IMG/VR virus record: IMGVR_UViG_3300027763_002421
Coordinates: 1-44,572 of that record
Reading direction: 5' to 3' (one strand)
Origin: a virus
DNA: 44,572 bases
Below the pieces are notes generated by a model, which made no database searches, was not told the DNA's origin, and worked only from the letters and a program-made list of their open reading frames with translations. Of the stretch, positions 1 through 44,572 are shown piece by piece (position 1 is the first letter of the stretch; each line of letters begins with the position of its first letter). The translations under genes and the position numbers were made by a program.

Positions 1-416
1 AGCATCCAGTGCCATCTTTGGTGCATATCCATTCTTTCTGCAAAGAAGTTTGCAAGTGCATGTTGTCTTCCTGCTGTAGCCATATCAACTGCATCCATAA
101 GTTTGGCAAGAACCATATCATTTGCCATAAGTAGATCAGCACACATCATCTTTGGATCAGATGATACATCTGGCTCTCCTACTTCATTTAATTGAATAAA
201 CCTTGACAATTTAAATGGAGCATATGTGTCTAGTTTACGAAGCCATTCAGCATATGTATCTGTTGCTTCATCGTAGTCTGTATAAATATTTTCAAAAAGT
301 TCATGGAATTGAACAAAATCATCGCCTTCTACATTCCAGTGATACCCATGAGCCTTCAGTTTAAGGGTAATATTATCTGCAAGCAGGACCTTAAGTATAT
401 TGATTAGTTCTTCCAT
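1..416 (-). CDS. dps: Dps-family ferritin-like protein (3' end beyond window)
   Basis: This is the first 138 residues of a Dps mini-ferritin, which oxidises and stores iron and often protects DNA from peroxide. The frame is open to the window edge, so roughly the last 15-25 residues are missing. The intersubunit ferroxidase ligands are all present with the spacing of the family: H26 and H38 (KAHGYHWNVEG ... FHELF), then D53 and E57. The helix with RMDMHQRWHWM matches the C-terminal Dps helix. The ATG has no Shine-Dalgarno sequence, but an extended -10 element ends 7 nt before it, so the mRNA is probably leaderless. It follows hsp20 on the same strand. Known for the family: iron/peroxide defence. 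Inferred: protection of phage or host DNA during infection. Confidence 0.93.
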   Translation of the reverse strand, partial: MEELINILKVLLADNITLKLKAHGYHWNVEGDDFVQFHELFENIYTDYDEATDTYAEWLRKLDTYAPFKLSRFIQLNEVGEPDVSSDPKMMCADLLMANDMVLAKLMDAVDMATAGRQHALANFFAERMDMHQRWHWM

Positions 417-423
417 GCTTATC

Positions 424-432
424 ATTATAACA
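424..432 (-). promoter_or_regulatory. Extended -10 promoter for dps, leaderless
   Basis: The minus strand reads TGTTATAAT, a perfect TATAAT with an extended-10 TGn. It is followed by exactly 7 nt and then the ATG of dps. Transcription would start at or next to the A of the start codon. No good -35 is seen. A second extended -10 (TGGTATAGT) lies at 468-476 and could give a transcript with a leader of about 45 nt. A weak hairpin (TGAGCA/TGCTCA arms, about 437-462) sits between the two. Confidence 0.55.
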
Positions 433-516
433 TAATAAATGAGCAGTTTTTTACAGTCATGCTCAGGACTATACCAGTTATTTAGTGTCGCTGTCTCCCC
501 CGACAATTTTATTATA

Positions 517-921
517 CTATTGAATTTCAATAGTTTTTGGTAGTTTGTCTTCTGGAATCTGCTTTTCAAGTTTGATATCTAAGATACCATCCTTAAACTC
601 AGCCCCAACAACTTCGACAAACTCAGGAAGGGTAAAGATATCAGTGAACTTACGAGCAGCAATGCCCTTGTGTAGATACTCTGCACCCTCTGGCAATTCA
701 GTATCCTGCTTCTCGCCCTTAATTGTAAGTTTGCGATTGTCTAGCGATACTGAAACATCATCCTTAGAAAATCCAGCCAAAGCAAATGAAAGAATATACT
801 CTGTATCATTTAGTTTGATTTGGTTATAAGGTGGATAGTTTGTTGTTGTTGTTACCTTCTGAAGATTTGAGAAGGTGTTGAAAAATGGATCATTAAAAAG
901 ATCCAGTGCTGTTTTTACCAT
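517..921 (-). CDS. hsp20: Small heat shock protein, Hsp20/alpha-crystallin family
   Basis: This 134-residue ATP-independent holdase chaperone has an alpha-crystallin domain over about residues 28-120. It shows the family pattern: LSFALAGFSKDDVSVSLDN, then LTIKGEK, an ARKFTDIFTLPEFV strand, and the hallmark FKDGILDIKLEK near the C terminus. It ends with a short tail carrying LPKTIEIQ, an I/L-x-I/V-like tail that usually docks on neighbouring subunits. A good Shine-Dalgarno (AAAGGGG) precedes the ATG. It is divergent from the oxygenase at 1033 and upstream of dps. Hsp20 genes are known in several large marine and freshwater phages. Here it probably assists folding of virion or host proteins late in infection. 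Confidence 0.95.
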   Translation of the reverse strand: MVKTALDLFNDPFFNTFSNLQKVTTTTNYPPYNQIKLNDTEYILSFALAGFSKDDVSVSLDNRKLTIKGEKQDTELPEGAEYLHKGIAARKFTDIFTLPEFVEVVGAEFKDGILDIKLEKQIPEDKLPKTIEIQ

Positions 922-979
922 GTTATTCCCCTTTCAAGCGAATAAGTTATTTTTACCCCCCGTTTGGGCAGGTATTTAT

Positions 980-985
980 ATTATA
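980..985 (-). promoter_or_regulatory. Possible -10 of hsp20 promoter
   Basis: TATAAT on the minus strand, about 60 nt upstream of the hsp20 start, with only a weak -35 (TTAATT, spacing 16). It overlaps the divergent promoter of the plus-strand oxygenase, so the two genes probably share a compact divergent control region between 922 and 1032. Confidence 0.35.
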
Positions 986-990
986 TCATA

Positions 991-999
991 TGCTATAAT
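991..999 (+). promoter_or_regulatory. Extended -10 promoter of the plus-strand oxygenase gene
   Basis: TGCTATAAT is a perfect TGn-TATAAT extended -10, 33 nt upstream of the ATG at 1033. A Shine-Dalgarno (AGAGGAG, 1021-1027) lies between. No strong -35 is present, as is usual for extended -10 promoters. Confidence 0.55.
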
Positions 1000-1032
1000 T
1001 GAATTAAGTTTTGATCTATCAGAGGAGAACAA

Positions 1033-1734
1033 ATGGATTCACGTAAACTTGAAAATGAAAAAAATAGCATTACAGAAAGCAGAAAGTTTAATAAATTTAA
1101 ATATACATTGCTTGCTCCTGGAGTACACATATATGATAATGTTTGGGATCAGGGAATGGATTTCATGAAGCAACTAGAAGACAAGGGGTCTTTTGTTAGA
1201 GAGGATTATATTGTTGACTCTGAAGGTAATAAGATTCCAAAAGAGGTTGGGAAGCGTGGAGTAAGCACATGGGTAAAAAGACATCAAGATCCTCAAGGTG
1301 CTGCACTTATTGCTAACGCTTTTGAGGAAGTTATAGACTCTTATTTATGGCATTATGATTTAGATCCAAAAAGTAGGGAAGAGTGGAGAATCAGCAAGTA
1401 CACTGATGGAGATTATTTTGGAATGCACCCTGATGACTCTTATGGAACTCCAAGAACAATATCCATGGTGTATTATCCAAACGATGATTACGAAGGTGGA
1501 GAACTTGAATTCATTCATTTTGGTGTAAAGGTTAAACCAAAAGCAAATCAACTTATAATATTCCCATCTTCATATATTTACGAACATAGGATAACCGATA
1601 TTGGTGCTGGAAATCCAAGATACACAATCGTGTCTTTTCTTTCAAATATAACACAAAAAGAAAGAAACGAAAGACTTAAAGATCTTCCAAATCCTTATAA
1701 AACAGATTTAAAGTATATCTCAGAAATTAAATAA
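1033..1734 (+). CDS. 2OG-Fe(II) dioxygenase, prolyl-4-hydroxylase-like
   Basis: This 233-residue protein has the double-stranded beta-helix signature of 2-oxoglutarate/Fe(II) dioxygenases. The iron ligands are H132 and D134 (GMHPDDS) and H185 (YEHRI), and the 2OG-binding arginine is R196 (PRYTIVSFL). The segment YPNDDYEGGELEFIHFG is typical of the P4H-like subgroup. The substrate is unknown. It is the only gene on the plus strand. It has its own extended -10 promoter and Shine-Dalgarno and ends at a shared bidirectional terminator, so it behaves as an independent cassette. Its core resembles the 11574-12242 protein (both have NDDYEGGE(L/I)EF), which suggests recent common origin within the phage pool. 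Confidence 0.9.
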   Translation: MDSRKLENEKNSITESRKFNKFKYTLLAPGVHIYDNVWDQGMDFMKQLEDKGSFVREDYIVDSEGNKIPKEVGKRGVSTWVKRHQDPQGAALIANAFEEVIDSYLWHYDLDPKSREEWRISKYTDGDYFGMHPDDSYGTPRTISMVYYPNDDYEGGELEFIHFGVKVKPKANQLIIFPSSYIYEHRITDIGAGNPRYTIVSFLSNITQKERNERLKDLPNPYKTDLKYISEIK

Positions 1735-1772
1735 AAAATAGGCTAAGAGTTTTTATTCTCCTAGCCTATTTT
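1735..1772. terminator. Bidirectional intrinsic terminator
   Basis: Eleven-base arms (AAAATAGGCTA and its complement), extended by a GAG/CTC pairing after one mismatch, enclose an 8-nt T-rich loop. T-rich tracts follow on both strands. It starts directly after the stop of the plus-strand oxygenase and lies 10 nt beyond the stop of the minus-strand gene 1782-2066, so it ends both convergent transcripts. Confidence 0.85.
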
Positions 1773-1781
1773 ATTTTTATA

Positions 1782-2066
1782 TTACTTCTTTGGTGCAGCC
1801 TTCTTTGCTGCTGTTTTCTTACGGGCTGGAGCCTTCTTAACAGTTGCCTTCTTTACTGCAGCATCTACTTCTGCTACTTCTGGAAGACGACCAAATGCTG
1901 TGTCATTTGGATTAACTGCTCTCAATGCTACTGGTGCGATTGCAGCAACCAATGAGTATGCAAGAGTCTTTGGATCAGTTACGCCAGACATGTATAGTGC
2001 AAGTGCTGCACCCAGTACTGATCGTCCGTATGATGCCAAGATGGCCTTAGTTTGTTCTGTATTCAT
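1782..2066 (-). CDS. Small membrane protein with Lys/Ala-rich tail, holin candidate
   Basis: This 94-residue protein has two hydrophobic segments (about 15-30 and 36-52) separated by a short turn with SGVTDPKT. After about residue 68 comes a basic tail rich in lysine and alanine, with repeated KKA/KKAP motifs like a histone H1 tail. Two short membrane helices plus a charged C terminus is the layout of many actinophage holins, which permeabilise the membrane for the endolysin. A strong Shine-Dalgarno (AGGAGGAA) precedes the ATG. It is the last gene of the minus-strand unit before the terminator. The endolysin is about 7 kb upstream, so the holin role is an inference. A membrane-tethered DNA-binding tail is an alternative. 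Confidence 0.6.
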   Translation of the reverse strand: MNTEQTKAILASYGRSVLGAALALYMSGVTDPKTLAYSLVAAIAPVALRAVNPNDTAFGRLPEVAEVDAAVKKATVKKAPARKKTAAKKAAPKK

Positions 2067-2076
2067 TTTATTCCTC

Positions 2077-2235
2077 CTAGGATATAATCTGTGTTAGTAT
2101 TGTTGCACCAAGCCAAATACCAATAATTCCTGCGAGTCCCGCAAAAACTGGTGGTGCTGGCACTGGCAATTTGAATGCTGCGAACACGGCACCGCACCCA
2201 AAACCTGTTATTGTTGATAAAATAATGTCTTTCAT
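2077..2235 (-). CDS. XapX-domain small membrane protein
   Basis: This 52-residue protein consists almost wholly of two transmembrane helices joined by the motif KLPVPAPPVFAGLAGIIGIW. That motif is the signature of the XapX family, named for its position between xanthine-utilisation genes in other bacteria. The biochemical role of the family is unknown. The start overlaps the previous stop (TAATG) and the stop lies 11 nt before the start of the holin candidate, so translation is probably coupled. Presence in a phage is unusual. Confidence 0.8.
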   Translation of the reverse strand: MKDIILSTITGFGCGAVFAAFKLPVPAPPVFAGLAGIIGIWLGATILTQIIS

Positions 2236-2621
2236 TAATCTTCCTTTGGTAGTAATTGCTTTAACTGGTCATAAGAATCAGCAATCTTTTTCATAGAGTA
2301 ATAGTTTGGACCCATTGCAGTAAGATCGCTATATTCCTTAAAATATTTAATTTCTGGCTCAATATCATTAATAAACTTGTTTAGGCCACTCTGAACTTCT
2401 TCTATGTATTTAAATGCATCTTGTCTTGAACCTTCAACAAAGTTTAAAAAAGATTTACTATTTTCAATTTGCATTCTATCAAGAATTATTGTTCTATCTA
2501 AATTTGATTGAGTTAGTTCATTTTTTGTTTTTATTAATTTAAATCTTGTTATAAACAATTGAAAAATTAAAAAAATAAAAACAGAAATAAATACAGTAAA
2601 AACAATATAATCAAAAATCAT
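2235..2621 (-). CDS. Membrane-anchored coiled-coil protein, unknown
   Basis: The 128-residue product has one N-terminal transmembrane segment (about 4-24, IVFTVFISVFIFLIFQLF). A polar helical region rich in K, E, N and Q follows, predicted from its heptad-like pattern to be coiled. This is an N-in or N-out anchored rod of the spanin or membrane-scaffold type, but no spanin motif can be recognised and the presumed host has no classical outer membrane. It overlaps both neighbours by 1-4 nt. No family is recognised. Confidence 0.6.
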   Translation of the reverse strand: MIFDYIVFTVFISVFIFLIFQLFITRFKLIKTKNELTQSNLDRTIILDRMQIENSKSFLNFVEGSRQDAFKYIEEVQSGLNKFINDIEPEIKYFKEYSDLTAMGPNYYSMKKIADSYDQLKQLLPKED

Positions 2622-2854
2622 AGTTCTTTTCCTCCCTCTCTCACAAGTAGTACTATTGCACCATTATCCTCTAAGGCTTTTTTTACACGAATCATATATT
2701 CTACGGCAGCAACACGATCTTCAACTGTTAGCCTCATAAACTGTGGCTCACTGGCTTTTACAGTAATAAAATTATCATTATCAACCAAAGTAACATTAAA
2801 GTTTTTAGGTGCATGAATGGAGCGAAATGCTCTTTTCATTTGATCTGTATACAC
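2618..2854 (-). CDS. Conserved-looking small protein, unknown function
   Basis: This 78-residue soluble alpha/beta protein contains a strand-rich stretch (NVTLVDNDNFITVKASEPQF), then a helix (VEDRVAAVEYMIRVKKALED) and a final strand (AIVLLVRE). Its start overlaps the stop of the DUF2061 gene, and its stop overlaps the next start by 4 nt (ATGA). No catalytic motif or known family is recognised. The ordered composition and tight coupling support a real gene. Confidence 0.6.
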   Translation of the reverse strand: MYTDQMKRAFRSIHAPKNFNVTLVDNDNFITVKASEPQFMRLTVEDRVAAVEYMIRVKKALEDNGAIVLLVREGGKEL

Positions 2855-3057
2855 TACTTTCTACCCCAAGAAATTTTATCCCAAATTCTTTCATGCCAGT
2901 AATAAATTGCTACCTTAACAATTGTCTCCCAAAAAGCAATAAGTGCAGACAAACTGCCCTTACCAGTAATAGCATACGCAACAACAAATGATGACAGCGT
3001 ACCAAATACACGATAACTTAAAGATTTTGTAAATGATCTTTGCTTAGTTACTTTCAT
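2854..3057 (-). CDS. DUF2061 small membrane protein
   Basis: This 67-residue protein has the DUF2061 layout: a basic N terminus with R-S-x-x-K-S-x-S-Y-R, a hydrophobic helix, a second segment with FWETIVKVAIYYWHERIW, and a basic end. The YxxHERIWxK motif is the family signature. Known: an uncharacterised bacterial membrane protein family. A second copy lies at 8452-8652. Role in the phage unknown. Confidence 0.82.
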   Translation of the reverse strand: MKVTKQRSFTKSLSYRVFGTLSSFVVAYAITGKGSLSALIAFWETIVKVAIYYWHERIWDKISWGRK

Positions 3058-3160
3058 CTTTATCCTTAAAGTAGAGTTTTGCTTCTTTATCTGCTAAGTC
3101 ATTATTTAAAAAGAAATTAAATACCCATTTGCTTGCGTTTTTCAGTAGCCGAAATAGCAT
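3044..3160 (-). CDS. Possible 38-residue protein filling a gene junction
   Basis: An ATG-initiated frame overlaps the last 44 nt of the kinase/nucleotidyltransferase gene and the first 14 nt of the DUF2061 gene, spanning the gap between them exactly. The product begins with a hydrophobic/basic helix (MLFRLLKNASKWVFNFF) and ends in a charged segment with LADKEAKLYFKDKDE. A G-rich stretch precedes the ATG. The bridging position suggests translational coupling, but a chance frame of this length cannot be excluded. Confidence 0.4.
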   Translation of the reverse strand: MLFRLLKNASKWVFNFFLNNDLADKEAKLYFKDKDESN

Positions 3161-3884
3161 GAATGTCCGCCCCCAAATCTACTTGTTCAATCTTATACCC
3201 TACATCACGACCATATACGATATTAGTAATGTTAGGAACCTTGACAACATTTGCTGTAGGCATATCCTTATGGATATAATCACGAACTTGTTCAAAGTGC
3301 AAAGGATCTTTCTCTGACATTCCAACTGTATGTCTTACACCAATTACAACCTGGGTATTGCGCTTTGCAGCCTCATCATATAGTGCACGGTGGCCTTCAT
3401 GCCATGGTTGGTAACGACCTAACAAAAGAACTGTGTTCTCTTTCCAGTCAAACATTCCAAATTTACGAATAACTGTAATTGCTCTTGTTGGAATCGCATC
3501 TTCATAATCATCACCAGTATTAACTATTCTATGATCATAGTGTTCTGGATCTTCCCATAACTTATTTGTATCTTCAAAACGACCTTCTTGAATGGTATCC
3601 ATCCACACAACAACATCTGCCTCACCAAAAGCCTCACGAGTTTCTTTTGTTGGACAAACAAAGTCAACAATAACTGGCTTGTCTTGAATCTTTTCAAGAA
3701 GTCTGGCAAGTTCTCCCATTCTTCGTGCTTGCTCAATTCTGTCTTCTGGGCTAAACCCCAAATCTTTATTTAAACCAGCCCGTACCTGGTCAGCATTAAC
3801 ATGTATGCCGTTTGTTCTTTCTTTAACTGCATCTGCAATTGTTGTCTTGCCTGAGCCTGGTAGCCCAATAAACTGAATGATCAT
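3117..3884 (-). CDS. Fusion: adenylylsulfate kinase-like plus nucleotidyltransferase domain
   Basis: This 255-residue two-domain enzyme starts with a CysC/APS-kinase-like P-loop domain: GLPGSGKT at 7-14, then NADQVRAGLNKDLGFSPEDR, a near-consensus APS-kinase segment. The C-terminal domain (from about 150) belongs to the HxGH nucleotidyltransferase superfamily, with GRYQPWHEGH at 156-165 and ISATEKRK near 245. Such domains transfer NMP or CMP, as in NMN adenylyltransferase. The ATG at 3884 is preferred because it overlaps the previous stop (ATGA); a longer frame would run into the upstream gene. Together with the PnuC-like protein just upstream it resembles the PnuC/NadR pairing of NAD salvage, although the kinase half looks like CysC rather than NadR. 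Substrate uncertain. Confidence 0.85.
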   Translation of the reverse strand: MIIQFIGLPGSGKTTIADAVKERTNGIHVNADQVRAGLNKDLGFSPEDRIEQARRMGELARLLEKIQDKPVIVDFVCPTKETREAFGEADVVVWMDTIQEGRFEDTNKLWEDPEHYDHRIVNTGDDYEDAIPTRAITVIRKFGMFDWKENTVLLLGRYQPWHEGHRALYDEAAKRNTQVVIGVRHTVGMSEKDPLHFEQVRDYIHKDMPTANVVKVPNITNIVYGRDVGYKIEQVDLGADIHAISATEKRKQMGI

Positions 3885-4090
3885 TCTTCTTTTCTCCAAT
3901 GTATGTAAGATCTTATGTATATTGTAGCATAAGCAATAGCCATGGCGATGAAGCCATACTGTTTGGTAGATAACCCATAGGCAATCCATAATACTTCATT
4001 AACACAAAGAATTAGCCAACCCCATATTGTTTTTTGGCCAACTAAAAAAATTCCACAAATACCTATTATTGCTAATATCCATGACCACAT
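3881..4090 (-). CDS. Small PnuC-like membrane protein
   Basis: The 69-residue protein is nearly all membrane helix: WSWILAIIGICGIFLVG, then a WGWLILCVNEVLWIAYG segment and a third helix ending in a basic tail. The pattern (W at the start, a loop, WGW, then N-x-x-L-W-x-x-Y-G) resembles one repeat of PnuC nicotinamide-riboside transporters. At 69 residues it is about one third of that length, so it would have to oligomerise. Its stop overlaps the start of the kinase/nucleotidyltransferase gene, which fits a vitamin or nucleotide salvage pair. Assignment to PnuC is tentative. Confidence 0.5.
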   Translation of the reverse strand: MWSWILAIIGICGIFLVGQKTIWGWLILCVNEVLWIAYGLSTKQYGFIAMAIAYATIYIRSYIHWRKEE

Positions 4091-4091
4091 A

Positions 4092-4376
4092 TTATTGATC
4101 CATAGTTAAATATTGCCAGGTATTGGCCCAGTCTTGTTTTTCTTTATGAGAATTAAACTCTTTTGAAATAATACCGTTTTCTAAATATATACCGCCCCAT
4201 ACTCCCCACTCTTTACCAGAAATACCATGTGCAAAGCAAGTTTTTGAAACAGGGCAACTAGAACACAACCTGTCTATTGCTAACCTTAAATCAACTTCAT
4301 CTTCATATTTTTCAAAAAATATATTTGTGTCATATTCAAAACAAGAGCCATCATCTTTCCATGCATGTCTATTCAT
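4092..4376 (-). CDS. whiB: WhiB-family Fe-S transcriptional regulator
   Basis: This 94-residue protein has the four cluster-binding cysteines of the WhiB-like family, C12, C38, C41 and C47 (CxxC plus a third at x5), followed by the GVWGG turn at 58-62. WhiB-like proteins bind a [4Fe-4S] cluster and partner sigma factors. They occur only in actinobacteria and their phages, so this gene is the strongest host marker in the window. The long basic helix expected after GVWGG for DNA binding is replaced by a mainly polar tail (LENGIISKEFNSHKEKQDW), so it may act by competition for the sigma factor. Confidence 0.95.
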   Translation of the reverse strand: MNRHAWKDDGSCFEYDTNIFFEKYEDEVDLRLAIDRLCSSCPVSKTCFAHGISGKEWGVWGGIYLENGIISKEFNSHKEKQDWANTWQYLTMDQ

Positions 4377-4378
4377 TT

Positions 4379-4588
4379 TTACCTAACAAACTTGTCTGGT
4401 ATATCCCAGCCATCTCTGTTTGGTTCAAATCTTTTTGAAATGCTCCACTTTCCATCAAAGTATTTACCATTTTTAGCAGTCCTTGCACTATCTGCAGGAT
4501 GCATGCTAACAACTGTCCACCCATCCCAAGTAAGAAACTTGTTGTTCTTTACTATGGTTTCCATCTTTTCTAGTTCTGTAATTTTCAT
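4379..4588 (-). CDS. Small hypothetical protein
   Basis: The product is 69 residues. The ATG at 4588 is preferred over upstream starts because it follows an AAAAGGA Shine-Dalgarno and avoids overlap with the previous gene. It has an N-terminal helix (MKITELEKMETIVKN) and then a Trp/Gly-rich beta-like part (TWDGWTVVSMHPAD, GKWSISKRFEPNRDGWDIP). No family is recognised. It stops 2 nt before whiB and is probably co-transcribed with it. Confidence 0.6.
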   Translation of the reverse strand: MKITELEKMETIVKNNKFLTWDGWTVVSMHPADSARTAKNGKYFDGKWSISKRFEPNRDGWDIPDKFVR

Positions 4589-4598
4589 ATTTATCCTT

Positions 4599-4949
4599 TT
4601 AGTAGTTGAATATTCCTGTTTCAATATTTTTTTCTTGTGCTTCATATACTAGTTTTGTCTTTTGCTCATTTGGCTTTGACAAAAAAGCAAAATAGTTAAA
4701 CTCTTCAAAATTTTCACTTATCCAAGATGGTGCAACTTTATACATCTTAATCTTTTTACCACGAGATTTCATGCTTCGTTCAGATAGATTTACAAACTCA
4801 CTTACCATTGCGTTAATGTTTGCTGGCCCAGCAGAATAAATATAAAAGTGTTCATCTTGATCTGTAAGATTTGAAAGAGCAACACCAATTGCTCTAAGGA
4901 AAACCTTGTAGTCTTCAAAACTACTGGTTCCTTGTACTCCCACTATCAT
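4599..4949 (-). CDS. SLOG/DUF2493-like nucleotide-binding protein
   Basis: The 116-residue protein starts with a Rossmann-like strand and loop, MIVGVQGTSSFEDY. The loop matches the GxRxFxDY-type start of the DUF2493/YspA branch of the SLOG superfamily. A second strand with IYSAGPANINAMVSEF matches the family's GGAxGADxLA loop, and PSWISENF matches the following PxW motif. SLOG proteins bind or process nucleotides and ligands. The ligand here is unknown. It overlaps the upstream gene by 29 nt. Confidence 0.6.
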   Translation of the reverse strand: MIVGVQGTSSFEDYKVFLRAIGVALSNLTDQDEHFYIYSAGPANINAMVSEFVNLSERSMKSRGKKIKMYKVAPSWISENFEEFNYFAFLSKPNEQKTKLVYEAQEKNIETGIFNY

Positions 4950-5349
4950 TGTCTAACCCTTCTCTAAGTTTATCCATTATAAACAACATCTTATCTAATT
5001 GTATACTATCCATGCCTATTGTGTCAACTGTAGTTGTGGTGTCTGGATCTATTAAATTGTTTACCATTTCCGCTTTGTAAAACTGATTTTCTTTAATCCA
5101 ATAAGCATAGTTGTCAAGTATAATTATCTTAACATTGATCTTTCTTTCATAATCAAGTGATTGAGTATTTTTTATTTTTTTTATATTTGACATATCTGGC
5201 AAAAGCGGTTTGATGTGCATAAAAATATGGCTTTGACTATACTTAACATTATTTTTATTTATGTTATTTTTATTTATACTATTTTTAAATAACATGCTAA
5301 AAAATATTAGTAAGGCAAAAGTAGTAAAAGATCCAAGTAGGTATTCCAT
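4921..5349 (-). CDS. Single-pass membrane protein, unknown
   Basis: The 142-residue product has a hydrophobic N terminus (about 2-22), then a low-complexity Asn/Lys stretch encoded by a short AT-rich repeat (INKNNINKNN). The remainder is soluble alpha/beta and includes the strand INVKIIILDNYAYWIKENQF. It overlaps the following SLOG gene by 29 nt, so the two are probably translated together. No family is recognised. Confidence 0.55.
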   Translation of the reverse strand: MEYLLGSFTTFALLIFFSMLFKNSINKNNINKNNVKYSQSHIFMHIKPLLPDMSNIKKIKNTQSLDYERKINVKIIILDNYAYWIKENQFYKAEMVNNLIDPDTTTTVDTIGMDSIQLDKMLFIMDKLREGLDNDSGSTRNQ

Positions 5350-5370
5350 TTTTCTCCTAAATACATTATA

Positions 5371-5712
5371 CTACTTTTTTGATTTTAAAAATTTTATAAT
5401 CTCTTTAAGAGTTAACCTATTACTTGTTTTTAAGTTTTGAATCTCCGCATCATTCAATGCTTTTTCTGTAATACTGACGATTGGATTTTTTTCAGTAATA
5501 TCCATCTCAATAAAACCATATTCCCATAACTCCATCATTTCCTGAGTAAAATATAGATTTGACTCATTATGTAATTCTGGAGAAAAATGTTTAAGTTTAT
5601 CTGTAAACCTATATAGAACTTCTCCAGATTCTTGATCTATTCCAGAAAACTCTAGACTTCCATTTAAGATTAGTTCTTCCATAAAACTGTCTTCGCTCAA
5701 ATCTAACCCCAA
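5371..5712 (-). CDS. Unknown protein, paralogue of the 5948-6169 product
   Basis: The frame gives 113 residues from a TTG at 5712. An ATG at 5682 is an alternative start, giving 103. Residues 11-75 share a pattern with the gene two positions upstream: L-x-x-G, then I-D-x-x-x-G-E-x-L-Y, T-D-K-L-K, P-E-L and a final M-x-E-L-x-x-x-G. This copy has a C-terminal extension of about 40 residues. The motif resembles a small winged or helical domain but I cannot name it. The thioredoxin gene lies between the two copies. Confidence 0.55.
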   Translation of the reverse strand: MGLDLSEDSFMEELILNGSLEFSGIDQESGEVLYRFTDKLKHFSPELHNESNLYFTQEMMELWEYGFIEMDITEKNPIVSITEKALNDAEIQNLKTSNRLTLKEIIKFLKSKK

Positions 5713-5948
5713 AAATCTAAAAGTTGTTGTTTGTTTTTTGCACCATTCATTCTTGAAACTTCTTGGCTGTCTTTAAATAATATAAAAGTTGGAATACTTT
5801 TAACTTCTAAATCTTTAACAAGTTGACCCTCAAGATCGGCATCAACAAACTTAATGTTGTACCCTTCCTTAATTAATTCTTCTGCAAATGGCTTTGTTCT
5901 TGCACATGGATTGCACCAATCTGCTGTAAAGTAAAGAATATGCTTCAT
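5703..5948 (-). CDS. Thioredoxin/glutaredoxin-like protein
   Basis: This 81-residue dithiol oxidoreductase has the active site WCNPC near the N terminus and the conserved cis-proline segment SIPTFILF. At 81 residues it is shorter than a thioredoxin (about 105) and similar to phage glutaredoxin/thioredoxin hybrids. The ATG at 5948 is chosen because it overlaps the previous stop (TAATG) and follows GGAAAA; an in-frame start at 5963 adds five residues. Likely role: electron donor to reductases or redox control during infection. Confidence 0.9.
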   Translation of the reverse strand: MKHILYFTADWCNPCARTKPFAEELIKEGYNIKFVDADLEGQLVKDLEVKSIPTFILFKDSQEVSRMNGAKNKQQLLDFWG

Positions 5949-6169
5949 TATCTTATTTTCCATTTCATTGTTTTGGGACCAAGATCAATTAGTTCAAACA
6001 TGTGATGCTCATATTGATCCTTTAGATCTTCATAAAGTTCTGGATTTACCAACTTTAGTTTATCCGTAACAGAGTATAACATTTCGCCATTTGCATCGAT
6101 GCTATGCATTGATATGGCACCTTGATTTAGCAAATGCTCTACCATGGCTTCTGTTTTAGGATTAATCAC
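5948..6169 (-). CDS. Unknown small protein, paralogue of the 5371-5712 product
   Basis: This 73-residue protein contains NQGAISMHSIDANGEMLYSV, TDKLK and NPELYEDL, then a helix with MFELIDLG. The order of these motifs matches the protein at 5371-5712, so the two are paralogues that flank the thioredoxin gene. It overlaps the nuclease gene upstream by 4 nt and the thioredoxin start by 1 nt. Function unknown. Confidence 0.6.
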   Translation of the reverse strand: MINPKTEAMVEHLLNQGAISMHSIDANGEMLYSVTDKLKLVNPELYEDLKDQYEHHMFELIDLGPKTMKWKIR

Positions 6170-6573
6170 TTACCAGATTTCTTTCTAGCCTTAGCCAATG
6201 CATTAAAGTCTTTGACCTTGGTGTCTCCTAGATATCCCCAAGCATAACCATCATTAATCATCATGTCATTAAGGGAGATGGTGTTGCCATCTACATATAC
6301 CCAGCCTAAAATGCGACCATACTTCTCAGATGAGTCCATCTTTTCAGTCTTAATAACTACAGACTTTGCATCTTTAAGATGCTTCTTTAGGTACTCTTTA
6401 GCCTCAAGACCAAGAGCCTTCTCTGCAAGATCCTTTGTGCGAGATTCAGGGGTATCAATGCCAGCCAATCTTACACGAGATGCAAATAAAATATCAAACC
6501 CTAAATCGATAAGAACATCAATGGTATCTCCATCTACAACATTCTCTACTTTTCTTACATAGTACTCATACAT
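6166..6573 (-). CDS. Staphylococcal nuclease (thermonuclease) homologue
   Basis: This 135-residue SNase-fold enzyme has VVDGDTIDV, RVRLAGIDTPES (catalytic Arg and Ca-binding Asp region), KEYLKKHL, and KYGRILGWVYVDG with the second catalytic Arg. Such enzymes cut DNA and RNA with Ca2+. The ATG at 6573 follows GGAGAA and is better than the in-frame codon 33 nt upstream, which lies inside the next gene. No signal peptide is seen, so it should act in the cell, for instance in host DNA turnover. Confidence 0.93.
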   Translation of the reverse strand: MYEYYVRKVENVVDGDTIDVLIDLGFDILFASRVRLAGIDTPESRTKDLAEKALGLEAKEYLKKHLKDAKSVVIKTEKMDSSEKYGRILGWVYVDGNTISLNDMMINDGYAWGYLGDTKVKDFNALAKARKKSGK

Positions 6574-6575
6574 TT

Positions 6576-7220
6576 TTATTCTCCATTTTTCTTTAGTGTG
6601 AAACAAATATTTAATAAAATTCTCAAATCATTTTCTTTTGGTGAAAACCCAGTATGCAACTTTTTTCCATCAAAAACAACGCCCTTGCCAGCAGTTGGAG
6701 AAATTGAATTTGAAACCTTCAACTCACCAAAATTGCCAGCAGTTTTTAAAACATCAAGTATTTTTTTATCGTATACTTCTGTTACTCCATCCGAATCATT
6801 AAAGTAATAAAGAAAAACCATATGGTCTTCTATTGAATCAACATGGGGATAATTTCTAGAATCTTTTTCTTTATAAGATCTTGTTGCTATGTTAATTTTA
6901 CTTCTTATAATTTTGTCATATTTTATGTTGTGCTTAAAGCAAAACTTTTCAAAAACATCTTTTACAATATCAAAATCTAATCTAGAAACAATTTGAAAAT
7001 ATGGTTCAGATTTTTGATCTTGCATATATACTGTTGGTGCATTTTTCCATTGCCAAGACTTATCTTTGGTTTTTTGAAAATCAATTATCTCTGGAACATA
7101 TTCAGGAATCCAATTAATTTTTCCATACAAAAAACTTTGATCAGAGAATATTCTTCTTAAAAACTCATCCTGCTCTTCTTTGGTTAAAAAAGAATCATCT
7201 TCAATAAAAAAATCACTCAT
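6576..7220 (-). CDS. 2OG-Fe(II) oxygenase-like protein
   Basis: This 214-residue protein carries a plausible complete Fe(II)/2OG site: H126 and D128 (NYPHVDS), H189 (KKLHTGFSP) and R200 (DLRILLNICF). The strand VFLYYFND before a variable loop is typical of the phage P4H-like group. The substrate is unknown. It overlaps the DUF7455-like gene by 8 nt and is followed after 2 nt by the nuclease gene. Confidence 0.82.
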   Translation of the reverse strand: MSDFFIEDDSFLTKEEQDEFLRRIFSDQSFLYGKINWIPEYVPEIIDFQKTKDKSWQWKNAPTVYMQDQKSEPYFQIVSRLDFDIVKDVFEKFCFKHNIKYDKIIRSKINIATRSYKEKDSRNYPHVDSIEDHMVFLYYFNDSDGVTEVYDKKILDVLKTAGNFGELKVSNSISPTAGKGVVFDGKKLHTGFSPKENDLRILLNICFTLKKNGE

Positions 7221-7437
7221 TTAATCTGGATCTTTCATCAACAACTTCTATTATAAAATTCATCATTTTTGCATAACCAACAGCATTATCCATGATTTTA
7301 TTATAATGATGGGAACAAAAGAGTAGTTCTCCAGATTTTCCAATTACCTTCACATACGCCTGTGCAGAACAAGAGTCGCATCTGTCTGTGGCGTCTAGCA
7401 TCCACAGTTTTGAGTCTTCTGAAATCATTGTATTCAT
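7213..7437 (-). CDS. DUF7455-like actinobacterial zinc-binding protein
   Basis: The 74-residue protein has the pattern LDATDRCDSCSAQAYVKV, a Gly-containing turn, and ELLFCSHHYNKI. This matches the short actinobacterial DUF7455 proteins. The CxxC plus CxHH set should bind one zinc. Function is unknown, but the family is nearly restricted to actinobacteria and their phages, which supports the host assignment from whiB. Confidence 0.75.
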   Translation of the reverse strand: MNTMISEDSKLWMLDATDRCDSCSAQAYVKVIGKSGELLFCSHHYNKIMDNAVGYAKMMNFIIEVVDERSRLNE

Positions 7438-7443
7438 AGTATA

Positions 7444-7629
7444 CTACCTCTTTCTATTATCGGTGGAATAAAAACCAGAACCGTTAAAAACTGCTCCTAC
7501 ATTAGAGTATACACGAACCAAAGTAGAATTGCAAATTTCGCAACTATATCCAGGATCATTATCCTTAATAGATCTTTCTTTTATATACCTTTGTGCACAA
7601 GGCATACAATCATATTCATATACTGCCAC
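7444..7629 (-). CDS. FmdB-type zinc-ribbon protein
   Basis: The 61-residue protein begins AVYEYDCMPC and has a second pair CEIC. It ends with the characteristic FNGSGFYSTDNRKR, which in cellular FmdB-like proteins is FKGSGFYxTD. Two CxxC pairs form one zinc ribbon. FmdB-like proteins are small putative regulators. It overlaps the sulfotransferase gene by 14 nt. Confidence 0.88.
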   Translation of the reverse strand: MAVYEYDCMPCAQRYIKERSIKDNDPGYSCEICNSTLVRVYSNVGAVFNGSGFYSTDNRKR

Positions 7630-8347
7630 TAGAAACCTCCATGTAAAGTTTTTGTAATTTTGAAAAATCTTCTTCTTCTTCTATTTGATTAGTTAAAGTT
7701 TCATACATTTTTGTTTTTTGAATATCATGTGGACCATGATGCTTCATATTTGCAACTTTTTGATTTGATAGGCTACCAAAAGTTTTAGCATCCCTATTTT
7801 TAATTACATCTTTAACCTCTTCTGATGAAACTTTGTTTTCATAATCTATATTTATTTTTGATAAAACAAAACTAATTATACTATTTGGATCATTAACTAA
7901 TTTATCAAACTCAATTACAAAAGCATTTTTATTTTGTATTTGAATAGTTAAATAATCTAAATAGTTTTCAGTTATGCCCCTGATCATTCCTTTAAAATTA
8001 TAGTGCGCTCCATTTAGTACATTCTCTATTGTTATATCATCTTGTGAGTTAGAAAGTGCAATAAAGCAATAGGACTTGATGACTTCTATTGGACTTCTTA
8101 CATTTGTAAACTGAATAAAACTATCAGATTGCTCCAACTTTAGCATAGATGGTATATGAAAAAATGGATGCAAAATAAATGTTTTATTTGTATCTAAAAC
8201 AAGTGTTTTATTGGGTAATTTTTTTAAATTATTTTGATTCTTAATATTTTTAGTCAGTGCGCTATCAATACACTCTGCTAAAAAATTATTACCAGATCTT
8301 GGTACAGAATTAAAAACAATATCAGTTGAAGTAAAAAACTTTGACAA
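7616..8347 (-). CDS. Sulfotransferase-like P-loop protein
   Basis: This 243-residue protein has the PAPS-binding 5'-phosphosulfate loop FNSVPRSGNNFL (about 12-23). A 3'-phosphate motif TNVRSPIEVIKSY, similar to the RdPxxvxxS motif, lies near residue 80. Sulfotransferases move sulfate from PAPS to sugars, lipids or proteins. The start is TTG at 8347, directly after the previous stop (TAATTG) and behind an AAGAAG sequence. The APS-kinase-like domain at 3117-3884 could in principle supply PAPS, but the link is an inference. Confidence 0.75.
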   Translation of the reverse strand: MSKFFTSTDIVFNSVPRSGNNFLAECIDSALTKNIKNQNNLKKLPNKTLVLDTNKTFILHPFFHIPSMLKLEQSDSFIQFTNVRSPIEVIKSYCFIALSNSQDDITIENVLNGAHYNFKGMIRGITENYLDYLTIQIQNKNAFVIEFDKLVNDPNSIISFVLSKINIDYENKVSSEEVKDVIKNRDAKTFGSLSNQKVANMKHHGPHDIQKTKMYETLTNQIEEEEDFSKLQKLYMEVSSGSI

Positions 8348-8452
8348 TTACTTCTTCTTTGCTTTTACTGTCCAATAAGGCAGTTTTAGATTGTCTCCGC
8401 CCCATTCATATCCAAGTGCTTTAACAACAAACTTAATAATCTTAATACGCAT
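8348..8452 (-). CDS. 34-residue basic protein
   Basis: A short frame that exactly fills the space between the DUF2061 gene (TAATG overlap) and the TTG of the sulfotransferase gene. The product, MRIKIIKFVVKALGYEWGG and then DNLKLPYWTVKAKKK, is amphipathic and basic. Precise coupling at both ends makes it a likely real gene. Function unknown. Confidence 0.6.
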   Translation of the reverse strand: MRIKIIKFVVKALGYEWGGDNLKLPYWTVKAKKK

Positions 8453-8652
8453 TACTTTACCCCCTTACCAAACTTTGCCCAAATTCTTTCATGAACAAAG
8501 TATCCAAGCGACTCAATACCTATGTATAACAATGCCCCAAGACTAGCATATTCCCATTCTCCAGTAAATGCATAGATTATCCCAGCAAGTACTGTTAAGT
8601 GAAATAATTCCCAAGTAAAAGTTTTAATTGATGTTCGTCTAGTTGATTCCAT
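8452..8652 (-). CDS. DUF2061 small membrane protein, second copy
   Basis: The 66-residue protein has an R-R-T-S-I-K-T-x-T-W-E start, two hydrophobic stretches and the signature GYFVHERIWAKFGKG. It is the divergent paralogue of the protein at 2854-3057. It starts immediately after the endolysin stop, so it may be co-expressed with lysis functions. A holin-like role is possible but unsupported by the family. Confidence 0.8.
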   Translation of the reverse strand: MESTRRTSIKTFTWELFHLTVLAGIIYAFTGEWEYASLGALLYIGIESLGYFVHERIWAKFGKGVK

Positions 8653-9450
8653 TTATGCCCCCAAAATTTTTTTATATGTTGTAGCATCAACAATGCCCGT
8701 AACAGGTAAACCAGATTTCTTTTGGAAAGCCTTTACTGCCTTATCTGTGCCTGGACCAAACTCACCATCTGCAGTAAGCCCAAGTGCTTCTTGAACCTTC
8801 TTAACAGAAGATCCCTTTGCTCCTACCTTAAATGGCTTAAACTCTTTCTTAGCAGCAGGTACTGCATTAGTAGGCTTTGATGTCTTTACGGGTGCATCAG
8901 ATGATCCTACCTTTGAAAGTAGTGGAAGGTTTTCTTCACCAGCATAGACTGGACGACCCCAACCAACTATTGCATTCATTAACTTAGGCTTATTGTTCTT
9001 TACATATGCACGAGTCTTTTCTACGCACATTCCGCCATTTCGTTGGTCACCCTTAGCAGTCCCTGAAGTATTTCCTTCAATAACTTGAATAGTTCCATCG
9101 CCATTATTTTTAATGCAAATACCAACATGTGAGATACGATTTACTCCATCATCTGGAAAATCAAAATAGATCCAGTCTCCTGGAGTTGGATCATCATTAC
9201 GAGCATCGGCCCAGCGGTCATTTTTCTTAAACCAATCAGATGCTGCAACAGTTGCTGCGCTCTTTGGATAGGTCTTAGGATCTAGCCCTGCAGTGAATGC
9301 ACACCATGAAACAAATGACTGGCACCATGGAAGGAAGTTTGCACCTGTCCACTTGCCATACTTTGTTTCGTTATCTTTAGGGCCTTCGATGGTCCCAATT
9401 TCTTTCTTTGCAACCTCAACGATTGCTTCTAGACTTCCTTTTACTGTCAT
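8653..9450 (-). CDS. Endolysin: CHAP amidase/peptidase plus peptidoglycan-binding domain
   Basis: This 265-residue lysin has an N-terminal CHAP domain. The catalytic Cys is in LPWCQSFVSWC (about 42) and the His in ISHVGICIKN (about 109), with the following acidic residue in VIEGNTSG. A Lys/Ala/Pro linker with PVKTSKPTNAVPAAKK leads to a C-terminal PG_binding_1 domain, with the repeat GSSVKKVQEALGL then GEFGPGTDKAVKAFQ and a closing YKKILGA. It cleaves the host wall peptidoglycan at lysis. It has its own promoter and a strong Shine-Dalgarno (AAAGGAG). No signal peptide is present, so export needs a holin. Confidence 0.95.
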   Translation of the reverse strand: MTVKGSLEAIVEVAKKEIGTIEGPKDNETKYGKWTGANFLPWCQSFVSWCAFTAGLDPKTYPKSAATVAASDWFKKNDRWADARNDDPTPGDWIYFDFPDDGVNRISHVGICIKNNGDGTIQVIEGNTSGTAKGDQRNGGMCVEKTRAYVKNNKPKLMNAIVGWGRPVYAGEENLPLLSKVGSSDAPVKTSKPTNAVPAAKKEFKPFKVGAKGSSVKKVQEALGLTADGEFGPGTDKAVKAFQKKSGLPVTGIVDATTYKKILGA

Positions 9451-9472
9451 TTTATTCTCCTTTTCTTATATA

Positions 9473-9501
9473 ATTATATCAAACTTTGTTTAAATCTTCA
9501 A
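9473..9501 (-). promoter_or_regulatory. Promoter of the endolysin gene
   Basis: TTGAAG, a 17-nt spacer and a perfect TATAAT on the minus strand, overlapping the end of the upstream gene. The -10 lies 23 nt before the ATG, with the Shine-Dalgarno in between. This gives the lysis gene independent expression within the long minus-strand unit. Confidence 0.6.
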
Positions 9502-10138
9502 GGTATCTTGTATTAAAGCGATTAGCCCAAAAAGACTGATAAACAGTGCCTTGGTCCCCATTGTCCTTTTCAATAGTTAGATGTGGATGCTTGCTTATTA
9601 AATAATTTATTTGACCAAGTTTTGGCTCTTGAAATCTTGTATCAACATACTTATATAAAGTATTTGGGTTTTCAGCAATGTAATTTTTTACTTCTTTATC
9701 TAGATCAATAGGGCCATTATGCTGTTGATTGTCTGAACAACTCCAATAAAACTTTATATCTTTAAACTTATTTTCAAGTTCTGCTAAACTATTAACAAAG
9801 TCTTCAAAAATGAAATCAGAATTTTGTACTTCTGAAAACAAAATAAAAATAACATCTGGAGAATATTCAGAAAAATATTCTTTTGCATTTTTTATAACAT
9901 TTTTATAATCTATATCTTTATCATCTAATGCAAAAAAATCAGAAACCAGAGTGTGCTTTCTTAGTAGTTTGTCTAGTCTAAATGGCCAAACATTTTTAAA
10001 AGTTTCATCGTCATGCATTAGATCTGAAGATCCAAAATATGCTACATGCAGGTTACCACCATGATCTTTTTTAAATTCTTCACACATATAACCATGACTA
10101 TTTTTTGTTCCATCATATTTGCTTAGTACTTCTGTCAT
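9479..10138 (-). CDS. SGNH-hydrolase-like protein, tentative
   Basis: The 219-residue protein starts a core strand with LHVAYFGSSDLMHDDE and WPFRLDKLL, like block I (GDS and WPxxLxxxL) of SGNH/GDSL esterases. Next come a strand DVIFILFSEVQ and one with FYWSCSDNQQHNG, then SKHPHLT where the family has its catalytic Asp/His block. The Gly and Asn blocks are not convincing, so this is a weak assignment. Its start overlaps the stop of the carbamoyltransferase gene by 4 nt. In that setting an acyl- or acetyl-ester hydrolase or transferase acting on a sugar would make sense. Confidence 0.5.
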   Translation of the reverse strand: MTEVLSKYDGTKNSHGYMCEEFKKDHGGNLHVAYFGSSDLMHDDETFKNVWPFRLDKLLRKHTLVSDFFALDDKDIDYKNVIKNAKEYFSEYSPDVIFILFSEVQNSDFIFEDFVNSLAELENKFKDIKFYWSCSDNQQHNGPIDLDKEVKNYIAENPNTLYKYVDTRFQEPKLGQINYLISKHPHLTIEKDNGDQGTVYQSFWANRFNTRYLEDLNKV

Positions 10139-11577
10139 TTATTATAATCCATTCCTGTTAAAATTTTAAAGTTGTATTCTTTTTCCCAATTTAAAATATC
10201 GTTGTTATCGTTTAATAAAGGTTGGCCCTTAATATTTAGACTTGTATTTAATAATAATGGTACACCTGTTTTAAGATAAAACTTATTAATAGTCCTCCAC
10301 AAACCTCTATGCTGATGCTTGTTTACAGTTTGCACCCTAGATGTACCGTCAGCATGGACTACAGATGGAATCTTTTCTGGTTGTAAACACTTAACTGTGT
10401 ACTGCATATAAGGGCTTGCAAAGTCCATATCAAACCACTTAGAGGCACACTCTTCCATAACTACTGGGGCAAACGGTCTAAACAACTCTCTTTGTTTAAT
10501 TAAATTAACTTTATCTTTAATGTTTGGATCTCTTGGATCTGCAAGAATACTTCTATTTCCCAATGCTCTTGGACCGTATTCTGCTCTTCCTGTTGCTACT
10601 GCCACTATTCCATCTTTTAATATACCGTCCACAATTTGCTGAACAGGATACTCTCCTCCAAGATCATAACCAAGATACGGAGTCTTCCAATCAAGATGTT
10701 TTCCGTATAAGGCTGCTGCTGCTCCCAAAGAACTACCAGCATCACCAGGGTTTGGCATGATCCAAATCATATCAAATATATTCCATAGTAATGTATTGGC
10801 TGATGAGTTAAGTGCACACCCGCCCATAAATACCAAATTCTTTTTTCCTGTAATTGAATAGGCCATATGCATAAAGTCATTAAGTCTTTGCTGGTATACA
10901 AATTGAACTGCTGCTGCTATATCAAATTTATCTTGCTCAGATTCAATCAACCCCCAGTCAGTAATTCCTTTATGAAAGTTATACTTTTGTTTGGTATACG
11001 AAGGGAAATATTCATCAACTTTTCTATAATACTTTTTCCAGTCTCCATAAGCAGCCATTCCCATCATAATGTATTCTTCTTGGTTTGGCATCAGGCCTAT
11101 GAGTTGAGTAAATGCTGAATAGAACAATCCAAAACTAACAGGATAGTTTTGCTTATATTTTAATTTAATTTTATCGCCTTCACCCACCCAAATTGTGGAG
11201 GTATTATATTCACCAATTGCATCAAGAACTACAATCACTGCATCATTAAATGCACTTGTATAATACCCCGCTGCTGCGTGAGAATAGTGATGAGTAAAAG
11301 ATTTTCTTGGAATTCCAGGAATTTCAAACCTTGGCTTCCACTCTCCAGAACCACCCTTTAAAGCAAGCCTAGAGGCCTTTAGAAGGGGCTTTTCATAGTA
11401 GGCTACATGATCAGGCATTCCATACTGTAAAGCATCTTTTATTAAACTATCATTCACATACCAATCATTTTTTTGCTTACTATATCTTTCAGCATGCCCT
11501 GCAAATAATATTTTTCCATCTTTAATTAAGGATACAGAAGCATCATGCGATGTTTCATTTATTCCAAGAACTATCAT
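10135..11577 (-). CDS. Carbamoyltransferase, NodU/CmcH/TobZ family
   Basis: This 480-residue enzyme carries both domains of O-carbamoyltransferases. The N-terminal YrdC/Kae1-like domain has INETSHDASVSL (His 11, Asp 12) and HHYSHAAAGYY. The C-terminal domain has GRAEYGPRALGNRS and ADPRD, which is near-invariant in the family. Cellular members carbamoylate hydroxyls of sugars or antibiotics using carbamoyl phosphate and ATP. Members occur in large marine phages, with unknown substrates. It sits between the SGNH-like gene and two oxygenases with 4-nt overlaps. Hydroxylation, glycosylation and carbamoylation of one acceptor is a plausible combined function, which is inference. Confidence 0.93.
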   Translation of the reverse strand: MIVLGINETSHDASVSLIKDGKILFAGHAERYSKQKNDWYVNDSLIKDALQYGMPDHVAYYEKPLLKASRLALKGGSGEWKPRFEIPGIPRKSFTHHYSHAAAGYYTSAFNDAVIVVLDAIGEYNTSTIWVGEGDKIKLKYKQNYPVSFGLFYSAFTQLIGLMPNQEEYIMMGMAAYGDWKKYYRKVDEYFPSYTKQKYNFHKGITDWGLIESEQDKFDIAAAVQFVYQQRLNDFMHMAYSITGKKNLVFMGGCALNSSANTLLWNIFDMIWIMPNPGDAGSSLGAAAALYGKHLDWKTPYLGYDLGGEYPVQQIVDGILKDGIVAVATGRAEYGPRALGNRSILADPRDPNIKDKVNLIKQRELFRPFAPVVMEECASKWFDMDFASPYMQYTVKCLQPEKIPSVVHADGTSRVQTVNKHQHRGLWRTINKFYLKTGVPLLLNTSLNIKGQPLLNDNNDILNWEKEYNFKILTGMDYNK

Positions 11578-12242
11578 TCTTCACCATTGGATAATCTTTT
11601 AGTGTCAAAATCAATATTGTGATACCAGTTTGGCAGAGCATATCTTGGACCTTTTGTAATTGGATATACCTCATGAACATATAAAAAGTTTGAAGGGAAA
11701 AACAAAATACTACCAGCAGCAGGTTTAAACTTAATTCCTGAATGTTTAAATTCTATTTCCCCACCTTCATAATCATCATTGAGGTAAAGCAATACAGATA
11801 AAACACGACTACTAACACCTTGATCTTGATGGGCTGGAAGATGTCCACTTTCATCATATTTTAATAGATGCATTGTGTGTTCTCTAGACTTAATGTTTTT
11901 TTCTGCAAACGGATAAATTGCAGTTGAGTAGTGATTTAATGTTGAGTCTAATGCCCCAAATAATTCAGAAGATATACTTAACTGCTCATTAAAGTATGGG
12001 TCACAACTAGAAATATCCTTTACCTGTGGAATAAGTTTTTGCCAACAAAACATAAGTTCATTTGAGCCATTGTTATATGTCCACTTTGTCCAAGGACCTA
12101 CGCATGTATTCTCCAACTGACCATCATCGACATACAGTTTGTCCAAATTTTCTATTTTTTCTATAATTGATTTAGGATCTTTAATTACATCTTTATAGTA
12201 AACTAATCCTAAATCTAATATCTCAAAATTAAAGTTTTGCAA
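11574..12242 (-). CDS. 2OG-Fe(II) dioxygenase, P4H-like
   Basis: The product is 222 residues from a TTG at 12242. This start is chosen because GGGAG lies 7 nt upstream; an in-frame GTG at 12281 lies inside the previous gene without a ribosome site. The iron and 2OG ligands are H138, D140 (PAHQDQG), H190 (YVHEVYP) and R200 (GPRYALPN). The strand LYLNDDYEGGEIEF is nearly the same as in the plus-strand oxygenase at 1033. Substrate unknown. It is part of the carbamoyltransferase operon. Confidence 0.88.
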   Translation of the reverse strand: MQNFNFEILDLGLVYYKDVIKDPKSIIEKIENLDKLYVDDGQLENTCVGPWTKWTYNNGSNELMFCWQKLIPQVKDISSCDPYFNEQLSISSELFGALDSTLNHYSTAIYPFAEKNIKSREHTMHLLKYDESGHLPAHQDQGVSSRVLSVLLYLNDDYEGGEIEFKHSGIKFKPAAGSILFFPSNFLYVHEVYPITKGPRYALPNWYHNIDFDTKRLSNGEE

Positions 12243-12831
12243 GATGGTACTCCCTTGCCATCCATTTAGGATTTTTTTCACCTATAATAAAGTCTGGATC
12301 TGCATGTTTTGGTAAACTTGTATGCATGTATAAACCAGTAAATCTGTGACCGCTTGTTACTTCTGTAATACCATGAATATATTCGCTTCCAGAACTTGGG
12401 AAAAATACTGCAGAGTATTGCTTTGGTTGATACTCAAATCCTTGATTTGGAAAATAAATTTTTCCTCCAGTGTATTCAGATTCATGGTTTAAATACATTA
12501 TTGTGCTCCACTCAATAAAGGGTTCTGGACCTTGAGCATCTAAGTGCAACTCTCCCTTAGTACCTTCTGTCCAATGTGAACCAAATGATTTGTATACATA
12601 TATTGGGTTTAAAAAACCATTGTCTTGTCTATGTACCTCATTTGAAATATTTCCATACTTAACCATTATATCCATAACTATTTTATTATATGGCAATGAT
12701 GTTCCTCCATATCTTTGTGCATAGTATGCGGGATAAGGATTTCTTTCTGCAAATGGATCTGTCTGCTGATCGATCAAAGTCTTTGCATCTTCTGGACTAA
12801 TAAAGTTTTCTATTATTTTTATTCTGTGCAT
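12229..12831 (-). CDS. 2OG-Fe(II) dioxygenase, P4H-like
   Basis: The 200-residue protein has a complete iron/2OG set: H96 and D98 (LHLDAQG), H153 (EYIHGITEV) and R163 (GHRFTGLYMH). The strand MYLNHESEYTGGKIYF resembles the other P4H-like members here. It overlaps the glycosyltransferase gene by 13 nt and the next oxygenase by 14 nt, so translation is probably coupled. Two adjacent but divergent oxygenases suggest two hydroxylation steps on one or different substrates. Confidence 0.88.
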   Translation of the reverse strand: MHRIKIIENFISPEDAKTLIDQQTDPFAERNPYPAYYAQRYGGTSLPYNKIVMDIMVKYGNISNEVHRQDNGFLNPIYVYKSFGSHWTEGTKGELHLDAQGPEPFIEWSTIMYLNHESEYTGGKIYFPNQGFEYQPKQYSAVFFPSSGSEYIHGITEVTSGHRFTGLYMHTSLPKHADPDFIIGEKNPKWMAREYHLAKL

Positions 12832-13691
12832 TTTTCCTCCTCAACCATTATATCACTTATGTGATATATAGAATTATAGCCATTGTGAAATCTGCCAACA
12901 CCTTTACGATCTAAATTAAAGTCTTGAGTCCTAAATATGTACTCAACATCATTAGTCTCAAATTTCATTATTTTTAAATTTTCAATAATAATATTGTGAA
13001 AATCGTTAAAATTTTTTGCAACATCTGTATTAAAGTATTCATATATTTTTTTATAGTTATGGTTTTCAGAATATGGCAAATAGTCTTTTTTTAATTTTGT
13101 TCCCTGATTATAAACTTTATTTCCAACAGAAAATATTCTAATATTGTTTTTTATTAAAGTTAAAGTTAGCAATAAATCTTGACCGTATTTTTTTAAAGTT
13201 TTATTATTAAATTCAAATAAACTTAAAATATTTTTTTTATCTATTGCAATAAAATCCATATCTATCCAATTAGTTTCAGAAACAAAATCTGTATGACTTC
13301 CTAAGTTTTTTAAATAAAAACCATCAATAGATAATTTTGCATTTTTGTTTCCAGAAAAAACAACATTTGGAATATTTTTAAAATTATCAACTAGGTCAAT
13401 GTCCCAATCTTTTTTCAACTCTATTGAATCTGAAACCTCAACATAGTAGTCATAATCTTTTTCTATTATATTTTTTCTATATTCTGTAATTGGAAAATAA
13501 GAATCCCAATTTATATGATTATATTTTACTGAAGGTATATTTTTAAAATATTCCGTTCTGTTTATATTGTTTTGATCATACACATAGATCCTTATCTTGT
13601 TTTTATTGCTGCATGAATCTACAATATTTGTAGCAATATTAACTAAATTATTATTTTTATATGAATATAAAAATATTACTATTTCTTTCAT
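12819..13691 (-). CDS. Glycosyltransferase, GT-A fold, Skp1-GlcNAc-transferase-like
   Basis: The 290-residue protein starts with the strand IVIFLYSYKNNN. After the R-x-x-x-I helix (EYRKNIIEKDYDYYVEVSDS) comes DSIELKKDWDIDLV, where the family places its metal-binding acidic motif. A later TNWIDMDFIAIDKKNI fits the acceptor-side motif. This matches the pattern of GlcNAc-transferase-like GT-A enzymes (PF11397 type), which transfer a sugar to hydroxyl groups, for example hydroxyproline in the Skp1 pathway. The Skp1 enzyme acts after a prolyl-4-hydroxylase, and P4H-like genes flank this one here. The acceptor is unknown. Confidence 0.65.
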   Translation of the reverse strand: MKEIVIFLYSYKNNNLVNIATNIVDSCSNKNKIRIYVYDQNNINRTEYFKNIPSVKYNHINWDSYFPITEYRKNIIEKDYDYYVEVSDSIELKKDWDIDLVDNFKNIPNVVFSGNKNAKLSIDGFYLKNLGSHTDFVSETNWIDMDFIAIDKKNILSLFEFNNKTLKKYGQDLLLTLTLIKNNIRIFSVGNKVYNQGTKLKKDYLPYSENHNYKKIYEYFNTDVAKNFNDFHNIIIENLKIMKFETNDVEYIFRTQDFNLDRKGVGRFHNGYNSIYHISDIMVEEEKCTE

Positions 13692-14350
13692 TATGCCAAT
13701 GGAATATAATGTTGTTCTTCTGCCTTTTCAATAAATCTTAAAGGAATTATATCGTAAGCAACAGTAATTCTTGGACCATCCCAATCCCAATTTCCTTGTG
13801 CATGTGGATGCCCCATCTCAGAAATAATTAATCTATTATCAATATTTTTGTTTTCAAAAATAAGTTCTTCTTTATTTTCTATCTTATAAAATGTTGAGGA
13901 AGGCTCTGCCTTAACACAGTAGTATCCATGAAAGTTTGGTGCCCAAGGGCCACCGTGATCGTGCCAGTCAAGTTTACCAACCTTTGAATGATTTATATTA
14001 AACCAACCCTGAATCATATACTTTTCTTTTGCAAAGTCTATTCCGTAATATTCACAGGCCTCTTTTACTAGATCTCTAACTCCAAGATAAAGATTGTATA
14101 TTTCTTCGCTGTGAAACTGAAAAACATTATACTCTCTCCACTTTACTGTAGAAATACTTCCAGACTCAAGCCAGTATTCCTGTTTTTCTGAATGTAATTT
14201 TGATACGCCAAAAACCTCACCTTGCTCAATCTGATCATATTTTTTGTGCAAGAATTTAGACATCTTGTCTAGATCATTATTTAAAAACTTTTCAAAAAAC
14301 TTATGAGGCTTATCATATAGTTTTGGCATGCTGTAAAAGTCTTGATTCAT
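13691..14350 (-). CDS. 2OG-Fe(II) oxygenase-like protein, 2OG-FeII_Oxy_5 type
   Basis: The 219-residue protein has a metal-binding motif LDWHDHGGPW (H130, D131, H132), followed by FHGYYCVKAEPSSTFY, the SGxYYL-type strand of the Oxy_5 group. H181/H183 (GHPHAQGNW) and R194 (PRITVAYD) come next. It differs from the P4H-like members and may have another substrate. The stop overlaps the glycosyltransferase start, and AAAGGGAG precedes its own ATG. The assignment is good for fold and moderate for activity. Confidence 0.78.
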   Translation of the reverse strand: MNQDFYSMPKLYDKPHKFFEKFLNNDLDKMSKFLHKKYDQIEQGEVFGVSKLHSEKQEYWLESGSISTVKWREYNVFQFHSEEIYNLYLGVRDLVKEACEYYGIDFAKEKYMIQGWFNINHSKVGKLDWHDHGGPWAPNFHGYYCVKAEPSSTFYKIENKEELIFENKNIDNRLIISEMGHPHAQGNWDWDGPRITVAYDIIPLRFIEKAEEQHYIPLA

Positions 14351-14371
14351 TTTTTCTCCCTTTAGTTTTTC

Positions 14372-15103
14372 TTAATATCTTTTTTTATCCCATGCAAACT
14401 TTTTATAGTGTGCAGTAATATGTGATCTTCTCTGTTCTTCTAAAATCTTATGTTTTTCATAAGATTCCTTTGACATATCTATGTCAATTTCCCAATCATC
14501 TCTCTTGATTGGTATCATTTGCATTATTGGTGTGCCCTGCTCTATTGTACCAAAAAAGTCTCTTTTCAGAAAAAATGGTATAAATACTGGAAGACCCCAG
14601 ACATCTGCGTCTACAATTCCAGATGGTACATAGAATGGCAAGTCAAAACGGTTAAGCGGGTGAGTAATTAATATTGAGTATCCTGGTGGTGTTTCGTAAT
14701 ACCAGTTCATCTTAAATCCAAAATGTATAGGATGGCAATCTTTTGGTATTGCCATATCAACATTAAATCTTTTATCTATAATTGGAATATCTTTTTTCCA
14801 TGACACAACTGGTATATTGTCATCATCAAAATCAACATGTACATCATCCTCTAATCTGTAAATGTAACCAGCAGTCATTGAGTCTAAAAATGGTACACAA
14901 AGTTTTGTTGAAACATCTGATCCATCAGAGCCACGATCATTAATTGGAAAAAGATTTTTCATATCATTGCTAGTTCCATATTTATAGCCGACAAGATCTT
15001 TGTACCAATCTGGAACCATCCTGCTTGCACTTACTGGTTCTACCAGCATGTCTATAAACTTAGGGTCATTTGATGCTGGAACAAACTTTACCTTATTGTT
15101 CAT
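14372..15103 (-). CDS. DUF6065-like protein
   Basis: This 243-residue protein has the DUF6065 signature YYETPPGYSILITHPLNR, DLPFYVPSGIVDAD, a PVFIPFFLK strand and IEQGTPIMQMIPIKRDDWEI. The fold is probably a cupin/jelly roll. The family is common in marine and freshwater phages and biosynthetic clusters and is of unknown function. It lies between the oxygenase operon and a related gene (15093-15758). Confidence 0.75.
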   Translation of the reverse strand: MNNKVKFVPASNDPKFIDMLVEPVSASRMVPDWYKDLVGYKYGTSNDMKNLFPINDRGSDGSDVSTKLCVPFLDSMTAGYIYRLEDDVHVDFDDDNIPVVSWKKDIPIIDKRFNVDMAIPKDCHPIHFGFKMNWYYETPPGYSILITHPLNRFDLPFYVPSGIVDADVWGLPVFIPFFLKRDFFGTIEQGTPIMQMIPIKRDDWEIDIDMSKESYEKHKILEEQRRSHITAHYKKFAWDKKRY

Positions 15104-15758
15104 TATATTCTTTCTTTATTTGCTCAATTGTCTCTGAATCTTTTATAATTATATCACATATGGGTGTTCCTATATCTATGATGCCGTATCTTTCATCTTT
15201 CATGTGTTTACCAGTTTTATTTATAAAAAAATGAATCCACTTTGTGTCTAATATATGTTTTGAAAAATCAACTTTATTAAAATAAATAACATCTGTTATT
15301 AAATTAAACACAGTTTCGTCACCAAAATTATCTGATATTTTGCATTCAATATCTTTATTAATTATCCATGGAAGATAAAATTTATACAACGCATTAAAAC
15401 TAATATTTTGGCTATCAGCAGTAATTTCTGATGGATAGAACTGTCTTTGCCAGCATTTATCAAGTGCGTAGAGTCCATTATACTTTGGTTCAACCCAGAT
15501 TTCTGCATGTGTTTTTTGACGCAAAATAGCATGATCATCATTAATGATTAACTCTGGCTTATTGTGAAATATTTCTGCATACCTATTTACTGGAACTAAA
15601 AACTTATTGATGTAACTTTGATCAAATACATGACCAGAAACGCCCCATTCTGGATAAAGTCTACTGCCTATGACCAAATCAGAAAAACTTTTGTTTGCAG
15701 AATTAATCCAATACTCAGACCCCACTATACCATTTTTAGATAAATCATCATTTGGCAT
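15093..15758 (-). CDS. Possible distant DUF6065 paralogue
   Basis: The 221-residue product is not recognised directly. Its C-terminal strand (GIIDIGTPICDIIIKDSETI) matches the IEQGTPIMQMIPIKRDDW segment of the downstream DUF6065-like protein. Both have a preceding YLPW/PF strand and WIHFFI-like strands. It overlaps that gene by 11 nt. The pair probably arose by duplication and may form a heteromer. Function unknown. Confidence 0.5.
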   Translation of the reverse strand: MPNDDLSKNGIVGSEYWINSANKSFSDLVIGSRLYPEWGVSGHVFDQSYINKFLVPVNRYAEIFHNKPELIINDDHAILRQKTHAEIWVEPKYNGLYALDKCWQRQFYPSEITADSQNISFNALYKFYLPWIINKDIECKISDNFGDETVFNLITDVIYFNKVDFSKHILDTKWIHFFINKTGKHMKDERYGIIDIGTPICDIIIKDSETIEQIKKEYNEQ

Positions 15759-16484
15759 TTAGTTGTCCTTAAACATAAAGTTACTAACAACAAGAACTAT
15801 CCTTGTGTTATCATTTATTTGTTTTATTTTATCATGGTTTGCTACAAAATCTATATCACCAATCACAGAAAACTCTGTAGGTAGTGTCATATTACAACAA
15901 ATTGCAATCTGTTTTTTTACTTTTTCAAAACTATAATTTTTAATTAAATAATTAAGTACTTCCTGAAGGGTATCTGCATATAATGGCGTTACAAATGATC
16001 CTGCAGCATCCTTATGTTTCTTTAAGTTTTCTATAACTGTATGAATACCATGCGATATAGTGATATCTCCACCAACAAAACCACTAATTACATAGGCATT
16101 AAGGAATGCGTTTGGTCCAGGTACAACCACATACTCAAAGTTATTTTTAATACATTCCTGAATAAACTGACTTCCTGGATCTGCAACACCAATAAGTCCT
16201 TCTGATGCTACAAGCAATACTGTTTTTCCAGACTCAATATATTCTTTAAAAAGTTTTATTTGATTTGAATCAGCATAAGTTGAATCTTTGCTTTTTAAAA
16301 CAACTATGTCTTTTTTAATTTTAAGTTGTTTTATTATGTTTATAGCATTAATCTCTGAATCATCACTAAAAATAACATCTGAACTAACAAAATAGTCTAG
16401 CATTCTTTGAGACATATCGGCAATATTACCAATATGCATTGATCCAACAATTAATTTGCCAATCTTTGCTGGGGTGGCAGGCAT
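15759..16484 (-). CDS. RsmI-like SAM-dependent tetrapyrrole-methylase-superfamily protein
   Basis: The 241-residue protein has the order of the RsmI branch: GKLIVGSMHIGNIADMSQRML (the LYVVATPIGNLxDxTxR strand), IFSDDSE where the family has EDTR, then VASEGLIGVADPGSQF (the SDAGxPxxxDPG loop) and VVPGPNAFLNAYVISG (PGPSA motif). RsmI 2'-O-methylates C1402 of 16S rRNA. The SMHIGN and SDDSE changes mean the substrate may differ. The start is awkward: the only ATG that keeps the first beta-strand is at 16484, which lies in the T-loop of the upstream tRNA gene. A non-standard ATT start further down is the alternative. Confidence 0.75.
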   Translation of the reverse strand: MPATPAKIGKLIVGSMHIGNIADMSQRMLDYFVSSDVIFSDDSEINAINIIKQLKIKKDIVVLKSKDSTYADSNQIKLFKEYIESGKTVLLVASEGLIGVADPGSQFIQECIKNNFEYVVVPGPNAFLNAYVISGFVGGDITISHGIHTVIENLKKHKDAAGSFVTPLYADTLQEVLNYLIKNYSFEKVKKQIAICCNMTLPTEFSVIGDIDFVANHDKIKQINDNTRIVLVVSNFMFKDN

Positions 16485-16541
16485 CGATCCTGCGACATCC
16501 GAATTAACAGTTCGGCACTCTACCATCTGAGTTACACCCCA
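16469..16541 (-). tRNA. tRNA-Asn (anticodon GTT)
   Basis: A 73-nt cloverleaf: acceptor TGGGGTG/CACCCCA, D-arm ACTC/GAGT with loop AGATGGTA, anticodon stem CCGAA/TTCGG with loop CTGTTAA (anticodon GTT), a 5-nt variable loop and T-stem GCAGG/CCTGC. The discriminator is G, as expected for Asn. CCA is not encoded. The T-loop is ATCGATG, so the usual first T is replaced by A. It starts 7 nt after the stop of the protease-like gene and overlaps the probable start of the methylase gene. Confidence 0.95.
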
Positions 16542-16548
16542 AAACCTT

Positions 16549-17334
16549 TTATGCTGTTACTTTTACTGGCTTGCCAACAATAGACCCTATAGAAACATAT
16601 TGTGCTGCAACAGATGCTGTAGCAGAAGATGTTGTTAGTGGAATAGTCTTAAACAGTGTTGATGAAAAGTTGTCACCAATCAAAGGGAGTCTAACAAGAT
16701 TTGCAGAGTATTTAACTGATGTTGAATCAGCAAAACCTGGTGCAGTTACAGCATTTACTGATGAAAGGCATGCTGGATAATCAATCTTTGTGCTTCCAAA
16801 TGTATTTCCTGCTGAGGCAAATACTTGAATTCCCTTAGAGTTAAGAGAACTAATTAAGGATTTAATCATTGCATCTGCAGCATCAACTGTGTATGGTGCA
16901 GAAGATGATGGCATGCATGGCTTTGATGGACTATTGAAGTATCTTGAAAATGATACTGCACCAATATTTTGAGAATTACTATCTACCCACTTCAAAGCCT
17001 CAATAAACATTACTGGTGTTACATCTGCAACAGACTTTGAACTTGCTGGTGCTGATCTAAGAGCAATAATTTTAATACTTGAATTTTGACGCTTTGCAAC
17101 TTCAACCATTGCATTGCCATGATTAATGTTATTTCCAATACTTGAATTTGTAATAGTAACAATATCTGTGCATGAAGATTTTGTTTCTACAACAATGCAT
17201 GAAACATTTGAACCTAAAACCTTAGAATCAAAATAACTATCAATAATGACAAGTGACTTTGAATCTGCTCCATGTGCTTGAACTGGTACTACAACTGAAA
17301 ATAATACTGCTGCTAGTGCTACGATCTTTTTCAT
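16549..17334 (-). CDS. Secreted subtilase-like (S8) protein with altered Ser motif
   Basis: The product is 261 residues with a Sec signal peptide (MKKIVALAAVLFSVVVPVQAHGA). Catalytic positions of the subtilisin fold can be placed: D32 (VIIDSYF), H72 (NNINHGNAMVEV), the oxyanion Asn in FASAGNTFGS, and Ser in TTSSATASVAAQ, which aligns with GTSMATPHVAA. The Gly before Thr-Ser and the Pro after it are changed, and the domain is short, so activity may be reduced or specific. The ATG at 17334 follows AAAAGGA and gives a proper signal peptide; longer in-frame starts do not. Probable role: processing of surface proteins outside the cell. Confidence 0.75.
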   Translation of the reverse strand: MKKIVALAAVLFSVVVPVQAHGADSKSLVIIDSYFDSKVLGSNVSCIVVETKSSCTDIVTITNSSIGNNINHGNAMVEVAKRQNSSIKIIALRSAPASSKSVADVTPVMFIEALKWVDSNSQNIGAVSFSRYFNSPSKPCMPSSSAPYTVDAADAMIKSLISSLNSKGIQVFASAGNTFGSTKIDYPACLSSVNAVTAPGFADSTSVKYSANLVRLPLIGDNFSSTLFKTIPLTTSSATASVAAQYVSIGSIVGKPVKVTA

Positions 17335-17351
17335 TTTATTCCTTTTCATTT

Positions 17352-17555
17352 TTACGATATCATCAATCTGACGACATGTTGGCATGGGTCGCCACCTGCT
17401 TCCCATTCTTCTGCTTCTTCTTCACCTATGTATTCATATCCACCATCATGGGTATTGCAATATGGTGGTGTTACCCAACCACGATCAATACCGTTTGACA
17501 ACCAGATACCAAATTCTTGTTCTTCAGGTGACAAATCATCGTGTGTGTGATTCAT
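17352..17555 (-). CDS. Small acidic actinobacterial-type protein
   Basis: The 67-residue product has an ordered pattern: LSPEEQEFGIWLSNGIDRGW, PPYCNTHDGGYEY and EEWEAGGDPCQHVVRL. I recognise this as a conserved small-protein type in actinobacteria and actinophages, of unknown function. Two Cys plus several His may bind metal. It has no Shine-Dalgarno at close range (AGGAG is 12 nt away), but a near-consensus promoter ends 6 nt before the ATG, so it is likely leaderless. Confidence 0.7.
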   Translation of the reverse strand: MNHTHDDLSPEEQEFGIWLSNGIDRGWVTPPYCNTHDGGYEYIGEEEAEEWEAGGDPCQHVVRLMIS

Positions 17556-17561
17556 ACTTTA

Positions 17562-17590
17562 AGTATACTCCTAGATACTAACTATGTCAA
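17562..17590 (-). promoter_or_regulatory. Near-consensus promoter, leaderless for the 67-residue protein gene
   Basis: TTGACA, a 17-nt spacer and TATACT on the minus strand. The -35 and part of the spacer lie inside the last codons of the Ntn-hydrolase gene. The -10 is followed by 6 nt and then the ATG at 17553-17555, so transcription should begin at the start codon. Confidence 0.75.
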
Positions 17591-18095
17591 CTGGTCCCAT
17601 GCAGGACGGACTAAATTTAATTGCAGCATTTACTGCTTGAGCAACTCTATTTCTTGCATTTTTTTGTTTATCTGTTGCATATAAAACCCCGTATGCATAT
17701 TCTGCTCCAGAACCCATTGCAAGATAAGGAAGTGTGTACTTAGATAAAGACATGTCTGCAGAACTATGTTCATAAATTTCACCACGAACTGCAATAATTA
17801 AACCAAGATCTCCATCTTTAGATGTATCAACCCAGAATTCATTATAGAATTCACGAAGTTCTTTTACAAATTTAGTTTGCATAAACTTATCTGTGTCTTT
17901 AATATTAGGAGCAGTTGGCTTAAAGTTATAACGGATTCTTTCTCCGTCCATTGCACCTGCATACCCAATTAGATACGGACCAATTTTCCAAACCTTTGGT
18001 GCATCAAGTGCTAAAATTGTTCCATCATCTGAAGCACCACGATCACCAGCCATATAGATCTTATCTTCATGTTTTACTACGGCAATACAAGTCAT
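17571..18095 (-). CDS. Proteasome-beta/HslV-like Ntn hydrolase
   Basis: The 174-residue protein begins Met-Thr. After Met removal it would expose Thr1, with D17 (MAGDRGASD) and K33 (LDAPKVWKI) at exactly the positions of the catalytic triad in proteasome beta subunits and HslV. GYAG and the later LAMGSGAEYAYGVL, with the G-S-G helix cap, also fit. Self-compartmentalised threonine proteases degrade unfolded proteins delivered by an ATPase. No ATPase partner is in the window, so it may use a host partner or work alone, for example in capsid maturation. Expressed from a near-consensus promoter. Confidence 0.85.
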   Translation of the reverse strand: MTCIAVVKHEDKIYMAGDRGASDDGTILALDAPKVWKIGPYLIGYAGAMDGERIRYNFKPTAPNIKDTDKFMQTKFVKELREFYNEFWVDTSKDGDLGLIIAVRGEIYEHSSADMSLSKYTLPYLAMGSGAEYAYGVLYATDKQKNARNRVAQAVNAAIKFSPSCMGPVDIVSI

Positions 18096-18126
18096 GACAA
18101 AACCCTCCCAGGCTAGGTAACACTTA

Positions 18127-18156
18127 AGTATACCACTGCCCAGAGAGGGCTGTCAA
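18127..18156 (-). promoter_or_regulatory. Strong promoter with palindrome between -35 and -10
   Basis: TTGACA, an 18-nt spacer and TATACT on the minus strand, upstream of the Ntn-hydrolase gene. The predicted leader is about 25 nt and contains GGGAGGG, 7 nt before the ATG. The spacer carries GCCC-TCTCT-GGGC (18138-18150), an inverted repeat that could be an operator. Confidence 0.75.
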
Positions 18157-18172
18157 CTAAGGTCAATAATGA

Positions 18173-18457
18173 CTAATTAGCCTTTTTATCTACCGTTTTA
18201 AATGCATCATTGATCTCTGTCAATGTGAGTTTTCCATCGTCCAAAAAAGCCCTTGCTAGTCTTTCAATTACTGTTGCTACGCCTAATAGTCCTGCTAAGA
18301 ATACTGCCTGCATAGTATCAATTCCTACTACTGCTCCTGCTCCTAGAACTGATAGACCTGATGCTGCAAATACCGCAAGAATTCTCATCAAGATATTAGT
18401 GATTGCCTTTTGTGGGTGCTCCTTCTTGAGAGGCTCTACTACATTTTTAGTTGCCAT
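18173..18457 (-). CDS. Small membrane protein with EF-hand-like end, holin candidate
   Basis: The product is 94 residues from an ATG at 18457 that follows AAAGGAGGA; a longer in-frame start overlaps the gene upstream. A charged N terminus leads to two hydrophobic helices (about 20-45 and 48-70) and a short acidic end, FLDDGKLTLTEINDAF, with EF-hand-like spacing. The layout fits small phage holins. It and the next gene form a pair of two-helix proteins (holin/antiholin?). The endolysin is about 9 kb away. Confidence 0.6.
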   Translation of the reverse strand: MATKNVVEPLKKEHPQKAITNILMRILAVFAASGLSVLGAGAVVGIDTMQAVFLAGLLGVATVIERLARAFLDDGKLTLTEINDAFKTVDKKAN

Positions 18458-18459
18458 AT

Positions 18460-18687
18460 TTAGTCCTCCTTTCTTAGCGGGATTGTGATAAGCCATATAA
18501 CTGTTGTTGCAAGTACTGCAAGTCCAACGATGTCTCTTGCTGATCCCGTCAAAGTTAGCCATGCGATAAAGAAGCCAAGGAGGGTAAATGCCTGTGCAAT
18601 TAATTCCATTCCTGCATCTTTAAACCATTTAATTAATCCCTTTAGCATTTTGCCTACCAGGTTGATGGCCTTATTGATTATCTTCAT
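18460..18687 (-). CDS. Small two-helix membrane protein
   Basis: The 75-residue product has an amphipathic basic N terminus (MKIINKAINLVGKMLKGLIK) and two membrane helices (about 32-48 and 52-70). It has a strong Shine-Dalgarno (AGGAGG). The start overlaps the stop of the PA14 gene (ATGA), and it ends 2 nt before the next start. Holin or antiholin candidate; no family recognised. Confidence 0.55.
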   Translation of the reverse strand: MKIINKAINLVGKMLKGLIKWFKDAGMELIAQAFTLLGFFIAWLTLTGSARDIVGLAVLATTVIWLITIPLRKED

Positions 18688-20858
18688 TTGTTCCTCCTTA
18701 TGACTGCCCCTGCAATTTGTGATGCAATGACCACTGGGACAATTACTTCTTGCGCTTTCTCTCTCTGATCATCTGTCATATCCATACCTAACTCAGAGAA
18801 ATTAGATAGGAGTTCTGTAACATCCACTTCAAATACTGCTCCAAGTGGGTCTGCTAAGAATGCTTCTGTTTGTACTTCTGTTACTGCATCTGCTAATGTA
18901 AATGGCATTGGTGCTTCTCCTGCATCCCCCGCTCTTTCTGCGAACTCAACAAATGCTGAGGCTACTGCAGGGTTTGACTTCATTGCCTCTGCTACCTTTG
19001 CAACCTCACCTGCTGAAATACCAAGGTCTGATGCAAGTTCTTTCTTTGCTTCCTGAGTCAAAGACTTAAGAGTCTGGCTTACTGCTGCTGTCTGTTCTGG
19101 AGAAAGTTTAACTAACTTATTATCCTTGCTTGTAAGGTTAGCAATAACTCCAGACAAATCTTCTGCTGTTCCGCTACCCTTTTCTGGGATAAGTGCTGCT
19201 AACTCTGCATCCTTGATGACTGGATCAATGTTTTCTGCTGGTTTAAAATCTGGTCTTGGAAGTGGTTTAACCTCTGTAGAAGGTTCAATAGGAGGCTCTG
19301 GTTTGGGTTCTGGCTTTGGTTCAGGACTTGGGGCAGGGGTAGGCTTAGGCTTTTCTGGTTTTGTTGGCTCAGGCTTAGGTTCTTCTGGTTTAGGCTGTTC
19401 TGGTTTTGGACCTGGCTGTGTTGGCTTTGGGCCTGGCTCTTCTGTTCCAGTAGCATTGCTTGGCTTAGGTTCAGGCTTTTCTGTTGGTGGTGGGGAAGGC
19501 TTTGGCTTTTCTGGTTCAACAGTTGGTTTTGGTTCTGGCTTAGGCTGGTTTGCTGCAGCATTGGCTGCTGCTTGAGCAATTGCTCTTTGAATTTCTCTTT
19601 GTGACTGCTCATCATAGTAACGCCATGCGTCATCAATTGCGCTATTGACATCATTGACTGCATTATTAAAATCATTTATAGCATTATTTTTTTCAGACAA
19701 GGCATCTTCTGTATCATTTACTGCATTATCATACTCAGACTCTTTATTAATTAATGTTTGATTTAATGAGTTTAGTATTGCAACCTGTTGACTATATACA
19801 TTTAGTTTATCATTATATTCTGCTGAGGCATTATTATAGTCTTGCTGTGCTGCATTTCTTGTTTCAAGTGCTTGGTTATAAGCATCTGTTTGTGCTTGTG
19901 TTGGCCCAGAGCCAGAAGAAAATGTATCAAGATTACAACTAAAGTTTTGTCCCCACACTCTTGGATTTCCAGCATAGTCGCAACCTGCACCCGTCCAACC
20001 TAAACTGCCAGATGAACCATAGGGTATTCCCCATCCAAGATGATAAGATCCTGGTCCTCCACCGTTGTACCACCAAATCTCTACATCAAATGTTTTATCT
20101 GTGGTTACATCATATATTGGAGAGTATTGACTCCATGTTGTTCCCTGTTCCTTCCAGTTATTAATGGCAAGGTTTCCATCAATATACATCCTAAAACCAT
20201 CATCTGTGTAACCTGCAAATTTTGTTGATGTGAACCATTCTGGAACTGTTATCTGTCCAGTAAATTTAACTATAAAGTTTTCATATCTATTACCACAAAC
20301 TGGAAGGCTCATATAGTTTGAGTTCCAAGTACCAGAACAAAGCACATATCCTGGGGTAGCAACATTACCCTGTCTAACAAGAGTATAAACAGTATATGCC
20401 AAACCTTCTCCTCCAGCACTCTGCATATTTGATTGCGCCGTTTGAAGGTTGATGTTGGCTATGTTGAGAGCATCCTGTGCATCGTTCTTATCTTGTAGGG
20501 CATCCTCTTTATAATTAAAAGAAAGTTCTACTGTTACTGTCTGGCCATCTACATTTGACTGGGCAAGTTCTACTGCATCTAGGGCTAACTCTTCTGCCTC
20601 TACTGCATCATCATAGTCTGCAATTGCCTCATCCCTGACATCCCGCAGATTTTTGGCATACATAAACTTATTTTCTGCTATGTCAATCATATTAATTAGA
20701 CCATCTTTGTAGTCTAATTTATCTACTGCGCTATTAAGGTTCTCGATCTGCTTGGCTGCAACTGTGAGGGGATCATCAGAATGAGCGTCTTGCGGGGATA
20801 TGAGGAGCCAACCAAAGGCCAATACTGATGCCACTGTTATGCGTAATAATCTTTTAAT
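18684..20858 (-). CDS. Large secreted PA14-domain protein with coiled coils and Pro-rich linker
   Basis: The product is 724 residues. Residues about 1-28 form a Sec signal (KRLLRITVASVLAFGWLLI and a cleavage region). A coiled coil follows to about 145. A PA14 domain (about 150-320) contains YTDDGFRMYIDGNLAINNW, the ligand-binding strand of the family. A second coiled coil spans about 330-430, a long Pro/Lys/Glu repeat of KPEP type about 440-555, and an alpha-helical C terminus. PA14 domains bind carbohydrates. The basic signal n-region lies upstream of the first GTG (20834), and a GGGGG Shine-Dalgarno sits 8 nt before an in-frame ATT at 20858, so ATT initiation is likely. It could be a released surface or adhesion factor, or a virion protein. 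Confidence 0.78.
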   Translation of the reverse strand: MKRLLRITVASVLAFGWLLISPQDAHSDDPLTVAAKQIENLNSAVDKLDYKDGLINMIDIAENKFMYAKNLRDVRDEAIADYDDAVEAEELALDAVELAQSNVDGQTVTVELSFNYKEDALQDKNDAQDALNIANINLQTAQSNMQSAGGEGLAYTVYTLVRQGNVATPGYVLCSGTWNSNYMSLPVCGNRYENFIVKFTGQITVPEWFTSTKFAGYTDDGFRMYIDGNLAINNWKEQGTTWSQYSPIYDVTTDKTFDVEIWWYNGGGPGSYHLGWGIPYGSSGSLGWTGAGCDYAGNPRVWGQNFSCNLDTFSSGSGPTQAQTDAYNQALETRNAAQQDYNNASAEYNDKLNVYSQQVAILNSLNQTLINKESEYDNAVNDTEDALSEKNNAINDFNNAVNDVNSAIDDAWRYYDEQSQREIQRAIAQAAANAAANQPKPEPKPTVEPEKPKPSPPPTEKPEPKPSNATGTEEPGPKPTQPGPKPEQPKPEEPKPEPTKPEKPKPTPAPSPEPKPEPKPEPPIEPSTEVKPLPRPDFKPAENIDPVIKDAELAALIPEKGSGTAEDLSGVIANLTSKDNKLVKLSPEQTAAVSQTLKSLTQEAKKELASDLGISAGEVAKVAEAMKSNPAVASAFVEFAERAGDAGEAPMPFTLADAVTEVQTEAFLADPLGAVFEVDVTELLSNFSELGMDMTDDQREKAQEVIVPVVIASQIAGAVIRRNK

Positions 20859-20897
20859 TGACCTTTCCCCCTTGCAGACAAGATGTCTGTTAGGATG

Positions 20898-20906
20898 ATT
20901 ATACCA
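20898..20906 (-). promoter_or_regulatory. Extended -10 promoter of the PA14-protein gene
   Basis: TGGTATAAT on the minus strand (TGn plus a perfect TATAAT), about 40 nt upstream of the probable start, with GGGGGAAAGG between. It lies immediately downstream of the terminator of the previous gene, so the PA14 gene starts a new transcript. Confidence 0.6.
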
Positions 20907-20917
20907 TTTTATTGCAC

Positions 20918-20950
20918 AAAAAGGGGGCTACCGTAATTGGCAACCCCCTT
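20918..20950 (-). terminator. Intrinsic terminator after the secreted Ig-like gene
   Basis: On the minus strand, AAGGGGGTTGCC pairs with GGTAGCCCCCTT (two G-T wobbles) around a 6-nt loop and is followed by TTTTT. It lies 14 nt after the stop of the secreted-protein gene. Confidence 0.88.
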
Positions 20951-20963
20951 AGTGTTGGACTAA

Positions 20964-22070
20964 TTACTTAACTAGAGTAACCTTTGCCTTTGGATTCTTT
21001 GCATTCCACTTCTTTGCAAGTGCATTGAAAGCATCCTTGATTGACTTAACTGCTGCTGCATTATCTGCAGTCAACTTTGCAATCTGTGCATCCTTAGCAA
21101 GGATTGCTGCATCTGAAACAACCTTTGCATCAGCAAGTGCCTTTGCAGAAGCAGCCTTCTCAGCAGCAATTAGAGCAGTGTGCTCTGCTGTTGCCTTAAC
21201 AAGTGCAGCGTCTGAAGCAGCCTTTGCAGCAAGGGCTGCATCCTTAGCAGCAACCTGTGCAGCAAGTTCTGATACTAGATCACGAACTGCGATTTCTGCA
21301 AATGGTGCTAGTGCACGAGCAGGAAGACCTGTTACATCAGCAGATGTTGCATCAGAAGATGTTGTTGGTGAGAATGTGATTAGTGAGCGTGTTCCAGTTG
21401 TTGGAAGTGTTGCCTTAAATGTAGCAACTCCAAAATCTGAAAGTGTAGCACCAGTTGTTGCTGTTGCTGTGTCTAGTGTTGCTGTAGAAGCAAACACTGT
21501 TGCAGTAATTGACTTACCTGATACCTTGTTACCAAATGTATCTGTTGCAGTTACTGTGATGTCCTGCTTTGTTCCAGCAGCACCTGATGTAGGTGCAGAC
21601 ACTGTAAGAGAGTTAATCTTACCAGCAGTTCCCTGTACATAGTATGTAAGAGTTGTTCCCTGGTTGTTGATTACAACTGTACCAATTGCTGTTGTCTTTG
21701 TGTAGACATAAAATGTTGCTGTTGTTCCTGTACCAGTTGCAACTGTTAAAGATGATGATCCTGATGTTGCTCCTACTGGTGCAGCAGATGTGTGTAGTGC
21801 AGACACGATTGTTGCGTTTGTTGCTGAAACAGTTACGCTAGAACCTGTATCAACTGTTGCGACGAACTTTAGTGCGTCAGCAGCATCAACAGAGTTGTCT
21901 GCAGGGACTGGCAATGATGCAGGTGTAGCGATTGCTGATGCTGTAGTGTTTGCTACAGAGTCAAGCGATACAGCGACTGTCATTACAGCAGCACTTGCAG
22001 GTGTTGCTACGATTGTGCCCAAAGTCATGGCTGCAACCATGGCTAGTGCGATTTTCTTAAATGAGTTCAT
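20964..22070 (-). CDS. Secreted Ala/Thr/Ser-rich Ig-like protein
   Basis: The product is 368 residues with a signal peptide (MNSFKKIALAMVAAMTLG and an AxA cleavage site in TPASAA). The middle has Thr/Ser/Val-rich beta segments, including TVTATDTFGNKVSGKSITAT, which is typical of invasin-type (Big_1) Ig-like repeats. An Ala-rich coiled coil follows (repeats of KAASDAAL, AKAL, ADAK type), then a basic end. Composition is far richer in Ala and GC than its neighbours. This resembles surface-layer or secreted proteins of small planktonic actinobacteria, so acquisition from a host is likely. It has a Shine-Dalgarno (AAAGGA) and ends at a strong terminator. Role unknown; surface decoy or virion decoration are possible. 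Confidence 0.75.
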   Translation of the reverse strand: MNSFKKIALAMVAAMTLGTIVATPASAAVMTVAVSLDSVANTTASAIATPASLPVPADNSVDAADALKFVATVDTGSSVTVSATNATIVSALHTSAAPVGATSGSSSLTVATGTGTTATFYVYTKTTAIGTVVINNQGTTLTYYVQGTAGKINSLTVSAPTSGAAGTKQDITVTATDTFGNKVSGKSITATVFASTATLDTATATTGATLSDFGVATFKATLPTTGTRSLITFSPTTSSDATSADVTGLPARALAPFAEIAVRDLVSELAAQVAAKDAALAAKAASDAALVKATAEHTALIAAEKAASAKALADAKVVSDAAILAKDAQIAKLTADNAAAVKSIKDAFNALAKKWNAKNPKAKVTLVK

Positions 22071-22089
22071 TTAATTTATTTCCTTTTCT

Positions 22090-23871
22090 TTATAGTAGAT
22101 TGAATCTATCCAAATAGTCTTTTACATCTTTTGGCATAGGCTTATATTCTATCACATTTGAGTTACTTGAGTCAAATACATCTTTGGATCTTTCCCTAAA
22201 TGTATGAATCTCAACTTCCTGATCTATATTTTTTGGAGTGTGTGATATTGCTCCAAATATTGCTCCACACACAGCATCTGCTAAGTCCTTAGAAGATTTT
22301 CTTGGGTGGTCAACTCTATTATTTTTCATGATTTTTAATTCTGTTAGTTCTTCAAACAAAAGTTCGATTGCAGGCATAACAAGTCTTTCTTCGTAAACTA
22401 GCATGGCCATATCCTCATAATGTTTTTTAGCAACAGAAACAGTTTCAGTTCTCATTCCTACCTGTTTTAATTCATTTTGAATATCAAATGATTGCCAACG
22501 GTCAAATGAAACCATTCCGATATCAAAACCCTGTCTTCTAAGATTTTGAATCCATAATTTCACCTCTGACAGATTTACTGGTCCTTCAACTTTTGGTTCC
22601 CAATAAACCACAGCATCTACTACAACTACTGGGGCTACCTGTTGATAATCTTTAATTACCTGAATATTTACCCATTTTTCTACATGTGCAATTGCTACAG
22701 CACATTTGTCATGTTTTTGTGCAAGGTCAGCATGCACATAATATTTTTTATTTGGATCTGGCTTAAATGTTTCATCAAATCTTTTATATGAATCAATTGG
22801 GTTTCTTATGGTCATACATGATCTTACTTTTTCTACCTGTTTAAAAAACGCATCAGTTGAATATGTTGGAACACATGCAAATCTTTGCATTGCATCTCCA
22901 AGGTCTGTATAAAATGCCAACTTGAAGTCATCAATTTTTCTAGTAGGATTAACAACCCAAGTAGGACGCTTTAGTGCAAACACTCCTGGATACTTGTAAG
23001 AAACTATGTTGTCTTCATCCCAAGTAATTTTTAATGTATTTCCCTCAGCATCTTCAGGTAAGTCCTCATTCATAACAAATGTATGATCTTTTGATACAAC
23101 ATCTTTTTCCATAATTACAGCATCATATCTTTGTGAAATAAAGTCGCCTGGATAACGAGGGAATGAAAGGAGTGCAACCTTTCCAAGATCTGGAAAACGA
23201 GAATCTACAGAGGCACGAAATGCTTTATAGATGTTGTCAGCAGTTTTTCCTTGATCATTTCCTGTACCAACTTCATTTGCAAAACCAGAAATCTCATCAA
23301 GTACAGCAAGGATAAGGTTCAAACCCTCATGAGACTCACGCTCTGAGTGACCAGAGTAAACAGTAATTGCTTTATCAAATTCAATGCTTTCTGCTTTAGG
23401 GTTATACTTACCAGCAAACCATGGAGACTTTTCGATTTTTGTTTTAAATCCTTTAAAGAAAACATTTTTTGCTTGTTGTGCGTTAATAGCAACATTGATT
23501 AAGTCAATAGCATCTCCAGAAGGCTTTCCAAAATAACGAGCAGGGTCTTTTAGACATAATAGTTTATATACTATATATGCACATGCTACTGTTGATACAA
23601 AGTCTTTTCCAGATCCCTTGCCAAGTTGCAGAATAACTTCGTTCTTTGTATATTTTTTATAATAGCGTCTTCCTTCTTCATTACCAAGAAGATCAATCAA
23701 GTCCTCCTGTTTATATATTTGGCTCATGGCCTCAACAATGTCATATTGCACTTGAGATAGCGGAGGCTGACCAAGATAGTCTTCACCCTCAACAAATGTT
23801 TTAGCATCTACTGGAGTTTCTTCAAAATTATTATTTTTTAAAGCCTCAAGAAAATCACCAAAATCAGCCAT
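22090..23871 (-). CDS. terL: Terminase large subunit
   Basis: The 593-residue packaging motor has an ATPase domain with Walker A GKGSGKD (84-90, where the usual Ser/Thr is Asp) and Walker B LILAVLDEIS (about 185). An RNaseH-like nuclease domain begins at about 370 with HADLAQKHDKCAVAIAH, and the closing Asp is in SSKDLADAVCGAIFG. It cuts concatemeric DNA and drives it into the procapsid. It overlaps terS by 8 nt. The gene just downstream is a secreted protein rather than the portal, which is unusual. Confidence 0.95.
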   Translation of the reverse strand: MADFGDFLEALKNNNFEETPVDAKTFVEGEDYLGQPPLSQVQYDIVEAMSQIYKQEDLIDLLGNEEGRRYYKKYTKNEVILQLGKGSGKDFVSTVACAYIVYKLLCLKDPARYFGKPSGDAIDLINVAINAQQAKNVFFKGFKTKIEKSPWFAGKYNPKAESIEFDKAITVYSGHSERESHEGLNLILAVLDEISGFANEVGTGNDQGKTADNIYKAFRASVDSRFPDLGKVALLSFPRYPGDFISQRYDAVIMEKDVVSKDHTFVMNEDLPEDAEGNTLKITWDEDNIVSYKYPGVFALKRPTWVVNPTRKIDDFKLAFYTDLGDAMQRFACVPTYSTDAFFKQVEKVRSCMTIRNPIDSYKRFDETFKPDPNKKYYVHADLAQKHDKCAVAIAHVEKWVNIQVIKDYQQVAPVVVVDAVVYWEPKVEGPVNLSEVKLWIQNLRRQGFDIGMVSFDRWQSFDIQNELKQVGMRTETVSVAKKHYEDMAMLVYEERLVMPAIELLFEELTELKIMKNNRVDHPRKSSKDLADAVCGAIFGAISHTPKNIDQEVEIHTFRERSKDVFDSSNSNVIEYKPMPKDVKDYLDRFNLL

Positions 23872-24397
23872 TATGTATTACCGTAATAACCTCATCTTGC
23901 TTGGCAATAGAGGAGAGTCGTCTCATAATTTCATCACGAATTTCTGGATACTCAGAAGCAATATCCTTTAGGATTGACATTAAGACCTCTTGTCGTTTTT
24001 CAATCTCAACCATCTCTTCTGCAAGTTCTTTGTTCTCAAGCAGTCCAGCCTTTTGTAGCATGTCAATTCTTTTAGACTCAATGTCCATAACAAGTTTAAT
24101 CGCTGTTGTTTTTGCAGTAAGATTATTTGTCATTGATGCCTCATCAATAACTTCATAAGATTTTGAGATAAGTTTGCTATAGTGTGTGTCTGCTGCCACA
24201 AGTGCTTCTTTTGCACGAGCACGAATTGCAGCATTATCGGAAGCCATAGTCTTCCATTCATCAATATAGGCAACTACTCTTTGTCTTGGAATGTCTAATT
24301 GCTTTGAAATGACAGTTGGGTCATTACCCTTTAGGTATTCTTCAACTACATTATTTACCTGATCTAAATGCTTTACTAGGTCTTCTTCAGTTGACAT
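23864..24397 (-). CDS. terS: Terminase small subunit
   Basis: The 177-residue protein has an N-terminal helix-turn-helix (TVISKQLDIPRQRVVAYIDEWK, 'DIP' turn) and a long helical core with KELAEEMVEIEKRQEVLMSIL, ending in a short beta tail VITVIHNG. Position directly upstream of terL, with an overlap, plus the HTH and coiled oligomerisation region identify it as the DNA-recognition subunit. Confidence 0.85.
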   Translation of the reverse strand: MSTEEDLVKHLDQVNNVVEEYLKGNDPTVISKQLDIPRQRVVAYIDEWKTMASDNAAIRARAKEALVAADTHYSKLISKSYEVIDEASMTNNLTAKTTAIKLVMDIESKRIDMLQKAGLLENKELAEEMVEIEKRQEVLMSILKDIASEYPEIRDEIMRRLSSIAKQDEVITVIHNG

Positions 24398-24659
24398 CTG
24401 ATAGCACCTTTGAAACCTTAAACAAGATTAGATATCCAATTAGATCGTCTATGTCATTGTCCCCATAAAACTCAGAGCCTCTAGATATTCTAGAAAGTTT
24501 ATCATCTATTCTAATCTTAATCTGCTCATCTGTGTTTGCCTTTGAAAAAATTCTAATTGGATCAATGGCAGAATCACCGTATGATTGGTTCTTCTTAATA
24601 AGCATATCTTTTATTTCATCACAAATATTTGAAATAACATATTGTGTTTGAACGCTCAT
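24387..24659 (-). CDS. DUF1599/Nmad1-like nucleotide-modification-associated protein
   Basis: The 90-residue protein shows KNQSYGDSAIDPIRIF, RIDDKLSRI and the final DDIDDLIGYLIL. This matches the small family annotated as DUF1599/nucleotide modification associated domain 1, found in phages with modified bases. Known: association only, no proven reaction. It overlaps terS by 11 nt. With the many oxygenases in this window it raises the question of base modification. Confidence 0.6.
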   Translation of the reverse strand: MSVQTQYVISNICDEIKDMLIKKNQSYGDSAIDPIRIFSKANTDEQIKIRIDDKLSRISRGSEFYGDNDIDDLIGYLILFKVSKVLSDVN

Positions 24660-24775
24660 TCGTCATCCTCCCAATCAAATGTTTCTGGCAAACCCTTTAA
24701 TGTATAGAGTGCATAACTAATTCCAACTGCACCAGCAATAGTTAAAACTGCAACAGCCTTTTGTAATTTATTCAT
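24656..24775 (-). CDS. 39-residue single-pass membrane protein
   Basis: A short frame coupled at both ends: its start overlaps the stop of the HTH gene (ATGA) and its stop overlaps the next ATG (ATGA). The product has one hydrophobic helix (AVAVLTIAGAVGISYAL) and an acidic tail ending WEDDE. Coupling supports a real gene. Function unknown. Confidence 0.65.
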   Translation of the reverse strand: MNKLQKAVAVLTIAGAVGISYALYTLKGLPETFDWEDDE

Positions 24776-24927
24776 CGTTTAGATTTCCTTAATCCGTATT
24801 TTGCCAAATAAACATATATTGTTTCTACGCTTGTCCCACACTCTGAAGCAATTTCTTGTGGTGTTTTTTTATCCATAAGAAATCTTTTTCTAAGCCAAGT
24901 TTCACTAGTATATAGTTTAGCAGCCAT
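24772..24927 (-). CDS. 51-residue helix-turn-helix DNA-binding protein
   Basis: The product has an HTH near the middle, TPQEIASECGTSVETIYVYLAKYG, like the resolvase/sigma-region-4 HTH, and a basic end RKSKR. It is only the DNA-binding unit. It follows the RuvC-like gene by 4 nt. It could be a small repressor or a terminase-related site binder. Confidence 0.75.
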   Translation of the reverse strand: MAAKLYTSETWLRKRFLMDKKTPQEIASECGTSVETIYVYLAKYGLRKSKR

Positions 24928-24931
24928 AATG

Positions 24932-25522
24932 TTATTTGTCAACCCCTATTGCTTTGTCCCAGTTTTTTATAGCCCAATGACCAATACCACACGCATCTGC
25001 CACATCATTATCAGTAATAGTCTTATCATACTGAATATTGATAAAGTTGATAGTTCTTTGTTTGCGAAGATCCCTTTCAAAAGATTTATACCATGACTCA
25101 GATTTTCCTGGACTTTGAGACCTAATATATAATTTTTCATCTTTAGAAATCTTTTTATTTCCAATAAAGTTTTGCCATGTGATTGGTGACACCTTGCCAA
25201 TAGTTCTAATGCCAGATTGACCTGCTGCACCTAATAAAGCACCTTGGACTAACGCAAGATCAGCAGCAGTCTTAGGGCTGTTCATAAATACTGTATGTTC
25301 AATTACAATCGCATCTACATTTATAATATGTTCAAATAAACCTTTAGACTTTCTGCCAGCGTCAATTACTTTTTCATATATATCTTTGCCTTCAAAATTA
25401 ATCTTTCCAACTTCTTTTAAGTATTCACCATGAAATGTTGCATAGGCAAGACTGTTAGTACTAGCATCAATAGCACAAATTTGTTCTGGTTTTATTTCTA
25501 CACCCCACTTATTTTGTACCAT
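24932..25522 (-). CDS. RuvC-like Holliday junction resolvase
   Basis: The 196-residue RNaseH-fold protein starts the core with CAIDASTNSLAYA (catalytic Asp), then DAIVIEHTVFMN (second acidic residue in VIEH) and ADLALVQGALLGAA. It ends with ITDNDVADACGIGHWA (two further Asp). The order matches RuvC: D, E, then DxxDA. It resolves four-way junctions or branched DNA before packaging. It overlaps the Zn-finger gene by 14 nt. Confidence 0.88.
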   Translation of the reverse strand: MVQNKWGVEIKPEQICAIDASTNSLAYATFHGEYLKEVGKINFEGKDIYEKVIDAGRKSKGLFEHIINVDAIVIEHTVFMNSPKTAADLALVQGALLGAAGQSGIRTIGKVSPITWQNFIGNKKISKDEKLYIRSQSPGKSESWYKSFERDLRKQRTINFINIQYDKTITDNDVADACGIGHWAIKNWDKAIGVDK

Positions 25523-25793
25523 TTATTTTTCCTTTTATTTCTTTTAATGCTTGACTAACATCTGAAGGATTTATTAAACAACCAGAGCACAAAGAATCAT
25601 CATTGTATATTGACAACTGTCTTTTACAAGATTTACAAGTTCGCATCTTGCCTTTTCTTTTTTGTCTTCTTGTAAGCAAATATCTTTGTGCAATCTTTTC
25701 TTTTGTAGAATGATTTCTACACTCTACAGAACAGTATATCTGATATGAGATATCTGTTTTAAATTCTTTGTCGCACCAACTACAATGCTTCAT
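25509..25793 (-). CDS. Two-zinc-finger protein
   Basis: The 94-residue protein has CSWC, then CSVEC for the first finger, and CKSCKRQL with CSGC for the second, joined by a basic stretch (RRQKRKGKMR). It has an HNH-like or Zn-ribbon look but no nuclease His-Asn-His is visible. It lies between the Cas4-like nuclease and the RuvC-like gene with overlaps, which suggests a DNA-processing accessory role. Confidence 0.65.
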   Translation of the reverse strand: MKHCSWCDKEFKTDISYQIYCSVECRNHSTKEKIAQRYLLTRRQKRKGKMRTCKSCKRQLSIYNDDSLCSGCLINPSDVSQALKEIKGKINGTK

Positions 25794-26631
25794 CTTCTAG
25801 CAACTCCAGAGGTTTAATTTTAATTACCCCTGTCTCTGCTTCGGCACATGTTTTTTGTAATGGACAAACCTTACAGATCTTTGAATTTGATCTATATGTT
25901 TTTTGAGGCAAAGTTTTATCTTCCCATGCCTTGCGAACTGTTCGCATCCAATCAAATGCCTGGTCTACCCACCGACGGTAATGATCGTTTACTTCTACAG
26001 GAATAATAAGTAGATCATGGTTATTTTTATTTTCATAAATCAATGCACCCTTATCTTTCTTGAGAATCTTCATATACATAATTAATTGCATTAGGTGGCC
26101 AGTCTTTGGCTTCCTGCTTGCTTTTCTATACTCAAAGCCTTCATTCATCATGGTTTTAATTTCACCAAGAATAGTTTGACCATTATAATTAAGCATTACA
26201 TCGCCATACCCTGAAATTGGTGGGTCATCATGCTTGATTCTAAACTCTAATGCTGGATGAATTTGCTTCTTGTACTTGCTTGGTTCTGGATCAAACTCCA
26301 TATCTTCTGCCAAAAGCCCAGCATTCATAACAGCATCTTGGATTCTATCATGGCTCAGTGTTCCGCTGGTTCTGTTTGCTACACCAAAAGCATCTGCATC
26401 ATCGTGAAAAATACCACCCTCAAATGCAAGGTACCAATATCTAGCACACTCACCTGCTCCGTATGTCAAAGATGAAGGAGCAAAGGTTGTCTTCTTTTGA
26501 AAGCGTGGTTTTAGGTTAACTGTATAGCCATTCCTAATTGCCTCAATAAGTCCATCAGTAAAAGTTGGCTCTTCCAATTTATTGCTTGTTTCTGGTCTAA
26601 TCATAACTTGCTTTAGTAAATTTTTTGTCAT
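25780..26631 (-). CDS. Cas4/RecB-like Fe-S PD-(D/E)XK nuclease
   Basis: The 283-residue nuclease has the PD-(D/E)XK core in SGYGDVMLNYNGQTILGEIKTM (Asp, then GEIK) and the Q-motif HLMQLIMYMKIL. Four Cys fit a 4Fe-4S cluster: C62 (GECARYW) and C253, C256, C262 (CKVCPLQKTC). Cas4-type single-strand exonucleases occur in many phages without CRISPR. It probably processes DNA ends for recombination with the RecA-like protein. An extended -10 promoter precedes it. Confidence 0.88.
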   Translation of the reverse strand: MTKNLLKQVMIRPETSNKLEEPTFTDGLIEAIRNGYTVNLKPRFQKKTTFAPSSLTYGAGECARYWYLAFEGGIFHDDADAFGVANRTSGTLSHDRIQDAVMNAGLLAEDMEFDPEPSKYKKQIHPALEFRIKHDDPPISGYGDVMLNYNGQTILGEIKTMMNEGFEYRKASRKPKTGHLMQLIMYMKILKKDKGALIYENKNNHDLLIIPVEVNDHYRRWVDQAFDWMRTVRKAWEDKTLPQKTYRSNSKICKVCPLQKTCAEAETGVIKIKPLELLEDEAL

Positions 26632-26659
26632 TATATTAAAACTCTTTTCTATTCTTATA

Positions 26660-26668
26660 AGTATAGCA
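26660..26668 (-). promoter_or_regulatory. Possible extended -10 promoter of the Cas4-like gene
   Basis: TGCTATACT on the minus strand in the 41-nt gap between two genes, about 30 nt before the start, with AAAAGAG downstream. No clear -35. Confidence 0.45.
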
Positions 26669-26672
26669 GATA

Positions 26673-26975
26673 TCAGCGTGTGATGTATTTCAGTGCAGAC
26701 ACTAAATTGTTAATTGATTCAGCAGCAGTGTAGTAAAGATTTTTTTTGCCTCTATCAGATTTATCTACATTTGCCATCCATGTTGCTTTAAATGCCATCT
26801 TTGCTGCGATTGCCTGAAGCCTTACAATCTCTACATGAGCAACATTGATTGGGATATCTGGCTTTATAATTAGTTTAGCAATCATTGTTAATGCAGTTGT
26901 CAGTTCTTCATCTTCCATATAGTCTGCAATTTCTACAAGACCATTTACCATATCAATAGTTGTTTTTTCTTCCAT
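26673..26975 (-). CDS. Small all-helical protein
   Basis: The 100-residue protein is predicted all helical. It begins MEEKTTIDMVNGLVEIADYM with Met/Glu-rich helices and contains VEIVRLQAIAAKMAFKATWM. No motif or family is recognised. Its start overlaps the stop of the upstream oxygenase-like gene by 1 nt. Confidence 0.6.
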   Translation of the reverse strand: MEEKTTIDMVNGLVEIADYMEDEELTTALTMIAKLIIKPDIPINVAHVEIVRLQAIAAKMAFKATWMANVDKSDRGKKNLYYTAAESINNLVSALKYITR

Positions 26976-27751
26976 TAAAAATCATCTCCAATTACTCCGT
27001 CTTTCATACCATCCTGATGATAAAGATTCCACGCTGCTTTAAATTCTGGCAAATAGTTTAAAGAATTTGTGTAAGCGCTTCTTTTTTCTGGATATGTGTA
27101 TGCATCTAGTGGATTCATTTCTCCAGTAAACCTATAGTTAGTTATTGGACAATAGTCCATGCTAACAATCTCAAGAAACTCGCCATCTTTAAATTTGCGC
27201 TTTGGTCTCCAGTGAACCTGATTGACTGCACTGAAAACTATTGTTTGCCCAGGCTCTAGTGTATATCTTGTAAAGGTGGTCCCGTCTTCTTGGTTTCCAA
27301 TATAAAGATCCCACTCAATGTTTCCATCAACACAGTGATTAATAGTTATTAGATTTTCATCTGCGTCTATATGTGGAGGCAACTTTGGACTATTATTTCC
27401 ATTGCCATACTTTTTATTATATTCAATATAGTTATAATGACATAGAGCGACATCTCCATCATAAATTGGTTTTGCAATATTGTCTAGTTTTTCTTCTAAG
27501 TTTTTGGGCATCTGAAACTCAACAAGCACTCTTGACATATATTCAATTGTTTTTGGTCTAAACCTATCCCAATTTTTTTCACTAGTCTGCTCATTTGGTT
27601 TATGCACAACTGGATCTAGCATATTTTTATTTTGATAAATAATATCCATTAACTGTTTTGATTCAGCATCAGTAAATAAATTATCTACATAAAATGGAAC
27701 TTTTGTTTTATATTTATTAAAATCAGTTAGGTACTTGTGAATTTCAGCCAT
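26975..27751 (-). CDS. 2OG-Fe(II) oxygenase-like protein, tandem family copy 1
   Basis: The 258-residue product has H127 and D129 (LPPHIDADENL), then TLEPGQTIVFSAVNQVHWRP with H180 and R182, and DGEFLEIVSMDY. This matches a cupin-like Fe(II) site HxD...H, but the distal 2OG-binding Arg is not clear. HWRPKRKFKDGEFLE is almost the same as in the next gene (HWRPKREFVDGEFLE), so this is a recent duplication. Stop and start are 2-3 nt from the next copy. Substrate unknown. Confidence 0.72.
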   Translation of the reverse strand: MAEIHKYLTDFNKYKTKVPFYVDNLFTDAESKQLMDIIYQNKNMLDPVVHKPNEQTSEKNWDRFRPKTIEYMSRVLVEFQMPKNLEEKLDNIAKPIYDGDVALCHYNYIEYNKKYGNGNNSPKLPPHIDADENLITINHCVDGNIEWDLYIGNQEDGTTFTRYTLEPGQTIVFSAVNQVHWRPKRKFKDGEFLEIVSMDYCPITNYRFTGEMNPLDAYTYPEKRSAYTNSLNYLPEFKAAWNLYHQDGMKDGVIGDDF

Positions 27752-27753
27752 AA

Positions 27754-28413
27754 TTAATTTGACTCTTTCGGATTGTACTTTAGCAAGCCGTCTTCTGACT
27801 TGTTAGATGAAGCACCCGTTTCATCATTCCAAACTATATATTTTTCTTTTGCTCTTTCTCTCATAATGTTTACATGATCAGCAGTGAGGGTTTCTGATGT
27901 AGTTGGTGAGAAGTGCAAAAATATTGCTTCTAAAAATTCACCATCTACAAATTCTCTTTTTGGTCTCCAGTGAACCTGATGAGAACCAGAAAAAGAAAGT
28001 AGTTGATTGTCTTTGAGTGTATATGTTGCTTCAGACTCCCAGTTATCTACTGTAATTCCCCAAGATACATTTGAACCTATCTGATAGTCTAAAGTGAGTC
28101 TTGACTCATTAAATACCTCGTCAGTATGTGGAAAGAGCAATGGATAAAAAGTATACTTTCCACAATTTGAAACTGTTTTTTGATATCTAGAAAAATTATA
28201 TTCCTTTAGAACTAATGATTCTCCAGCAATACCCTCAGCATATTTTGTAAACTTATCAATAATATGTTGTGGTAATTGAATATGCCAACTGTTATATCCA
28301 AGATCTTCAACAAAGGTTTGGCTGGTAGTTGAAGAAACAATCTTATATATTTCTGATACATCTTCTTGTGTTAAAGCATTGTCGATTAATACGTTTGGTA
28401 AATCTTTTTTCAT
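27754..28413 (-). CDS. 2OG-Fe(II) oxygenase-like protein, tandem family copy 2
   Basis: The product is 219 residues from an ATG at 28413 preceded by AAAGGAG; the in-frame start 30 nt further up has no ribosome site. Ligands are H96 and D98 (LFPHTDEV) and H148 in SGSHQVHWRPKREF. The stretch VSWGITV has a counterpart EWDLYI in copy 1 and DWGIIV in copy 3. It follows the nuclease candidate by 20 nt. Confidence 0.72.
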   Translation of the reverse strand: MKKDLPNVLIDNALTQEDVSEIYKIVSSTTSQTFVEDLGYNSWHIQLPQHIIDKFTKYAEGIAGESLVLKEYNFSRYQKTVSNCGKYTFYPLLFPHTDEVFNESRLTLDYQIGSNVSWGITVDNWESEATYTLKDNQLLSFSGSHQVHWRPKREFVDGEFLEAIFLHFSPTTSETLTADHVNIMRERAKEKYIVWNDETGASSNKSEDGLLKYNPKESN

Positions 28414-28432
28414 AGTATCTCCTTTTATTATA

Positions 28433-28717
28433 TTATACACCATCTAGAATTTGATCTAATAAATCAAATTCCAGTATAGCAAGTCTAACTTTTGTATTTC
28501 CAGAGCCAAGAACAACTATTATTAACGGATCGCTATTATTTTTAATTGCATCTGTTGTGGCCTTTGCCCATACATCTTTATTTAATGTGAAAGACTTTGA
28601 AGCCTCTTTAAAATCTACAGTAAAGTTTTGCCATGTTGCATCACCTTTATGTGTGTTTCTACCAGAATTCTTGTGCTGTTTTGCACCAATTCTTTTTGAC
28701 TCACTCTTTTCTGTCAT
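28433..28717 (-). CDS. PD-(D/E)XK nuclease candidate (Hjc/VRR-like)
   Basis: The 94-residue basic protein has SGRNTHKGDATW, then FTVDFKEASKSFTL, where D-F-K matches the second acidic residue and catalytic Lys of the core. A helix with KDVWAKATTDAIKN and a strand PLIIVVLGSG follow. This resembles archaeal-type Holliday junction resolvases and other minimal PD-(D/E)XK enzymes. It sits between oxygenase copies 2 and 3 and overlaps copy 3 by 17 nt. Confidence 0.55.
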   Translation of the reverse strand: MTEKSESKRIGAKQHKNSGRNTHKGDATWQNFTVDFKEASKSFTLNKDVWAKATTDAIKNNSDPLIIVVLGSGNTKVRLAILEFDLLDQILDGV

Positions 28718-29348
28718 TTGTTTCTATCTGACTATCAATCCCCGTGTCCATCATTAAGGCACGAGTTCTTTTTTCTAATATGGCTACATGATTTTCCTGA
28801 AGAGGTCTATCATTTTTATATACAAGATGACAAAACATCATATCAATTTTTGTATCTTGTCCTATCCGCTTATCTTCTCTCCAGTGCATCTGTTGGCTTC
28901 CCGCAAAGATCAAGGCATCATTGTAGTTTAGATTGTACTGTTCACCCTCTACTATAATTCCCCAATCCTCATTTGATTCTAGTTGAATATCACATGTTAC
29001 CCTTTGTGACTTTTTTGTATCATAGTGTGGGAATAGTTTGCACTTATAACCATACTCTTCTGAGTATCTGGCAAAAGAATATTCAGCCATAATCATTTCT
29101 TCACCAACTATTTCTGATACTCTTTTTTCTATTTGACTAATAACATCATTTGAAAATTTAGTATGATATGCTTTGTGCCCAGCCCAAGGCTGAGTTATTG
29201 TTTGGGAGTCATCTGTCTGAGCAACCTTATAATATATTTCTGCAATATGCTCGTCAGATAAAATGTTTTCAATTTGCACAACAGGAAAATCTTGATTGTC
29301 AATAAAGTCTTCTGCTTTTGTTTTTGTATACATAGGAAAATTATTCAT
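28701..29348 (-). CDS. 2OG-Fe(II) oxygenase-like protein, tandem family copy 3
   Basis: The product is 215 residues from an ATG at 29348; an in-frame upstream extension lies within the Zn-protein gene and is not used. Ligands are H108 and D110 (LFPHYDTKK) and H155 in FAGSQQMHWREDKR. The pattern LFPHxD ... (D/S)WGI ... GSxQxHWR is shared with copy 2. It is the most divergent of the three. GAGG is 12 nt upstream of the start. Confidence 0.68.
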   Translation of the reverse strand: MNNFPMYTKTKAEDFIDNQDFPVVQIENILSDEHIAEIYYKVAQTDDSQTITQPWAGHKAYHTKFSNDVISQIEKRVSEIVGEEMIMAEYSFARYSEEYGYKCKLFPHYDTKKSQRVTCDIQLESNEDWGIIVEGEQYNLNYNDALIFAGSQQMHWREDKRIGQDTKIDMMFCHLVYKNDRPLQENHVAILEKRTRALMMDTGIDSQIETNDRKE

Positions 29349-29355
29349 AATACTA

Positions 29356-29526
29356 TTATACCTCAAAATCTTTTTTAGTTTTTTTACCAAAGCCAACCGT
29401 GCTAATATGTTTTTCTTTGCACATCCAGGTGGCAGTTTTTGTTTCTGCATATAATCTTAGCGATCTAACTTCCATTTTACAGGTATGACATAAAAATAAA
29501 CCACTATAAACTGTATAACTAGGCAT
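29356..29526 (-). CDS. 56-residue zinc-finger protein
   Basis: The product starts MPSYTVYSGLFLCHTCKMEV and has WMCKEKHIS, giving CxxC plus CxxxH zinc ligands, and ends in a Lys-rich tail (GKKTKKDFEV). It overlaps the RecA-like stop by 8 nt and ends 7 nt before the start of oxygenase copy 3. Coupled position and clear metal ligands support a real gene. Possibly a transcription or replication accessory. Confidence 0.78.
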   Translation of the reverse strand: MPSYTVYSGLFLCHTCKMEVRSLRLYAETKTATWMCKEKHISTVGFGKKTKKDFEV

Positions 29527-30529
29527 TTAGTTTTGCCTTGATTGATTCTTGCAAATCAAGATCCTCTCTTACACGATTGACAAATGCCTCTTTACCTTGC
29601 ACCTTTGAGCCATCAGGAAGAATATACCATGCTCCTGTGCGTTCTACAATACCGTTTAGTTCTGCTGTAGTAACCAAGTCACCAATGGTATCAAGACCAA
29701 TATCATCACCTCTAAAATAAAAATCATATTCACCAGACTGAAAACCTGGAGAAGTTTTAGAAAACTGAAGTTCCCAACGAATGGTTCTTCCAATTTTTTC
29801 TTCAATTAACTTATCTCCTACTTTAATTTTTCCTTTAATTGCTTGATTATCTGATTCGGAACTAAATAATTTAACAATGCAAGAAGAATAAAACTTAGTA
29901 GCCTGACCACCAGAAGGCTGCTGGCTAGTATACATAGCATTAATATTATTGCGAGACTGAGAAATGAGAACAAGAAGAGTAGGCTTAACTTTATTATTAG
30001 CATAGTTAAGCATTTTCCATGCGTTACTAAAGTCACGAGACTCTGCTCCAATCTGCTTTGTATTTTCCAAAGCCTTCATTTCGTCTGTGTCCTTCTCAAA
30101 ATAAATTGCAGGAAGCATTGATGTAATAGAGTCTACCACAATTAAATCAACTCCAGCGTTCATTAGTCCAACGCCTACATCTACCATGTCACTTATAGTT
30201 CTTGCTTGTGAGTAGATTAGTTTTTCTGGATCTACACCAAGACTTCTAGCCCAGTCTTCTGAGTATGACATTTCTGAGTCAATCCATGCACAGAGTTTAC
30301 CCTCTGCTTGTGCTAGAGCGATCATTTGAAGGCACATAGAGGACTTTGCAGATGACTTTGAACCCCAGATAAGAACTTGTCTACCATAAGGAAGTCCACC
30401 TCCTAGAGCACGGTTTAAACCATAACTTGGGGTAGGCTGGTATTCATAGTTTACCCCTACTCCTGTTCCTAATTTTTTTCTTAACTTTGGATCAAGTTGG
30501 GCCATCGCCTCTTCTACACTAACTGACAT
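29519..30529 (-). CDS. recA: RecA/UvsX-like recombinase
   Basis: The 336-residue strand-exchange ATPase has Walker A GSKSSAKSS (56-64, Ala where RecA has Gly before Lys), AWIDSEMSYSEDWARSLGVD, Walker B DLIVVDSITSMLP and the L2 region LLVLISQSRNNINAMYTSQQ. It is more RecA-like than T4 UvsX but lacks the long C-terminal domain of cellular RecA. It repairs and recombines phage DNA together with the Cas4-like nuclease and RuvC. It overlaps the polymerase gene by 11 nt. Confidence 0.92.
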   Translation of the reverse strand: MSVSVEEAMAQLDPKLRKKLGTGVGVNYEYQPTPSYGLNRALGGGLPYGRQVLIWGSKSSAKSSMCLQMIALAQAEGKLCAWIDSEMSYSEDWARSLGVDPEKLIYSQARTISDMVDVGVGLMNAGVDLIVVDSITSMLPAIYFEKDTDEMKALENTKQIGAESRDFSNAWKMLNYANNKVKPTLLVLISQSRNNINAMYTSQQPSGGQATKFYSSCIVKLFSSESDNQAIKGKIKVGDKLIEEKIGRTIRWELQFSKTSPGFQSGEYDFYFRGDDIGLDTIGDLVTTAELNGIVERTGAWYILPDGSKVQGKEAFVNRVREDLDLQESIKAKLNA

Positions 30530-33500
30530 TTACATCCTCCAATATGACTGTTCCATCTTTAGTTTTTCCTAAACTAAAATTATATGCATTTCCTTCTTCA
30601 ATTTTCATATATGCCTTTGCAAAAGATGTTGGGAATACAGTTATTGAGTGAAGATCTCTTGCTGTATCTGCAACTGTTAAAGATGCCATCTTTTTTCCAG
30701 CCTTTGTAACTCTTGGTTTAAATGACAAAACAAACATCTCGTTATCTTTATATGGTAATTGTTTGTAATTTAAAAATTTAACAAGACCAGATGTTGAACC
30801 TTTTATTTGATCGATAGGGATAGCAGAAAGAATCCGATTATCATTAACAAGAATGAGATACGATACGCCTGCTTCAATAGTTGTTTGCTCTTCATCAAAA
30901 ATTCCTACACTTCCTGTTTTATCTAATAGTTCTACTCTTGACCAACCTTTTGCTCTTTTAATAGATTTTACCATACCCATTACAATCAAAGAACCCTTTT
31001 CTTCATAATCCTGAGCCTCTGTTATAAAGCCGTAATAATGAGATGGAACCGTAATATTAAATTCTGGTAGGTTTAAATATTCGTAGAGATTTTGTTTAAT
31101 CTCTTCGTCATTTCTTGGATTATCATTAAATGTCGCTGCGCCGATAACTCGTAATGCTTGAAGAGCACGAGAGTTAACTCCATTTCCTTTAGTAAAAGTA
31201 AACTCTTCAAGTTGAGCATACGAAGAGAAAGGTCTTGCAGAAATGTAACGCTCTGCAATTTTATCGGAAATATACTTAATAGCAGTAAGACCAAATCTAA
31301 TACCCTTGCCTTCAATTTTAAAATCAATATCTGAGTCATTGATGTGAGGTAGTTTAATGCTAATGCCCATTCTTTTTGCCTCAATAAGGTATTCAGTTCT
31401 TGCATCTTTGTCCTTTTCATTCTTTAGTAGTGAGTACATAAACTCTATTGGATAGTGATACTTAAGCCATGCTGTCCAGTATGATAGCGTTGAGTATGCT
31501 ACTGCGTGAGACTTATTAAATGAATACCCTGCGTGAGCCTCAAAGTCATGCCAAAGATCTCTAGCCATGTTTGGTGAAACAAACTTAGATGCACCCTCTA
31601 CAAACTTTTCTTTAAACTGATCAAACTCTTTAGCATCCTTTTTCTTTCCAATGATTTTTCTAACTTTGTCTGCTTCCGACATGGACATACCGCCAAGCGA
31701 TACGCATGCTTGCATAACCTGTTCCTGGTAAAGAATACAACCATATGTTTCCTCCGTAAATTCTTTAAGTACTTGGTGTGTATAACCAATATTTTGACGA
31801 CCATGCTTACGGTCAATATAATCCTTACCAATTGTATTCATTGCACCTGGACGAACCAAAGCATTTGATGCTGCAAGTTCTGATAGGTTTTTTACACCCA
31901 TTTTAATTAGCAAGTTTGTGTATGGTGCTGCTTCACACTGAAACACACCCTTTGTGTATCCATCTGAAAGCATTTGATATACATTTTTATCATCCATATC
32001 TATCTTAAGAAGGTCAATTTTCTTGTTGTCTCTCTCCTCAATAATATCAAGTGTATCCTTAAGAACTGAAAGAGTTTTTAGTCCCAGTGCATCAATCTTG
32101 ATTAAACCAATCTTTTCAGCCTCTTCCATGTCAACTGCAACAACAGGAATACGCTCATCGCTACCAGTAGAAGAGCGTGTCTCCATTGGTGCGTACCTAA
32201 AAATAGGATCTTTACTAGTGACAACACCAGCAGCGTGGATGCCAGTACCTCTAATACGACCACGAAGTTGTTCTCCATAAATTTCTACCTCTGGATATTT
32301 CTCACGGAATTCCCGTGTTGTTTTTGATGTGCAATATTCATCCCAAGTATCAACAAGTTTAAGAACTTTATTCACATCAGTAAGTGGAATATTTAAAACT
32401 CGTGCAACATCTCGTACAACACCCTTGTCTTTAAACGAAAGGAATGTCGCAATAGATGCAACATGTCGATATTGTCTAACAAGATAATCTTTTACTTCTT
32501 CACGACGAGAGTCTTGAATATCTGTATCAATATCTGGAAAGTCATTTCGATCTGGATTAATAAAGCGAAAGAACAATAGTCCATGCTTAATTGGATCAAT
32601 GTCAGTAATTCTTAGTGCATAGCATAACAGTGATCCTGCTGCAGATCCACGACCAGGACCCACCATAATCTCTTCTTTTTTTGCCCATGCAATCATATTG
32701 CGTACAACCAAAAAGTAAGGAGCAAACTTTTTATCTTTAATTACTTGCAACTCTTCATCAAGTCTATCCAAATATTCCTGACCATCTACACCACGCTCAG
32801 TTAATCCAGCAAGGGCTAGTTCTTTTAATTCTTTATCTGGATTTTTATATTGGACTGGAAGTAGGTCTAGTCCTTCTTGAATTCCATAGTCACCAACTTT
32901 TTCAGCAACCTCTAAAGTATTTGTATAAATATCTGGACGATCAATACCCTGTGCTTCCATAGCAGACTTCATTTCTTCATAAGAAAGCAAATGAATGTCA
33001 AACTTGTTAAATGTGATTTGACGGTCTTCACCATAAAGATAGTCAAGGCGTTCCATCATATTCTCTTTTTTCTTTGACTTTTCAAAAGTGTGTTCTTTAT
33101 CAATCTTAACATGTGTATTAAGTAGCAACTTAAACTCTTGAATTTCTTTTTGATCTGTTGAACTGTGATGACAGTCTGGGGTTACAACAACCTTTACACT
33201 AAACTCATCTGCCAATTGAATTAATTGTTTATTTATTTCTGCCTCATTATGTGGCATGACCTCAATATAGTAATCATCATTAAATACACGCTTAAACCAT
33301 TGAATATAATCTTTTGCTATAGCAAACTCATTATTCTCAAGTGCCTTTACAAGCACACTACTTGGACATGCAGATGTGACAATAATTCCTTCTGAATACT
33401 TTTCAAGAATCTCAAAGTCAAACCTTGGCTTCTTAAAATATCCCTCTGTCCAGGATATCTCACTAATCTTATTTAAATTCTCTAAACCAATTTGGTTCTT

Positions 33501-33791
33501 GGCGAGAAGTACTATATGGTTATAAACTAGATCTAGATCTCCGTCTCTTTCAGACTTATCTCTAGTATCAAATCTATCTTTACACATATAGCCTTCTACG
33601 CCAAGTATAGGCTTAATACCCTTTGCTTTTGCAATGCGGTGCAGTTCCCTATGCCCAGATAAAGTACCGTGGTCAGTGATGGCAATTGCTGGCATCCCCA
33701 ACTCAACTGCACGGTCAATGTATTCTTCTGGAGTAGCAATCCCGTCAAATAACGAGTAGTGGGTATGTACGTGTAAGCCTACGTAAGACAT
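30519..33791 (-). CDS. dnaE: DNA polymerase III alpha subunit, DnaE type with PHP domain
   Basis: The 1090-residue C-family replicative polymerase starts with a PHP domain with metal ligands (HVHTHYSLFDG, ITDHGTLSG, DCHHSS), so proofreading-type phosphatase/exonuclease activity may be present. The palm has PDIDTD at about 417 and IKIDALGLKTL at about 565 (three catalytic Asp). A helix-hairpin-helix and an OB-fold tail with LIVMGMVKSIKRAKGW follow. At 1090 residues it is close to cellular DnaE. Carrying its own C-family polymerase suggests independence from the host replisome. Confidence 0.97.
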   Translation of the reverse strand: MSYVGLHVHTHYSLFDGIATPEEYIDRAVELGMPAIAITDHGTLSGHRELHRIAKAKGIKPILGVEGYMCKDRFDTRDKSERDGDLDLVYNHIVLLAKNQIGLENLNKISEISWTEGYFKKPRFDFEILEKYSEGIIVTSACPSSVLVKALENNEFAIAKDYIQWFKRVFNDDYYIEVMPHNEAEINKQLIQLADEFSVKVVVTPDCHHSSTDQKEIQEFKLLLNTHVKIDKEHTFEKSKKKENMMERLDYLYGEDRQITFNKFDIHLLSYEEMKSAMEAQGIDRPDIYTNTLEVAEKVGDYGIQEGLDLLPVQYKNPDKELKELALAGLTERGVDGQEYLDRLDEELQVIKDKKFAPYFLVVRNMIAWAKKEEIMVGPGRGSAAGSLLCYALRITDIDPIKHGLLFFRFINPDRNDFPDIDTDIQDSRREEVKDYLVRQYRHVASIATFLSFKDKGVVRDVARVLNIPLTDVNKVLKLVDTWDEYCTSKTTREFREKYPEVEIYGEQLRGRIRGTGIHAAGVVTSKDPIFRYAPMETRSSTGSDERIPVVAVDMEEAEKIGLIKIDALGLKTLSVLKDTLDIIEERDNKKIDLLKIDMDDKNVYQMLSDGYTKGVFQCEAAPYTNLLIKMGVKNLSELAASNALVRPGAMNTIGKDYIDRKHGRQNIGYTHQVLKEFTEETYGCILYQEQVMQACVSLGGMSMSEADKVRKIIGKKKDAKEFDQFKEKFVEGASKFVSPNMARDLWHDFEAHAGYSFNKSHAVAYSTLSYWTAWLKYHYPIEFMYSLLKNEKDKDARTEYLIEAKRMGISIKLPHINDSDIDFKIEGKGIRFGLTAIKYISDKIAERYISARPFSSYAQLEEFTFTKGNGVNSRALQALRVIGAATFNDNPRNDEEIKQNLYEYLNLPEFNITVPSHYYGFITEAQDYEEKGSLIVMGMVKSIKRAKGWSRVELLDKTGSVGIFDEEQTTIEAGVSYLILVNDNRILSAIPIDQIKGSTSGLVKFLNYKQLPYKDNEMFVLSFKPRVTKAGKKMASLTVADTARDLHSITVFPTSFAKAYMKIEEGNAYNFSLGKTKDGTVILEDVNVS

Positions 33792-33794
33792 CTA

Positions 33795-34448
33795 TTACCA
33801 GTCAATATTTGTGCTGGTAACAGAAGGTGTGTCAAATCCAAAGTAGAACGCTTCCTGCTCTGGATATGGAACCTCACGAACAACCTTTTCTAGGTTGAAG
33901 AATTCATAGCCATCCCATGCAAATGGTTCTGCATCTGGTTTTGATGGTAGAAGTGTGTAATTGGTTTCAGTTCCCTGACCATTACGCTTCAACTTCCACT
34001 CAAGATTAGAGATGCTACCTGTATCAAGAGCATACTCACGAATGTTGTTGAATGCTGATTGCTTTGAAATTCCTTGTGACCAAACAGCAATATATGGATC
34101 TTCAAGTCCATCGTTGATTAGCACATTGCAGTAAAAACGAAGTCGTGCTCTCCAGCCTGACTTTGGTTCTTTACGTGCCATTTCGCAACCGAAACAACGA
34201 CCTTCTGATTCTTGTGTACAAGCAGCCTTACGCTTGTAATCCTTTGGATTTGTGTGTTCTGAAACTACTACAGAAAGGCCACGGGCTTCTGAATAGTTTG
34301 CTGAGTCTTGGTCTAGTTCTTCAACAAAACGAACCTTTCCTGATTGTCCGTCAGCCAACTTAACCCAACGAACCTTTTGTCCTGTTCCTTCATACTTTGG
34401 TTTTTCGAGCAGGGCGTTGATGTCTTTTAATCCCTTAATTACGCTCAT
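33795..34448 (-). CDS. Single-stranded DNA-binding protein, gp32-like
   Basis: The 217-residue product has an N-terminal basic/hydrophobic motif KVRWVKLADGQSGKVRFVEEL and a zinc site with C77, C85, C88 and a nearby H65, like the knuckle in T4 gp32. An OB-like strand set (WRARLRFYCNVLIN, YIAVWSQG) and a C-terminal region rich in acidic and aromatic residues follow. Position between primase and polymerase genes supports it. It coats ssDNA at the fork. Confidence 0.82.
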   Translation of the reverse strand: MSVIKGLKDINALLEKPKYEGTGQKVRWVKLADGQSGKVRFVEELDQDSANYSEARGLSVVVSEHTNPKDYKRKAACTQESEGRCFGCEMARKEPKSGWRARLRFYCNVLINDGLEDPYIAVWSQGISKQSAFNNIREYALDTGSISNLEWKLKRNGQGTETNYTLLPSKPDAEPFAWDGYEFFNLEKVVREVPYPEQEAFYFGFDTPSVTSTNIDW

Positions 34449-34471
34449 ATATTTCTCCTTTGTTTGTTATA

Positions 34472-35416
34472 TTAGTTTAGCATAGAGATGATGTCTTTGT
34501 CAAATGAAACTTCCAATTTCTTGATATCTTCATCTGACATATCACCAATATCCTTATATTCTTTATTTAATTGTATAATGGAAACACGAGATCCAAGTTT
34601 TTCAATTATCTTAGTTTTCATATTTCCTCCCGCCTCATCATTATCCGCAATAACAATAATGTTATTGAAATACTTTTGAAGCAATTCTATTTGTAGGTTT
34701 GATACATTAGATCCAAGTGTGGCAACTGCTGGAAACCCTACTTGGTCTAAACGAATAGCATCAAACGAAGATTCAACGACATAAACTTTATCTGCAGTTT
34801 TTACACGATTTAAATTAAACAATGTTTTTGCTTTTGGCAGTCCTGGAGTATTCTTAAATTCTTTTCCTTCTATTGATCTACCAACAAAACCGACTGACAT
34901 TCCATCTGGACTATGCACTGGAACTGTCACCATGTCCTGTTTTTCTGAATAGCCAAGAGAAAACTTAGACCATGAAGATGTAGAAATTTTACGATATTTA
35001 AAATAGTCTTTTGCTCTATCTGATGCAAGCAATCCGTTATACAAACGCTTAATAATTAATTCATCAAATGGAACAAAGTCTGGCTTTGTAACAAGTTTCT
35101 GACTGATGTCACGCTCTAGATCTTGCTGAGTTTCTTTTGTTTTAATAAATCTAATAGACTCAAAATAAGATCTTCCAGAGGTGTGCATTACAAATTCTAC
35201 AAGGTCTGCAACATGATGACAGGAAAAACAAAAGAAGGTTCCATTATTCTTATCAATTTCTCCAGCAGGGGTCCTATTGTTATTATGGTAAGGACAAAAA
35301 ATAATATAGTCTGAATCAACCTCAGACTCTACGGTTATACCTGTTCCTGCGAGAACTCTTTTGATTTGTTCTTTTGTATATATATTGGCTTGTTTACGTC
35401 TATCCCTGCTATCCAT
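34472..35416 (-). CDS. dnaG: DNA primase, DnaG type
   Basis: The 314-residue primase has a CHC2-type zinc-binding domain, C41, H44, C63, C66 (CPYH ... CFSC). A TOPRIM core follows: KVYVVESSFDAIRL (catalytic Glu) and IIVIADNDEAG (DxD). The long RNA-polymerase domain of cellular DnaG is shortened and the C-terminal helicase-binding domain is missing. It overlaps the upstream gene by 82 nt, the largest overlap in the window. Confidence 0.93.
   Translation of the reverse strand: MDSRDRRKQANIYTKEQIKRVLAGTGITVESEVDSDYIIFCPYHNNNRTPAGEIDKNNGTFFCFSCHHVADLVEFVMHTSGRSYFESIRFIKTKETQQDLERDISQKLVTKPDFVPFDELIIKRLYNGLLASDRAKDYFKYRKISTSSWSKFSLGYSEKQDMVTVPVHSPDGMSVGFVGRSIEGKEFKNTPGLPKAKTLFNLNRVKTADKVYVVESSFDAIRLDQVGFPAVATLGSNVSNLQIELLQKYFNNIIVIADNDEAGGNMKTKIIEKLGSRVSIIQLNKEYKDIGDMSDEDIKKLEVSFDKDIISMLN
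34474..34503 (-). promoter_or_regulatory. Promoter of the SSB/polymerase genes
   Basis: TTGACA, an 18-nt spacer and an extended -10 TGC-TAAACT on the minus strand, inside the last codons of the primase gene. The -10 is 25 nt before the SSB start, with AAAGGAG in the leader. Confidence 0.55.
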
Positions 35417-35661
35417 TCGCTTTTCCTTTTCCCTGCGTATACTCCGTGTACTGATATTTCAAATTCAAAATATTGTTTTTTTTCATTATAGTCTATAGTA
35501 AAATCTGGATCAATGTCAATTCTTGGCACATAGCCACAGAGACGCATCTCTGAAACAAGCAACCTTGTATATTCACCCTTTAACCTACCAAGGGCAGATT
35601 CATCATGGATGATGCCATCCAAACTAAATCTTTTAATTGTCTTGTGGTGAAAATTTGACAT
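35335..35661 (-). CDS. Unknown basic protein preceding primase
   Basis: The 108-residue product has an N-terminal helix (ESALGRLKGEYTRLLVSEMRL) then beta strands (YVPRIDIDPDFTIDYNEKK, FEFEISVHGVYAG) and a basic end. The last 82 nt overlap primase in another frame. It has no good Shine-Dalgarno, but a TATAAT ends 5 nt before its ATG (35667-35672), a possible leaderless start. No family recognised. Confidence 0.6.
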   Translation of the reverse strand: MSNFHHKTIKRFSLDGIIHDESALGRLKGEYTRLLVSEMRLCGYVPRIDIDPDFTIDYNEKKQYFEFEISVHGVYAGKRKSEWIAGIDVNKPIYIQKNKSKEFSQEQV

Positions 35662-35673
35662 ACCATATTATAA

Positions 35674-36894
35674 CTACTTATCTTCAAAATCTTTATATCT
35701 ATAGTATCCCTTATCAAAATCTACCTGCACAAGGAAATCCCCCATAAATCCATGACGGTTCTTTCTAAAGGCACATTCAATAACATCACTATTTGCAGCA
35801 CGACCAAGGGCAATAACCCAGTCTGCATCGTATGCAATCTGTCTAGACCATGCTGTTTGACCTAGTGTAGGGACCGTAGAAAGGTCATTGACATCATCTG
35901 GTGTAGCAGATGAGATAGCAATAATAGGAACCTCTTCACCAATAGCCATTAGTTTTAGTTCTCGTGAAAGATTCTTCATTCGTACTGTTTCATTGTCTGA
36001 CTTCTGATTAGGAGCCATCAACTGAAGGTAGTCAACGATTACAAAATCTGGCTTATACTGGTCAATCTTTCCACGAAGAACCGAAGGATTAATCTCGCCA
36101 CCTTGATCATTAGAAATAATATGGAACTCAGGCTTGCCCTGAAGGTTCTTTGCATGCCACGATTTCAGCATGTCTAACTCAATCTCACCATTTGAAATCT
36201 TTCTATGTGACCAAAGACCTTCACCCATGATTGTGAATACACGGTTACGCACTTCTGTTTCTGACATCTCAAGTGAGATTACAAGGGGTGTCTTACCCTG
36301 TTTCCAGGCCTGTACAGCAAAGTATAGAGCCATCCATGACTTTCCTATACCTGGGTATGCTAAAAAGACTCCTAGTTGACCTGGCATAATTCCTGCTGGA
36401 AGATAGTTGTCAAATCCTGGAAGATTAGTTTTAATTCCAACCTTGCCAAGTGCCTGCTGCTCTTTCATATTTTCAAAGTATGCGATTGCGGATTCAAGAT
36501 CTGTTACATCAATATCACGAATTGCGGAAGTATTCTTTTTTAATTCTGATGTTTGTGTAATGAGTGAGTCTAAAGCCTTTACTCCTTCACCCTGCTGAAC
36601 ATCTGTAGCAGCAGAACGAAGAATGTCCTTTAGGCTATCGTTTAAGTATTCTGTTTGAAGTTCTTCCAAGTGGTGCTTTGTTGCTCCAACACCTTGGATA
36701 GGCTCAAAATCTCTAAATTTTTCAACAACCAAAGAAACTGGAGGAACTGCAGAGTTGTGCTCAAAATAATTTCTTACAAAATTCCAAACATCGTTATGGG
36801 TTCTAAGAAGGTTGTCTATATTTGCTTGAAGCAAAACATGAACTTGCTTATCTTCAAGAACTGCAGTGATCAATTTTGCTTCTGTATTATTCAC
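35674..36894 (-). CDS. dnaB: Replicative helicase, DnaB type
   Basis: The 406-residue RecA-fold helicase has Walker A AYPGIGKS (179-186), the H1a-like ISLEMSETEVRNRVF, Walker B PDFVIVDYLQLMAP and the arginine-finger region WVIALGRAANSD near the end. The N-terminal part (to about 150) is helical, as in DnaB. The start is GTG, overlapping the upstream stop. It unwinds DNA at the fork, and the gene upstream could encode its loader. Confidence 0.95.
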   Translation of the reverse strand: MNNTEAKLITAVLEDKQVHVLLQANIDNLLRTHNDVWNFVRNYFEHNSAVPPVSLVVEKFRDFEPIQGVGATKHHLEELQTEYLNDSLKDILRSAATDVQQGEGVKALDSLITQTSELKKNTSAIRDIDVTDLESAIAYFENMKEQQALGKVGIKTNLPGFDNYLPAGIMPGQLGVFLAYPGIGKSWMALYFAVQAWKQGKTPLVISLEMSETEVRNRVFTIMGEGLWSHRKISNGEIELDMLKSWHAKNLQGKPEFHIISNDQGGEINPSVLRGKIDQYKPDFVIVDYLQLMAPNQKSDNETVRMKNLSRELKLMAIGEEVPIIAISSATPDDVNDLSTVPTLGQTAWSRQIAYDADWVIALGRAANSDVIECAFRKNRHGFMGDFLVQVDFDKGYYRYKDFEDK

Positions 36895-37195
36895 TTAACC
36901 ACTCCTTAGCCATTCTTCTTCTTTCCGCTCTTTCTTTATCATCCTGCTGCTTATCTAATCTTGCTTGTAATATTTTTTCTGCATTGTACGCAAAGTAATT
37001 CCAAGAAGGAGACTGAGCGACACCAAAGTAGTACTCAAGAAGATCGTAGCACTGTCCTATTCCGTATGACTCAATAAGGGCATCTGAAGCCCATTGCTCT
37101 ACATTTAAATTTAACGATGGCTTTTGCTCATACTTTGCAGTATGGAACTTGCTGTAGCGTGAAAGCAAAGCCATTCGGTCTTTGCGTTCTGCCAT
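36887..37195 (-). CDS. Small helical protein, possible helicase partner
   Basis: The 102-residue protein has SYGIGQCYDLLEYYFGVAQ and PSWNYFAYNAEKILQARL in the middle and a charged coil (KQQDDKERAERRRMAKEW) at the end. It overlaps the helicase start by 8 nt. Small basic proteins next to dnaB in phages are often helicase loaders, but I see no family signature, so the role is a guess. Confidence 0.6.
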   Translation of the reverse strand: MAERKDRMALLSRYSKFHTAKYEQKPSLNLNVEQWASDALIESYGIGQCYDLLEYYFGVAQSPSWNYFAYNAEKILQARLDKQQDDKERAERRRMAKEWLSE

Positions 37196-37401
37196 TATTC
37201 TGCGATTTCAGACTTTGCTTCGTTAATCTTTTCAGTTAACTTATCTTCTACAAACTTGTAAACACGCTCAAAAGCATCGTTTGTATTTTCACCTTCACGC
37301 TTAGAATCAATCACATTAAGATCAATCCTTAGTGACTGAAAGTTACCAAGGTTAAGTGTATACCCCAAAGTAACTCCAACTTTAGTGTCTTCGTTTTGCA
37401 T
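37195..37401 (-). CDS. Small protein, unknown function
   Basis: The product is 68 residues from an ATG at 37401 preceded by AAAGGGG; upstream codons add 12 residues within the next gene. It has beta strands TKVGVTLGYTLNLG and LRIDLNVIDS and a C-terminal helix (RVYKFVEDKLTEKINEAKSE). It looks like a small ordered phage protein, possibly binding a replication partner. No family recognised. Confidence 0.6.
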   Translation of the reverse strand: MQNEDTKVGVTLGYTLNLGNFQSLRIDLNVIDSKREGENTNDAFERVYKFVEDKLTEKINEAKSEIAE

Positions 37402-37418
37402 TTCATACCCCTTTATTA

Positions 37419-37961
37419 TTAAATAGATTCTCCCCAAATAGGGATAAACCTTCCATCTTCAGTTCTTGTATATGTAATTATACCGTCCCCCATCCGTCTT
37501 GTCAACTCTTGTGTGGATGGTGTAATATCATTTGTTATTAAATTGTCTTTTCTTGGTCTACCAATATGGTACGTAGCAAGTATATCACGTATCTCCCGTA
37601 CCTGCGATTCTGAGTAATATGATCTAACCTGAAACCCCCTTGCTCCGCCTTTTTGTGATCCAGTAGGGAAAGGAATGATTCCTCGTTTCATTAGTGATGG
37701 CATATATTTTTTATGACGATTAACTAAATCAGCAGTCTGACCTACAGTATATGCTCGTTCACGATTTTTTTTAAAATCATTAATTAAACAACTTTCGATT
37801 TGATCTTTTGTAATATTATAAACAGACATAATGCCATTAGACCTGTTGAGGTGATGTACTCTAACTAGATCACCATTCAAAAACCAAACCTTTTTGTTAC
37901 CAGGAATTACAGGGGAGAGATTGTAGTTTTCGCTCTCAATTTTTCCTTTTCTAGTAGCCAT
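37419..37961 (-). CDS. DNA-binding protein with MerR-like winged helix
   Basis: The 180-residue product has a helix-turn-helix region in about 70-120: YTVGQTADLVNRHKKYMPSL, then GIIPFPTGSQKGGARGFQVR, with a wing and YYSESQVREIRDIL, like MerR/excisionase HTH domains. The N-terminal part (VWFLNGDLVRVHHLN) is a small beta domain. It probably regulates phage genes. It overlaps the Zn-finger gene by 55 nt. Confidence 0.7.
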   Translation of the reverse strand: MATRKGKIESENYNLSPVIPGNKKVWFLNGDLVRVHHLNRSNGIMSVYNITKDQIESCLINDFKKNRERAYTVGQTADLVNRHKKYMPSLMKRGIIPFPTGSQKGGARGFQVRSYYSESQVREIRDILATYHIGRPRKDNLITNDITPSTQELTRRMGDGIITYTRTEDGRFIPIWGESI

Positions 37962-38098
37962 CGCCCCTCTTTTGATTGCTCAGGTGGATTAAAAAATTTT
38001 CTAGATCCACAGTACATACAGTATGTTTCTAAATGAGAAACTGAAGTATACTGTCTATCAACAAACATTCTTTTATTACATCTATCACATTTAATCAT
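37907..38098 (-). CDS. Zinc-ribbon small protein
   Basis: The 63-residue product begins MIKCDRCNKRMF and has CMYCGSRKF, giving two CxxC pairs and one zinc ribbon. The C-terminal 18 codons overlap the start of the HTH gene in another frame. The zinc motif and position argue for a real gene. Confidence 0.7.
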   Translation of the reverse strand: MIKCDRCNKRMFVDRQYTSVSHLETYCMYCGSRKFFNPPEQSKEGRWLLEKEKLRAKTTISPL

Positions 38099-38101
38099 TA
38101 T

Positions 38102-38545
38102 TTAGTTAGGTATTCCAATAATTATAATATTGACATCAACTGACATATCACCAGTTGTACCAAACCTTACAATTCCATCAACCTTAGAGGTTGTTATATT
38201 TTTTAAAACTACTGATACATTCTTACCAGCATCTGTTCCACCAGTGTTAACTGGGGTTGCAGTTGCAATGGGTGCATACTTAAAGTCTGTTGGGAAGTCA
38301 TATGAAAATGCTACTTCTGTTCCTGCTTGTCGTGTTGAACTATTTACTACATTTACATACCCGCCAATAATTCTAGCCTCGGAAGCCTTAACGCTTTGCT
38401 TTCCAACACCAGGGGTATCTACTGTTACATATTTATATGTTGCTGGAGATATTTGTGATGATAAATCATTAACAGTATTTGCTAATTGATAAATATAAGC
38501 AACATCTAGTGGTTGCCCTCTTTCAGGTAAAGGTAATTTTGCCAT
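38102..38545 (-). CDS. Tail or fibre-associated protein
   Basis: The 147-residue product has a helical start (ERGQPLDVAYIYQLANTVND) and a beta-rich rest with GGYVNVVNSSTRQAG and FKYAPIATATPVNT. This pattern, a short helix then a beta sandwich, is common in phage tail-fibre or baseplate tip modules. It follows other tail genes. It lacks a Shine-Dalgarno, and an extended -10 lies 9 nt upstream. Confidence 0.6.
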   Translation of the reverse strand: MAKLPLPERGQPLDVAYIYQLANTVNDLSSQISPATYKYVTVDTPGVGKQSVKASEARIIGGYVNVVNSSTRQAGTEVAFSYDFPTDFKYAPIATATPVNTGGTDAGKNVSVVLKNITTSKVDGIVRFGTTGDMSVDVNIIIIGIPN

Positions 38546-38554
38546 GGTTATATA

Positions 38555-38563
38555 ATTATACCA
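38555..38563 (-). promoter_or_regulatory. Possible extended -10, near-leaderless start
   Basis: TGGTATAAT on the minus strand ends 9 nt before the ATG at 38545, and there is no Shine-Dalgarno between. The TAA stop of the upstream gene lies within the -10. Confidence 0.4.
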
Positions 38564-38996
38564 CTAAGTCAATCTGGTTGGATTCAAAAAGTGTAGCAGA
38601 ACTAAATCTTTCTTTTGGAAAAGTTGGTATTTGTGCTGCAACTTTTACCTTTGTGGCACCATTCTTAATTACACTAGCATAGATTGTTGAATATACAGTT
38701 GTAACATATTTCCACTCTTCATTATCCCACTTAATATAAATATCAAACTCAGACTTTATAGTATTATCTGGTGTCCAAACTGCTGTTATAGTTGAACCAG
38801 ATTTAGTCACAGAAAAAGGTACAGTAGTTGTATTTGGTATAGCGACTCTATATTTTTGTGACCAATAAGAATATCTATTTTTATCATCACTGACAATTCT
38901 GTATCTAACCACATAGTCTTGTCCAACACCAGATATTTCTGGTAATGAAGATTTTGATATAATAACCTTTTTTACTCTAGAGTTTTCTTGTGCCAT
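38556..38996 (-). CDS. Structural protein, FnIII-like
   Basis: The 146-residue product has alternating beta strands: YVVRYRIVSDDKNRYSYWSQ, VAVWTPDN-type turns (TAVWTPDNTIKSEFDIYIKW) and a final NGATKVKVAAQIPT. This suggests a fibronectin-III or Ig-like domain as used in tails. It overlaps the previous gene by 1 nt. Probably part of the baseplate or fibre. Confidence 0.6.
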   Translation of the reverse strand: MAQENSRVKKVIISKSSLPEISGVGQDYVVRYRIVSDDKNRYSYWSQKYRVAIPNTTTVPFSVTKSGSTITAVWTPDNTIKSEFDIYIKWDNEEWKYVTTVYSTIYASVIKNGATKVKVAAQIPTFPKERFSSATLFESNQIDLVV

Positions 38997-40153
38997 TATT
39001 GAACATCCAAGGCAAACCTAAATTCAATATAGTTTGTTGTGTTTGCAGATTTTACAATAGTTGCTGCATCTTTATTTTTAATAACAGAATATCCAGTCAT
39101 TCCATAAAGTGGGTTTGACGAACTTGTATTTTCAAGTTTTAAAGCATCTAAGGCAATATAAAAGTTATCTGTTGGGCTGCCATTGTCTGTGACACATGCA
39201 TAAATCTTAACAACATCAACCTGACTCCATGTAAAGCCAGCACTCTTATATAATTCTTGTAGTTGTTTTGTTGCTACAACATATCTATTTGTAGCAAAAT
39301 TATGCTGATCTATTCTAGTTCCATTATTAATATTTACCTGAAATCTTGCAAATTGACCGACAAGCGAATCAGAAGAAGAAAACTCTACCATTATTCTAAC
39401 ATTGTCTGGAACACTTGTTGATTCTCCATCTTTATTAACTACCGCAAAAGATAGTTTAATTTCATCAGTAGGTGAGTTTTTATTAAAGTCTAGTATTGCA
39501 CCAGTCAAATGTATATGCTCTGAGTTATCTCCTATTACTAAATTTCCAGATCCATCAATAGTTAGCGTGGAAGAATTTCCCTTAAGCATAATTGTATTAT
39601 TTAAAAATCTACATCTTTCATATCTTAAAACTCTTCCTTGATCTGTAAAAATTCTGTTATCTGCGTTTGTTTGAAAAACTTTTGCAACAACTTGAGATCC
39701 TTCTCTTGTAGCCATAACATCACTAATTATATTATTTGAATCATTGTCTAGTGGTGTATACTTTACTGGAATTTGATATGCACCCTGGGCATCGTGGTGT
39801 TCCCAATTTTCATCTTGTGTAAAAGCATAAATAGATTTACTATCATAGGCACCTGCAGCAGTATTAGATCCCGCAGAAAAAATACCAACTTCGCTAATCT
39901 CATATCTTTCTTCACTTGGCAATTCTGCAGTTAAAACAATTTTTGTAATTCCATCTTCGCTCACATAACCTCTTGAAGTAATCGGTACACGGAACATCTC
40001 AAAATCAAGTCTTTCTTTAGTTGAATAATCGCCAAGAACTGCGTCAGAGTTTAAAGGCCTTGAACCGCAGCCAATAGCAATATACGAGGCATAGGCAGAA
40101 GCCTGACCAAGTAGATATTTGGCTAAAATATTTTTTCCAGTATTAGTAATCAT
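38996..40153 (-). CDS. Tail fibre or baseplate protein
   Basis: The 385-residue product has a typical N terminus for tail-tip proteins: MITNTGKNILAKYLLGQ, then YIAIGCGSRPL and SEVGIFSA, seen in phage tail-collar or baseplate-wedge-like proteins. A beta-helical middle (NTIMLKGNSSTLTIDGSGN) and a C-terminal beta sandwich follow. Likely a receptor-contact or connector protein. Confidence 0.7.
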   Translation of the reverse strand: MITNTGKNILAKYLLGQASAYASYIAIGCGSRPLNSDAVLGDYSTKERLDFEMFRVPITSRGYVSEDGITKIVLTAELPSEERYEISEVGIFSAGSNTAAGAYDSKSIYAFTQDENWEHHDAQGAYQIPVKYTPLDNDSNNIISDVMATREGSQVVAKVFQTNADNRIFTDQGRVLRYERCRFLNNTIMLKGNSSTLTIDGSGNLVIGDNSEHIHLTGAILDFNKNSPTDEIKLSFAVVNKDGESTSVPDNVRIMVEFSSSDSLVGQFARFQVNINNGTRIDQHNFATNRYVVATKQLQELYKSAGFTWSQVDVVKIYACVTDNGSPTDNFYIALDALKLENTSSSNPLYGMTGYSVIKNKDAATIVKSANTTNYIEFRFALDVQ

Positions 40154-40641
40154 TATTGCACCTCATATATTGTATCATTAAAAAATTTTCCATTTCTTAG
40201 TATTTGAACTTCTACTTGCTCATCATCCTCTACATTTACTAGTTCAATAACTAGATTTCCCGTAGCCTCATCGATGTAAACTGTTGATCCATTTTCTCCT
40301 GTTCCAGTGGTTGGAACTTTGTTTGCTGCATTAATTGGAAATTTTTTAAAATAGTTCTCAGATGTATCTTGTAGGGCCAAAATATTTTGCGGATTATACT
40401 GATAGTTAATGCTTGCCAAATTTTTAATTGGTTGATAAATAATATCCTGACCATTAACAATGTCAGTTCTGGATATATTAATAATTTCTTGACCACCTAT
40501 ATCTTCAAATATAAGATCAGTCATTACCTCTAAAGGTGTTTCATCATAACTTGTAATTATAAGGTTGGTGGTTGCAGCAAGTACCCCTGTATCTGCGTTA
40601 GATGCAGTAGTATCTGGTGTAAGTGGTATTGCACTTGCCAT
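40153..40641 (-). CDS. Tail-associated structural protein
   Basis: The 162-residue beta-rich product contains TNLIITSYDETPLEVMTDLI and a final EVQILRNGKFFNDTIYEVQ. It sits between the large tail protein and the fibre-like protein, with a 1-nt overlap to the latter. No family recognised; role assigned from position. Confidence 0.6.
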   Translation of the reverse strand: MASAIPLTPDTTASNADTGVLAATTNLIITSYDETPLEVMTDLIFEDIGGQEIINISRTDIVNGQDIIYQPIKNLASINYQYNPQNILALQDTSENYFKKFPINAANKVPTTGTGENGSTVYIDEATGNLVIELVNVEDDEQVEVQILRNGKFFNDTIYEVQ

Positions 40642-40642
40642 A

Positions 40643-43600
40643 TTAAATTTCGCTCAGATAAACAGTCATATCTGGCCCTCCAGAACTTTTAGCATACTCT
40701 ATATTATATACTACAAACCTAGAGTTAGATGATGATATTTGATTTACTGAGTCTTTATCCTTATAGTCAATAGTGACAACATCTCCTAGTTGAACTGTTG
40801 GTGTTGCAAAAACCTTAAGACTAACAGATTTTCTTGGCTTAACAACTTTATTGACAATCCACTCCATTAGCCTGTTTGCGTCATCTTGTGTTTGTATGTA
40901 TGGTGTTTCTAATGAAAAATCTTTTTTACCATAGGTAATTCTGCTTACTTTAATATCTTGATAATCATTATCATACTTTATAGGAGATTTTAATAGTGTT
41001 GATCCGCTTAGTTGAGGATTTGAAAAATCACTATTTTTATTAAAATACTCATCCATTGTCAATTGGTGTTGTGACTCTTGTGTAAAAGTTATACCTTGAA
41101 TTCTTAAGTAATTGCCAGTTGTCTCATCTAGGCTTAGTGCGGTATCTGTTGCATTGAATATTAAAAATTCTGCTCCATAAGATCCTGCTCTAAATCCAGA
41201 TACTGTATACCCCTTAATCTTATTAAATGTTGGAGACAGTTTTGCATATAATGCTGGATAGGCTTTGTCATAACGAATATTAAAGTATGCTGCTTCTCTC
41301 ATAATGGTACCAAATTCTTCAAAGTACATATTATATTGTGGTGGCTGAGACGGATTAATACCAGATAAATAGGTTGATTGAACAATACCACTCATTGCAT
41401 ATTTTCTGAATGATTCATTTGCATCTATCTCAGAATCATTAATCGCTGACATAACTGGTGTATCAAGAGCAAAGGTTGTATTTTGACTATAATTATTTGT
41501 TAATGCGTAGATATTTTCAAACATACATCTTGCAGATCCTCTTACAAACATAGCCATATTGTTATATACTGGCAAAGGAGAAGTATCGTCAACAGTTGCA
41601 ACAAGTTTGTTGTTTATGTATAAGTAGAACCTTCTACTGTTTCCAATATTTCTATACTCAACTGCTAAATCATATACCGTTGGATTTTGCTCGCCAACCA
41701 TTCTGTATTGACCAGTAAACTTTCCATCGTCAACTGTTATGCTTGCAAGACCACCCCAAAGTTTAACTGGTATAGCATCGGATGTGGCAGAGTCACGCTT
41801 TATCTTATAAAAGATTACATTGTGAAGATTTTCAGCAGATTTATTATAACTACTGATGTTATTTTCTGTTAGTGCTAAAATTTCAAAATAGTATCCAACA
41901 TTTGTTGTTGGATTTAGCATAACGGCTAATCCGCCAGAACCAGCACTAATATTAATATTTTGATCTGGAGAATTACCAGTTACCACAAAGTATGTATCAC
42001 TACCAATTGGAGTCTGACCACGGTTCTGGTTATTTTCAATTTTACCAACAATTCTCATTCTTGTACCAAAATGTTTAAATGAGTCTGTCAATGGTTTATG
42101 TACATACGAAATAAAGTCAATGCCTTTTTGAGTAGTTGTAAAAGATGGACCATTTAAAATAAATGCAGACGACTGGATTGTTCCAGTTTGGGTTGTTTTA
42201 AGTTTATTAAAATCTTTTTCTGTGCCATAATATTGAGACAAGAAATTTTTCATAATTCCTGATCTAGTGGATTGAGTTGCCAAATCATTGCTAACTCCTG
42301 CTGCAAGATTGTCTAATGTTAAAAGTGCAATCTTTGCATCTGCTTCAGTTTTACTTGCAAGACTAAACAAATAATCAGACTTCATTGAGCAGCCACGAAC
42401 ATTTGCATTATCGGACCAGTATGAATTTAAGCCAGCATTGTGCTTTAGAACACTTGTGCCAAACTGACCTCTACCGTGCTTTGCTACTTCTCCATTTTTT
42501 AATTTAGTGATTCCATTTATAGTTTGATAATTTGGATATGAATAAATTCTCACCAATCCTGTTGGATAGATCTTTCCATTATGACTTAGTTTGGAAAAAT
42601 AGTTTTGATAATCAGTTACACTTGTAATCCATACATTGCCAATACCGCTGACACTATACTGAACTGCATCATATTTTATGATTTCTCCATTTGCATAAAA
42701 ATATCCATTGTATCTTGAAAGCCAATAAATGCCCTCTCCTAAATCCATTGTATTATTAATCATTATATTATTAGAAACGCTTGGAACTGTATCGGATAAA
42801 TCAGAGTTAAGTGGTATAGCACCCAAAACATAACTAGACTGCTTATTTGCTTGATCATTAATAGACTTTGTATTATCGTCCCCAGCAACTTCCCACAATA
42901 ATACTGGTTTGTATATCCATGTTTTTTCCTGATCAATAATGCTTGCTTGCCTAATTGATCCATATGTTTTTTGAATATATCTTGTCTTATAGTTAATACT
43001 TCCATCATTAAAAATTTCATTATTTTGAGAGTTAATAGAAATTATGTTTGCAAGTTTTTCATTGGTAGTTTTGTTATTAATTGCACCTTCTTCAATAAAA
43101 TCTTTGGTACCATAAAATTCAAAATCAGTTTCTCTTTCTGACTCTTTTGGAAGAATGTAATTTTTACTCATCATTACAAAATTATTATATTCATCAAAGA
43201 ACATTGCTGTCTGTGTTGATATCGCTAATTGATTTAATAGTTCAGCAACGCTAGTGTCTGGCGGAATAAAGAAGTATGGAATAATCTGATCAACTTCACC
43301 ATCTACTCTTTTAAATGAATAGTTGGTAAAACCAATTGAATCTAAAAGTGTTGAGACTGCATAACTAAGAGATACATTTGTAACTAGCAGTTGTGGGGCA
43401 TTGATTGATTCTAGGTAAAAGAATAGATCTCTTAATTTTAAAGAAACTTGTCTTGTTTCATTGTTTGACTCTGGAAAACCTTCTGTATACATTGTCTTAA
43501 TTGGAACAAAATAATCATACCCATTTACATTCATAATTATTTCATAAAACTTAACTTGTATATTTTTAGTTATATAGTTTTTAATAATACTGTTGTTATT

Positions 43601-44548
43601 ATTTGGATTAAATGCTTGATCGTAGTCAAATAGTTTTAGGGTTCCATTTGATGCAAGCAATTGACCAACTGGAAGGCCAGAAGATCCTAAATCAGATGCC
43701 GTTTTTGTTATTGAAAAATCAACTGTCTTTCCTGATAAATCTACAACTAATCTTGGTGATAGTTCAATTAGATCAAAAGTTGAGTCAGCCCTTGTCATTG
43801 TATCAACAACAATTCTTAAGCCATTAATATAATCAAACTCTCTATACATTGGCAAACCATCAGATGCATTTGAGTACTGAATTGGAGATGTTGTATCTGT
43901 AACAAAGTTAGTTAATCTATCTACTGTTTCTTCACTTACATACCAGCCATATGTTGGAACAAAGGTCTCATACTTATCTGATACCCAAATATGATACGTG
44001 CCTAAAGAATCTTCATTTTCTTTAACTAAATATGCATAACCATTTATTGATGTTTCTGGTAAAGTTGATGTTGTAGCATGTTCTTCTGCTCTAATAAATG
44101 TATCTTGATATTTATCTGGAACGATTAATCCATATGCTAGTTCTACGTATCCATCTGAACCAATTATTGATGTACCATTTTTTCTTCTTGTGCTTGCATC
44201 AAATTTCTTTATGTCAACCCAGTTATTATTTTTAAGTGCTTGAATCTTCCATTTAACTGGTGTCTTTTTATTTGCATCACCATAGAATGGGTCTGAGAAT
44301 GATTTAGAAGATGTTGAAAATGGACCAAGGTCAACAGAGCCAATATGTGTTTGCATTTTTACTACAACTCTATTTACTGGAATTTTATTTTTATAAACAA
44401 CAAATGGTGCTGTATCCTCAATGAAGTATTGGCCATTTAAGGTTTTATTTGCAACACCGTACTCAGAACCATTTTCAGTTCTATAAGATGTCCAGTATTT
44501 AAAGTAATCGCCTTTATCTGGCATATAATATCTTGGTCTTTTTGCCAT
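40643..44548 (-). CDS. Large tail/baseplate protein, minor tail protein-like
   Basis: The frame gives 1301 residues from an ATG at 44548. The frame stays open upstream to the window edge and there is no clear Shine-Dalgarno, so the start could be further up. Residues about 270-520 (VDLSGKTVDFSITKTASD, LLDSIGFTNYSFKRVDGE, VAELLNQLAISTQTAMFFDE) match the order of a tail-hub protein. A late part with YRMVGEQNPTVYDLAVEYRN looks like a LamG-type carbohydrate-binding domain. The C terminus has a hub-like LMEWIVNKVVKPRKSVSLKV and QLGDVVTIDYKDKD. Likely the tail tip with receptor-binding or wall-binding role. Confidence 0.75.
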   Translation of the reverse strand: MAKRPRYYMPDKGDYFKYWTSYRTENGSEYGVANKTLNGQYFIEDTAPFVVYKNKIPVNRVVVKMQTHIGSVDLGPFSTSSKSFSDPFYGDANKKTPVKWKIQALKNNNWVDIKKFDASTRRKNGTSIIGSDGYVELAYGLIVPDKYQDTFIRAEEHATTSTLPETSINGYAYLVKENEDSLGTYHIWVSDKYETFVPTYGWYVSEETVDRLTNFVTDTTSPIQYSNASDGLPMYREFDYINGLRIVVDTMTRADSTFDLIELSPRLVVDLSGKTVDFSITKTASDLGSSGLPVGQLLASNGTLKLFDYDQAFNPNNNNSIIKNYITKNIQVKFYEIIMNVNGYDYFVPIKTMYTEGFPESNNETRQVSLKLRDLFFYLESINAPQLLVTNVSLSYAVSTLLDSIGFTNYSFKRVDGEVDQIIPYFFIPPDTSVAELLNQLAISTQTAMFFDEYNNFVMMSKNYILPKESERETDFEFYGTKDFIEEGAINNKTTNEKLANIISINSQNNEIFNDGSINYKTRYIQKTYGSIRQASIIDQEKTWIYKPVLLWEVAGDDNTKSINDQANKQSSYVLGAIPLNSDLSDTVPSVSNNIMINNTMDLGEGIYWLSRYNGYFYANGEIIKYDAVQYSVSGIGNVWITSVTDYQNYFSKLSHNGKIYPTGLVRIYSYPNYQTINGITKLKNGEVAKHGRGQFGTSVLKHNAGLNSYWSDNANVRGCSMKSDYLFSLASKTEADAKIALLTLDNLAAGVSNDLATQSTRSGIMKNFLSQYYGTEKDFNKLKTTQTGTIQSSAFILNGPSFTTTQKGIDFISYVHKPLTDSFKHFGTRMRIVGKIENNQNRGQTPIGSDTYFVVTGNSPDQNINISAGSGGLAVMLNPTTNVGYYFEILALTENNISSYNKSAENLHNVIFYKIKRDSATSDAIPVKLWGGLASITVDDGKFTGQYRMVGEQNPTVYDLAVEYRNIGNSRRFYLYINNKLVATVDDTSPLPVYNNMAMFVRGSARCMFENIYALTNNYSQNTTFALDTPVMSAINDSEIDANESFRKYAMSGIVQSTYLSGINPSQPPQYNMYFEEFGTIMREAAYFNIRYDKAYPALYAKLSPTFNKIKGYTVSGFRAGSYGAEFLIFNATDTALSLDETTGNYLRIQGITFTQESQHQLTMDEYFNKNSDFSNPQLSGSTLLKSPIKYDNDYQDIKVSRITYGKKDFSLETPYIQTQDDANRLMEWIVNKVVKPRKSVSLKVFATPTVQLGDVVTIDYKDKDSVNQISSSNSRFVVYNIEYAKSSGGPDMTVYLSEI

Positions 44549-44572
44549 ATCTGAATTAGCATTATGAATATA

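Follow-up and report, generated by a model that had tools for sequence, protein, structure and literature searches.

The evidence presented here makes it about an even chance that the phage genes H-G1-F-E-(D-C), together with a second gene of the G type (G2) at another genomic site, constitute one pathway that modifies a repeat protein of the phage's own tail cluster. The genomic basis of this pathway consists of the gene set, its co-inheritance, its division over two sites, its nearness to tail genes and the match between oxygenase number and repeat type; from these we infer the substrate, every chemical step and the role of gene B. The genes belong to a group of nine adjacent minus-strand genes, A to I, at positions 9479-16466 of the window (the whole stretch of viral DNA that was analysed, 44,572 nt), in which neighbours overlap or are at most 21 nt apart:

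A, 9479..10138, minus strand: SGNH-like, with Asp here in place of the family His
B, 10135..11577, minus strand: NodU/TobZ-type O-carbamoyltransferase
C, 11574..12281, minus strand: 2OG-Fe(II) oxygenase, prolyl-4-hydroxylase-like; GTG start, the true start perhaps later
D, 12229..12831, minus strand: 2OG-Fe(II) oxygenase
E, 12819..13691, minus strand: GT-A glycosyltransferase of the GT60-like (PF11397) type
F, 13691..14350, minus strand: second oxygenase-like type (phrog_2696)
G (G1), 14372..15103, minus strand: remote DUF6065 relative, dUTPase-like fold in the model
H, 15093..15758, minus strand: called DUF6065-like in the first-pass annotation; weak homology to G
I, 15759..16466, minus strand: RsmI-like TP methylase (PF00590)
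tRNA-Asn, 16468-16541: upstream of I

The gene cluster that the first-pass annotation had claimed is real, with all nine open reading frames in place on the minus strand; the tRNA that it set between H and I actually lies upstream of I, so that the start of I should be at or below ~16467. This locus in the lysis region (site 1) is flanked by a secreted protease-like gene and a CHAP lysin, and a WhiB gene suggests an actinobacterial host. Genes A-I are under purifying selection: in the comparison of this phage with its relative L083, dN/dS is 0.02-0.17, and with L085 in its place E gives 0.18. Because L083-L085 are almost copies of each other, they amount to a single comparison. E is the fastest evolving gene among C-H; diversifying selection on it was rejected, its dN/dS being only 0.17-0.18. 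The gene order, which it had been proposed to check in related phages, is kept there, with the block order H-G-(G/F)-E present again in 36 of the 79 loci found by a search with G. The low dN/dS and the recurring gene order indicate that the gene set is more than chance.

Co-inheritance supports H, F and E as parts of one pathway. Among 21 hand-chosen long records, 14 have all of H, F and full-length E and seven have none of them, and the set has been gained or lost as a unit at least six times on the RNR tree. Twelve further records were checked for H, E and F only; eight of these are all-or-none, and the exceptions (G041 and G042, with H and E but no F; G022 and G028, with F but neither H nor full-length E) are each a fragment without one of the two sites. 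The earlier proposal that a hydroxylase and a GT60-like enzyme form one pathway gains support from this pattern, whereas its extension to all the listed genes is not supported, since I is present only in the closest relatives (among loci of at least 15 kb), A does not have the His typical of its family, and B moves on its own. In the G tree, each of the 14 set-carrying records has one G1 and one G2, divided between site 1 and the tail-fibre cluster (site 2), with G2 lying at site 1 in five records and at site 2 in nine. Some branches of the G and F trees were flagged as long. G004 has an additional, third G gene that falls in neither G clade, and G026 has two partial E-like matches.

The second site points to a candidate substrate. 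In 14/14 set-carrying records, G2, F or the whole block lies 0-2 open reading frames (of at least 70 aa) from a repeat-rich tail-cluster protein, and the whole block follows the repeat gene, directly or after one intervening gene, in L121, L125, L128 (cut short), L132, L137, L139, L140, L142-L144 and L258; the repeat open reading frame of L132 is broken. In this phage the repeat is FSPFGVFG, of an aromatic/proline kind, and the gene preceding the repeat protein has an Mtd_N domain (1e-14). Of the three targets suggested at first, namely a host surface glycan, a virion protein or a modified base, the virion protein is favoured by the position of site 2 beside the tail-fibre repeat gene.

The number of oxygenases follows the type of repeat. 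An RNR-anchored sample comprised 80 loci, of which 46 were classed by repeat and 34, without a recognised repeat protein, were dropped. Site 2 holds four to eight oxygenases of the C/D type in 21/21 loci with FFPPFFP repeats and one in 11/12 loci with FSPFG repeats, and has none in the seven loci with FGAFGA or the six with HYAGF repeats; a site-2 oxygenase thus accompanies 32 of the 33 repeats with proline and none of the 13 without it. Adding five dropped loci by reading gives 35/37 versus 0/14, the exceptions being L260 and L222, which has a PYSFTP repeat and only G; G006, which is outside the 80 loci, is of the PYSFTP type with only G at site 2 and is a further exception. Six independent pairs gave 5-6 cases in the same direction and none in the opposite one (p 0.03-0.06), independent cases being few because the repeat gene and its neighbours may move as one cassette; at least 14 changes of repeat class occur on the RNR tree, and tree and classes disagree. 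Proline would not be the sole target residue, since FGAFGA genomes carry the site-1 block though their repeat is without proline. The absence of a Hint-like end, which by a crude motif is present in FFP 0/21, GAF 7/7, HYA 7/7 and SPF 14/21, could be the real correlate instead of proline. A proline-rich PA14 protein (18684-20834) was rejected as the substrate deciding the presence of the block, because its homologues are rich in proline whether or not the block is present, and because L115 has the block but no such tract.

The oxygenases C and D match 2OG-FeII_Oxy_3 (PF13640) above the Pfam cut-off (1e-16 and 3.8e-7, respectively); by reading, C contains HQD...H...R, and residues H96, D98, H153 and R163 of D are invariant in 14 aligned sequences. 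F matches phrog_2696 (7.6e-11) and no Pfam family, and its profile has zero matches in the PDB; its HDH...H...R, a putative iron-binding set, is invariant in seven sequences. E of this phage has no family-profile match of its own (0 for PF11397), and 7 of 18 aligned E members match PF11397 (GlcNAc), at best with 2.5e-4; its predicted structure is GT-A, nearest to polypeptide GalNAc-transferases. GT60/PF11397 enzymes have a conserved metal-binding DxD/DxH, of which one Asp is kept in this phage's protein, and two of the 18 members (L007 and L069) have no Asp at the DxD position. A search with E alone returned four loci, and the E alignment was too variable to serve as a search profile.

G matches phrog_7084 (1.1e-35), and DUF6065 (PF19541) scores 0.03 against G of this phage, below the cut-off; nine of 21 aligned G members match DUF6065 at E ≤0.1 (best 2.1e-5), and a related phage gene, L096:5919-6635, does so at 3.6e-27. 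In a Foldseek comparison of the G model with structures, the matches listed are dUTPases apart from one dCTP deaminase and one otherwise-titled entry (best 1.0e-4), and against dUTPase/dCTP deaminase the model gives VIA Z 9.4-10.2 with rmsd 2.9-6.9. G is thus predicted by the model to have a dUTPase fold. Canonical dUTPases have PRSG as motif 2, as well as a motif 5, and both are absent from G when the invariants of the G-family alignment are read against these motifs. H has no profile match of its own and is weakly similar to G in a profile comparison (hhalign probability 50%, E 1.7e-4).

On the reading that we propose, C, D and F would hydroxylate residues of the aromatic/proline repeat, E would add a sugar to a hydroxyl, either of a hydroxylated residue or of Ser/Thr, and B may cap the sugar or a peptide hydroxyl with a carbamoyl group; G1 and G2, with their predicted dUTPase fold and without dUTPase motifs, and H could be substrate-binding or scaffold subunits, or a new enzyme. 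FFP repeats would then be matched by 4-8 hydroxylases, and FSPFG/FGAFGA repeats by hydroxylases together with an O-glycosyltransferase and a pair of dUTPase-fold DUF6065-like subunits. The broader view, which we hold tentatively and rate slightly below even, is that phages have a system, encoded at two loci, devoted to the post-translational modification of their tail receptor-binding proteins, in which the repeat type is matched to the enzymes, and adhesin and chemistry are swapped together. If true, this would give the DUF6065 group its first function, and we know of no earlier hydroxylation-plus-glycosylation system for the fibre of a bacterial virus. The match between repeat type and enzymes names a concrete substrate and suggests chemically matured receptor-binding proteins in freshwater actinophages.

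The set might instead hypermodify DNA or nucleotides, with the oxygenases making hydroxymethyl-pyrimidines, E and B decorating these and the dUTPase-fold proteins handling nucleotides. A phage carbamoyltransferase of the B family makes 5-carbamoyloxymethylcytosine (available part of PMC8670742), G models as a dUTPase fold, a ribonucleotide reductase lies near G-type genes both in this phage, where it is of class II, and in the three haloviruses examined, and C has a weak Tet_JBP match (1.8e-4, below cut-off). However, C is far closer to PF13640, the E model is nearest to folds whose substrates are proteins, polysaccharides or glycolipids, the set follows the type of tail repeat, and B has Val where antibiotic carbamoyltransferases carry Trp in the alignment, a position that we would equate with W408 of PMC8670742. 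Moreover, PF00303, the reported partner, is present in 0/12 related records, a count that concerns PF00303 and not ThyX-type enzymes, in records that may be fragments; thymidylate-synthase-coupled base modification was rejected on this ground, and base modification in general, which the first-pass annotation had named, is disfavoured and seems unlikely to us. We attach a similarly low probability to the modification of a glycan on the host surface, or of a wall polymer, serving to exclude other phages or to allow release. Glycans are decorated by carbamoyl- and SGNH-type enzymes in other systems, and the position of site 1 between the protease-like gene and the lysin would suit such a role, but 14/14 set-carrying records have some of its genes at the tail-fibre cluster, and three oxygenases and dUTPase-fold proteins appear ill-suited to glycan decoration. 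Nor do we give much credence to the idea that the module has no functional tie to the tail gene and is variable cargo, carried along between hot spots of recombination at the two sites: cassettes do move, as the disagreement between the RNR tree and the repeat classes (at least 14 class changes) illustrates, yet H, F and E are all-or-none over at least six changes, one G1 and one G2 are kept across two loci, and selection is purifying.

Whether the carbamoyltransferase/SGNH pair has a separate function and merely shares the site is evenly balanced. B belongs to the NodU/TobZ group, with domains above cut-off (PF16861 1.2e-52, PF02543 2.4e-33), and matches phrog_1601 at 2.8e-102. Among its relatives in viral_contigs, of which the best 80 of 567 were used, it occurs with and without the rest of the set and at other genome places, where an SGNH-like gene (by eye) adjoins it in 8/8 of the loci listed; B is also present in three of the seven records without H, E and F. 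Against a separate function, B is found in 14/14 records with H, E and F and, among 12 records not picked through B, in 7/7 with these genes versus 1/5 without them (p 0.01). A carries Asp at the catalytic His of the DxxH block, where the 12 others of 13 aligned sequences have His, and judging from its sequence is probably not catalytic; its profile matches a single PDB entry, a GDSL lipase (E 0.31), which makes the SGNH fold name weak. I matches PF00590 (4.7e-11) and TIGR00096 (7.1e-17; 61.7 bits against a cut-off of 167.9, hence below it), and is probably not part of the pathway.

In the Skp1 pathway of Dictyostelium and Toxoplasma, prolyl hydroxylation is followed by GlcNAc transfer. The set described here is similar in combining a prolyl-4-hydroxylase-like oxygenase with a GT60-like (PF11397) enzyme, and differs in that it consists of phage genes, with several oxygenases, dUTPase-fold proteins and a tail repeat protein as the likely target. 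Virus-encoded hydroxylation of viral repeat proteins would be shared with mimivirus, in which collagen is modified, and with Chlorella virus PBCV-1, but these are eukaryotic viruses, and we know of no H/G/F/E set in either. The PBCV-1 prolyl 4-hydroxylase (Eriksson 1999) is cited in the available part of PMC9301287, which calls viral use of this enzyme cryptic, and 2OG oxygenases are common in phages of marine bacteria, no substrate being named in the available part of PMC12774648. In the open-licence literature we found no mention of DUF6065, no phage combining prolyl hydroxylase, glycosyltransferase and carbamoyltransferase, and no report of such a system, including in the available parts of PMC8670742, PMC9301287, PMC12774648 and PMC6802176. 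G shares its predicted fold with dUTPase/dCTP deaminase (VIA Z ~10), from which it differs by lacking PRSG and motif 5 and by having a C-terminal helix. The 5-hydroxymethylcytosine carbamoyltransferase (available part of PMC8670742) is of the same family as B, but has different neighbours and a thymidylate-synthase partner that is present in 0/12 records here. Cyanophage and Pelagibacter phage carbamoyltransferases (phrog_1601) also belong to the B family, with at most 42% identity to B, and in S-MS29 there are oxygenases and a tail fibre gene close to the carbamoyltransferase gene; E and F have no counterpart in the phage collection searched.

The gene block of this phage lies in the lysis region (site 1) and encodes an SGNH-like protein (A), a NodU/TobZ-type O-carbamoyltransferase (B), 2OG-Fe(II) oxygenases (C, D), a GT60-like GT-A glycosyltransferase (E), a second oxygenase-like type (F, phrog_2696), two DUF6065-like proteins (G, H) and an RsmI-like methylase (I):

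Window 9479-16466, minus strand: genes A to I, nine genes arranged head to tail.

A tRNA-Asn is present at the block, but it is located upstream of I and not, as the first-pass annotation had it, between H and I. Comparison of the window with its nearest distinct relative gave dN/dS values of 0.02-0.06 for C, D, F, G and H, 0.07 for B, and 0.12-0.18 for A, E and I, indicating that all nine genes are maintained by selection. The window is a virus record of 44,572 bases. A 116.6-kb record (G002) has a 100% match to 23 of the 23 mapped window proteins, and the presence of a WhiB gene (4092-4376) suggests that the host is an actinobacterium. The window also encodes a secreted protein with, by eye, the look of a degenerate subtilase (16549-17406; no Pfam match), which is replaced in loci L035 and L045 by a protein that appears trypsin-like; a conserved proteasome-like protein (17571-18095; PF00227, 5e-5; 89-98% identity across the related loci displayed); and a PA14 protein (18684-20834) with a long proline-lysine-glutamate tract in which 19 of 40 residues are prolines. 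Five more ORFs, at 26975-29450, 1033-1734 and 6576-7220, look oxygenase-like by eye; among three scanned, Pfam supported 1033-1734 (PF13640, 1.4e-13) and, weakly and below the cut-off, 6576-7220 (0.0084).

The proposal that these genes form a single operon holds for part of the block. When relatives were collected with B (best 80 of 567 kept, window genes mapped on loci of at least 15 kb), the order H-G-F-E-D-C was found in many loci, with 27-76% identity to the window genes beyond the closest relatives, and other loci had H-G-G-E-D-C, without F. A scan based on G, which yielded at least 600 stretches of which 79 loci were kept, gave H-G-(G/F)-E in 36 of the 79, one being incomplete. The nine genes do not, however, make up one unit. 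On the mapped B-found loci (15 kb or longer), I was seen in the closest relatives and in no others; B, 85-93% identical in loci other than that of the window, lies inside the block or at another place, and in all eight displayed loci of the latter kind it adjoins a gene that is SGNH-like by eye; and A has an Asp at a position that holds His in 12 aligned relatives.

The same phage carries a second pair, F' and G', at 71.2-72.6 kb, flanked by a repeat protein and a class II ribonucleotide reductase (RNR) in the tail-fibre cluster (site 2). The repeat protein has an Fn3 domain (1.2e-8), FSPFGVFG repeats, a Hint-like end (by eye) and a single weak minor-tail match (3.5e-4), and the gene preceding it has an Mtd_N domain and tail-fibre PHROG matches. 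For other phages, position and repeats served to identify the repeat protein; of four more checked for Fn3, L121 and L096 gave a match and L103 and L146 did not.

Among 21 hand-chosen long records of 75-119 kb (nine obtained via B, eight via RNR, four via G), 14 contain H, F and full-length E together and seven contain none of the three, although one of the seven (G026) has two partial E-like matches; on an RNR tree, presence of this set changes at least six times. The G protein tree contains two clades, G1 and G2, of 14 rows each, one per genome with H, F and E; a third G of G004 belongs to neither clade, nor do those of G005, G013, G014, G015 and G026. Eight genomes, this phage among them, combine HGFE at site 1 with G2 at site 2; another five combine HGGE at site 1 with a pair of F genes at site 2; and G027 has the entire set at site 2 and nothing at site 1. 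In all 14 genomes, part of the set thus lies no more than two ORFs from the repeat protein. B is present in all 14 of these records and in three of the seven without H, E and F; among the 12 of these 21 records not found via B, the corresponding figures are 7/7 and 1/5. In 12 further records, three have H, F and E (G001, G040, G045), five have no H, F or full-length E, and four have an incomplete set: F is missing from G041 and G042, records that contain H and E but lack an RNR site, whereas F is the sole member in G022, where the contig end truncates site 1, and in G028, which adds a partial E-like match and carries no site-1 anchor. The four are compatible with a two-site set sampled on fragments but are no test of it. 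This check reduced our confidence, and we still consider it very probable that the set represents one co-inherited pathway.

Whole blocks also follow repeat proteins, with at most one intervening gene, among the 79 loci kept from the G scan: HGGFFEF in L121 and L132, and FGHGF(F)EOO in L125, L137, L139, L140 and L142-L144. An RNR-anchored scan gave 80 loci, of which 46 could be classed by simple repeat motifs and 34 were dropped, and C/D-type oxygenases were counted from the repeat protein to the gene after RNR. All 21 FFPPFFP loci (21 of the 46) have four to eight such genes, 11 of 12 FSPFG loci have a single one (L260 has none), and none is present in the seven FGAFGA and six HYAGF loci. A C/D-type oxygenase thus accompanies 32 of 33 proline repeats versus 0 of 13 others, or 35/37 versus 0/14 when five dropped loci classed by reading are added; Fisher values for these counts take no account of shared descent. 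The second exception is L222, where the repeats are of the PYSFTP type and a G gene is the sole neighbour from the set; G006, outside the sample, is alike. At L096:9373-10746 (minus strand) and in the RNR loci of FFPPFFP class, a protein of the tail cluster carries long FFPPFFP repeats and adjoins four to eight oxygenase genes.

The RNR tree requires at least 14 changes of repeat class, and of six independent pairs five to six go in the same direction and none in the opposite one (p 0.03-0.06), although the repeat gene and its neighbours may travel as one cassette, which would leave fewer independent cases. A rival correlate is the Hint-like end of the protein. Moreover, FGAFGA genomes have C/D-type oxygenases at site 1 although there is no proline in their repeat, which means that the modification must extend to other residues or to another protein, and the FFPPFFP genomes G005, G013, G014 and G015 have oxygenases at site 2 without H, E or F.

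PF11397, the Skp1 GlcNAc-transferase family, matches 7 of 18 aligned E members, and the structure model of E (pLDDT 76) has a GT-A fold nearest to polypeptide GalNAc-transferases (1.6e-9). The metal-motif Asp is absent from 2 of the 18, so catalysis by E is not certain. At L069:7539-14231, the genes around the carbamoyltransferase include four that look SGNH-like by eye and two glycosyltransferases that clearly belong to PF11397; these two are additional genes near B and match the family at about 1e-15. The model of G (pLDDT 81) matches dUTPases (best 1.0e-4; the 50 matches listed are dUTPases except for a single dCTP deaminase and one entry with a different title), with Z scores of 9.4-10.2 in VIA-align. 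Reading the G alignment against the dUTPase motifs, we found the motif 4 Gln invariant and an Asp of motif 3 nearly so, and found neither PRSG nor motif 5; G therefore has a dUTPase fold and is probably not a dUTPase. To the Pfam family DUF6065, G is no more than remotely related, and the similarity of H to G is weak. Relatives of G occur in 49 halovirus records, and in three inspected, all Hafunaviridae, tail genes lie to one side of it and ribonucleotide reductase to the other, as they do in the freshwater phages:

NC_003345.2 48119-49003: halovirus relative of G (example).

Together, these observations suggest a pathway in which the oxygenases would hydroxylate the repeat of the tail protein and E would glycosylate it, while G1, G2 and H may act in binding or as a scaffold, or may carry a novel activity. 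We lean slightly towards the tail-repeat protein as the target; that hydroxylation precedes glycosylation is put forward tentatively. B may carbamoylate a hydroxyl, and it is doubtful that it does so on the same substrate.

In the available portions of the open-licence literature, no published report of this system was found. A phage carbamoyltransferase is reported to produce 5-carbamoyloxymethylcytosine, its domain being found together with those of thymidylate synthase (PMC8670742); PF00303 (thymidylate synthase) was found in 0 of 12 related records, in a search that addressed this family and not ThyX-type genes. The viral use of prolyl 4-hydroxylase is termed cryptic in another study (PMC9301287), and EGLN3-like oxygenases are many in phages, the available text naming no substrate (PMC12774648). 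In cyanophage S-MS29 (OQ504980.1), the carbamoyltransferase is flanked on one side by a run of annotated oxygenase genes, while on the opposite side five genes separate it from a tail fibre gene, an arrangement that is perhaps a marine parallel to the freshwater block.
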